Assembly (NCBI RefSeq): GCF_035594125.1
Contig: NC_087190.1
Location: forward strand, 9,150,104 to 9,214,103
DNA length: 64,000 nt
Origin: Scylla paramamosain
Lineage: Eukaryota; Arthropoda; Malacostraca; Decapoda; Portunidae
Direction of reading: 5' to 3'
Positions 1-64,000 of this stretch are shown here, one piece after another. Position numbers and translations under genes: made by a program. The notes below the pieces were generated by a model, which worked only from the letters and a program-made list of their open reading frames with translations, did not search any database and had not been told where the DNA came from. Every line of letters starts with the position of its first letter. The stretch's first letter is position 1.

Positions 1-1750
1 CGTGAGGCCTAGTTTGGACTAATGCTGTGGTATTTATGTAAGGGCACTGTTGAAATTGCTGAGATTGAGTACCCTGTTGCAGTATTGTATTGAAATTGCT
101 GGGACTCCGTTGTATACATATTAGGGGTCACTGCTGAGGGCAGGAAGACTCCTGACTCTGCTCGGGAGGTGGGAGTTTCCTACCTTGCGGAGTGTGACGG
201 AGGCGGGGAGCAAGCTGCTCCCTTGCTAGGACCAGACACGGTGGGTATTTACTCACATCGTGAGCCGCCCCTGTTGGCAGCTACTACTACAGTGTACCCG
301 AGGAGGGTTCTGTTTCTCAAGGACGTGTTGCCCCACTGCTTGCCAAGGCAGGAGTGGATGGCGAGGGTTGGGCAGTGTTGGTAGGTAATAATACTATTTA
401 CACTAATTTTAATAGCCGGCAGAGAGAGGATCACGGAGGTTTGATGCTTCATTTTGTTGTGCCATCTGCAGTTAAGAAAGCAAATAGTATGTAGCGGCCT
501 CTGATGTTAGGCCGGTTTGGAGTCGGATTGATTCAGGAGCTGTTGAGGCGGTTTTGGTGGTCGAATGTGGCCACGTGTGTTAGGTGTAACCACATTAGTC
601 AGGTTGGTAAGCCTGATTACCTCTCTTCTGGAGGCCTTCTTCCCCGTGTTAGGTCAGGTGCTGTTCCCCCTGGTGTGGGGATTATGAGTAATGTTGCCCA
701 ATTCCTCCTTCCGGGAGAATTATAATTATGTAGTTGGCGCAAGCGTTAAGGCGCAGCGTCGAAAGGCAGCGCTAAATGAGGGTGCCGGTGATGTGTTGCT
801 TGCTGGGGCTTTGTTTTGCAGAGTTGTTGTTACTGGTTAGGTTCTGGGCCTGAGCAATGTAGTATGTGATGATGGATGCCGTCCTCTTCGAAGCGACAAG
901 GTATCGCATTTGATAAGAGAGGACTGCACACAGGAGCAGTTGTTGGGAGCAATGGGGCTGGCCCAGAGGTGCGTTGGCCGGGCTCATGCTGAAGCTAGTG
1001 TTGTATTGTGCGGGAGTTTGGCTCCCTGTGCAGGAATGGGTGTGCTGCATCCTAGAGAGGAGCAGCCATCAGCTCGTTGCGGCGATACCTGTGTCATCGA
1101 GTGGTCAACGGAAGGAATGAGATGTGATAGTAATGCTGACGTTAAGAAGCAAGCTTGGTCGTGTCATGCCCATTAAGTACCATTCTGTTTTAATAAGAGC
1201 GTCCAGAAGGCACTTTTTTTTTTTTTGCCGAGGAAGTGGCACTTTTGTTCTATTCATCTCATGGGTATGGCACAGAGGCTCTGAGGAGCCATTAGCAGCC
1301 AAGCGGGAGTGAAGTTATGGGCAAGGAAGGCCCGGAGGAGAGATTAATATGTTCTTCAGTAAGAGACTTGAAGGGGCCAGTGAGTTCAACTAGATTGGCG
1401 GCCCAGAGGAAAAGTTTGTTCAGCCAGGAAGAGTATTGCCTGGTAGTGCCATGATGATACACCAGAAGGTTACGGCCCCTGTTGGGCTCGTTGAGTGCTG
1501 CAAGGATGTAGTGATGTCATTGTTTGGTGACTTGTAATTGTAAAAGGTGGAGGAAAAACAAGAGAAGAAGGAGTAGGATGGATAGTGAAGAGAGCAGAAG
1601 TGAGAGTAGGTGTAGAGATGGACCAAATATAGGATAGAGCAGACGACGGAGACAGAGAAGTTGGAATAGCCATAGTTTGTGGAGATGTGACACAGTTATG
1701 ATTCTCTGCAAGAGTAAACCTGCATACCGATGTAGCTGGGGAGATCACAG
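1..1750 (+). repeat. Interspersed repeat family A, copy A1 (unclassified, partly coding)
   Basis: This stretch is homologous to two other places in the window on the opposite strand. Positions about 300-740 match the reverse complement of 46020-46480, and about 850-1500 match the reverse complement of 25250-26000. Similarity is clearest at protein level: a segment near 915-1090 reads LIREDCTQEQLL and later CAGMGVLHPREEQPSARC, and the 25753-26031 copy has LMKEDCTRKQLL and CAGMGMLRPEKEQPSARC. Conserved cysteines and amino-acid-level conservation suggest decayed coding sequence of a mobile element. No RT, integrase or transposase motif was recognised, so the class is unknown. Confidence 0.6.
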
Positions 1751-2053
1751 TTCCTAGCTGAAAACCAGAGACAAATTTCGAGGGAGGAGCAGGAGAAAGA
1801 AGCAGGCGTTTGTGTATGAACAGCCAAATAGAGCCCTATTGGTTCCTGTTTTTATAATAACTGTTCGTGGTAGTGTTCTAGTAGCATCTGTTTCATAATT
1901 TGCGCAAGCCCTGTTTGAGTATAATGTGATTTGCCCCAATTAGTTATGTGCCAAGTTTTGAATTTATTATAGCCTAAAATTTTGTAAGCTTTAGTGTATC
2001 TTCCCAAATTTTCTGTTTGGGAGAGGTCATGCAGCATAAGGCAAGAGGAAGGA

Positions 2054-2055
<2 letters not shown>

Positions 2056-2125
<70 letters not shown>
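2056..2125. repeat. (GA)n microsatellite
   Basis: About 70 nt of nearly pure GA dinucleotide. The interval 1750-2055 before it shows no recognisable gene or repeat. Confidence 0.95.
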
Positions 2126-2127
<2 letters not shown>

Positions 2128-2243
2128 AAGGAAGGTGTGAGAAGTGGACGCACCACGGTCCCGTAGCTCCGATCGCTTCCCAAGTTTTAGTGTAAATTTT
2201 TCCGTACATAGTCACTCCCTTTCCTCACTTAAATTCATATTTC

Positions 2244-2483
2244 CCAGTGTTCATTTGTATTGAGTCCCACACATTATTTAGTTCGAGTCCCCCTTTGCTT
2301 ATAGAGTAATCAGTAGGCATCCAGCCATTACTAATCATAATTATTTTCGAAAGACAACCGTCCAGTGTTCATTTGTATTGAGTCCCACACATTATTTAGT
2401 TCGAGTCCCGCTTTGCTTATAGAGTAATCAGTAGGCATCCAGCCATTAGTAATCATAATTATTTTCGAAAGACAACCGTCCAT
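2244..2483. repeat. 118-bp tandem duplication (two units)
   Basis: Unit 1 starts at 2244 and unit 2 at 2362, a period of 118 bp. Only about two substitutions separate the units, so the duplication is recent. The sequence is non-coding. From 2484 to about 3000 I see a short G-run at 2516-2527 and nothing else recognisable. Confidence 0.92.
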
Positions 2484-2999
2484 ATTGTACCATTTAGCAG
2501 CCTGCGACGAGCTGCTGGGGGGGGGGGATGGTAGGCTGCACCTGTGTTCCACCCCCTTCCCTCGTGCATAAATCATTTTCTGTGACAAGTGGCGAGTCTC
2601 AGTTCTCACGCTCAGTCGTTGTGCAGTTGGTTAGTGCTGGGGGGTGGGACGTGCGTCTCAAGGTAGGACGAGGCTTAGAGAATATGCATGATTTAAGCTT
2701 TGAGGGCGTTTAGTTTCATATCATATTTGTCTAGTTAAGGCAGTAAGCCCATGCTCATGACAGATCGGAGATAAGCATCTTCAAAAGCCTGTCTGTGTGA
2801 TTCTTGGGCCTCGTTACTTAATATCTAGGCCACATTGACTCCTTGATTATTTGAGTCAAGTATTTGGCGTCTGGAATTGGTCAGTGGAATCCCCCTCTTT
2901 TGTGTGTGAACTAGTTGTTCGGTGTTTGTTATATTTGGTTATATTGTTAAATGATTCCGGGTTCCAGTGTTCTTTTACGGATTCTGGGTCCAGACGATT

Positions 3000-3615
3000 A
3001 CTGTAACACTACCATGTAGTAAATTATACTTCTTCCCCAGAACGTGTCATTTCTGTGGGAGGAATGGGGATGGGGGGGGGAGGTGCAGGACCAGTCTTTT
3101 GGGAAGCTGAATATAATACTGCACAGCAGAAGGAAATAATATTCTATGGATGTTGGTGGATTTTTGTCTTGTTGTTTGACAGGGTGGTAGTCCATAGAAT
3201 ATTATAATCATTATATGTACTTGTTGCTTGTCGTAGCTGTGCCTCCTACAACGATTCTTTCCCAGCTGTTGGAGTGACGTTTCGGTTGCGGTGTTCCCTT
3301 GCATGTAGGAGGTGAAATAGGCTGGAGACCTCAGTTGTATAATTCACCACAGGAGGCCAAGAATGTGTGAAGGTGAATGTGACCTTTGCATTACTCTGCG
3401 TAGGATGCAGTGTAGAGAGGCTGACCCTGGTAGTGGCAGTCAAGAAAAGGAGCGGAACCTGGTGTTATAACCGTTTATTTAGAGGGTGCAAGAGACCAGA
3501 AGGATCTTGTAACCCATAACTGGGCCCTTCACTATATTACGTATGTGGTAACATAGAAGGCTCGCTGAGGTAAAGGTTGCCATGAAAGGGGTGAAATTTG
3601 TGGTTGTAACAATAA

Positions 3616-3619
<4 letters not shown>
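3000..3619 (+). repeat. Repeat family B, copy B1
   Basis: This is one of five copies of an unclassified repeat (B1 here, B5 3699-4452, B2 17591-18330, B3 19700-20143, B4 38880-39613). Shared landmarks, in order, are a stem-loop (here 3136-3150 with 3191-3205), a block resembling GATTCTTTCCCAGC (3250-3272), a block around GGAGACCTCA (3322-3332), a GCAAGAGACC block (3489-3498) and a 3' end resembling GTGGTTGTAACAATA followed by a microsatellite. The 5' limit is uncertain. The microsatellite tail suggests a retroposed sequence, but no coding motif was found. Confidence 0.6.
3136..3205 (+). other. Stem-loop of repeat B1 (15-bp perfect stem)
   Basis: Positions 3136-3150 are the exact reverse complement of 3191-3205, with a 40-nt loop. 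The same position in the other four family-B copies also forms a stem, but with different bases. Confidence 0.85.
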
Positions 3620-3703
<84 letters not shown>

Positions 3704-3732
3704 CTACAACCACAATTTTCAACCCTTTCACC
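3584..3732. repeat. Inverted repeat around a (TA)n tract
   Basis: The 3' end of B1 (3584-3613) and the 3' end of inverted copy B5 (3700-3732) are imperfect inverted repeats separated by (TA)n at about 3620-3700. Because (TA)n is self-complementary, the whole block can fold as one long hairpin. Confidence 0.85.
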
Positions 3733-4452
3733 AAGCTGCCCCACCTGGACTAGCTCCAATGAGCCACCTCTTACGTGGACTCAGTGCAGAGCTGACAAAC
3801 GGGTGTACAGGGTCCCTTGTGGCTCTTGCACAACTGTCGTAATTCAAGGTCACACTAAGCTGAGGTCACCAGACTTTTACTCAACCACAGACAAGGGAAA
3901 TACTCCAAACAACACTTAACACCCACAGCTGGAGAAGAATCGACAACCACATCTAGGAAAAACAGTTAACATACAATAACATGTATATGGTTGAGGTATA
4001 ATATCCTGTTGGGCTTCTGCCCTCCGTGACAGTCCTCCCACTGCCCAACAGTGTCATATCCCCAAGCCAATTAGTATCATTTACTGCCCCCTGGGCAACA
4101 GGCCTTGTCAGGACATGAGGAGGGAGTAAAGTTTACTATGCGGCTAATTACTTAGGTCTTCTGCGGCTGAACTGCATCAGCCCACAGTATCATTTCAGAC
4201 AAAATAGGGTCACTAACAAGGAACACCAGAAATTACAGTAAAATGAGTGCCCATAAACACACAGAGGGTCAGTCACCGCTCACTGCGCCAGCTCGACATA
4301 TATATACTCTCATAAAGGCGAGGAGTCACTTCCCTGGGTATGGTGTGTAATTCGCAACTACCCTTACTGGCAGACTTCTATGGAGATTCTTATTCTGTAT
4401 AAAACAGGTCGGAGCATAATGCCAGTAGTGACTCACTTATCTCTTTAAGGCA
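3699..4452 (-). repeat. Repeat family B, copy B5 (inverted relative to B1)
   Basis: Read on the - strand this matches B1 and B4 over the middle and 3' part. The stem-loop here is 4006-4014 paired with 4043-4051, a perfect 9-bp GC-rich stem with a 28-nt loop. The block reading CTCCCTCCTCA near 4117 also matches B4 near 39190. It ends where LINE 5'-terminal sequence begins at about 4453. Confidence 0.55.
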
Positions 4453-5970
4453 ACCAGGAGGAGGCATTAGACACCTGCCTCTACTACATTCAACCTACAT
4501 TCAACCTGTTCCTAAAAGGGTGACCGCTCTAATCCCTCAAACTACCGTCCTATTGCTTTAATTTCCTGCTTATCTAAAGTTTTTGAATCTATCCTCAACA
4601 GGAAGATTCTTAAACATCTATCAGTTCACAACCTTTTATCTGATCGCCAGTGTGGGTTCCGTCAAGGCCGCTCTACTGGTGATCTGGCTTTCCTCACTGA
4701 GTCTTGGTCATCCTCTTTTAGAGATTTTGGTGAAACTTTTGCTGTTGCCTTGGACATATCAAAAGCCTTTGATAGAGTCTGGCACAAAGCTTTGATTTCC
4801 AAACTACCCTCTTACGGCTTCTATCCTTCTCTCTGTAACTTCATCTCAAGTTTCCTTTCTGACCGTTCTATTGCTGCTGTGGTAGACGGTTACTGTTCTT
4901 CTCCTAAATCTATTAACAGTGGTGTTCCTCAGGGTTCTGTCCTGTCACCCACTCTCTTCTTATTATTCATTAGTGATCTTCTAAACCAAACTTCTTGTCC
5001 TATCCACTCCTACGCTGATGATACCACCCTGCACTTTTCCACGTCTTTTCATAGACGTCCAACCCTTCAGGAGGTAAACATATCACGCAGGGAAGCCACA
5101 GAACGCCTGACTTCTGATCTTTCTAAAATTTCTGATTGGGGCAGAGCAAACTTGGTATTGTTCAATGCCTCAAAAACTCAATTCCTCCATCTATCAACTC
5201 GACACAACCTTCCAGACAACTATCCCCTCTTCTTTAATGACACTCAACTGTCCCCCTCTTCTACACTGAACATCCTCGGTCTGTCCTTTACTTATAATCT
5301 GAACTGGAAACTTCACAGCTCATCTCTAGGTAAAATAGTTTCTATGAAGTTAAGTGTTCTGAGACGTCTCCGCCAGTTTTTCTCACCCCCCCAGCTGCTA
5401 ACTCTGTACAAGGGCCTTATCCGTCCATGTATGGAGTATGCTTCACATGTCTGGGGGGTTCCACTCATACTGCTCTTCTAGACAGGGTGGAATCAAAAGC
5501 TTTTCGTCTCATCAACTTCTCTCCTCTAACTGACTGTCTTCAGCCTCTCTTTCACCGTCGCAATGTTGCATATCTAGCTGTCTTCTACCGCTATTTTCAT
5601 GCTAACTGCTCTTCTGATCTTGCTAACTGCATGCCTCCCCTCCTTCCGCAGCCTCGCTGCACAAGACTTTCTTCTTTCTCTCACCCCTATTCTGTCCACC
5701 TCTCTAACGCAAGAGTTAACCAGCATTCTCAACCATTTATCCCTTTCTCTGGTAAACTCTGGAACTCCCTGCCTGCTTCTGTATTTCCACCTTCCTATGA
5801 CTTGAATTCCTTCAAGAGGGAGGTTTCAAGACACTTATCCATCAATTTTTTACCACTGCTTTGACTCTTTTATGGGACTGGCATTTCAGTGGGTATTTTT
5901 TTTTATTAGATTTTTGTTGCCCTTGGCCAGTATCCTTCCTACATAAAAAAAAAAAAAAAAAAAAAAAAAA
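4453..5970 (+). mobile_element. LINE-1w copy 1, internally deleted, poly(A)-tailed
   Basis: The first about 28 bp resemble the extreme 5' end of the family (GGAGGC..TAGACACCTGCC, as at 38300 on the - strand). The sequence then jumps to the reverse-transcriptase region at about 4490, so the 5' UTR, endonuclease and first part of RT are missing. RT is readable at 4750-5481, with the DISKAFDRVWH motif, GVPQGSVLSPTLF and the catalytic YADDTT. It continues in another frame at 5427-5864 through the C-terminal domain. One missing G near 5455 explains the frame change. A 25-nt poly(A) tail ends it at 5970. Confidence 0.85.
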
Positions 5971-6124
5971 CCCAGCTAACTAGTATCCTGCCTTAGTCTC
6001 CTTTAAATATCAGAGCACGTCTCAGTACATCTTCTACTTCCAAGTGCTGAAATTAACTAACACCTCTCTCCAGTGTTCCCAAAAGTGTTGGGCGTAAAAG
6101 CGCTAGAATGCGCAAAAAATATGA

Positions 6125-6250
6125 AAAAAAAAATGAATAAAATAAATAAATAAATAAATAAAAAATGAAAATAAAATAAATAAAATAAATAAAAAAATAA
6201 AGATGAAAATAAATGAATAAATAAATAAATAAATAAATAATAAAATAATA
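6125..6250. repeat. (AAAT)n-rich simple repeat
   Basis: A-rich tetranucleotide array, mostly AAAT/AATA, just inside the left end of the hAT element, grading into (AAT)n near 6250-6270. Confidence 0.9.
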
Positions 6251-6994
6251 ATGATAATAATAATAATAATATATCTTTCATCTATCAATATCATTTATGT
6301 AACAACCAGCCTACAGTATTCTAAAAAAAAAATAATGACCTCTACAATGATTAATAGTTTACCTACTCTTAGTTCAGGGAAAAAATGATGGAATATTCTA
6401 GCTGGTCGTCATCTTCACAGACTTCACCCTCTTCAGCTATGACGAACATTGTGGTCCAGTTCCTGACAACTTTGTGCTATAAGTTGCCATCGTTCCTATT
6501 CTCATCACAATATGTTCTGGCAATTGATAAGAATAGCAAGACTCCTGAACTCTGCAGAGTCCATTTCTCACAGCAAGAATGGCACTGACAGATTTGGAGC
6601 TGATCTGGTTTCTGAGTTTGTTTTTCACGATGTTGATTTCACTGCAAGAGCCTCTCAACCTCAGCATTTGAGTGGGGGAGTGATATAACACTTCATGCAA
6701 CTTGACATAGATCTTCAAAACTATTCATTCTTGTTGCATCTTTGTAATTCAACACTTCAGTCCAATATTTTTCTGTTGATTTCACCTCTTGCCATCTAAC
6801 AATAGTTCAATTTCTCCATTAACTATCGCTTCTATCAATTTATTCAGGAAGATAGCACAGGATCTCAACAATTTTTGTTATTGGTTCTTTAAGCACTCTT
6901 CAACAGAAAACTTTTTTTTTTTTTTCAAAATTTTGAAGTTATCAAGTAGTCTCAGTTTTAATTCGTCACACAATTTGACAACACATGAAATGTA

Positions 6995-7577
6995 GTGCTC
7001 GCGCAGTTGTTACATGAGAACGTAAGAACATAAGAAATGAGGGAAGTTGCAAGAAGCCACCAGGCTTACACGTGGCAGTTCCTGTGTGAAATATACTTAC
7101 TTGTTTCCACCTATCATCCCCATCCATAAATCCGTCTAATCTTCTCTTAAAGCTCCTTGATCTCTTAGCACTAACAACTTGATTACTTAGTCCGTTCCAT
7201 TCATCTACCACTCTATTTGAGAACCAATTTCTTCTTATCTCTTTCTTAAACCTAATTTTTTCCAAGTTTGAACCCGTTATTTCTTGTTCTGTCCTGGTTG
7301 CTGATCGTAAGAATTTTGCTTACGTCCCCTTGTTATAACCTTTATATCACTTAAAGACTTCTATCAGGTCACCTCTTAGCCTACGTCTCTCTATAGAATG
7401 TGAATTTAACAGCTTCAATCTCGCGGATGTGGGGACCAGAACTGCACAACGTAGTCTAAATGAGGTCTGACTTGCGCCAAATATAACTTTAATGTTACTT
7501 TAGGCCTTCTACTTTTAACACTCCTAAAAATAAATCCTAATAACCTATTTGCCCTGTTTCTGGCCTCTATGCATTGC
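6995..7577 (-). mobile_element. CR1/L2-like LINE 3' fragment nested in the hAT element
   Basis: On the - strand it encodes the C-terminal end of a CR1-like reverse transcriptase: CIEARNRANRLLGFIFRSV and VRPHLDYVVQFWSP (about 7420-7575), then RRNWFSNRVVDEWNGLS and SFKRRLD (7100-7260). It ends in the AAGAACATAAGAAA-type 3' tail near 7015-7040. hAT transposase sequence resumes on both sides, so this is a 5'-truncated insertion. A fragment of the same kind recurs as a foldback at 32106-32283. Confidence 0.8.
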
Positions 7578-8128
7578 TTTCTTAGTTGCTGAGAACCCTG
7601 TGTCAGATTTGAAGTAGCACACAGTTTTTCGAACTCATAGCCCATAGGTGCTCTTGGTTAGTGTAGCTGGCAATGCTAGAACTTAATGGATCTATTCTTG
7701 AGGTAGGTATCATCACTCTCCGATTTGTTGCAGTAAAGAGAAATGCGAGGTCTGACAAGCTTTGTTGGGTCCACACTTTCATCTTGAAAGATTTTCACTT
7801 TTTTTTAATCCTGCTGAATTAGGAGCAGAAAGAGCATATAGAGTTTGTTGATGCGATCAGTGTACATACTGTACAACATTTCTACAGTAAAGCACTTTTC
7901 ATCTGACCTTGCTATGTTGAAGTGCATTGTAAGTTCATTCCACTGACATATAATATGGGTTACTGCAGGCTCCAGTGATATCCACCTAGAGTCACGAACT
8001 CTAGTATCTGCAGCGGTTTTGAACCATCATTGAGAGTTTCATACAGTTTTGTAGATAAATTGTCTCTTACAGGATGGGCAAAAACCATCTGTAAGTCTCA
8101 CGCACGAAGAACCCATAATTTCTTGGTA

Positions 8129-9363
8129 CCGTCATTTAAGGGAAAAGTGGCCAAAAAATGCTTAATTTCTATAATTACGGGCTAATAAAATAGAAATGAA
8201 AGACTTTTTATTAACAATACTTCCAGCACAAAATACAGGGTTTTCCCCAATTTAAGGTCATATACCTGAGTACAAAAATTTTTAAAAATATAGGTAGGCT
8301 GTCTGCATACAAAAGACTTTCATATGTAAAAAATGTGTTGGGGTATGGGATGGCCATTGATAAATAGGGCAAAGGTGGCCAATACTTAACGCACACACAA
8401 TCCATGAATATGTTTTCTATCATGATCCTGCCTTTATAGGTCCCTGCCAGAGTCAATTTTCTAATGATCGGGTCTTTAGACACTTCTGTGAGGTCATCAG
8501 TGTTAGGTTTTTTGAAGCACAATTGGTTAAAAACTTCGTGTTTAGCACTTTCGACCCTTCTGAAGAAGTCCACTGTAACAGTGGACTCCTCTACTTCTTT
8601 CACCCGGCCAACAAAGTGATGAGGCACCTTTCCTTCCTTGAACCTTACTAGCACATAACTTGCATGTCAAATCCAATGTTGACCCATCCTCTTGTTCCTC
8701 CTCTTCTACTGTCTCTATCGGTAGTGGCTTTACATCTTTTTGCTCTTGGGATCATCTGTTAAGTTTGTCTCGTCGTAGTTGATTATGTGTGTTGGCAGCA
8801 CACCTGCTAGAGTTCTCTCTAACCGCTCAAAGTACTGCTCGACGTCTTTCTCAGTGACAGCAGCTCGTTTTCTGGATATGTTCTGGCACAGGCGCTGTGA
8901 CAGCAGGTCTTGATGTCTCTTGAGAAAATTTTATGCCCAATCTACTCCTGGCATGTTATTCTTGAATTGGGGGATGTTTATCTGAAAAGATTTTAATAAA
9001 GAATATTGTCCACTTTTGCCCCACATATTTGGCCACTTTTGCCCCGAGGTAGAAAATGTATATCCATCTTTTACACACTTAAAGTAGACCTTTAACATTG
9101 GTTATATACACACCTGATTAACAGTCCGGTAATGGCTCCAAAGTTGATCACTCTAGTAATGCTGAACTATGGGCCTTGGCATCTACAGAGAATCATTCTC
9201 TGAAAAGAACAACCCCTACTTTTTTTTTTTTATAGACAGGATAATAAAACAACCAACTACTATGTGTTTTGTTTAATTCCTCCCTTTATTTTGTTGACAA
9301 AAAAAAAAATGGAATGTAACACAGCTGGTGGCCACTTTTACCCCATATGGCCACTTATGACGG
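8129..9363 (-). mobile_element. pogo/Tigger-like DNA transposon, internally deleted, TA target duplication
   Basis: The element starts CCGTCAT at 8129 and ends with the inverse ATGACGG at 9363. TA dinucleotides flank it at 8127-8128 and 9364-9365, as expected for Tc1/mariner-pogo insertion. Repeated GGCCACTTTTGCCCC-like motifs lie subterminally (8143-8153, 9018-9056, 9328-9355). It lies inside the hAT transposase ORF: the hAT codons on the two sides (AESL and PRN) read in one frame across the shared TA, so this is a clean nested insertion. Length is 1235 bp. Confidence 0.9.
8211..8980 (-). pseudogene. DDE_1-type (pogo/Tigger/jerky) transposase remnant, catalytic core deleted
   Basis: Read on the - strand from about 8980, the sequence encodes the DNA-binding end typical of DDE_1 transposases: an NIPQFKNNMPGVDWA segment, FLKRHQDLLS, then KRAAVT and the INYDETNLTDDP segment that carries the first catalytic aspartate (about 8740-8790). 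After a short frame-broken linker it passes directly into the C-terminal domain at 8654-8211 (VLVRFKEGKVPHHFVGRVK...). The middle of the family protein, with the second and third catalytic acids, is absent. The element is therefore non-autonomous. Confidence 0.8.
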
Positions 9364-10676
9364 TAGTGATTCTGCAGCAGCATGGGACAAAGCCAGTTGA
9401 ACTAAGTGGCATACATACCGCACCATGATCAAATTTGGAAGTTGCAGATCCTGTTTTAAAAACTGATACACACCATTATTTAAGCTGACATTGACACTTG
9501 CATTATCAAATTCAACACTGAATAAATTTTGAGTGCTCAACTGCACATCACTCAAGAGTTCCTTAATAACGTTCACAATGGACTGTGCTGTTCCATCTTC
9601 CTAGAAAAGTTAATACTATCTTCTGTAATTTCCTACTGAAGTACCTTACAGTAACATCAAGAAGCTTTGTGACAGATTTGTCAGTTTATTCATCTATTAG
9701 GAGGCTGTACTTTTCACCAGAAATATCTTCCTTTAGACTTTTCATGAAGTAGAATGCTAGCTTAAGATTTTTCACAACACTGCTGTCACTGAACATTTGT
9801 TTGCAAACTTCTAAAACATGGTCCACAGTAAGAAATGATGTGTGTTCAGCGATCATCATTGCTATTCGTCCTTCTGCCTTACTGGCCGATCGGCGCTATG
9901 AGTCACTGGCATGAGTGACTGGTATTTTTGTTTGGCTTGAACTGGAGAAAGGTTCTGCAGCACGAACATGTCTTACAGAAGTTGTGTGCTTTCTCAAGTC
10001 ACTAAGTTTTGCTGTGACTTCACATTCGAAGAACATACAAAGAACCTTTGTTTTGTCTTTTCAACATGTTTTAACCACTCTTTAAGCTCTGGAAAAGATT
10101 CCCAGTTTTTTTCTGTATGTTTGGCCGTACGATGGTGGCATTGTGATCACAAATTAATGTGGGGAATGAAGGCACCGAGTGACCGAGGGACAGGAAGAAC
10201 CGAACAACTAAAAGTGAGGCCTGAGTGACGACTGAGGCAGCTGAGTGAGACAGCGGCCGCGGCGTCGATCAGACTCGACCGTGAGCTGAACGCGTCACAG
10301 ACTAGTTACAAGCCAAGGGAAGCGCCACCGAGCCTGACCAATCGAGGGAATACATGTACGATACACGAGTCACGACGTCCGCTGGGATTCCCGAGATGGG
10401 GTTGCGGAAGGGGATATGAGACGTTTCATGAAGAGATACGTTAAATCATGAAAATGCCTATAATATTTTCCTATCAAGTTAGAGGCATTGACAATGACGT
10501 GTCCCAAGTTAAGTACTATAACTATCCGCCATCAAACATCTGTAATGTAGTCCCATAATTGCGAACAAATTGTGTAACTTAATGTTGTAATCTGTCACTC
10601 GAGTCACTCTTCATTCTCTATAGGGAAGGGAGGAGGGGAAGGAGGAAGGGAAGGGGTTTGGTCACTTAATGATGAA

Positions 10677-11135
10677 CTACAGGGGGATAGCGGAAGAATG
10701 ATAGTGGATGTAGGCGATTAAGGGGGAAGAGAAGCGATGAATCAATAGTTCCTGCTGGTCTTGCCTTGGGGATAAGGATTCAGGATTTGAAGAGTGTGAG
10801 GGGCCAGGCGTGGGGGTTGATGAGTGAGGAGGGTTTGAGGGGGCAGACGTGGGGGTTGATGGATGAGGAAGGTGTGAGGGGCTAGGCGTGGGGTTTGATG
10901 GGTGAGGAGGGCGTAAAGGGCCAAGGGTAGGAGTTGAACAGTGGGGAGGGTGTGAGAGGCCAGGCGCAGAGGATGATGGATGAGGAGGGTGTGAGTGGTC
11001 AGGCGCAGATGGATGAGGAGTATCTATATTTAGGTGGAAAACCGGTAGATCGTAACTCAGACATCTACTGAGCGTAACAACTAATGAGCTACGATTCAAC
11101 ACTCGTGCCACAGCCAGCCGCCGCGCCGCGTACAT
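10677..11135 (-). other. Pro/His/Ser-rich ORF over the 39-bp minisatellite (doubtful coding)
   Basis: An open frame of 152 codons whose middle is six 13-residue repeats of the type PPHPSTPTPGPSH, produced by the 39-bp DNA repeat. It lies upstream of the hAT transposase start within the hAT element. No homologous domain was recognised. Low-complexity repeats of length divisible by three stay open by chance, so coding is unproven. Confidence 0.25.
10793..11020. repeat. 39-bp minisatellite, six units
   Basis: Units start at 10793, 10832, 10871, 10910, 10949 and 10988; the last is shortened to about 33 bp. The G-rich units diverge by roughly 10-25 percent. Confidence 0.9.
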
Positions 11136-11737
11136 GAAGCGGATGCGTCGTAAAATATAGGAACCCGCCTGGCCGCCCCTCTGGACTGGCCGCTCACCTC
11201 ATCGTTCAGGAAAGATACAGGAAGATTGGATACGGCTGTTGACTTATATATAAATCATGAAACGAAATAATTGAATTGCAGTTATACTAGTTCATCTAAC
11301 CTTAAATACTATCCATTTATAGTCTCCAGTAATGCGCTAGAAACTGCACCAAACTTAACAAATATGCAATGAAAATGCCCTATGCGCAAAGTATGATATT
11401 TGTGCGATGTTTCTGATTCAAATGCGCTAAATCTAGCGCATTTCGCGCTAGCTTGGCAACACTGCCTTTCTCCCGCTTTTGTGCTAAGCGGAGGGGATAA
11501 AAGAAGGGAAGGGGGGAGGGCGACACACATACGTACCGACACCGACCCACACACTGCTTCCCGCGCGGTCTTTACTTGAATAAAACACTTTACTTATAAA
11601 AATTCTACAGATTAAACCAGGGAGGCTAGATGGATACTGGTTACTTCATTGTCAACGGCACCTCTTCTATTAGATACTGAGTGAGTCTCAAATTAAATGG
11701 ATAAAGTAAAGTAAGGAAAGTGGGGAACACTTAGTTC

Positions 11738-14700
11738 GGCTGTAGACACCTGCCGAAACGATAATTACTCCCAGTGAGGTCTAAAGCACTGTTCAGGGGG
11801 TGCTGTGAACTTATCATTAAACCCAGCTGTGACCTCACTGAACGTTTCCCTTTGTGTCTCACAACGCAAGGGGGCAGTCACAGCCTGCCCTCTAAAGACA
11901 ACTCTCTTCCTCCACACAAAACTACAAGCACCTAATAACACACACACCCTTCACTCAAAATTTTAAAATCATCATGGCGACTCCTACACCAGCCTCGGAG
12001 TCCCCATCTGGGGAGGACACCATAAATGTCCCCAGGTTGGACTGCCTTTCTGTCAACGACCCTAATTTTCTTGACACCCCCCTCAACTTTTTTTTCATTA
12101 ACTTAACTGCAACATTCGCGGTCTAAGATCTAATTTTCAATCTGTAGAACACCACCTCTCCTCTTCTAAACCTCATCTTCTTTTCCTCACTGAAACTCAG
12201 GTGTCTGAGGCAACTGACAGTAGCCCCTTTTCTGTTCCCTCCTACTTTCTCTTTCCTCATTTTCGATCCAAAGCTGGATACTGCGTTTATGTGCGCAATG
12301 ACTTAACCTGCTCTCGTGCCCACGCTCTTGAATCTTTCGAGTTTTCCACCATCTGGCTACGACTACAGAGTCACTCTCAAACTAAAATTATCTGTGCTGT
12401 ATACCTCTCACCTAACTCCTCTGACTATAAGAAATTCTTTGACTATTTAACTTCCAAAGTGAAACACATTCTGAACCTCTTCCCTTTTGCAGAGATCTCC
12501 ATTTTTGGAGACTTCAATGTTCACCACCAGCTTTGGCTTTCCTCTCCCTTCACTGACCATCCTGGTGAACTAGCCTTCAACTTTGCTATCCTCCATGATC
12601 TAGAGCAATTGGTGCAACACCCTACTCGTATTCCTGACCGTCTTGGAGATACGCCCAACATTCTTGACCTTTTCCTGACCTCTAATCCTTCTGGTTATGC
12701 TGTCACCCTTTCTTCTCCGTTGGGCTCCTCCGATCACAATCTCATATCTTTATCTTGTCCTATCACTCCAATCCCTCCTCAGGATCCCCCTAAGCGAAGG
12801 TGCCTCTGGCGTTTTGCCTCTGCTAGTTGGGGGGACCTGAGGAGGTATTTTGCTGATTTTCCTTGGAATGACTACTGCTTCCGTGTCAGAGACCCGTCTT
12901 TGTGTGCTGAGCGCATAACAGAGGTGATAGTGTCTGGCATGGAAGCGTACATTCCTCACTCTTTTTCTCGTCCTAAACCTTCTAAACCTTGGTTTAACAC
13001 AGCTTGTTCTCGTGCTATACATGATAGAGAGGTGGCCCACAAAAGGTACTTAAGCCTTCCATCACCAGAATCTCATGCACTTTATATTTCTGCCCGGAAC
13101 CATGCCAAGTCTGTTCTCCAACTAGCCAAAAACTCCTTCATTAACAGAAAATGTCAAAACCTTTCAAGATCTAACTCCCCTCGTGAATTCTGGCATCTAG
13201 CCAAAAATATCTCCAATAACTTTGCTTCTTCTTCTTTCCCCTTCTCTACTTCAACCAGATGGCACCACTGCTATCACATCTATTTCTAAAGCTGAACTCT
13301 TTGCTCAAACCTTTGCTAAAAACTCTTACCTTGGACGATTCTGGGCTTGTTCCTCCCTCTCCTCCTACTTCATGCCACCTATTAAAATTCTTCGCAATGA
13401 TGTTTTCCATGCCCTCGCTGGCCTAAACCCTCGGAAGGCTTATGGACCTGATGGGGTCCCTCCTATTGTTCTCCGAAACTGTGCCTCCGTGCTTGCACCT
13501 TGCTTAGTCAAACTCTTTCAGCTCTGTCTGTCAACATCTACCTTTCCTTCTTGCTGGAAGTTTGCCTACATTCAACCTGTTCCTAAAAAGGGTGACCGTT
13601 CTAATCCCTCAAACTACCGTCCTATTGCTTTAATTTCCTGCCTATCTAAAGTTTTTGAATCTATCCTCAACAGGAAGATTCTTAAACATCTATCACCTCA
13701 CGACCTTCTATCTGATCGCCAGTATGGGTTCCGTCAAGGCCGCTCTACTGGTGATCTTCTGGCTTTCCTTACTGAGTCTTGGTCATCCTCTTTTAGAGAT
13801 TTTGGTGAAACTTTTGCTGTTGCCTTGGACATATCAAAAGCTTTTGATAGAGTCTGGCACAAAGCTTTGATTTCCAAACTACCCTCCTACGGTTTCTATC
13901 CTTCTCTCTGTAACTTCATCTCAAGTTTCCTTTCTGACCGTTCTATTGCTGCTGGGGTAGACGGTCACTGTTCTTCTCCTAAATCTATTAACAGTGGTGT
14001 TCCTCAGGGTTCTGTCCTGTCGCCCACTCTCTTCTTATTATTCATTAATAATCTTCTAAACCAAACTTCTTATCCTATCCTCTCCTACGCTGATGATACC
14101 ACCCTGCACTTTTCCACGTCTTTTCATAGACGTCCAACCCTTCAGGAGGTAACCATATCACGCAGGGAAGCCACAGAACGCCTGACTTCTGATCTTTCTA
14201 AAATTTCTGATTGGGGCAGAGCAAACTTAGTATTGTTCAGTGCCCCAAAAACTCAATTCCTCCATCTATCAACGCGACACAACCTTCCAGACAACTATCC
14301 CCTCTTCTTCAATGACACTCAACTGTCCCCCTCTTCTACACTGAACATCCTCGGTCTGTCCTTTACTTATAATCTGAACTGGAAACTTCACATCTCATCT
14401 CTAGCTAAAATAGCTTCTATGAAGTTAGGTGTTCTGAGACGTCTCCGCCAGTTTTTCTCACCCCCCCCCAGCTGCTAACTCTGTACAAGGGCCTTATCCG
14501 TCCATGTATGGAGTATACTTCACATGTCTGGGGGGGTTCCACTCATACTGCTCTTCTAGACAGGGTGGAATCAAAAGCTTTTCGTCTCATCAACTCCTCT
14601 CCTCTAACTGACTGTCTTCAGCCTCTCTCTCACCGCCACAATGTTGTATATCTAGCTGTCTTCTGCCGCTATTTTCATTCTAACTGCTCTTCCGATCTTG

Positions 14701-15032
14701 CTAACTGCATGCCTCCCCTCCTTCCGCGGCTTCGCTGCACAAGACTTTCTTCTTTCTCTCACCCCTATTCTGTCCATCTCTCTGACGCAAGAGTTAACCA
14801 GTATTCTCAATCATTCATCCCTTTCTCTGGTAAACTCTGGAACTCCCTGCCTGCTTCTGTATTTCCACCTTCCTATGACTTGAATTCCTTCAAGAGGGAG
14901 GTTTCAAGACACTTATCCACCATTTTTTGACCACTGCTTTGACCTTTTTATAGGACTGGCATTTCAGTGGACATATTTTTTATTAGATTTTTGTTGCCCT
15001 TGGCCAGTGCCCTTCCTACATAAAAAAAAAAA
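11738..15032 (+). mobile_element. LINE-1w copy 2, near full length
   Basis: It begins with the family 5' end (TAGACACCTGCCGAAACG) and has about 235 bp of 5' UTR. One long coding region starts at the ATG at 11973. It ends with a 3' UTR and a short poly(A) at 15022-15032. At about 3.3 kb it is one of two near-complete copies in the window. No gag ORF lies upstream of the endonuclease. Confidence 0.9.
11973..14930 (+). pseudogene. LINE-1w endonuclease-reverse transcriptase, lightly damaged
   Basis: The ORF starts MATPTPASESPSGED. A frameshift near 12105 breaks the first about 45 codons from the APE-type endonuclease (12201-13289). That domain shows [15 protein letters not shown], the metal-site [21 protein letters not shown] and the catalytic-histidine segment [11 protein letters not shown] second frameshift near 13240 leads into RT (13222-14478), with DISKAFDRVWH, SGVPQGSVLSPTLFLLF and the active-site YADDTT. 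An extra C in a C-run at 14461-14469 shifts the frame into the C-terminal domain (14508-14930), which has FIPFSGKLWNSLPASVFPPS. The motifs place it among APE-type LINEs near Jockey/CR1 (inference). Confidence 0.88.
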
Positions 15033-17590
15033 TTAACCTGCTCTCATGCCCACGCTCTTGAATCTTCCGAGATTCCCACCATTTGGCTAGTACTACAGTG
15101 TCATTCTCAGACTAAATTTATCTGTGTTATATACCTCTCACCTAACTCCGCTGAGTATAAGAAATTTTTGGGCTACTTAACTTCCAAAGTGAATTACATT
15201 TTGACTCTCACAACCAGGTTTGACTTTCTTCTCCCTTCACTGATCATCATGGTGAACTAACCTTTAACTTTGCTAATTTCAACGGTTTAGAGTAACTTGT
15301 GCAACACCTGTGTAATATTCTTGACTGTCTTAGAGATACGCCCAATATTCTTGACTTTTTCCTAACTTCTAATCCTTTTGTTTATCCTGTTACCCTGTCT
15401 TTTCCGTTGTGCTCCTCCGATCACAATCACATATTTATATATTGTCTTATCGCTCCAACCCTCCTTAGGCTCCCGCAAAGCGGAGGTGCTTCTGGCGTTT
15501 TTCCTCTGCCAATTGGGGATACTGAGAAGGTATTATGATGATTTTCCTTGAAATGATTGCTGCTTTCGTGTCAGTGACCAGTCTCTGCGTGCTGAGCACA
15601 TAACAGAAGTGATAGTGTCTGCCATGGATGTGTACATTCTTCACTCTTTCTCTTGACCTAAACCCTCGTAACAGTGGTTTAATACTGACTGATCTCGTGC
15701 TAAGCATTATAAAGGGATGGCCCACAAAAGGTGAATTAATATGTGCTTTATATTTCTGCACGGAATTATCCCTAGTCTGTTCTCCAACTAGCCAAAAACT
15801 CCTTTAATATAACGTGTCAAAATCTTTCAAGATCTAACTCCCCTTTTGACTTTTGGCACCTAGCCAAAAAAAAAAAAAAACATGTCCAATAACTTTGCTT
15901 CTTCATCTTTCCCTCCTTTATTTCCATATGATATCACAACTGCTATATCATACATTTCCAAACCTAAACTTTTCATTCAGCTAAGATCTCTACACTCAAT
16001 GATTCAGGACTTGCTCTTCCTTCTCCTCCACCCTCTGACTACTTCTTGCTATCCATTAAGATTCTTCACAATGATGTTTTCCATGGCCTCGCTGGCCTAA
16101 ACCCTCCGAAAGCTTAACGACCTCATGGGGTCCCTCCTATTGCTCTCCAAATCAGTGCCTCCGTGCTTACAACTTGCTTAGTCAAACTCTTTCAACTCTA
16201 CCTTCCTAGAAGTTTGCCTAAAATCAACCTGTTTGTAAAAAGGGTGACCGTTCTAGTCTGTCAAACTACCGTCTTATTGCTTTAATTTTCTGCCTATCTA
16301 AATTTTTGAATTTTTCTTCAATAGGAAGATTCTTAAACATTTATCACTTCACAACCTTCTACTTGATCGTCAATACGAGTTCCGTGAAGGCTACTACTAC
16401 TGATATTCTTTTTTTTTTTTTTTTTTTTATTGAGCCTTGGTCATTCTCTTTTAGAGATTTTCTTGAAAAATTTTGCTGTTGTCTTAGAAATAGCAAAAGC
16501 TTTTGATAGAGCTTGCCACAAAGCTTTGATTTCCAAACTACCCTCCTACAACATCTATCCATTCCTTTCTGACCGTTCTATTGCTGTTGTGGTACATTGT
16601 CCCTGTTCTTCTTCTACATCTATTAAGTAGTGTTCCTCAGGATTCTGTCTCTCACTCATCCTCTTATTGTTATTCATCAATGATCTTCTAAACTTCTAAA
16701 CTTCTTTTCTTACCCAGTCCTATGGTGATGCACCATGCTGATGCAATCCTAAACAGTGCACCCTAAACTTTTTCACGTCTTTTCGTAGACGTCCAACCCT
16801 TCTGGAAGTAAATAATTTATGCAGGGAAGAGAACGCCTGACTGATGATCACTCTAAAATTTATGATTGGGGCAAGACAAACTTATCGTTCAATGCCTCAA
16901 AAACCCAATCCTTCCATTTATCAACTCAACACAACCTTTCAGACAACTATCATATCTTCAGTGACAATCAACTTTCTCCCTCTTCTACGCTGTCTCTTGG
17001 TCTGTCCTTTGATTATAATTTAAACTGGAAACTTAACATCTAATCTCTAGCTAAAACTGCTTCTATGAAGCTGGGTGTTCCGAGTCGTCTCCATCAGTTT
17101 TTTTTTTTTTTTCTTCTTCTTCTTCTTCTTCTCACCCCTATCCATCCATGTATGGAGTATGTTTAACATGTGGGGGAGGGGCGGAGTTCCACTCATACCG
17201 CTCTTTTAGACAGGGTGGAATCAATTTTTTTCGTCTTATCTCTTGTCCTCTAACTGACTGTCTTCAGTCTCTTTCCCATCGCCGCACCTTTGCATGCTTT
17301 GCTACCTTCTACTGCTATTTTCATGCGAACTGTTCTTTTGATTTTACTGCTTTGGACCCTGTTCGGGGACTGGCATCTCAGTGGGCTTTTTATTTTTTAA
17401 TTGGATTTTTGTTGCCCTTGATCAGTGTCCCTTCTGTATAAAAAATAAAATAAAAATGGCTCCCCTGCTCCCACGGCATCATTCCTCAAGACTTTATTCT
17501 TTCTTTTACCCCTATTCTGTCCATCTCTCTAATCATTCGTCATCATTCTCTGGTAAACTGCTTCTGTATTTCTACCTTCATATGATTACC
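15033..17590 (+). mobile_element. LINE-1w copy 3, old and degenerate
   Basis: It abuts the poly(A) of copy 2 and begins within the endonuclease region. Endonuclease and RT can be followed to about 17580 but with many indels: DTPNILDFFLTSNP at 15340, DRACHKALISKLPSY at 16500 and SHAFSLV-type C-terminal blocks at 17460-17580. Homopolymer T-runs interrupt it at 16411-16429 and 17100-17114. It is clearly older than copies 2 and 10. Confidence 0.8.
17340..17456 (+). mobile_element. Very short LINE-1w 3'-end insertion nested in copy 3
   Basis: About 115 bp of the family 3' UTR (GACTGGCATCTCAGTGGGC ... CCCTTGATCAGTGTCCC) with an A-rich tail interrupts the C-terminal coding region of copy 3, which resumes at about 17457. 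Confidence 0.7.
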
Positions 17591-18330
17591 CGCTACGTAG
17601 TCTAGTGCGGGGTTGACTATGGGTTATAAGTCTTTTTGGTCTCTTGCACGCTTTAAACAGACGATTGCAACTCTAGGTTCAACACCCATGAAGTCTGCTA
17701 ATATTTCGGGTCGGGTTCCCTAGTTTACCTCCGATGTACTCAGGGTTACAATCAGTTTTACAGGTCCCATCAGGTCTCCTATAGTCAATTAAACAATGAG
17801 GTCGCCACTCCGCCTCAAGCAGAGCATGGATAAAGGAGTAATAAATGTCTTAACAGACAGTGAACATGCACCACTTGCTGGGAAAAAACGAAAACCACAT
17901 ACTAGGAAATACAGCTACAACAGGTGACAAATACATATAATGATTGTAATATTCTATGAGCTTCCACCATCACAGAAACAGCAAACAAAATCCATCCACG
18001 CTCATAGAATATTACATCTCCTACCATCAAGCAACACCATTTACGATTTCTCGGCCACCAAGGACCAGCTGGGTATAGAGACGAAGCAGACGCCACTGCA
18101 CAGCACAGACACGGTTATTCTCTAGGTCCAAAGCTATTAAGAAAACTCTGAATACCAGTTGCATTTACAATACCACAAATACTACATATGTAAGAACAAG
18201 CACCCCACAGAGAAAGGAGAGGGTCAGCTGACTGCTCTGATACGCCCAAGACCCGGTTTCATCTCTGGGGAGTCGGCACACTAACGCCGGACACTGAGCA
18301 GGGACCGGCACAGGTCTGCCTTAACACGCC
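17591..18330 (-). repeat. Repeat family B, copy B2
   Basis: On the - strand it carries the family-B order: the stem-loop (17946-17962 with 18001-18017), the CCCAGCAAG block near 17880, a GGCGACCTCATTG block near 17800 and a GCAAGAGACC block near 17645. The part from 18330 to 18900 shows no confident homology or gene. It contains only ordinary sequence with GAGAGGGATG-like stretches. Confidence 0.6.
17946..18017 (-). other. Stem-loop of repeat B2 (17-bp perfect stem)
   Basis: 17946-17962 is the exact reverse complement of 18001-18017, with a 38-nt loop. The inner pairs differ from B1 on both sides of the stem and still match. Confidence 0.85.
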
Positions 18331-19227
18331 ACACGCAGTCATTCTTATGACTGGCGTGTTACCTTCTTAAAATGGCAGGGGCGGTACTGCCACTTCATGC
18401 CCTCCAAACTGTATGTATGTGCCAGTCCTCTCTCAATTTCGTCAGCGCATCCACTCTCTTTCCTCGCTTCCATCCAACTAGCTTAAACAAAAGGAGCCAG
18501 TGTCACTTTGCCCACCTCGTGCGCCTCTCACAAGGCTGAGAGAAGTCATATGACAGAAAGGGAGAGGGATGAAAAACGGGGTTGTTTCACATCACCCACT
18601 GGCTCACTCTTACTTAAACCAACCTCACTCAACACAGATTAATATCTTTCAGAAATTCTAGTGGACATTATACAAGGGATGGATACAATCTGATTATCTG
18701 GTAGGCTATACGAACTCAACTAAATAATCTGTGGGACTCAATCTGAAATAACAATTGGAAGCAAGGGAAATTAAATGAGGAAGGGAAGCGACTACAGACT
18801 GAGAGTTTTATAGTAAACTCTCCGTGGAGCGGCCAGGCAGTCACCGCACCTCGGGTATCTAATGTACTAATTGATATTCACCCAGCACCCTTGATACGCC
18901 CATAATATATATATATTTTTTTAAATAAATAAATAAATAGATTAATTCTTCATTAGGTTTGTGAGTTGTTTAGAGTGTGGCGAGCGTGTGGTTGACTACC
19001 TTCTCCCTCCCTGTTCCTCCCCTGTTGTTTCCCCCATTTCACACACTTCAGTAAACACAGACCGCCTGAGAGGCCGAGAGGGAATCTGTTCTCATGGTTT
19101 AGTCACAGTTGTAGAAAGCCAGGAATAACATGCGCACAAGAGGCAGAGAGAGAGAGGCAAGGAGACAAAGGGGGGATATATGATAGAACCCTTGCAGTAG
19201 GTATTACTTGAGCGTAGAAGGTAGTAG

Positions 19228-19507
19228 GCATTTCTCACCCCTATTCTGTCCACCTCTCTAATGCAAGAACTAACCAGTAGTTTCAATCATTCATCCCTTT
19301 CTTTGGTAAACTCTTGAACTCTCTGCCTGGTTGTGTATTTCCACCTTGTTATGACTTGAATTCCTTCAAGAGGGAGGTTTCAAGACACTTATCTTTATGT
19401 TTTTTTACTATCGTTTCGGACACTTCGAGGACTGGCATCTCAGTTTTTTTTTATTGGATTTTTGTTGCCCTTGGCCGGTGTCCTTCCTACATGAAAAAAA
19501 AAAAAAA
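19228..19507 (+). mobile_element. LINE-1w copy 4, 5'-truncated 3' end
   Basis: Starts at the coding segment CTCACCCCTATTCTGTCC, runs through the last about 50 codons and the 3' UTR, and ends with poly(A) at 19494-19507. The interval 18900-19227 before it shows a short A/T-rich patch at 18905-18945 and no gene. Confidence 0.85.
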
Positions 19508-19699
19508 GTCCCAGCCCGCAGGGTAAGGACTAATTTCTACAGGAGCCTGCCTATGATCATCGTACCTATGTAATTCGAAGAGATAGCATTTTGCAACGAT
19601 TCCTCAGCGTTTGCTGAGCATCCTGGCATGTATAGGAACGTTTGGTTGGCTCCTGTTTTGTATGTTGGCTGTTGTGTTCTCGTGTCTTTAGTGTTTTGT

Positions 19700-20141
19700 G
19701 AAGTTCAGAGCTTACTACTGGGAGCTCTGAAGCCAGAAGATTTCACAATATTCTGCGTATGTGTGGGTGTCTGTAGTCCTCCACGGGAGTGCATATAAGC
19801 TGTACACAGGTGGAATTTTCTGTGAGTGTGGATGGCTTGTCTCTTGTGGGAGGTAACTCACAGAATATTATAAGTTTCATCTCTATGTCTTTTCTCCTAA
19901 CCGTGCCCCCCTAGCACACAGTTTCCGATTTCTCAGCAAGTAGGGGTTTGTTTGTTATTTAATATATTCCTTTCTCGGTCGGTGGATTAAACCGAGTGGC
20001 GATTTCATAGGTTTGATAGCTTTAGACGAACAGTAAGTGGGTGGATTCGTCGCGTGTATTAGGCTAGAAGGAGCTAGTCTAGGGAAGGCTAACCCATGTG
20101 TAGTGGCAGCTGTGAAGGAGGCCGAGTCCTGGGTCGTAACA

Positions 20142-20143
<2 letters not shown>
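19700..20143 (+). repeat. Repeat family B, copy B3
   Basis: Contains the stem-loop (19814-19827 with 19856-19869, one mismatch), a CGATTTCTCAGCAAG block near 19926, a GAGTGGCGATTTCATAG block near 19993 and the 3' end GGGTCGTAACAATA. In this copy the 3' end runs into a (GA)n tract instead of (TA)n. Confidence 0.55.

Positions 20144-20224
<81 letters not shown>
20144..20224. repeat. (GA)n microsatellite at the B3 3' end
   Basis: About 80 nt of uninterrupted GA directly after the family-B terminus. 20225-20660 contains no recognised feature. Confidence 0.95.
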
Positions 20225-20228
<4 letters not shown>

Positions 20229-20662
20229 CGCAGCTGTCTTTATCCCAACATGGTGTTAATCTAAGGGATTTGTTTATCTTTACAAACCCCAGACACCGTT
20301 CCCACGTATAATAACCCATTGAAAAGAGATGTAGTTGCAACTATTGTACACGGTAGTATCTTACCAGGCCACTACAAGGTCGTTCATGAATGCTGATTTA
20401 TCACCTCTGTTAGCGACATGATTACTTGGCCCTCATAGGAATGTCCAGTTCGTAAGTGATGAAACCTTTACATTCCACAGTGTACAGAACATCCAACCAG
20501 TTAGCCTCTGAGATGCACAGAGACAGGGGAGGATTGTGCTGCATGTTGTTGTGTAATGAGCCTGTTTCATTACATTAAGGCAACGAATAGGAAAGTAAGC
20601 CTGCGGTGTGCTTTGCAGCAGATATCTAAATTAACTCCATGAATATAAATAATGTAAATCAA

Positions 20663-20663
<1 letters not shown>

Positions 20664-20748
<85 letters not shown>
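20664..20748. repeat. (TA)n microsatellite
   Basis: About 85 nt of uninterrupted TA. Confidence 0.95.
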
Positions 20749-20751
<3 letters not shown>

Positions 20752-20872
20752 TTTATAACGAAGTTCCGAGAAACAACAGACGTAAGTATGAAAAGCATCA
20801 AGAGCTCTTTCTTTTCTTTACTTCACAGATGGCATCTTTAGACTAAAATATATAATTTTGTTTTGTATAATT

Positions 20873-21018
<146 letters not shown>

Positions 21019-21299
21019 AAAAAATAAAAGGAAAAAATAACATAGAGGCACAATAAAAAAAAAGTAAAAACAAAAAACCGACATATGTATGACGGTGGAT
21101 CACATTGTTAATTAAAAAAAAATAATAATAATAATAAATATCAGTAAAGACAATGTATTGAGCAATAGTGATATATGGTGGAAAAACTAAGTGAGATCTA
21201 AGTAAAACAAACTTGGTGTGCACTCGCTGATAGAAGGGTGAGGACTGACTAAAGGTGGTGTAGTGAGAGTTAGATCAACTACTAGCTCAAAAGCCGAAG

Positions 21300-21863
21300 C
21301 TCCAAGCAGGTTAAGCCGTTGCGCACAGACGCAACATCCAGCTTTGGACTGAAAATGAGAATAGAGAAAGTAGGAGGGAACAGAAAAGGGGCTACTGTCA
21401 GTTGCCTCAGTGAGGAAAAGAAAATTAGGTTTAGTATAGGAGAGGTGGTATTCTACAGATTGAAAATTAGATCTAAGACCGTGAATGTTGCAGAAGTTAA
21501 TGAAGAAAAAGTTGAAAGAGGTGTCAAAGCAGTTAGAGTCGATTCCAGAAGAGCAGTCCGACCTGGAGACATTTGTGGTCTCCTCCTCAGATTGGGAATT
21601 CGAGGTTGGTGTAGGAGTCGCCATATTGATTTTGAATTTTGAATGAATCGTATGTTTGTGTAATCAGGTGCATGTAGTTTTGTGTGAAGGAAGAGAGCTG
21701 TCTTTAGAGGATAGGTTGTGACTGACACCTTGTGTGAGACACAAAGAGAAACGTTCAGTGAGATCACAGCTGAGTTTGATGCTAAGTTCACAGCAGCCTT
21801 TGATCCAGTACTTTAGACCTCACTGAGAATAATTATCGTTTCGGCAGGTGTCTACTGCCTCCT

Positions 21864-21866
<3 letters not shown>
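21300..21866 (-). mobile_element. LINE-1w copy 5, 5'-end fragment
   Basis: On the - strand it carries the 5' UTR (GTTTCGGCAGGTGTCTACTGCC at 21837-21858) and the start of the endonuclease ORF (MATPTPTSNSQSEEETTNVSRSDC at 21624 downward, then [16 protein letters not shown]). It stops after about 110 codons. Its 5' terminus abuts a (TG)n tract. Confidence 0.85.

Positions 21867-21938
<72 letters not shown>
21867..21938. repeat. (TG)n microsatellite
   Basis: About 70 nt of TG directly against the 5' terminus of LINE-1w copy 5. 21939-22565 contains no feature I can support, only a few short internal similarities (CTTGCTACCTGCTGCC-like). Confidence 0.92.
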
Positions 21939-21939
<1 letters not shown>

Positions 21940-23460
21940 GGTCACTGGCCAACACAACAAAATTATGAGGAAAGAAAAGAAGGCCCACTTAAGTGCTAGT
22001 TCGCACAAGATTACCGAATAGAAATCAGATAACGGAGGATAAGTTTTTTTTATTAACAATATATGGCACCCTATGTGCAACCGTTTTTCTCTAGCACCAT
22101 CTGCACTACCGTGACCACTCCTTGGGGACCTCAACAACGGACTACAACTAAAAAGCAGGAGTCTACTTCTTTCCGATACCTAAGTTCTCCAGCTCCGGAT
22201 ATCAACACCTTGCCGCTCTGTTTCTGCCTTGGATTTTCTTCTTCTGAGTCACTTGCTACCTGCTGCCTTGCGGTTTCCTACCTTCCCCGTTGCTTCAAGA
22301 TTTTGGACCCTTCAAGCCGTCAGTATTTGCATCCAGACTGGCGCATTGAGAACTCGTTGTTTCCATTGTTTCAAGACTGTGGACACTCTAAACTGTCAGT
22401 CTCCGCTTTAAGACCGACACATCGACTGCTTTAGTACTGCTGTACCCGTTGCTTCAAGATTCTGGACTTCTCATCCGTGAGCTGTCGCATTGTCAGCCTT
22501 TGCTGTTCTGCCCTGGCCGCTGCTGTTCATCAGCGTCATTATTTGCGCACCAGGCAACAAAATTTTAATAGGAAAAAAAAACAACAACTAAGGTGCCAGT
22601 CCCCGAACTAGTGGTACTCAAAAAATAAAGGATAAGTGCCCTGAAACCTTCTTGCAAGTCATAGGAAGGAGGAAATATAGAAGCAGGCAGGAAGTTCCAG
22701 AGTTTACCAGAGAGAGGGATGAATGAATGAGAATACTGGTTAACTCTTGTATTAGTTGGACAGAATAGGGGGGAGAGAAAGAAGAATGTCTTTTGCAGCA
22801 AGGCCACGGGAAAAGAGGAGGCATGCCATCAGCAACATCAGAGCCGTTAGCAAGATCGGAAAAGCAGTTAGCATGAAAACAGCGGTAGAAAACAGGAAAA
22901 GATGCAACACTGCGCCGATGAGAGACAGGGTGAAGAGTGTCAGTTAGTTAGAAGAGAGGAGTTAATAAAACAAAACCTTTTGATTCCACCATGTCTAAAA
23001 GAGGTGTATCAGTGGAACTCCCATGCATGTACGGATAAGGTCAGTGTACAGAGATAGCAGCTGGGAGAGTGTGAGAAAAATTGGCGGAAACGACCTAGAA
23101 CACCTAAATTCACAGAAGCCGTTTTAGCTAGAGATGAGATGTGAAGTTTCCAGTTTAGATTATGTCATGTTTCCATTTTAGATTATAAGTAAAGGACAGT
23201 CCGAGGATATTCAGTGTAGAAGAGGCAGGCGGGGGCAGTTGAATGTCACTGAAGAAGAGGAAATATTTTTCTGTAAGGTTGTGTCGAGTTAACGTGAGGA
23301 ATTGAGTTTTTTAGACATTGAACACTACTAAGTTTGCTCTACCCATGTCAAATTTTTGAGATATCAGAGGTCAGGAATTTTGTGGCTTCCCTGTGTGAAC
23401 TCTTTACTTCCTGAAGGGTTGGAAGTTTACGAAAAGTCGTGGAAAAGTCAAAGGTAGTAT

Positions 23461-24440
23461 AACACTATGTAACACGATTTTTGTCTGACAAGCGAGTATT
23501 ATTTTCCAACTCTTTTCATTGCAAAACAATAGAAAGTGTCCATTATTCCTGTCAAACTTTTTGCTTTTGTGGGTTTTAGAATGATTTTTGCCCCAAATTA
23601 GCTAAATTTCACCATTTTTCCAGATGCTGTCACAGAGAACTTATTTGCTCTTGTCCTGATGAATTGACCACATATGTAGCATTATGCATCTGGAAAATGA
23701 TTGAGGCCTCTTGATGCCATTTCACCTCTTATGATGTATTTTCTCAGGTAGCCAAAGCAGAACTGATTGGTGGTCTGCAAGCCCCTACTATTATATTGTC
23801 AATTATTCTTAGTCTTTCCCAGAATGTTCACAAGCTTTCTAAAATATTTTTGAACCTACTTTAGAATATTATGAATTATTCTAGAAAATTCTTGTAGATT
23901 CTAGAAAACTCCTGGTACTTCTACATATTTCTACTTTATTCTAAAAAGTTCTAAAATATTCTAGAAATGTTTACATTGAATAGAATTTTCTAAAATATTG
24001 TAGAAACTTCTAAAAGTGTCTGGTAGAACATTTTGGAAGGTTTGAGATTTCTGAAATGTAAGCAAATTCTTCTAAATAAAAGAAATTTCTTGTTAGATTT
24101 GGTCCGTTCAATAATGCTCTTCTTAAAATTATGAATCTTTAGAACACTTTATATTCTTTCTTTCATCGTCTTATTTGTAACTTATTTGTAACATTTCAAA
24201 AGTAATTAGATAAACAATTGAGATTTTGCAAAGGTCTTTACCTAACATGAAAACCAATAGTAACCCATACTATAATGAAATAAGGCAAAAATGTAAACTC
24301 ATTCTTCTAACAACAAAAAAACAAAGTTTTAAGATCAAAACTAACTTTTTTTTTCTATTCTGTTTAGATGGAAATACATGGAAGATTATGGTTTGGGGCC
24401 AAGGACAAGACAAAAGTGAAATTTTGTTACCCAGTGTAAC
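23461..24440 (+). mobile_element. TIR-flanked element, family C, copy C1 (non-autonomous, unclassified)
   Basis: It interrupts LINE-1w copy 6. The left end reads AACACTATGTAACACGATTT and the right end inward reads GTTACACTGGGTAACAAAAT, so the termini are imperfect inverted repeats around ACACT..GTAACA. The right about 290 bp is clearly homologous to 31808-32098. The interior is A/T-rich with no convincing ORF. The class cannot be assigned without the target duplication, which is unclear here. Confidence 0.7.
23860..24025. promoter_or_regulatory. Cluster of heat-shock-element-like TTCnnGAA units inside element C1
   Basis: A perfect three-unit array TTC-TA-GAA-AA-TTC lies at 23879-23891. Further TTCTAGAA cores lie at 23899-23906 and 23959-23966, and GAA/TTC pairs with 2-nt spacing lie near 23983-23990 and 24003-24009. 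This spacing is the HSF binding pattern (established). The function here is inference, and A/T-rich bias could contribute. Confidence 0.4.
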
Positions 24441-24658
24441 CAACGTAGGAGTGGAGAGGACAAGAAATTTTGTTTAGATCATTGGTGAATAATAGTAAGA
24501 GAATGGGTGACAAGACAGAGCCCTGAGGAGCACCACTGTTAATAGACTTAAGCTGCCCCCACACGCAGAGGACTGCCATCAAGGTTTTTGTGACGACTGG
24601 CATCAAGAGGTCAGTCCTCACAAAATCTTCATCGTGTGTGGGCTCTCGATCGCAATCG

Positions 24659-24901
24659 TCAGATGGAATTATTTGGCGTCATGTAATTAGTATTGTTGGT
24701 CATAAATCCACATGAGTCCGGAAAAAGATTAGCGTCATTGAAGCCAATCGTTTGCATGTAGAGGACGATGGCGCCAGTCGCTTTAGGGGACGTGAAGCCA
24801 ATTGTGTACGTGTATGGAACGGCCGCTCCTGTTGCATGAAAACACGTGAAACCAATCGTCGACGTATACGAAGGGAGGAAGGCGCCTGCCGTCTGGTGCA
24901 C
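24659..24901 (-). repeat. 54-bp tandem repeat, about three units, open on the - strand
   Basis: Units start at 24738, 24792 and 24846, so the period is exactly 54 bp. The - strand frame stays open across the array and gives 18-residue repeats that include TIGFT ... ATGA. The + strand reads KPIV.VY-type repeats with stops. I do not recognise the protein. It may be a fragment of an element occupying 24552-25095, where nothing else is identifiable. Confidence 0.6.
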
Positions 24902-25094
24902 ACAGCCCTTCTATAGAGCACTAACGGAGCTGCTTTTTTCCTTCTCCTATTCCTCCCACGAAAACTCTCTGTGCCTCTCACACAGGAACTACGATCTCTC
25001 CGATGACGTTGGCGCACGGATTTGCATTCACAGGGAGTCTTGTATACATCCCGTTTTCCCCAAGCAGCAACTGTTCTTCCAACTTTTGTGACTC

Positions 25095-26031
25095 TTGCAT
25101 TGTTTTTCTCTTTCTTCTTCTCGTGCCTCTGCCCACACTACAATTCCACCTACTGTCACCTCTCCTGCTCTTCCTGCTACACAATCAACTTCTTCTTGTA
25201 TGCCTTCTTCTCACAACACTAACACCAGAGTCACCAGACAAAGACAACCCTACGTCAATGACACACTTTACGCGCCCACCAGACGCGTGGCATTCTGGTG
25301 CATCAACGCGGCACGGCCAGGTATCACACTTCCTGGCCAAACAGGCCACCAGGGAAACTAACTCGCTGCCCCTCCATCACTCCACACTAGCGAACACATT
25401 ACTTCCTCCCCCGGGCCCTCATTGTCCGCTCCTTCACTCCGTCTTGTCCACTCCTGGCTAATCAGAGCCTCCATGTAACATCCATAATGTGAATAAACTA
25501 AAGATACCACTTCCTTGGCGAAAAATAATTGGCGCCTTCTGCCCGCTCTTACTTAAACAAAACGGTACTTCCTCGGTGTGACACGGCCAAGCTTGTTTTC
25601 ACTGTCAGACACAAGAATACTATTATATTAATAAGTCGCGCCTTCTGCCCGCTCTTACTTAAACAAAACGGTAATTCCTTGGTGTGACATGGCCAAGCTT
25701 GTTTTTCACTGTCAGACACAAGAATACTGTTATATTTCACTCCTCCCGCCGATCATTTGATGACACAGTAGGTAACACAACGAGCTGACGGTTGCTCCTT
25801 TTCAGGACGCAACATACCCATTCCCGCACATTGAGCAAAATTCGCGCACTTGGCCATCAAAACACAATAATCGGCTCCAAAACAAGCCTGGCAAACGTGC
25901 ATCAGGGCCAACACCACTGGCTCCAGTAACTGCTTCCGCGTGCAATCTTCTTTCATCAAACCCGATTCCTTGTCCTCTCCAGAAGGGCGGCATCTATCAT
26001 CACACACTATACTACTCGAGCCTAGCATCAC
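25095..26031 (-). repeat. Repeat family A, copy A2
   Basis: Reverse complement of the 850-1600 part of copy A1. The conserved coding segment is at 25753-26031 (GLMKEDCTRKQLLEPVVLALMH and CAGMGMLRPEKEQPSARC). A TTGCACCAGAA-type block at 25290-25330 matches 1430-1470. Confidence 0.6.
25534..25735. repeat. 106-bp tandem duplication inside A2
   Basis: Two units starting at 25534 and 25640 differ at only a few positions. Copy A1 has a single unit (about 1115-1210), so the duplication is specific to A2. Confidence 0.88.
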
Positions 26032-26089
26032 TGATACTCAACGACTTGGCCACACGAACCCCCTCAGCAACACTGAGTGCTTTCCGACC

Positions 26090-26400
26090 GGCAATCCTAA
26101 ACCTATTAATAGTGGTGTTCCTCGAAGTGGTGCCCTCTCACCAACTCTCTTCCTATTATTCATCAATGATCTTCTAAACCAGACTTCTTGTCCTATCCAC
26201 TCCTACGCTGATGATATCACCCTGCACTTTTCCACGTCTTTTCCCGTCAGAAAGTAAACAGTTCATGCAGGGAAGCCACAGAACGCCTGACTTCTGATCT
26301 CTCTAAAATTTCTGATTGGGTTAGATCAAACTTGGTATTGTTTAATGCCTCAAAACTCGATTCCTCCATCTAAACTCGACACAACCTTCCAGACAACAGA
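26090..26400 (+). mobile_element. LINE-1w copy 7, RT fragment
   Basis: About 300 bp around the RT active site: NSGVPRSGALSPTLFLLFINDLLNQTSCPIHSYADDITLHFSTSF, then ATERLTSDLSKISDW. It is cut off at about 26395 where the next element starts. Confidence 0.85.
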
Positions 26401-26944
26401 CAACAACAACTTACATCTAACATCCTTAACCTAATACAAAGAAAAACACATAACACCATCACTATTAATCGCGATTCACGCAGTCACGCCTAAACCCGAT
26501 ATCACCAACTGCCAACAGGCTTCACAAGTACAGCTTAAGTAAAGCATTTTACCACCAATATACCTAATCCAGTTACAAGTCCACTAAATGCTAAATAACT
26601 AGATAGAAAAACCAGACTCTACACTTGAGCCAGACCCTACACTTGAGGAAACTTAACATACAACACCTTAGAGTAAGTCTCGTCCTCGGTGCGGGGAGCA
26701 CAATCTGCACCGATCTGCATCTGCCAGCTAAAACTGTCAGGCATACCAAGTAGACATCAAAGTTTCCAATTACCATATTAAATACACCAAATTAATTCCA
26801 CCACGGCAGTTCCTCATTAAAAACAATAGCAGTCATTACCCAAAATTAATTGTTACTTTCCTCTAACGGCAGTTACCTAGTACCTAGAAAATCATAATTA
26901 TATTTACAATAAATTTTAAAGTAGTTCCCTATCACACACCCACC
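26401..26944 (-). other. Probable 3' LTR of the Gmr1-like element
   Basis: It follows, on the - strand, the pol stop codon (26972-26974) and a purine-rich tract TTTTAAGGGTGGG just before TGTGTGATAGGG at about 26944, as a polypurine tract and LTR start would. It is A/T-rich and non-coding. No second LTR is present to confirm it, and the left limit is set only by the LINE fragment. Confidence 0.4.
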
Positions 26945-26971
26945 CTTAAAATTAAAACACTGTTGTTTTAA

Positions 26972-28775
26972 TTAGTCAGGAGCGCATGAGAAAGCATCCG
27001 CAATAAGGTTATCTTTACATCTTATGTGCCTAATTTCCATACTGTTAGACTGTAACGTTAAGCATCACCTAGTCAGACGCTGGTTCTTATTTCTCATGCG
27101 AGACAAATTGCAGTGGATTATGGTCACTGTACACTTTAAATTTCTGGTTAGTGCTACCAAGATGTCAAATTTTTCTAGGGCCATCAGTAAGGCGACAGCT
27201 TCTTTTCCTATAGTGCTGTATTTTTTTTTTTTTTTTTTAGGATTTGAACTTTATTGACATGTGACATATAGGATACATTATGTTATTGTCATCAGTCTGC
27301 AATAGTACAGCACCAGCACCAATATCACTTGCATCCACTTGTACTTGGAATGGACGATGAAAATCAGGTGCTCTCAGGACTGGCGTTGTAATCAGTAGAG
27401 AAAAGATGTTATCAAATGCCGTCTGACATGCAGACGACCACACAAACTTCTTGTGAAAGCTGACAAGGTCTCTGAGTGGAGCAGCAACTACCAAGAAGTT
27501 CGGATAGAATCGTTGATAATAGCCAGCCATCCCGAAAAATCGTTGTACGCTTTTCTGATTGCTTCTTATGGGTAGGTTACAGATAGAATCAACCTTGGTT
27601 GCAACAGGTGCGACAATTCATCCACCCACTTCATGTCCCAGGAAGGTAATCTGCACATGCCCAAATTCATTCTTGGTTAAATTTACAATAAGTTCGGCAT
27701 CTGATAGACATTGAAAGAGGGCTTTCAGTGCTGCAAGATGCTGAGACCAGGAAGAGGAGTATACCACTAGATCATCCAGGTACATGCTTACCCCTTTAAG
27801 GCCTGTGATAACTACTGACATTAGCCTCTGAAAGACTGCCGGGGAATTTCGCATCCCAAAGGGAAGGACAGTGTACTGGTAGAAGCCGTCAGGTGTGGAA
27901 AACTGTCAGTTCGGGTGAGCTGATTTATCTTTCGATAGTCTGTGCACAAGTGAAAACTTCCATCAGACTTGGCCACAAGTATACATGGGGAGACCCACTC
28001 ACTATTGCTTGGTTCTGCTAGACCATGTTGAAGCAGGAACTGGACTTCTTCTTTCAGGATCTGTCGTTTGTGATTGATTGATTGACATGATTGGGCGACT
28101 GTTTGATAGGAACAGTACCTTCCACCAACCAAACCTCATACAGGACAACAGGACTGGGTTTGGCCACATCTGCAAAAATCTCTCTAAATTCTTCCAGGAG
28201 CTCATGCACCTCCATCCTCTGCTCCTTAATTCTTAAAACAAAGTCCATTAAGTATATCAGAATTCTTTAACTTGACCTCTTTTCCACTCATAAAATCATC
28301 ACAGTCATCTTGATCCTTCCATTCCTCAGCACTGTTAAGATCTTGTTTGACATACACCAAGTCTACATCTTGTTTGACATAAACCAAGTCTACATCATTC
28401 CTTGGGTAATATTCCTTTAGGAGATTTACATGGACTAATCTCTTCTCTTTCCGCCTACCAGGTGTAACAATAACATAATCTACTTCACTCTCTTTACTGA
28501 TTATTTCAAACAGCCCTTGGTATTTTGATTGGAGAGGAAACCTCCTTAGTGGCATGTATGTATGTATGATATAATTATGATGATATGATATGATGATATG
28601 ATATGTATGTATGTATGATATGTACTGAATCTTTATCATATTGTCTCTTCATTTTTGACTGAGCTTTCACCAAGTTTTCTTTAGCTAATGCTTGGGCGCT
28701 TCTCAGTCTGTTCTTCATTGTTACTGCATATTCACTAAAAGTCCTCGGAGACCCCATCTGGGTAGGGGACCACAA
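26972..28775 (-). pseudogene. Ty3-type pol fragment with integrase-RT-RNase H order (Gmr1-like)
   Basis: Read 5' to 3' on the - strand, first comes the integrase C-terminal part (28775-28300: LAKENLVKAQSKMKRQYDKDS, then YVIVTPGRRKEKRLVHVNLLKEYYP). RT follows (28248-27618: LVAKSDGSFHLCTDYRKIN, AVFQRLMSVV, catalytic YLDD in SMYLDDLVVYSS). RNase H and tether come next (27530-26972: QVQVDASDIGAGAVLLQ, NKNQRLTR, IADAFSCAPD and a stop). Standard Ty3 elements have integrase after RNase H, whereas the Gmr1 group has it before RT (established). A CATA-rich microsatellite (28550-28625) and a T-run (27221-27238) interrupt it. Stops and frameshifts show it is dead. Confidence 0.85.
28550..28625. repeat. 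ATGATATG/TATG-type microsatellite inside the integrase coding region
   Basis: Short repeats of GTAT and GATAT replace about 20 residues between YDKDS and LRRFPLQSKYQGLF of the integrase C-terminal region, and change the frame. Confidence 0.8.
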
Positions 28776-31036
28776 ATGTCCCCAAGTCGGACTACCCTTC
28801 AGACGACGACCCTAAGTGTCTTGACACCCCCTCAACTTTTTCTTCATTAACTTCTGCAACATTCGCAGTCTAAGATCTAATTTGTAGAACACCACCTCTC
28901 TTCTAAACCACATCTTCTTTTCATTACTGAAACAAAGGTGTCTGAGGCAACTGACAGTAGCCCATTTTCTGTTTCCTTACTACTTTCTCTACCCGCATTT
29001 TCAATCCAAAGCTGGATGTTACGTTTATGTGCGCAACGACTTAACCTGCTCTCGTGCCCAGGCTCTTGAATCTTTCGAAATTTCCACCATCTGGCTATGA
29101 CTACAGAGTCACGTTCAAACTAGATTTATCTGTGCTGTATACCTATCACCTAACTCCTCTGACTATAAGAAATTTTTTTACTGTTTAACTTCCAAAGTGG
29201 AGCACATCCTCTCTTCCCTTTTGCAGAGATTTTCATTCTTGGAGACTTCAAAGTTCACCACCAGCTTTGGCTTCCCTCTCTCTTCACTGACCATCCTGGT
29301 GAACTAGCGTTCAACTTTGCTATCCTCCATGACCTAGAGCAATTGGTGCAACACCCTACTCGTATTCCTTCTTGTCTTGGAGATACACCCAACATTCTTG
29401 ACATTTTCCTGACCTCTAATCCTTCTGCTTATGCTGTCTCTTCTCCGTTGGACTCCTCCGATTACATTCTCATATCTGTATCTTGTCCTATCGCTCTAGT
29501 CTCTCCTCAGGATTCCCCTAAGCGAAGTTGCCTCTGGCGCTTTGCCTTTGCTAGTTGGGGGACCTGAGGAGGTATCTCATCTTCCTTGGAATTACTACTG
29601 CTTACGTGTCAGAGATCCGTCTTTCTGTGCCGAACGTATAACAGAGGTGATAGTGTCTGGCATGGAGGCGTATATTCCTCACTCTTTTTCTCGACCTAAA
29701 CCTTTCAAACCTTGGTTTAACACAGCTTGTTCTTGTGCTATACATGATAGAGAGGTTGCCCGCAAAAGGTACGTAAACCTTCCATCACCAGAATCTTATG
29801 CACTTTATATTTCTGCCCGGAACCATGCCAAGTCTGTTCTTCAGCTAGCCAAAAATTCCTTCATTAATAGAAAGTGTCAAAATTTTTCAAAATGTCAACA
29901 TTTTTTCTTCTTCTTTCTCTCCTTTATTTCAGCCATATGGCACCACTGCTATCACATCTATCTCTGAACATGAACACTTCGCTCAAATCTTTGCTAAAAA
30001 AAAAATTGATTCAGGGCTTGTTCTTCCCTCTCCTCCACCCTCTGACTACTTCATGCCACGTATTAAAATTCTTCGCAGTGATATTTTCCATACCCTCGCT
30101 GGCCTAAACCCTCAAAAGGCTTATGGACCTGATGGGGTCCCTCCTATTGTTCTCCAAAACTCTGTTCAACTTTGCCTAGTCAAACTCTTTCAGCTCTGTC
30201 AACATCTACCTTTCCTTCTTGCTGGAAGTTTGCCTACATTCAGCCTGTTCCTGAAAAGGGTGACCGTTCAAATCCCTGAAACTACCGTCCTATTGCTTTA
30301 ATTTCCTGCCTATCTAAAGTTATTGAATCTATCCTCAACAGGAAGATTCCTAAACATCTATCACTTCACAACCCTCTATCTGATCGCTAGTATTGGTTCC
30401 GTCAAGGCTGTTCTACTGGCTTTTCTTACAGAGCCTTGATCATCCTCTTTTAGAAATTTTGGTGAAACCTTTGTTGTTGCCTTGGACATATCAAAAGCTT
30501 TTAATAGAGTCTGGCACAAAGCTTTGATTTCCAAACTACCCTCCAACAGCTTCTATCTTTCTCTCTGTAACTTCACCTCAAGTTTCGTTTCTGACCGTTT
30601 TATTGCTGCTGTGGTAGACGGTCGCTGTTCTTCTAAATCCGTTAGCAGTGGTGTTCCTCAGGATTCAATCCTACCGCTATTTTCATGCTAACTGCTCTTC
30701 TGATCTTGCTAACTGCATGCCTCCCCTCCTCCCGCGGTCTCCCTGCACAAGACTTTCTTCTTTCTCTCACCTCTATTCTGTCCACCTCTCTAATGCAAGA
30801 GTTAACCAGTATTCTCAATCATTCATCCCTTTTCCTGGTAAACTGAGGAACTCCCTGCCAGCTTCTGTCTTTCCACTTTCCTATGACTTGAATTCCTTCA
30901 AGAGGGAGGTTTCAAGACACCTATCCTTTTTTGAGTACCTCTTTGAACCGTTTTATGGGACTGGCATCTCTGTGGGCTTTTTTTTTTTTGTCTTGTTTTT
31001 TTATTATATTTTCGTTCTCGTTGGCCAGTGTCTCTA

Positions 31037-31038
<2 letters not shown>
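28752..31038 (+). mobile_element. LINE-1w copy 8, damaged, 3' end running into (TA)n
   Basis: Starts near the beginning of the endonuclease ORF (GTCCCCAAGTCGGACTAC). It keeps endonuclease blocks (29343-29970), an RT start (30053-30300), DISKAFNRVWHKALISKLP (30482) and the C-terminal domain (30700-30930). The part between GVPQ and the C-terminal domain is deleted at about 30660. The 3' UTR ends CCAGTGTCTCTACC directly followed by (AT)n, with no poly(A). Confidence 0.88.

Positions 31039-31122
<84 letters not shown>
31039..31122. repeat. (TA)n microsatellite at the LINE copy 8 3' end
   Basis: About 84 nt of TA where other copies have poly(A). From 31123 to 31715 there is a GC-richer segment with no recognised gene. 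Open frames there lack domain motifs. Confidence 0.95.
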
Positions 31123-31125
<3 letters not shown>

Positions 31126-31712
31126 GAGGGAAAACGGGAGGACACGATCTCTAGCCCTCAGAAATAAGATGTTGTAGGCAGGAATACCCTAATAGCTGTT
31201 TGAGGAAGAAAACGGTACAAAAAAAAAAAAAAGGGTAAGGTGAGTATATTAACACTGCAAAGATAACAAGGTGACCACACGATGACCAAACCACTGTTGA
31301 GTGCAAGGATTGGCCCGCTGAGTTACCGGGGTTGGGTGCACCGGTAAGAATCCACCCAGCAGAAGGCCGGCGAAGTGAAGTCCACAAGCTGGAGTGCAGT
31401 GGGGAGACAGTCGTGATGTCTGATCGGCCGGTAGAGCCAAGGGGGAGAAACAGCACGGAGCCCAGGCGTGCAGCTTTCCCAGGTGAGACGAAGAACCAGC
31501 GAGAGACAGACAACACGAGGTGTGCTCTGTGTGGAGGCAGGCTGATGTCTTCTCTGGCTCCCCAGCCTGGCTGTGGCGTTGCCTCGGAATCCCCGGGGAC
31601 CAGGGAGTAGGAGGGGCCAGGGGTAGTAACGAGGTAGGCAGACTTGAACTACGTGTATAACAAGGCAGGCAGGGCGTAGGTAGTTAAGCCGGCCCGATGT
31701 GCATGTATATCG

Positions 31713-31715
<3 letters not shown>

Positions 31716-31808
<93 letters not shown>
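31716..31808. repeat. (TA)n microsatellite
   Basis: About 92 nt of TA directly against the terminus of element C2. Confidence 0.95.
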
Positions 31809-31810
<2 letters not shown>

Positions 31811-32098
31811 GTAACAAAATTTCATTTTTGTCCTGTCCTTGACCCCAAAGCATAATTTTTTTTTCAGCTATTTCCATCTAAGCAGAATAAAAAAAAGTTA
31901 TATTGATCCTAAAACTTTGGTTTTGTGGGTAGAGCAATGAATTTACATTTTTGTCTTATTCTATTATAATATGGGTTACTATTGGTTTTCATGTCATGTA
32001 AAGACTTGCAGAATTTCAGTTGTTTATCTAATTGCTTTTAAAATGTTGCAAATAAGTTAAACAATGAAAGAAAAATATAAATTGTTCTAACGATTTAA
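31808..32098 (-). mobile_element. Family C element, terminal fragment C2
   Basis: Starts ATGTAACAAAATTTCATTTT and aligns along its length with the reverse complement of 24120-24437 in copy C1, including TGGGTTACTATTGGTTTTCA. It lacks the rest of the element. Confidence 0.75.
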
Positions 32099-32105
32099 TT
32101 TTAAT

Positions 32106-32283
32106 CATCCCCATCCATAAATCAGTCTAATGTTCCCTTAAAGCTCCCTAATGTCTCAGAAATAGTAACTTGATTACTGAGTCCTTTCCATTCATCTACC
32201 GGACTCACTAATCTAGTTGTTAGTGCTAAAACATTAGGGAGCTTTAAGAGAATATTAGATGGATGGATTTGTGGATGGGGATG
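32106..32283. repeat. Foldback of a CR1-like LINE fragment (about 80-bp arms, 18-nt spacer)
   Basis: Left arm 32106-32183 and right arm 32202-32283 are imperfect reverse complements. Each arm matches the CR1-like C-terminal coding region at 7110-7190 (CATCCCCATCCATAAATC, CTTAAAGCTCC). Confidence 0.88.
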
Positions 32284-32474
32284 ATAGATGGAAACGTATA
32301 TTTCATACAGGGACTGTATAGGAAATCGCTTGGGGTAGTCAACCAGGTAAGCCTGTGAATGCTGACTCCCTTACTTCTTTTGTTCAAAGCACCATTACCA
32401 TTACTTATGACATATATGATTTGAGGGCCACAACAGTAATAGACCACAACCAACACTGACTACAACAGTAATAG

Positions 32475-34036
32475 AACGGTCAGAAAGGAAACTTGAGATG
32501 AAGTTACAAAAGGGAAAGATTGAAGCCATAGAACGGAAGTTTAGAAATCAAGGCATTTTTGCCAGACTCTATCAAAAGCTTTAGATATGTCTGAGATAAC
32601 AGCAAAAGTTTCATCAAAATCTCTAAAAGAGGATGACCAAGACTTGGTAAGGATCACCAGTAGAGCGTCCTTGACGGAACCCATATTGGCGATCAGATAG
32701 AAGGTTGTGAAGTAATAGATGTTTAATACTCTTTCTGTTGAGGATATATTTAAAAACTTTAAATAGGCAGAAAATTAAAGCAATACGGCGCTAGTTTGAG
32801 GGATTAAAACGGTCACCAGGGTCAAGTACCTTTTGTGGGCCACCTCTCAATCATGCATAGCACGAAAACAGGCTGTGTTTTCAAGGTTTGGAAGGCTTAG
32901 ATTGAGAAAAAGAGTGAGGAATGTATGCCTCCATGCCAGACACTATCACCTCTGCTATGCGCTCGGCACACAGAGACGGGTCTCTGACACTGAAGCAGTA
33001 GTCATTCAAGGAAAATCAGCAATATATCTTCTCAGGCCCTCCCAACTTACAGAAGCAAGACGCCAGAGTCAACTCCGCTTAGGGGAATCCTGAGGAGGGA
33101 TTGGAGTGATAGGACAAGATACAGGTATTAGACTGTGAACGAATAAGATAGGGTAACAGTATAAGCAGAAGGATTAGAAGCTAGGAAAAGGGCAAGAATG
33201 TCAGGCGGATCTCCATATCGGTATGGAATATGAAAAGGGGGATAGCAAAGTTAAAGACTAGTTTACCAGGATGGTGAACAATGAAGTCTCCAAAAATGGA
33301 GATCTTCGAAAAAGGGAAGAGAATCAGAATGTGTTCCACTTTGGATGTTAAGTAGTCAAATAATTTCTTATAGTCAGAGGAGTGAAAAGGTAAAATTTAG
33401 TTTAGATAAATTTAGTTTGAGAGTGACACTGTAGTCGTAGTCAGATGGTGGAAAACTCGGAAGATTCAAGAGCGTGGGCACGAGACCTAATTAAGTCGTT
33501 GCTGATATAGACGCAACATCCACCTTTGGAATGAAAATGAGGATAGAGAAAGTAGGAGGGAACAGAAAAGGGGATACTGTCAGTTGCCTCAGACACCTGT
33601 GTCTCAGTGAGGAAAAGAAGATGATGTTTAGTAGAGTAGAGTTGGTGTTCTACAGATTGAAAATTATACTTGAGACCACGAATGTTGCAATTAATGCAAT
33701 TGACGAAGAAAAAGTTGGTTTCAAGACACTTAGGATCGATACCAGAAGAGTATTCCGACCTGGGGACATTTGTAGTCCCTTTCCCAGATGGGGAGTCCGA
33801 GGCTGGTGTAGGAGTCGCCATGATGATTTTGAATTTTGCGTTAAGGGGATGAGTGTAATTAGCTAATTAGGAAGAGAGTTGTCTTTAGAGGGTAGCCTGT
33901 GACTGCTCCCTGGTGTTGTGAGACACAAAGGGAAACGTTCAGTGAGGTCAACTCCCTGGTGCATTGCTTTGGACGTCAGTGGGAGTAATTATCGTTTCGG
34001 CAGGTGCCTACGGTCTCTTCCAGTGAGCCTATTGCA
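32475..34036 (-). mobile_element. LINE-1w copy 9, internally deleted
   Basis: The - strand RT start region (32475-32800) is fused to endonuclease (32820-33500) and the 5' end (33441-34036). MATPTPASDSPSGKGTTNVPRSEYSSGIDPKCLE begins at 33821, and the 5' terminal GTTTCGGCAGGTGCC is at 33992-34006. The RT C-terminal half is absent, and the RT start and endonuclease are joined near 32820. 34037-34629 is A/T-rich intron-like sequence with no feature. Confidence 0.85.
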
Positions 34037-34629
34037 TCCTCCATATACAGTTTTTATGCAGGAAGAAAAATAGCTTGAATCTAGAACAGGAAAAATAAAT
34101 CAACAAAAGGACAGGAAAAGGATGGAGTGCCTTTGGAAAGCCAAGTAATGTAATGAAGAATAATCTCCCACTCCCAATAAAAAAAAAAAGTAGATAGGTA
34201 ATAAGTGAATTTTACCAGCTATAACATATCTTTCGGAGAGCTTGGAACCTGTACGAAGAATAGATTTTTAGTTAAATAGTTATGAATCCATGGTATACCA
34301 TAAAATATAATGAGGAGCCTTAAAAATCACTTACATGGTAAAGCAAAGGGAGTAGTTAGTGTCTATGGAGGAATAAAAAATTGTACTAGTTTACTAACAT
34401 GAAGTGGACTCTGTATATCCAAGGACATCCAGGGTCCTTGCTAACATAACTACCCGTGGTAGTTATGAGAAAAAAGTACTAAACTCACCTTGATACATCC
34501 CAAGAGTGATCATAGTGAACCAATTTTATCCATATAGCAGCAATAGTAGTTCTACTTACTTGAACACTATCTGGGTGTATATGATATTCTATTTTCCCAC
34601 TGATGAGTTAACCAATCTTTCATTTTCAG

Positions 34630-34831
34630 GCTTGTTATTCGGATTCGTGTTGACGCAACAGATGCACTGGTCTCCTTGGGCAAGAAGTTTGGTGTGCTTC
34701 CTGGTGATGCAGAAACACTTCTGGTTGCTGCTCACACTCTTGGATTGAATGTAGTTGGAGTAGCTTTCCATGTTGGCTCTGGCTGTCGTGACCCTTCAGC
34801 CTTCCACCAAGCAATTATTTCTGCTAAAATG
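34630..34831 (+). CDS. ODC: Ornithine decarboxylase, internal exon n
   Basis: ODC makes putrescine from ornithine, the first committed step of polyamine synthesis, as a PLP-dependent cytosolic homodimer. This exon encodes [20 protein letters not shown] ... [18 protein letters not shown] ... IISAKM. It contains the R of the LVIRI segment and the conserved FHVGSGC motif, whose His stacks on PLP and whose Ser contacts the phosphate (family knowledge). The acceptor is TTTTCAG before 34630 and the donor is GTTAGT from 34832. The first base completes a split codon, and the last codon is whole (phase 0). Retained GSGC and, in the next exon, GGGFPG favour active ODC over antizyme inhibitor, but the catalytic Lys and Cys exons are not in view. 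Confidence 0.93.
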
Positions 34832-34898
34832 GTTAGTTTTGAATTAGGAACTGTGAAGAGGAAGTTGATGTCTAAGATAGAAAATCACATGTATAAAC

Positions 34899-38316
<3,418 letters not shown>

Positions 38317-38412
<96 letters not shown>

Positions 38413-38438
38413 TATTTATTTATTTATTTATTTATTTA
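38317..38438. repeat. (TA)n then (TTTA)n microsatellite
   Basis: About 93 nt of TA followed by seven TTTA units, bordering the 5' end of LINE-1w copy 10. 38439-38880 holds no recognised feature. Confidence 0.95.
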
Positions 38439-38879
38439 CTCATCATTATGTGGGGTGTAATTAGAGAAAAAGGCGATGAAGGAAATAAGGAGGAGAGACA
38501 GAAGAAAGGTTACGTGGAACGAAGATGTACAATGTACGATAACTACCGAGCTGCTCGCTCGAGGAGACTACTGCAAGATTCCCTGCGCACAGTTGCTCTC
38601 CTTCCTTAATTAATTTTCGTTTGATCGTAACTATTTTACAAAGATCCCATTTTGTTTGTCAGTTGAGTGAGTGAAGGGAGACGAGCGGGCAAAGATGGGA
38701 TGGATTCCCCTCTCCCTCCTCCCCCCTCACATGAGTCATAGCTGGGATGAGCCCGGGCTTTGTGTTTCCACGAGTGAGTCACTGCCTTTATATTGCGCGA
38801 GTCAGATGTACATTTGGAGATAGTGTTGTTCTGAAGAAAGTGGGAGCGATACAGCTACCGGGCCAGTTGCTTTAAGGGG

Positions 38880-39749
<870 letters not shown>

Positions 39750-40004
39750 CTTTGTTAAGAAAACATTTGATGATATATAGTTAAAGAAAAGAGAAATGTG
39801 AAAGCAATGCGCCATCACAGTCTATGGTAGATATTTGTGAACACATCCACACATAATTAATAAATAAATAAATAATTGAATATGTCGCAACAAATATGGC
39901 CCAAATAAAACCAACTTACATATCTAATAACACAAAAAATAAACAAAGAAACACCCATACAACTAACTATCAGAGCTACAACGGTACCTCCTTACGAGAC
40001 TGGA

Positions 40005-40180
40005 TTTGGCACTTCAGAATCGTTACCACGAGTGGATGCCCCCTCCTATCCCCGGATAGTGGCCAGGATTCGAACCCATGCGTCTGATTTGACTGATTGA
40101 TTTATTTTTTTTGTATCTCAACATAACGGTCTTATGGCACCGGCATATAGCGCTCTCTGTCCTACTTGCCACTGCGGTAA
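40005..40180 (-). repeat. Possible tRNA-derived SINE fragment
   Basis: The - strand contains GGGTTCGAATCCTGGC (40060-40075), which matches a pol III B box and T-arm, and a weak A-box-like TGGCAAGTAGGACAG upstream at about 40165. The spacing is too long for a tRNA gene, and no cloverleaf is possible. 39749-40004 has no other feature. Confidence 0.35.
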
Positions 40181-40544
40181 CAATGAAGAAAATAAAGTAG
40201 ATAAATCTCTATCATTTACTGAAGGATACGAGTAAAAGTAAAAATAAATAGATTCAACGGGAAGCCCTAACACTTCATCTTATCAGGCACTGAAGAGGTA
40301 TTCCTGACTATTCTTCCCAGCTCTGGGTGATGACCAGAAGATGGGGCCCCAGACTATCCTAACTGGGAGAGGAAAAAATCGGGAAAGCTTATTTGCGGTC
40401 GTGCGTGATGCGAGAATGGTGGTGGATGCTGAGGGAGATACTGACGCCGCTGTTCGTTCCCCTGGCATCGTCCTGGGAGGAGATGGCAGGTGTCAACCCA
40501 GCAGACATGTGTCAAACGGCTGACCGCTACTGCCTCTGCTGGCC

Positions 40545-40626
40545 GCTAGCTGGCACTGTTGGTACTGCTAGTCGCTGGTTGGCACTGTTGGTACTGCTGG
40601 TCGCTGGTTGGCACTGCCGCTACCCA
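40545..40626. repeat. 29-bp tandem repeat, nearly three units
   Basis: Units start at 40545, 40574 and 40603 with the core GGCACTGTTGGTACTGCT. The remaining sequence from 40181 to 40870 shows no recognised gene. Confidence 0.85.
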
Positions 40627-40867
40627 TTTCCGCTGCTGTTGGCCGCATGCTACTAGACTTGCCATGTCCTGCGACGGAAATGATGACGCACCAGGTTTTC
40701 ACATGGTGTTACGACAAGCAATATTGGTGCAGGTCTTACCTTTACGACTGCGAGAAACACGAAGAGGGTAAAGGTCAAACATAACCCACTGGTTCTGGTT
40801 CTGGAAAATGTCGATAACCTTTGCCTTTGCAACGACGCTTCCCTCTTCCTCTTGTATATTTGCTTCC

Positions 40868-40875
<8 letters not shown>

Positions 40876-40933
<58 letters not shown>

Positions 40934-40988
40934 GCTGACAACTGTTATGTTTCTTTATTTTAATGGTGTCTGACGCTATTTGCGCAAT

Positions 40989-41060
<72 letters not shown>
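40876..41060. repeat. Two (CT)n microsatellites separated by 62 nt
   Basis: CT tracts at 40876-40931 and 40994-41060. Confidence 0.95.
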
Positions 41061-41062
<2 letters not shown>

Positions 41063-43552
41063 ATTATCCAAAAAAAAAATTTATTTTGTGCTTTTTTTTA
41101 TTTATTTTCATTTATTTATTTATTTTTCTTACGTTTTTCTATGTGTCTCACAATATAAGGGGAGCAGTCACAGCCTGCCCTTTAAAGACAATTCTCTTCC
41201 TTCACACAAAACAACAAGCATCTAATTACACGCACACCTTTCACTCAGAATTCAAAATCATGGCGAGTCCTACATCAGCCTCGGAGTCCCTCTCTGGGGA
41301 GGAGACCACAAATGTCCCCAGGTCGGACTGCTCTTCTGGTATCGACCCCAAGTGTCTTGACACCCCCCTCAACTTTCTCTTCATTAATTTCTGCAACATT
41401 CGCAGTCTTAGACTTAGGTTTCAAACTGTAGAGCATCACCTCTCTTTTAATAAACCTCATCTTCTTTTCCTCACTAAAACACAGGTGTCTGAGGCAACTG
41501 ACAGTAGCACCTTTTCTGTTCCCTCCTACTTTCTCTATCCTCATTTTCAATCCAAAGCTGGATGTTGCGTTTATGTGCGCAATGACTTAACCTGCTCTCA
41601 TACCCACGCTCTTGAATCTTTTGAGTTTTCCACCATCTAGCCACGAATACAGAGTCCCTCTCAAACTAAATTTATCTGTGTTGTATAGCTCTCAACTAAC
41701 TCCTCTGACTACAAGAAATTCTTTGGCTACTTAACTTACAAAGTGGAGCACATTCTGACTCTCTTCCCTTTTGCGGAGATCTCCATTCTTGGAGACTTCA
41801 ATGCTCACCACCAGCTATGGCTTTCCTCTCCCTTCACTGACTATCCTGGTGAACTAGCTTTCAACTTTGCTCTCCTCCATGACCTAGAGCAATTGGTGCA
41901 ACACCTTACTCGTATTCCTGAGCGTGCTGGAGATTCGCCAAACATTGTTGACAGCTTGTTCTCGTGCTATACATGATAGAGAGGAGGCCCACAAAAGATA
42001 TTTAAGCCTTCCATCACCAGAATCTAATGCACTTTATATTTCTGCCCAGAACCATGTCAAGTCTGTTCTCCAACTAGCCAAAAAATCCTCCATTAAGAGA
42101 AAGTGTCAAAATCTTTCAAGATCTAACTCCCCTCGTTAGGCATCTACCCAAAAACATCTCCAGTAACTAAGCTTCTTCTTCACCTCCTTTATTTCAATCA
42201 GATGGCACCACTGCTATCACATCTATCTCTAAAGCTGAACTCTTCGCTCAAACCTTTGCTAAAAAGTCTATCTTGGACGATTCTGGGCTTGTTCCTCCCT
42301 CTCCTCCATCCTCTGACTACTTCATGCTACTTATTAAAATTCTTCGCAATGATGTTTTCCATGCCCTCGCTGGCCTAAACCCTTGGGAGGCTTATGGACC
42401 TGATGGCATCCCTCCTATTGTTCTCCGAAACTGCACCTCCGTGCTTGCACCTTGCCTAGTCAAACTCTTTCAACTTTGTCTGTCAACATCTACTTTTCCT
42501 TCTTACTAAAAGTTTGCATACATTCAGCCTGTTCCTAAAAAGGGTGACCGTTCTAATCCCTCAAACTACCGTCCTATTGCTTTAATTAATTAATTAATCT
42601 AAAGTTTTTGAATCTATCTTCAGCAAGAAGATTCTTAAACATCTATCACTTCACAACCTTCTATCTGATCGCCAGTATGGGTTCTGTCAAGGCCGCTCTA
42701 CTGGTGATCTTCTGGCTTTCCTTATTGAGTCTTGGTCATCCTCTTTTAGAGATATTGGTGAACTTTTGCTGTTCCCTTAAACATATCAAAAGCTTTTGAT
42801 AGTCTGGCACAAAGGTTTGATTTCCAAACTACTCTCCTACAGCTTCTATCCATCTCTCCGTAACTTCATCTCAAGTTTCCTTTTTGACCGTTCTATTGCT
42901 GCTGTGGTAGGCGGTCACTGTTTTAAGGGTTCTGTCCTGTCATCAATGATCTTTTAAACCTGGAAATATCAAAAGCTTTTGATAGAGTTTGGCACAAAGC
43001 TTTGATTTCCAAACTACCCTACTACGGTTTCTATCCTTCTCTCTGTAACTTCATCTCAAGTTTCCTTTCTGACCGTTCTATTGCTGCTGTGGTAGACGGT
43101 CACTGTTCTTCTTCTAAATCTATTAACAGTGGTGTTCCTCAGGGTTCTGTCCTGTCATCCACTCTTTTCTTATTATTCATTAATGATCTTCTAAACCAAA
43201 CTTCTTTCCCTATCCACTCCTACGCTGATGATACCACCCTGCACTTTTCTACGACTTTTCACAGTCCTCTAACCCTTCAGGAAATAAACAGTTCACACAG
43301 GGAAGCCACAGAACGCCTCACTTCTGATCTCTGTAAAATTTCTGATTGAGGCAAAGTAAACTTATTATTGTTGAATGCCTCAAAAACTCAGTTCCTCCAT
43401 CTATCAACTCGACACAACCTTCCAGACAACTATTCCCTCTTCTTCAATGACACTCAACTGGCCCTCTCTTCTATACTAAACATCCTCGGTCTGTCCTTTT
43501 CTTATAATCTAGACTGGAAATTTCACATCTAATCTCTAGCTAAAAACGGCTT

Positions 43553-44114
43553 GAGTAAGGTATGATTGGTCTAATGACCGTTTTTCCATCATCATTATGG
43601 TCAGTACACGACAGGATAGAACTTGGAATACCAAGAACTCAAAATAAAGTAGAGGCATGTCATCGGCGGTGAGAAGTATTACTAGGGTCTGCACACGTCG
43701 GAATTTTCAAATTTATTAACGAACTGCAAAAGGAGCAAAATAATGTGGAAGAACAGATTGAAAGCATCGTTCGAGGAGAGTCTAGCATTAAGCTAAAGAG
43801 AAAATACATTGAATATGAACAAAGAATCTTAACCGTGTTTAACGAGAAAGACAACTATAATGTTTTAGATTATCTCCTAGCACTGGTTCACAATTTAAGA
43901 TTTTAGTTTTTTTTTTTTTCTATACATTTTGATATATTTCAATAAGATTGTCATACTACTATATTTGTACTTGGTGTACAATTTAGACTAATTGTCATTA
44001 GACCAATAGATCTGTTAGACAAATAAGTTTTAGACTAGATGCCTCTAGACCAATAGGTCTATTAGACCAGTTGGCACTAGACCAGTCGTCATTAGACCAA
44101 TAGACATTGGATCG
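43553..44114 (+). mobile_element. Mutator-like (MULE) element, internally deleted, nested in LINE copy 11
   Basis: Imperfect TIRs share ATTGGTCTAATGAC (43564-43577 and inverse near 44092-44106). The flanking 8-mers AACGGCTT (43545-43552) and AACGATTT (44115-44122) look like a decayed target duplication. The right part (43975-44110) is an array of TAGACCAAT/TAGACCAGT units. An open segment from about 43690 ends at a TAG at 43904-43906. Confidence 0.75.
43690..43906 (+). pseudogene. MULE transposase C-terminal fragment
   Basis: The + strand frame encodes FKFINELQKEQNNVEEQIES, then KLKRKYIEYEQRILTVFNEKD and NYNVLDYLLALVHNLRF, then stop. This matches the C-terminal end typical of MULE/FLYWCH-associated transposases (pattern of a workforce-like F-x-x-L-x-KEQ helix, KKRY, N-x-x-x-DYL-x-x-x-AHNL). 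The DDE core is absent. Assignment is from family knowledge. Confidence 0.7.
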
Positions 44115-44734
44115 AACGATTTCTATGAAGTTAGGCGTTCTGAGACGTTTCCGCCAGTTTGTATCACCCTCCCCAGCTGCCTTATCCATCTATGTATGGA
44201 GTATGCTTCACATGTCTGGGGGGTTCCACTCATACCGCTCTTCTAAAGAGGGTGGAATCAAAAGCTTTTCGTCTCATGAACTCCTCTCCTCTAACTGATT
44301 GTCTTCAGCCTCTTTCTCATCGTCGGAATGTTGCATCTCTTGCTATCTTCCTATTTTCATGCTAACTGCTCTTCTGATCTTGTTAATTGCATGCCTCCCC
44401 TCCTCCCGCGGCCTCGCTGCACAAGACTTTCTACTTTCTTTCAACCCTGTTCTGCCCACCTTTCTACTGCAAGAGTTAACCAGTATTCCCAATCATTCAT
44501 ATCCTCCTCTGGTAAGCTCTAGAATTCCTTTCCTGCTTCTGTATTTCTACCTTCCTATGACTCGAGCTCCTTCAAGAGGGATGTTTCAAGACACTTATCC
44601 TTCAATTTTTGACCACCACTTCGGACCCTATTCGGGACCGGCATCTCAGTGGGCTTTTTTTATTTTTTTATTAGATTTTTGTTGTCCTTGGCCGGTGTTC
44701 CTCCTACATAAAAAAAAAAAAAATGCTCGAAGAG

Positions 44735-45570
44735 CAACACAAGTGTTAATAAACAACGGCTTCAGTGAAAAGAACATCGTCCAAACCAAGAAGGCATACT
44801 CATCAAGACTCCAGTCAGCGTTGGTGCTGACAAGCTCAAGCATTGTCTTGAAGTTTCTGGACTCAACTCACCATAGAACACAGTGTAAACCGTAACCCGA
44901 CGTCCTCGTAAGGCAATAGCAAGTGAAGTTCAATACAGCAGTGTATATCAAGCCAGCTAATCCTGGGCACTGCCTTAATGGAAGGAGCGAATGTCCTGAC
45001 CAATATAAGGACTCTACTATCGGTGCTTACATCCGAAGAGCACTCACACACTACAGTACTTGGCAGCAAGTGCATGAAGGGTAACAAAAGTGTTAATAAA
45101 CAACGGCTTCAGTGAAAAGAAAATCGCCCACCAAATCATCACCAGATCATCGATAAGTGGCATAACTGCAGCTCCTCCGAAGACTCAAGAAAGCTTGACA
45201 TTACCTTATACTACTTGCCTTTTACATAGCATACAAAGATAAAAGAATTATTATACAAATAGTGAAAAGAAATGTCAAGCCAACATACCAAGAAAGGAAA
45301 ATAAACCTCAAAATATACTGTAGGAACAAGAAAACCATTCACCTCCTACTTAGAAACAGTCCCCACATAGAAAAAGAGACAACCACAAGTTACATCGGCA
45401 TGACGACGACGAAGCCAACTGGAGCCAACCAATCAGCGCCTCCCACTACCACCGCACAAGGAGCGCATCAGTCGCGCTGTACCAGTCTCCCCAGCATGTC
45501 CAGGCATGCCACAGCTACTGAGGAAGGGTTACGGAAAGTGAAATCACGAAATATCAAGCATGGCTAGCTA
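44735..45570 (+). pseudogene. Penelope-like element fragment: RT C-terminus and GIY-YIG endonuclease
   Basis: Reading the + strand in successive frames gives IKPANPGHCLNGRSECPDQY and AYIRRALTHYSTW (44945-45070), the segment that follows the RT core in Penelope-like elements. IVKRNVKPTYQERKINLKIY and HLLLRNSPHIEKE follow (45255-45380), then the GIY-YIG signature region YIGMTTTKP at 45391. A 42-bp segment (VLINNGFSEKN) occurs twice, at 44741-44783 and 45088-45130. Frameshifts and stops show it is inactive. Its end runs into a 316-nt (TA)n tract. Confidence 0.78.
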
Positions 45571-45653
45571 CAAAAAAGTCATCAACCATATTTCAAAAGA
45601 GAATAAGACTCTTATAAGATATAAAGACAATATCTTCAAGAAAATATTAAATG

Positions 45654-45992
<339 letters not shown>

Positions 45993-47106
45993 GTGTTTCA
46001 TGACCGGCAAACAACAATTTATAATCGGAACTTCACTTAACACTGCCCCCTGACGTTGTGCCGCGGCGCCGATGTCCATTCCAACACTATCACAACTCCC
46101 ACAGGAAAGATAAATTGGGCTGGTAACATCTCTTATCATCCCCAGACAAGGGAAAACGACACTCGTCATAACATGGAGAAGATGGGCCCCAGACAAGAGG
46201 TAATCAGGCTTGCCAGCCTGACCAACGAGGCAACACTCAACAAACGTAGCCACACACGGTCCCCAAAACCGTCACAACTGCTCCCGAGTCAACCCGACTT
46301 CAAACCGGCCACACCCCGGGCTCCTACGTGCTACCTGCACATGCTCCAAACGTCTGTCCTCCTCCCCGCTAGTAATACAAAACTCTGTTACCCTTTGTTA
46401 ACTGTTCGATCCTTTACTTCCTTGCTGCTCTCTCCTGCCTTGGCAAGTGAAGCAACGCGTCTCTGAGGGACAGAATCCTCTTCTATTACGCAAGCAGCTA
46501 TAGCATTAGCCATCACAAGGGATGGCTGACTACATGAGCTAACACTCTTTGTTTGGTCCCTAGCAGGGGAGTAGACTGCTCCCTGCCACCGATACACTCT
46601 GCAAGAGGGGAAACTCCCGCTTCCCCAGCAGAGTTAGTAGTTCCCCCCCCGCCCTTAGCAGTGAACCCTAACATACCAGACACACCAGACTGTGGCTCGG
46701 ACTGAGTACTGCGTCCACAGTCTTCAAACTAGGTGACAACTCCGCCTGAGTATCACCTCTGGGATGCTCTGCAGGGTGAGGTAAGCCAGCAAACTAGCAA
46801 ATCCTAACTCTCCGTCCTCACCCTCGGCAACACTTCCAACAGTCATGTGCATCCTTCGGTACCTCTACACTGTTGCAATCAGCCCCAGCACTGACTCAAG
46901 GACGAGCCCAACTCTGATTCGCCCAAAGCCTCGCCAGCAGCTGAACAAGCCCCTGGGCACTCTGCCCCTACTGCGGCATCTTCATCCACTCTGCACTCCT
47001 CTCTCGGTGGACCTACCTTATTGCAACCGACCGCAAGAGTTACAGAAGGCGCAGGCGTCCGATGCCGAAGCGCTCTTCTCGCCTTAGTGCGAGTAACATT
47101 ACCCAA
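45993..47106 (-). repeat. Repeat family A, copy A3
   Basis: The - strand matches A1 over 46020-46480. Shared blocks include GTCAGG(C/T)TGG(C/T)AAGCCTGATTACCTC at 46190-46215 and TTGCCAAGGCAGGAG at 46432-46446, with a similar peptide (SVPQRRVASLAKAGE) upstream. 46480-47106 continues open in places (46879-47106) but has no counterpart in A1. 47107-47746 has no recognised feature apart from a T-run at 47366-47378. Confidence 0.55.
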
Positions 47107-47743
47107 TTACCCAAGTCTGTGCTCTCCTCCATTGCCTCCTCTGAGACCCTGCCTGCAGACGGAGGACTCGCCCTGACTACCACCTGCCAGGTCATTTCGT
47201 AGAAAAAAATCAACACCCAACACTGCCAGTTCTTCTGCTAGCGCCATCCTGTTATACTGTCCATGTTATTTAGTTAATTAAATGACGTTTTCTAATTTGT
47301 TTTCAAGGTACTGGTGTTCTGTCATCATGGAGGCCCGATCTGAACTTGTGGAATTTTCCAGCATTTTTTTTTTTTTTAGTTGATTTGTTCGTTAACGATT
47401 GGGTTGTAGACTTCAGTTTCTGTGTAACTATTGTCGTTATAGGCTCATTTGAATTTTCTCTTAAAACCTTTTTTTTTTAGCGTTTTCAGGTTTAATCCCA
47501 ACGGCCACCCAGTAGATTTTGATGCGACTGTTGCAAGTCCTATATCTTTACTTGCAATAGGTTGCTCTACTGGTTCCTCTTCTGTTGTCATTGTTGCTGT
47601 TGCTCATTCTTCCTGTTCTTTTTCTACTTTTCTACTGAATAAGTTTGCATGGCTTCTTTGTTGGCCATTTTATATAATCTTGCGGCTTGGTGGTATATTT
47701 GGTATTTTTTATTGTCGGTAGGTTGTTGCATTTTAGTGCTTCC

Positions 47744-47859
<116 letters not shown>

Positions 47860-48206
47860 ATAAGTGCCTGGTCCCCCAATATTTGCCAGGTGAGTGTCCG
47901 AGGCACGTTAGGATCTTTGTTGGTGTTTCTTTCTCTAGATTTAGGTTGATGACAGAACCAGAGATTGGTGTTTGTTTTATTGTGCTGCTCTATGCTACTG
48001 GTGTTTCTGAATTGCACAGCTTTTTCGTTTTGTCTTCTATGTTTTTTTTTTTTTTTTTCTGAGGGCATCTCATTGCAAGGATCTTGTGTTTTTCTTCACA
48101 ATTAATGCTTTTTCTTGATTTTTGCATGATTGCCAGGTGTGTCCCCGTAATACACATTCGGTGCATATTTTGTTTTCTTTAGATCTAGGTGTAATGGTCT
48201 TCCATT

Positions 48207-49252
48207 TTATAGTATTACACACAAGTTGTCATTGAAATGTTCGATGAGCAAAGAGTGTGCGCAGAGGAAATCTGGGCCAAGCAGTGGTCGTGAGAAATCG
48301 GCGATGGTAAACATCCACTTGAAACGACGGCTGTTGAAGTTCAGGTGGATGGTGCGTGTGCTGTATGTCTTGATGTTGCTTCCGTTGGCTGCTGTCAAGA
48401 CTGGATCTCTCTTCCCGAAGGGAGTGTCTTTGCTAGAGGTTGGCAAAACACTAATTTCTGCCCCTGTATCGACGAGGAAACGGCGCCCAGAGTGGTGATC
48501 ATTGACATAGAAAAGTCGATGTTCACGGCTGGCGGCAGTAGCTATTACCGACGGTCGGCTATGGAGTTTACCGGATGCATGCAGGATGGTATCGACGGCC
48601 CTCGGAGCCCCAACGTTGGGGATAGTAACATCATTGCTCGTGAGTATTGGCCAGCAACTTCAGTGTTGTTTCATCAGGACGAGTACTGGAGGTTCGCTCA
48701 GAACGTTGGGTTACAGCTGTGATGTTTGTAATGGAGGTTTCGTTTTGCTGCTTGACCTACTACAGCACATCTGCTCTCGCCGCCAACTGACGGGGGTGGG
48801 TGAATTCGTCATTCGCAAGGATCAGGCGGATGTCGTCAGGCATCTGGTCCAGAAAGATTTGTTCGAATAGGAAGCAGGGCGTATAGTCCATCCATCTGGG
48901 CAAGCATCTCGTTCATTAGTATGGATGGTATGTGGTCGCCGAGGCCATCCATGTGCAAAAGTTTTGTCGCCCTTGGACTCTTGATTAGGCTGAAGGTACT
49001 GTTAGGGAGCTTCTTGATACCTTCGTATTTGCCGTCAGCATGAGGGTGGCGAAGGAAGTCGATGACGTGCCCAGCTGTTTCCTGATCCAGTGCACTGACC
49101 ACATAGTAATATTTGGTATTGTCGGCAGTGATTTAGCGTATGTGAAAATGGGCTTCAACCTATTCGAGTCACACCTGGGGTTGTGAAATCCAGAAAGTGG
49201 GTAGCTTCAGTGATACTCCATTCCTTTGATCTTTGCTGTCTTTTGAAGACAT
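48207..49252 (-). pseudogene. Ty3-type gag-protease fragment
   Basis: The - strand start is MSSKDSKDQRNGVSLKLPTF at 49252, then gag KYYYVVSALDQETAGHVIDFL (49100) and LLHMDGLGDHIPSILMNEML (48930). A knuckle-like CYYPQRWGSEGRRYHPAC lies near 48590-48640. The aspartic protease follows, with active-site DTGAE near 48470 and FTIADFSRPLLGPDFLCAHSLL at 48207-48446. Frameshifts separate the pieces. It is truncated before RT. Gag coats element RNA, and the protease processes the polyprotein (family knowledge). Confidence 0.82.
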
Positions 49253-49636
<384 letters not shown>

Positions 49637-49652
49637 TCCCACTCTTTTACAG

Positions 49653-49805
49653 GTCGTTGAGAAAGCTGTGGCTATTGGTTTCCAGCCCTACTTACTGGAT
49701 ATTGGTGGGGGGTTTCCTGGCACACACAATCCTCCCATCGATGATTTTGCTGAACACATCAACATAGCATTGGATGAATTTTTCCCGGAAGGATGTGGTT
49801 TTGAG
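49653..49805 (+). CDS. ODC: Ornithine decarboxylase, internal exon n+1
   Basis: 51 codons: [23 protein letters not shown] then [23 protein letters not shown]. The GGGFPG loop binds the PLP phosphate in ODC (family knowledge). The acceptor is CTCTTTTACAG and the donor is GTAACA at 49806. Joining to 34831 in phase 0 reproduces the family spacing between the FHVGSGC and DIGGGFPG motifs without a gap, so these exons are consecutive across 14.8 kb. The next expected segment (AEPGRYYV) was not found downstream. Confidence 0.93.
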
Positions 49806-49845
49806 GTAACAAAGAAAATTATCGGAGTTTTTTTTTTTTTCTTTC

Positions 49846-49906
49846 CGGAGTCATTGATATGTCATTGGATGAATTCTTCCCAGAATGATGTAGTTTTCAG
49901 ATAACA
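49846..49906 (+). pseudogene. Partial duplicate of the ODC exon 3' end with broken donor
   Basis: It aligns with 49753-49810: CATTGGATGAATTCTTCCCAGAATGATGTAG parallels the exon's CATTGGATGAATTTTTCCCGGAAGGATGTGG. A GGA-to-TGA change makes a stop, and the donor GAGGTAAC has become CAGATAAC, so GT is lost. 49907-50386 shows no other feature. Confidence 0.85.
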
Positions 49907-50386
49907 TGTAGGAGATTAAAAGAAGTTCTCATCTCAGACTGCAGTGCTTCAAGTTATTTGTCATGGCCACTTACAAATTAATTATAAAAAAAAAAAATAT
50001 TGAACTTGAGAGTCATGTGTGGATACCGTGTGTGTGGATACCGTCAGAATCAATATCTTAGGAATGTGTTAGCTATAAAAAGTTAGCTATAAAAAATGAT
50101 CTTGGATAAGATTTAGTATCTGAATTTGAGTGTCTAAGTCAAAATGTGTGAACAGATCTTGACCAGTAATACCTAAGAACTAATTATTCACCATGTGACA
50201 TCTTATATAAACACTGGTGAAGCATAGCCATTAGGAGCGACCATTATAATTATGTGCTCAAGGCAGTAATCTGTTATCACACGATTATTTATCAAGGGGA
50301 GCCAAGAAAAATTCTGGTACGAGGTCAAGGCTGTTAAAGACTATTACATTTCTGGTTTACCTCTCTTGAAGTTGCCTGTTGGTTGC

Positions 50387-50710
50387 TGTTGGAATGCTCC
50401 TGTGTGTGCATGTGTGTGTGCCTGAGCGTCTCTGAGGCCATTGACTTAACTGTTTTGGTGGGTTTTTATGTTGTTTTTTTTTTCTAACAAACAGTGATAT
50501 CTGCACACAGTGCATATGTGTATCTGGTTGAATTGGAAGGGTGTTGTATCTATTAAAGTATTTTTTTTACATGTTTATTATTCTAGCCGGAGAATTTGTT
50601 ATTTTATTTATATTCATTATTTATCATTTTTTTTTTTTACTTGGTTAATTAAGTAGTGAATTTAAGGTGAGCCCAAGCTAGATGGTGGGCAGCCATTTTA
50701 CTTCATTACA
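50387..50710 (+). repeat. 5' LTR of Ty3-type element
   Basis: About 320 bp repeated at 53346-53624. Shared blocks include AACAGTGATATCTGCACA, ATGTGTAT.T.GTTGAATTG and GGTTAAT.AAGTAGTGA. Both end in ..TTCAT.ACA. The starts (TGTTGGAAT and TGGGTGAAT) are less certain. Confidence 0.82.
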
Positions 50711-53345
50711 GATTTTAGTAGTAGAGAGTAGTTTTTATACCACTTTTGAGTTTTGTAAGAAACTCCTGGTTGGGTCCAGTGTTTTTATTGTTGGAAAAGC
50801 AATGTATGGAAGGGACAGGTGTAAAGGTGGAGAAGTTGGTTGACCATGAGTCCCCAAGGTATGGATGTAAGGAAGGGTTTATGGCTGTGGGACAACTGGC
50901 ACAGGATGTTGCTGACCAATATCAGCAGCAGGCCAACAGCGTACTGTGTGGCTAGCATGGCCATTTAAGGTTTCAGTGTACTGAGTTTAGGGAGTAGAAG
51001 GATAAGGAACAAGGAAAGAAGGTCAATTCTAGAAGTCAGAGTCAGGCCCAGGCCCAGGTCAGAACCATTTTGTGAGAAGTATTAAGGCAGGTGCTGGTTA
51101 AGGATCTAGCAAGGATGTGTAGGGGATCAGGTTGTTTGGGAAAACTCCATTGATTACAGTAATTGTGAATGGTGTACTAGTAAAGGCTATGGCTGATTTC
51201 GGGGGCCAAGGTTAGCCTTGTCACAGTAGAATGTTATATTAATTACCTATTACCAGGGAGAGTTGTGTTACATGATGTAAACTGGCAGATTACAAATGCA
51301 AGTGGGGCTGCCATCTTCGTAGACTTGGAGGTGGAGGGGAAAAGTGATTCAAAAGTATGGTTTGTCGAGCGTTCTGTGAAGGGAGGTGGTGTGGTGCACG
51401 GGACCCAGTTACCCTTGTTGCTGAGAATAAATGTACTGGCAGAGTTGGTGAAGGAGTGGAGGAGTTCTGTGAAAGAAGGAAGTTCTGGAGAGTTAGGGGA
51501 GAAATGGAATAAGTGTGTGAGAGCCGTAGAAGTCAAGTTAAGAGTAATGCAACAGCTTTTGGGCTTGGCTGTTGTGCAACAAGGGCAAGATCTGGTGATT
51601 CCAGCAGGCTCAAGGAACATATTGAGTGTATTTGTGCCCAGGCCGCAACAGGTGGACAATGAAAGTGTAATGCTGGAACCCCTGGAAAATGGGGATTGTT
51701 ACTGGGTACCGGGGGAAGTCTTTGTACTTCCAAGTTACACTAAAATTAAAAGAGGCCGAGGTTGGATTGCAGTGGCAAATGTGGGGAGAGTGAATAAAGT
51801 AAAGTTCAGGCCACAGTGAAAAGTAGCTAAAGTGTCATATGGCCGGGAGGTGACTGAGAGAAAAAGTGGCGAACCTCGCTACAGAGGAGGAAGTGTCCGC
51901 CGAGACGCTTGTAGAGTTTAGGCAGTAGTTGGGAGTGCATGTGAATGAGAAGCAACTACAGGTGGAGTAGTTGGAGAAGTTAGACAAACTGTTGTACCAG
52001 TACCGAAGTGTGTTTTCGAAGGATGAACAGGAGTTAGGCTATGCAACTGTGGTTGAGCATGAGATACATTTAAAAACAGATGTGCCTATCCGGTTACCTT
52101 ACCGTCACATCCCCCCAAAGTGTGTGATTGAGGTGAAGGCACATAATGAAGGGCTTCGGGAGCAGGGAGTTATTGAGGTTATTGTGAGTTCATACGCAGC
52201 TCCAGTTGTGTTAGTGAAGAAGATAATTCTCCGAGATTGTGTGTGACTGTACAAGGCTAAATGAGTTTACTGTGAAAAACGTTTTTTCATTGCCGCGTAT
52301 CCAAGAAACTCTGGATGCAGTCGCTGGAGCATAGTATTTTTCCTTCTTTTATTTCGCTGCGGGTTACTATCGGATCAGGACAGAGCCAAGACCGCTTTTG
52401 TAACTCCCTTTGGTCACTACTAGTACGTACGTATGGGACTCAATAACTCTTCAGTCACCTTCCTGCATTTTATGGAGTATGTGTTTACTGATAACATTTT
52501 TGTAACCATGCTTGTGTATTTGGATGACCTCTTGATTTTCTTTAGGGATGTGGAGGAACAGTTTGATAGGCTCCAAATGTTGTTTGAAGTCCTTAGGAAG
52601 TATGGCTTGAAATTGAAACAGTCTAAGTGTCATCTCAAATCGCAGATTAAATATTTTAGGTATTTAGTATCCAGGAAACAGGTTAGCGCAGATCCAGAGA
52701 GAATCAAGGCGGTGCAGGAGTGGCCCAACCCGAGGACTGTAAGGGAAATGAGAGCTTTTGTTTTTGTTCATTTTACAGGTTATCGAGAGATTTGCAAAAA
52801 TATCCGCACCGCTTCAATAGCTGATGAGTGGGGATTCGAAGGCAGATGTGAACAAGTACTGGAAGGGAGCGGAGTCCCGTGCTTTTGCACAGTTAAAAGA
52901 AAAGTTGACCCGAGCGCCAGTATTGAGAAATGCAGATTATGGGAAACAGTTTGTGGTGGAGGCCGATGCGAGCTTTGAGGGTTTAGGAGCAGTATTCCCT
53001 CAGGGGTATAAAGGGAAGTTGTACCCAGTAGCCTATGCTAGCCGGGGTCTCAGAAAGTCGGAGAGGAACATGAAATTACAGTTCGCGGAAGTTGGAGTTG
53101 CCAGCATAAAAGTGGGCAGTGACAGAACAATTTAGGAATTATTTGCTTGGGGGAAAATTTGTGGTGTTAACAGATAACAATCCCTTGGTGCACCTGAAAA
53201 CTGCGAAGCTGGGGGCTGTGGGGAGTAGGTGGTTGAGAGATTTTGGGAGGTTTGACTGATGTGAGGTATCGGCCAGGAAAAGAAAATAGCCATGTGCTGT
53301 CAAGGAGACCACGTGAGATGGAGGATACAGTTGACAAAAGAGGTG
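50711..53345 (+). pseudogene. Ty3-type pol (protease-like, RT, RNase H), integrase missing
   Basis: After a short gag-like remnant, 51180-51819 is protease-like, with DFG where D(T/S)G is expected. It is followed by a long conserved linker (51265-51819). RT comes next: VFSKDEQELGYATVVEHEI and VPIRLPYRH (51971-52246), a frame-broken middle, then catalytic YLDD in MLVYLDDLLIFF (52508) and LKLKQSKCHLK (52610). RNase H follows (52824-53135: PVLRNADYGKQFVVEADASFEGLGAVF), and a tether (53140-53300: LTDNNPLVHL, RYRPGKEN). The 3' LTR comes directly after, so integrase is absent. Many stops. Confidence 0.85.
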
Positions 53346-53624
53346 TGGGTGAATACTCCTGTGTGTTTGCTTGTGCCTGAACGTCTCGGAGGTCACTGAC
53401 TGAACTGTTTTGGTACATTTTTATGCTGTTTTCTTCTAACTAACAGTGATATCTGCACATAATATGCATATGTGTATTTAGTTGAATTGAAAGGGTGTTG
53501 TATTTATTAAAGTATTATTTGTATATGTTGTTTGTCACTCTAACAGGAATTTATTTTTATTTGGTTAATCAAGTAGTGAGGTTAATTAAGGTGACATAGT
53601 AGGCAGGCACTTCACTTCATAACA
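53346..53624 (+). repeat. 3' LTR of Ty3-type element
   Basis: Diverged partner of 50387-50710, preceded by a purine-rich GACAAAAGAGGTG tract. It is followed immediately by LINE-1w sequence (TAATGAAGGAGTTTTTGAC). No clear target duplication was seen. Confidence 0.8.
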
Positions 53625-54773
53625 TAATGAAGGAGTTTTTGACTAGTTGGAGAACAGACTTGGTACAATTTCAAACATAAATATGAAATGCATGTTTCAG
53701 GTGACGGAAGGATCAAGTCTGTTTTGTGGTCCGCCTCTCTATCATGTATCACGAGAACAGGCTGTGTTATGCCAAAGTTTAGGGCGAGAGAGTGAGGAAT
53801 GTACGCCTCCTTGCCAGACATTATCACCTATGTTATGAGCTCAGCAACACAAAGACAGGTCTCTGACACGGAAGCAATAGTCTTTCCATGGAAAATCAAC
53901 GTAATGCCTCCTCAGGTCCCCCGAATTAGGCAAAACGCTAGAGACACCTCCGCTTTGGGGGATCCTAAGGAGAGACTGGAGCGATAAGAAGATACAGATA
54001 TAAGGTTATGATCGGAGGAGCCCAACAGAGAAGAAAAGGTGACAGCATAAGCAGAAGGATTAGAGGTGGGGAAAAGGTCAAGAACGTTGGGCCTATCTCC
54101 AAGACGGTAAAAAATACGAGTAAGATGTTGCACCAGTTATTCTAAGTCATACAGGACAGCAAAGTTAGCAAAGTCAATGAAGGGAGAGGAAAGCCAAAGC
54201 TGGTGGGGGAACATTGAAGTCTCCAAGAATGGAAATCTCCACAAAAGTGAAGTGTGTCAGAATGTGTTCTACTTTAGAAGTTAAGTAGTGCAAGGATTTT
54301 TATTGTCAAAGGAGTTAGATGAAAGGAATACAGCACATATAAATTCAGTTTGATAGTGACTGCCGACTAGCCAGATGGCGGAAAATTCAGAAGATTCAAG
54401 TGCCTGAGCACGAGAGCGGTTAAGTCATTGCGTACATAGACGCAACATCCAACAATGGATTCAAAATGAGGATAGAGAAAGTAGGAGGGAACAGAAAAGG
54501 GGCTACTGTTAGTTGTCTCAGACATCTGTGTTTAAGTGAGGAAAAGATGAGATTTAGTAGAGATTTAGTAGTAGAGAGGCGGTGTTCTACAAATTGAAAA
54601 TTAAATCTAAGATCGCGAGTGTTGCAGAAGTTTATGAAAAAAAAAAAAAAAAGTTGAGGGAGGTGTCAAAATATCAAAAGAGCAGTCCGACCTGGGGACA
54701 TTTGTCGTCCCCTCTCCAGACAGGGACTTCAAGGCTGGTTTAGGAGTAGCTATATTGAATTTAAAATTTTGAG

Positions 54774-54858
<85 letters not shown>

Positions 54859-55060
54859 TGTAATTAGGTGCATGTAGTTTTGTTAAAATTAAGAAAATTG
54901 TCTTTAGAGGGTAGGCTGTGACTGCACATTTGTGTTGAGAGGTACAAAGGGAAACTTTCAGTGAGATCACAACTGAGTTATTGAAAAGTTCACAGCACCC
55001 CATTATCCACTGCTTCAGACCACGCTGGGAGTAATTATCGTTTTGGCAGAGGTATACTAC
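53625..55060 (-). mobile_element. LINE-1w copy 12, endonuclease and 5' end
   Basis: The - strand 5' end is at about 55055 (TACCTCTGCCAAAACGATAA). The 5' UTR contains a (TG)n expansion, followed by a diverged endonuclease ([21 protein letters not shown] at 54133, [14 protein letters not shown]). It stops at the end of the endonuclease against the Ty3 3' LTR. It is older than copies 2 and 10. Confidence 0.82.
54776..54862. repeat. (TG)n expansion within a LINE-1w 5' UTR
   Basis: About 75-85 nt of TG at the place where copy 10 has only GGTGTGTGTGTTATTAGG (38101-38118). Confidence 0.92.
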
Positions 55061-55880
55061 ACTAACTCTTATGAAAGTTTTTGTTCATATATCCTGGAAT
55101 GCTGACATGGAAACTCATCTTTTTGCTAGAAATATCACTTATCCTATCTAAATTAGAAAATGTGAGTGAGATTTACACACCTGCTACTGAAACCCACTTC
55201 CTTGTGTTTATATTTAACTAAAAGCACTATGCCGGTGTTCGTTTGGGAACTAGAGCATTCATCTCATATATACAACTCTATTCTTTGATGATGAGATGGT
55301 GTTTGCCGTCTTTATTGTCTTTCATTATGCTGCTTTATGTACAGTAGCATTACATGATTTGCGTTTATACGTTTATATGGGCCGCCCGAGTCTACCTAAA
55401 AAGAAAAAAATAAATAAATGGTTACAGGGTTGCGACTGTCATGGCAAATTTGTATGTTCCTTCCCTGTCAGTCTGCCTGCATCGGTTTCCTGGAGTTGCC
55501 TATTGGCAGCTTTCTCTGATACAAATGTATGGTCCTATAACTGATAAAATGATTTTTTTTTTTTATATCTCTTGACTTTACTTCTATATTTTCAATTGCT
55601 TTTCTGCCTCATATCAGGCTTTAAAAGCAAACCCATGGTGTTTGCTCTGTCAACAACATGGCAAACCGGAGGCAAGTGAGGAAGACACATAATTAACAAC
55701 GCTGGATATCTGAGTCAGTATCTTGGGCAAATAACGAATTATTTTATTATGGTACATACTGGAGTCATCCAAGAGATCTGCTACCCATGTAATTCACTTG
55801 TTGAAATCTTTGTCCTAGTATTTGACTTGACTTCTGGAAACGTTAACTGTTCCTTATCGTTATCCAGTATCCATACTCTC
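55061..55880. other. Unassigned interval
   Basis: No domain, repeat homology or splice-bounded exon recognised. Two T-runs and an A-rich patch at 55399-55420 only. It could contain ODC intron sequence. Confidence 0.5.

Positions 55881-55882
<2 letters not shown>

Positions 55883-55943
<61 letters not shown>
55883..55943. repeat. (GA)n microsatellite
   Basis: About 60 nt of GA. Confidence 0.95.
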
Positions 55944-55946
<3 letters not shown>

Positions 55947-56046
55947 TATGTGGTGTCTTCAGTGTTGGCAGTGGTGTCTTCAGGTTGAAATAAAAGATGA
56001 AGAAATGAAGAAGGAAACATACTGGAAACGTTTTTGTTAAGTGCCA

Positions 56047-56098
56047 GAAATCACGAAGGGAGTTAGATATTGAAAATGTTTGACACTTTCTGTTAACT
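56047..56098 (-). mobile_element. Inverted LINE-1w scrap upstream of copy 13
   Basis: AAATCACGAAGGGAGTTAGA ... CTTTCTGTTAAC is the reverse complement of the end of the endonuclease region. It lies 137 nt before a + strand copy that begins just downstream in element coordinates. Confidence 0.8.
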
Positions 56099-56235
56099 GT
56101 GAGAAGCCAGATATGGGTGCAATGCTTAGCCACTGGGTTTTAAGCTTGCTGGTAAGTGTTTGTTTTGGGTTGGAGAAGGGAGGTTCTGGAGCAAAAAGGA
56201 CAGACTTGAGGCTGGTGTTTTGGGGTCTTTGCTTC

Positions 56236-58092
<1,857 letters not shown>

Positions 58093-58342
58093 AAGGTATG
58101 TGATGAGGTACTTAAGTGTGACTGCACCAGTGGGCATATTGTGAGATGTCAGTGGACTGTAGGAGGGGGAAGGGGGAAGAAGGTGCTTAGAGAGTGTTGT
58201 GTTTCAGGAGTTTGGGTGAGATGAAGAGAAGCTCAGCAGCGGTGTGGTGTTTTAGCTCCTCGTGGGTCCTGTGCGTTGTGGTGGTGAGAGATAGAAGCCT
58301 GACTTTCCTGGGCCACGGGCTGACTCTGCATCTAACTTCACG

Positions 58343-59871
58343 GGACTCATATACTTCTAAAGCTGAACTGTTCGTTCAAACGTTTCCTAAAAACTTCATC
58401 TTGTATGATTCAAAGCATGTTCCTCTTTCCCCTCCACCCTCCGACTACTTCATGCTACCCATTAAGATACTTTGCAGTGATGTTTTCCATACCCTCGTTG
58501 GCCTTAACCCTCGGAAGGCTTATGGCCTGGATGGGGTCCATCATATTGTTCTCCGAAACTGCCTCCGAGCTTGCACATTTCCTAGTCAAACTATTCCAAC
58601 TCTGTTTATCAACATTTGCTTTTTCTTTCTGCTGAAAGTTCGTCTGTAATCAACCTGTTCCTTAAAAGGCTGACCGCTTTACTCCCTCAAACTACCGTTC
58701 TATTGCTTTAATTTCCTCCGTATTTTTTTTTTTTTATCTATCCTCAACAGGAAGATTCTTAAACATATAGCACTTCACAACCTTTTATTTGCTCGCCATT
58801 ATGGGTTCCGTTGAGGCCGCTCTACTGGTTATCTTCTGGCTTTCCGTTACCAAGTCTTGGTTATCCTCTTTTGGAAATCTGGTGAAACTTTTGTTGTTGC
58901 CCTTAGACATATCAAACTACCCTCCTATGGGTTCTATCCTTCTCTTTGTAACGTCATTTCAGGTTTCCTCTTGGAGCGTTCTATTGCTGCTGAGGTAGAC
59001 TGCCATTTTTCTTCTAAGTTTATTAACAGTGGTGCTCCTCAGAGTTCTGTCCTGTCACCCACTCTTTTCCTATTATTCATGAATGATCTAAACCAAACCT
59101 ATCACTCTTACGCTGATGATAACCACCTTGCACTTTTTCACGTCTTTTCGTAGACGTCCAATCGTTCAGGAAGTAAACAGCTCACGCAGAGAAACCACAG
59201 AATGCCTGACTTCTGCTCTCTCTAAAATTTTTGATTGGAGCAGAGCAAACTTCGTAATGTTCAGTGCCTCAAATAACTCAATTCTTCCGTCTATCAACTC
59301 GACACAACCTTCCAGATAACTATCCCCTCCTCTTCAGTGATACCCATCTGTTCCCCTCTTCTACATTGAACTTGCTCTCTATGTCCTTTACGAATAATTT
59401 AAATTGGAACTCTAGCTAAAATATTTTCTCACCACTCAACTGCTAACTCTCTACACTGGCCTTACCCGTCATGTATGGAGTATGTTTCACATGTTTTGGG
59501 GAGGGGGCGGTTTCACTCATACTGCTATTTTAGACAGGGTGGAATCAAAAGCTTTTCGTCTTATCAATTCCTCTCCTCTAACTGACTATTGCATCTCTTG
59601 GTATCTTCTACTACAATTTTCACACTAACTGCTCTTCTGATCTCCCTCATGCCTCCCCTCCTCCTGAGGTTTCGCTGCACAAGACTTTCTTCCTTCCCTC
59701 ATCCCTATTCTGTCCACCTCTTTATTGCAAAAATTAACCAGTATTCTCAATTATTAATCCCTTTCTCTGGTAAATTTTGTAACTTACAATAAGTGGGTCT
59801 TTTTGTTTTGTACATTTTTTTTTTTTTGCCTTGGGCCAATGGCCCTTTTACATTAAAAAAAAAAATAAAAA
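58343..59871 (+). mobile_element. LINE-1w copy 14, RT half
   Basis: Starts in the KAELF segment before RT. It keeps AYGLDGVHHIVLRN (58515), a degraded palm start, NSGAPQSSVLSPTLFLLFMNDL (59030), YADDN (59112) and the C-terminal domain to 59780. An A-rich tail at 59855-59871 directly abuts coding sequence of the older - strand LINE. Confidence 0.82.
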
Positions 59872-62800
59872 GGCAGTCTTAATGAAACGGAGATGTGGCA
59901 CACAAGTCAGCCGACAGTCAAATATGAGACCCAGAAACCTAGTCTTCTTCATGTGTGAAATTCGACATCCACTAACATACAGATATAGATCCGGGAGAAT
60001 ACCACGGAGGCAACAAAAGTGCATAGCCAGAGTTTTTGTAGGTGAAAATTGGAGACCAACTCGGAAATCCTATTAAGGGTCAGCTGCAACTTCTCAATTA
60101 ATGGTATCCGTGCTGCGGAAAACGGTATTGGCAAGTCATCAACATACAGTGAGCCTCGAACTCTGTCATGAAGAACATTGATGACACTGTTGATGGCCCC
60201 AGCAAATAGAGTGGCACAAAGAATACTCTCCAGCGGTACACCATCTTCTGACAGAGCACATCTAATCCGCACCTGTAAAAGGCGATTTGATAAAAACAAA
60301 TCAAAATAGTCGGCCACGAAGTCCTAACTCAAGAAGACTTCATAAAATGCCATGGCGCCAAGCTGTGTCATATGTCGAAACATGATGGTGGTTGGTGGCA
60401 AATGCTTCACAGATAGATGATTACAAATACAATAAGGCATCTGTAGTAGAGCGCATAATTCTGAAACCATACTGTACTGTTGATAAGTGATGGCCTCTCT
60501 CTAAAAAAAAAAACATGAGTCCTCTTCAGTAGTTTACAAATGCAAGAGTTTAAAGGAATGGGACTGTAGTTTGTCGCCAATTGATGGTCTCTCTCAGAGG
60601 GAGGAAAGGAAGGAGACTTCGCTGGCAATCTTCACCCACCGTGCTTGATCCGCGGAGCTAACGGGCACCGAATCCTCCAATGACAGGCAAGACATCAATA
60701 AAGGTGGCACAGCCGAGCACGTTTCAAGCCATGCCACCGCGACAACATCAAATTTTATTGTAAAGCTCTATTACAAACGAGAACGCATCTTTTGGTATGT
60801 GACGTAAAAAGGGGTAAGATATATCATCATGTCCCGGAGATGAATCATGGCACTGGGCTGTCGCAAGTTCGATGTCAAGATGGGGACCTTATAAGGTTCA
60901 CCCGAAGAGAAATGAAGCTAACGCCACACGATTCGAAATGCTGTTGGTGGTCTTCTTTGACACTGGCAAAATGATCTACAGAAAGCACAGTAGCTTCTAT
61001 GGGGGGAGAGATCATTACTCCTGCATTACCTAAAACAGGTGGTAGAGAGAAGGCAGTCCGCTTTCTCTCTACAACATCAGGGCATTTAGAGGTCCACTAA
61101 GGAACAGGATGTTTCTTAAAAAGTACCAGACATCTTGGGAATGGATAAAAGTGCTGCTGAGTGCACCGTATCCTTGAAGTAGGTTATAGCCTCGTCAGAA
61201 TCACGAAACTCGCTCACAGAATGGGTTGGAGGAGCAAAGCTTGAAAAGTTGCCAGTCTTTTTTATCTAAGCACCATCGGGGAACCCGAGTCTGTCGTTCA
61301 GACGTGGTAGACTCTATGACGAGGGAAAAGTGATCACTGCCAAACAAATCCTGCAACATCCGTCAACTAAATAAAATCTAGAAGTTCTTTAAATTCTAAA
61401 GCACATTTATATTTTAGTTTCCTATCGATATCTTCTAAAGATGCGTTCTTTTAAATTTTAGAAGAACACAGAGATATCAGAGATATCAGAGTGAAACTAC
61501 CAGTTTGAGAATGAAAAGAGGTCATGTTTCTTGTGTTCAAGACTTCCCAACTCTTCCTCTGTAAAAGAAGCGAATAAATCACCTTGAGAATTTGTCATGT
61601 AATCTCCCAACAGCGGTAAGCGACCATTTAGATCGTCAAGTAATAAAAACGGTGAACGATCATGTAAAAGGCCATCAGGAGCTCCCCTCTCAACAGGAAC
61701 ACTGGATGGAAGATAGAGGGTACATATTGTATATGGGCGACTTGAGCAACCTATAGAGAAGCGTTAAAGTTCAGACTGGTGGAAGAAACATCACTATGAA
61801 CTAAAACACTAGTGCATCGTGATAGTCTTGACCGGGATCAGGAAAATAAAACACCAGAAACCAGAAGCTGTAGATGAAAGGGTAGAAGCCTCAACCATTG
61901 TCTCCTGGAGGCACATACATAAAGGCGAAAAGCGGGAGGTAAGGACAAGTTTCTCCCAAGAGATGCGCAACCCACACTTCCACTGAAGGAATGTGAAGAT
62001 GATTATTTATGTGATTTCAAGGTAATCCCGAAGATGGACATCACTGCATGAATTTATTCCATAACCTGCGATGGACGGCGGCTAGGATTATTGGTCCTCA
62101 GCTGAGAAGCCAGGGTGTAGATACAGGTGCTCGACCTGTATCTATTGTTAACGCTTTCTTAGCCTTGCCCCTCCCAACCTTTCGCCACCTTGAAGCAGTG
62201 GCTAAGGAAGGAGAAGAATAGGATCGCTCTGAAATTGTAAGACAAGAGGAGGAAGTCATAGGTGAAGGCACCACCCTCCCACCAGCCTTGGCACCAGAAA
62301 TCGCCGACGGATGGACAGGTGGTGCTACCAGTGTAGGTGAGGCTTCAGCAGCCGACACCAAGGGTGCTTCCGAAGCCCCAGGAAAGGGAGTCGGAGACTG
62401 AATTTTGACAAGAATCTTTTCGAGAGACTCCTCACTACTGGAGCGTTTCTACTGACTGGAGTGCATAAAGGAACCATCAGTAGAAACAAGAAAACTATCT
62501 CTCTCTTTGGTAGCAAGCAGAACAGATAATACGAGAGACGGGGCTGGAAAAGAAAGACAAAACAGTACTAACGTGTTGTATTCGTATAGTGTGAGACCTC
62601 AGAATCGAGGCAAAGATCTTCCCATGACTAGAGACGCTGGTTAAAACGATTTATTTCACTTCGGCAAAGGATATCTCTTTATTTCTGATGGTGAGGGATT
62701 TATTTTTCGAATCTATATCGTATTCTTCTTCTTAAAGCAAATGGGATTTGTCACAGTGGAAGCAATGCACAATAAAGGTCCCGGGCAGTCCTTACAATGG

Positions 62801-63450
62801 TCGTCCTGCCACATAGGTCACAGACCTTAGAAATACCTTTTTTTTTTTTTTTTTGGAGGTGATGATAGGTTCGTGTTACATGCTCGTGGGGTTGGCAATG
62901 AAAGCACCACCAGGGGTTTGGGACGTATATCTTTTTTACTGAGATTCATTCAAACACATTTTATAATACTAGGTAATTCAAAGTGATCGAAGGTAATAAA
63001 CAATGTCGGTGTTGAAGTAGGTATTCCGTTGACTTTTTTTTTCTTTTTGCGCTCCACAGAGACAACAGTTCCTTCTTTGGACATTCCCTTGAATATCTGA
63101 CTAGATCTCGAGAAAAGACAGCTCCTGTCGACTCACTCATGGTAACATGAGGAGAGCATGAAACGTCAGCACTGGGAACTGCTGTGATAGCTTGAGACTA
63201 GGAGCTCTCCTATAAAGGAGGGACTTCTACTATCATGGCTACATCTCCCTTGGCTAGGGAATAGTGCACCACAAAATATCGAGATCATTGATTAACTTTC
63301 CGTCTATGAACTTGATGACCCAGTATTTTTCGAAGGCAGCACGCTTGTATACACCGGGAGGACATCAACCTGAGTAACTGAAGTATACGCAGGTAACCGC
63401 AAAGGGACCTTGGTAAGAGGGGCCCTAGGACAACAGGAGCCACCAGGAAC
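59872..63450 (-). mobile_element. Older Jockey-like LINE with gag, endonuclease and RT (degenerate)
   Basis: On the - strand, gag is at about 63450-62500, with zinc-knuckle-like WWCFHCQPHEHVTRT (62890-62930), CDLCGR and CFHCDKSH blocks. The endonuclease is at about 61950-61000 (FLLLDDLNGRLPLLGDYMTNSQGDL at 61640, equivalent to the GDFN region, and VLNTRNMTSFHSQTGSF at 61520). A PAKSPSFPPS ... SCICKLLKR linker-RT start is at 60628-60500. RT is at 60317-59950 (FLSNRLLQVRI, GVPLESILCATLFAGAINSV, catalytic YVDDL), ending RFLGLIFDCRLTCVPHL at about 59880. Many stops; a different and older family than LINE-1w. Confidence 0.78.
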
Positions 63451-63499
63451 CTTAACACCTACTTGACCTTAGCCGACGCATGACCAGCCGATTGATCAA

Positions 63500-63600
63500 G
63501 CGGGGCGATACTGAACCACCCAGCTTCCCGCTAAAGGAGCGTGTTGTCCACTGAGAATTACACAGGCCCGGGGTGGACTCGAACTCCTAGACGAAAGGCA
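63500..63600 (-). repeat. Possible tRNA-like (SINE) fragment
   Basis: The - strand contains GGAGTTCGAGTCCACCCC (63571-63588), a B-box-like T-arm. No A box or cloverleaf was found. Confidence 0.25.
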
Positions 63601-63779
63601 AATAGTTGTCTCTCTGTCTCCTATCTATTCCCGTCTCCTACACTTCATAATATACATGTGATTTTAGAGCAATTTTTTTTCCCAAAAAGGCTTCTGTTCC
63701 TATAAGATATATTTTCCAATACTTCGAACATACGGTTTATTTATTTTTTTCTCTTAACTTTCAATAATGTTTATTTTCG

Positions 63780-64000
63780 AGTAGCTATTCTTATTTTCCC
63801 ATAGTTCTATCATATTGGCTGAATTCTGTATCGTCTACTGATTTTCATGTTCATGCTGCTCGTGACTCTTCTGTGCTTCAACTAATTGCCTGTACTTACT
63901 TTTCACTGATATTTCTGTTAAGTCACTGTTAGTTCTCCCATTGGCTCCTCTGATCATAATTTTTAAAATATTGCTGTACAGTTGAATTTATGTGCCTAAT
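63780..64000 (+). other. Possible LINE endonuclease scrap at the window edge
   Basis: TTGGCTCCTCTGATCATAAT (63941-63960) would encode GSSDHN, the catalytic-histidine segment of APE endonucleases, preceded by weakly similar sequence. The window ends before this can be confirmed. Confidence 0.3.

Follow-up and report, generated by a model that had tools for sequence, protein, structure and literature searches.

The window, by which we mean the whole 64,000-nucleotide stretch of DNA analysed here, holds five copies (B1 to B5) of a repeat, family B, and each copy carries a stem-loop 270-410 bp ahead of the repeat's 3' end, with a loop of 28-40 nt. We find that family B is the long terminal repeat (LTR) of a Ty3/Gypsy-type retrotransposon with a SCAN-like gag. 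The copies, their hairpins and the neighbouring parts of the element to which B1 belongs are as follows.

1..2017, + strand: probably the decayed interior of the element that has B1 as its 3' LTR, assigned from its position
2027..3611, + strand: B1, 3' LTR of about 1.58 kb, subfamily I, preceded by a purine tract at about 2018-2026 and ending in ...GTGGTTGTAACA; lower border approximate
3136..3205, + strand: B1 hairpin, stem of 15 bp (3136-3150/3191-3205), loop of 40 nt
3700..4400, - strand: B5, LTR fragment, subfamily III, inverted relative to B1 across an (AT)n tract
3994..4061, - strand: B5 hairpin, 4006-4014/4043-4051 plus the lower stem
17564..18905, - strand: B2, LTR fragment, subfamily I-like; borders approximate
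17943..18019, - strand: B2 hairpin, stem of 17 bp (17945-17961/18000-18016)
19508..20143, + strand: B3, LTR truncated at its 5' end, subfamily IV, directly after a LINE poly-A tail
19808..19874, + strand: B3 hairpin, arms 19814-19827/19856-19869, with one T-T mismatch
38446..39616, + strand: B4, LTR, subfamily II, ending in an (AT)n tract; lower border approximate
39246..39317, + strand: B4 hairpin, with two short helices in its fold
Locus L009, 8675-9115, just upstream of the window: gag-like frame, putatively of the element of B1

A single (AT)n tract (3612-3701) separates the ends of B1 and B5, which face it in inverted orientation, and B5 stops near a LINE copy that starts at 4494, a member of a family with many copies and with endonuclease and reverse transcriptase domains (4494-5964, 11738-15032, 35024-38313 and others). 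An ornithine-decarboxylase-like gene on the + strand is represented by two consecutive exon pieces, at about 34628-34834 and 49647-49808, which match Orn_Arg_deC_N at profile positions 106-181 and 179-237; B4 lies with other repeats within the roughly 14.8-kb stretch between them. Gypsy-type fragments at 27237-27617 (-), 48207-48659 (-) and 52424-52978 (+) hold parts of reverse transcriptase and RNase H and weakly protease-like parts. Bacterial and archaeal genomes, scanned once by pattern for stray sequence of crab origin, gave no match.

Family B is the LTR of a Ty3/Gypsy-type retrotransposon

The ends of family B, TGTTA...TAACA, are short inverted terminal repeats of the TG...CA kind. Among the rows listed of 25 aligned copies, the 3' border is sharp (...GTGGTTGTAACA), with a terminus of TGTAACA or close to it, and the 5' terminus reads TGTTATG... 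in loci L010 and L026 of 12 aligned rows. This pair of termini fits the form TGTTRNR...YNYAACA that passages of PMC3601003 give for animal Metaviridae (Ty3/Gypsy), and a GT-rich stretch near the 3' end is also alike; unlike the Gypsy LTRs modelled in those passages, family B has no poly(A) signal (AATAAA) at a fixed place in the LTR, and it measures 1.2-1.6 kb (B4, B1) against training averages of 174-695 bp. Past the LTR end, a primer-binding-site-like sequence is seen as TGG at a distance of 5 nt in L013 and L127, where a tRNA-complement-like stretch follows right after it, and as TTG in L009, and it is absent behind the other LTR copies looked at. A polypurine tract stands ahead of B1 (GGGAGAGG) and of the copy in L027 (GGGAGAAGG), two of 12 rows.

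The LTR copy in L009 lies 5.1 kb upstream of B1 on the same strand and is 82% identical to it, and the interval between the two holds a gag-like frame of 146 aa behind the L009 LTR and no recognised pol. The frame itself matches no Pfam family, but PF02023 (SCAN domain) is found in 7 of its 21 homologs, and the two homologs that carry a species name come from Scylla paramamosain and Portunus trituberculatus. A SCAN-related gag is what family B shares with Gmr1-like Gypsy elements: parts of PMC4592553 describe the gag of those elements as similar to the SCAN domain. We regard the family B element as an old and abundant Gmr1-like Ty3/Gypsy family of a portunid-crab-like genome. Assignment to a SINE, MITE, foldback element or Helitron was rejected because the TGTTA...TAACA ends, the primer site and the gag fit an LTR.

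Other traits of the copies bear on their history in the genome. The flanks of the LTRs, read by eye, hold no clean target-site duplication. Many copies genome-wide adjoin or end in (AT)n or (AG)n, through either target preference or repeat growth after insertion. A unit of about 130-140 bp near the LTR 3' end occurs at least 2 times in 12 of 20 loci (for instance at window 3340-3611, and up to four times in L016), and in L022, at about 7230-7490, a stretch of about 66 bp that includes the 5' arm of the hairpin stands in tandem in some five units. Pairs of LTR matches with identical scores on one contig (C44:9523089 and C44:9616615; C29:2757874 and C29:1752032; C14:1147547 and C14:1214424) suggest segmental duplications.

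The hairpin is paired across copies of the LTR

The arms of the B1 hairpin, ATAATATTCTATGGA (3136-3150) and TCCATAGAATATTAT (3191-3205), form 15 perfect pairs. A sequence-only reading of the window had described a stem at this place in all five copies, and on re-reading the sequence we find the positions and pairing it gave for B1, B3 and B5 borne out and its two short helices present in the fold of B4, while the 17-bp stem of B2 is real but lies one base off (17945-17961/18000-18016, not 17946-17962/18001-18017). When each copy is folded by itself, B2 and B5 are set apart from their shuffles (z of -3.01 and -3.38), and B1, B3 and B4 are not (-1.24, -1.18 and -0.90); because single-copy folding is weak evidence, the case for the hairpin rests on comparison across the family. 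A model built from 97 copies, the window five among them, recovers all five in the window; beyond these it matches there just twice, on the strands opposite B2 (E 0.009) and B1 (E 0.025).

Searches of the 1.21-Gb genome that contains the window, with B1, B4, B5, B3 and one L020 copy as DNA queries, gave 322, 656, 1125, 331 and 622 first-look candidates, with 40 candidates scored per query in sets that may overlap. The B1 query contributed 39 places, its remaining listed rows being pieces adjacent to these, and the B4 query all 39 of its other places. From B5, B3 and the L020 query we kept 20 rows each, out of 43 other rows, 40 and 41 respectively. One identical place was dropped in subfamily I (L029) and one in subfamily II (L083). 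The first four subfamilies comprise 123 distinct rows (I 42, II 39, III 21, IV 21), where the 42 rows of subfamily I are 38 places, B1, B2 and two misfiled rows, L019:7803-7865 (IV-like) and L020:5883-5954 (subfamily V). The arms are in the register of an alignment made without regard to structure, and the 19-pair register was read from the subfamily II majority, which favours it over slid versions.

In these 123 copies, standard pairs occupy 84% (I), 87% (II), 83% (III) and 89% (IV) of pair cells, compared with 33-49% when one arm is slid by 1-3 columns. At least 75% of the pairs are kept in 39 of 42, 33 of 39, 20 of 21 and 20 of 21 copies of subfamilies I to IV; the plus strand folds with z below -2 in 23 of 42, 23 of 39, 10 of 21 and 12 of 21.

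The majority stems of the subfamilies differ in their upper half. At pairs 8, 10, 12 and 17 both sides differ between subfamilies and still form standard pairs, and one extra T-A pair in II and III, gapped in both arms of I and IV, is a compensated one-pair indel. In pairwise comparisons of majority stems, which are not independent of one another, all 14 two-sided differences have a standard pair in both of the stems compared, and one-sided differences keep pairing in 14 of 20. Non-standard majority pairs are C-A at pair 6 of III and T-T at pair 7 of IV; pair 1 of I and pair 19 of III are unpaired.

Conservation of sequence is uneven along the structure. The lower stem, TATAATA/TATTATA, is conserved (0.82/0.94), while the upper stem of about 10-12 pairs varies in sequence between subfamilies and stays paired, its arms being no better conserved than the flanks (0.71/0.65 vs 0.65/0.68). 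The loop is not conserved overall (0.63) but reaches at least 0.8 at TGG on its 5' side and GG on its 3' side, and within one subfamily many copies have one common stem sequence. The proposal that the hairpin is conserved in position and not in sequence is thus accurate between subfamilies and for the upper stem, but not for the fixed lower stem or within subfamilies; the companion proposal, that pairing is kept though the arms differ, is upheld both by the slid comparison and by the tree null below (0 of 1000 runs).

Covariation exceeds null models for the stem as a whole

For a tree null, a tree was built from flanking columns and the substitutions of each column were placed at random on it. 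The canonical fraction over pairs 2-18 is 0.875, against 0.726 ± 0.042 under this null (reached in 0 of 1000 runs), and double-changed cells number 179, against 57 ± 30 (2 of 1000); a variant that keeps internal and terminal branches apart gives 0 of 1000 for pairing and 1 of 1000 for double changes. The number of pair types is not above the tree null (238 and 321 of 1000 runs reach the observed value). Simultaneous compensated change falls on 16 branches, 15 of them terminal and one with two leaves, and these events are poorly placeable because a tree from short, noisy flanks is poorly resolved.

A separate covariation count used 97 of the 123 rows, hand-chosen mostly for complete typical length, and 11 unambiguous pairs. 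Here 89.7% of cells are paired vs 33-63% slid, double-changed cells number 100 vs 40.6 ± 11.1 and covariation is 0.351 vs 0.258 ± 0.009 (each reached in 0 of 500 shuffles), with no excess of pairs with a double change (59 of 500 shuffles) or of pair types (201 of 500). In an R-scape-like G-test on the 123 rows, no single pair passes correction for all column pairs (best E 35.6), and the stem sum is 189 vs 1.4 ± 45 (maximum 149 in 150 runs); on 45 rows, mostly retrieved with B1, no pair is significant and the stem sum is 25.3 vs 1.2 ± 10.1 (maximum 22.6 in 40 runs). For the 97 rows RNAalifold gives no pairing at all; on single subfamilies it gives none for II or IV and little for I or III, a silence for which we take decayed copies to be the reason. 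Covariation in the collected copies, proposed in the sequence-only reading as the way to check the hairpin, is seen in pairing, double changes and summed covariation, all above their nulls, with no single pair significant in the G-test.

A fifth subfamily carries the stem with other bases

A prediction was set before subfamily V was retrieved, at a time when one V copy, whose own fold has no clean stem, had already been seen: the stem should recur at the homologous position and be built of different bases in its upper part. Subfamily V has this stem, and its apical bases differ. In 21 copies and 18 positions, with the register read from the V majority, 81% of cells are paired vs 38-54% slid, rising to 90% without a 2x2 C/C internal loop, and within-subfamily shuffles reach the observed pairing in 21 of 500 cases. 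At least 14 pairs form in 17 of the 21 copies, the 5' arm is lost in L144 and L148, and majority pairs 9 and 11 are C-G in V vs T-A or T-G in I-IV.

A probable RNA element of active lineages

We judge it probable, though well short of certain, that family B, as the LTR of an old SCAN-gag, Gmr1-like Ty3/Gypsy element, carries a hairpin that acts in the element's own RNA, is selected while its lineages are active and decays after insertion. This RNA reading rests on analogy with the stem-loops that the LTRs of HML, MLV and lentiviruses have near the beginning of R: the hairpin would work much as retroviral R-region stem-loops do, with candidate roles in transcription, 3'-end formation, export or packaging; selection would keep it for as long as the lineages multiply, and inserted copies would lose it. 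Of the explanations first offered for the stem, maintenance by selection is supported by the compensated double changes and the one-pair indel between subfamilies, by pairing above the tree null and by the outcome in the fifth subfamily, whereas regeneration by template switching in genomic DNA finds no such support (below); that the repeat is an LTR had gone unrecognised.

Asymmetry between the strands in folding was tried as evidence for RNA and dropped because it is mostly composition: it is strong on majority letters, but shuffles of the individual copies account for it in four of the five subfamilies, and only in II do the two strands differ in energy by more than their shuffles. G-T cells number 228 vs 95 A-C cells in the stem of a strand that is itself G- and T-rich, and slid columns likewise favour G-T in five of six cases. 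A TCAKTY motif resembling an initiator lies at +125 (125-150 nt downstream) in 27 of the 40 copies of subfamily I; it was rejected as a family-wide initiator, since it is missing, as read by eye, from most III and IV rows.

The hairpin may alternatively be a DNA-level element, a promoter or protein-binding palindrome in U3 whose lower stem is a TATA-like box and whose upper-arm pairing reflects dimeric binding or cruciform DNA. The lower stem TATAATA/TATTATA, fixed in both arms, could be such a box, and the mostly compositional origin of the strand asymmetry that RNA predicts is also in keeping with DNA. We nevertheless hold this to be unlikely, as the upper arms are complementary yet no better conserved than the flanks, when a protein that reads sequence needs no pairing, and loops of 28-40 nt would be long for cruciform extrusion. 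A reading on the model of TAR is improbable: a trans-acting factor would bind the hairpin as an RNA element of SCAN-gag retrotransposons in invertebrates, with either a host protein or the element's own Gag recognising the loop G positions, while pairing alone would matter in the upper stem and the lower stem would double as a TATA-like box; upper stems would then diverge between lineages with pairing kept.

Changes private to single copies, scored against their own subfamily, bear on how pairing was kept. One-sided private changes number 144, of which 34 still pair, and two-sided private changes number 7, 4 of them paired, vs 4.4 and 2.3 in shuffles, few events with low power. Because private changes are mostly one-sided and subfamily-level ones compensated, we place compensation in multiplying lineages, and dead copies seem to decay arm by arm. 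At this low power, the lack of an excess of two-sided changes speaks for selection while lineages are active rather than for repair of one arm from the other in genomic copies. Template switching, acting on genomic DNA or while active elements are reverse-transcribed, could have regenerated a hypervariable hairpin; this would suit arms that differ between subfamilies and the terminal position of most single-branch compensated changes, but we give it very little credence: paired two-sided private changes show no clear excess (4 vs 2.3 expected), and the wobble or mismatch pairs common to at least 15% of a subfamily (14 G-T and 2 A-C pair positions) persist where copying from arm to arm would erase them. 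Switching by reverse transcriptase in active lineages may still have occurred. We attach an equally slight probability to a functionless palindrome, present in the ancestral LTR and merely shared by its copies, which is compatible with the few independent deep events and the lack of any single significant pair in the G-test; against it, the tree null with equal substitutions per column loses pairing (0.73 vs 0.875, 0 of 1000), and the fifth subfamily is paired with different apical bases.

Relation to known LTR stem-loops

The preferred reading, a hairpin selected in the RNA of active elements, has its closest counterpart in the stem-loops found where R begins in the LTRs of vertebrate retroviruses, among them those of HML and MLV and the lentiviral TAR and poly(A) loops, as described in portions of PMC2664473. 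Those portions state that secondary structure may be conserved with primary sequence less so, and that copies without the stem-loop may have lost it by mutation after integration. Family B is alike in having a stem-loop inside the LTR whose structure is kept while its sequence varies, and it differs in belonging to an invertebrate Ty3/Gypsy element and in having no known binding protein. Retrozymes, described in parts of PMC4918200 as hammerhead ribozymes in LTRs, are alike as structured RNA in LTRs, but a retrozyme or other Rfam RNA was rejected: compared with Rfam at E up to 1, for the window and for 20 loci, the hairpins gave no family, ribozymes included. Titles and the beginnings of abstracts listed by literature searches hold nothing on this hairpin or on decapod or Gmr1-like LTR stem-loops, which does not prove absence.

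Conserved LTR stem-loops are thus already known in retroviruses, as far as the portions of PMC2664473 show, and what is new here is the invertebrate Ty3/Gypsy case. Outside the vertebrate retroviruses in which they have been described, such stem-loops are difficult to detect, since models based on sequence fail to capture a structure when its bases drift. The five subfamilies of this Ty3/Gypsy LTR, each with candidate copies in the hundreds, provide compensatory evidence in an invertebrate element, and the comparison of subfamily-level with private changes offers a way, applicable to other LTR families, to distinguish selection acting on active elements from repair of DNA in genomic copies.
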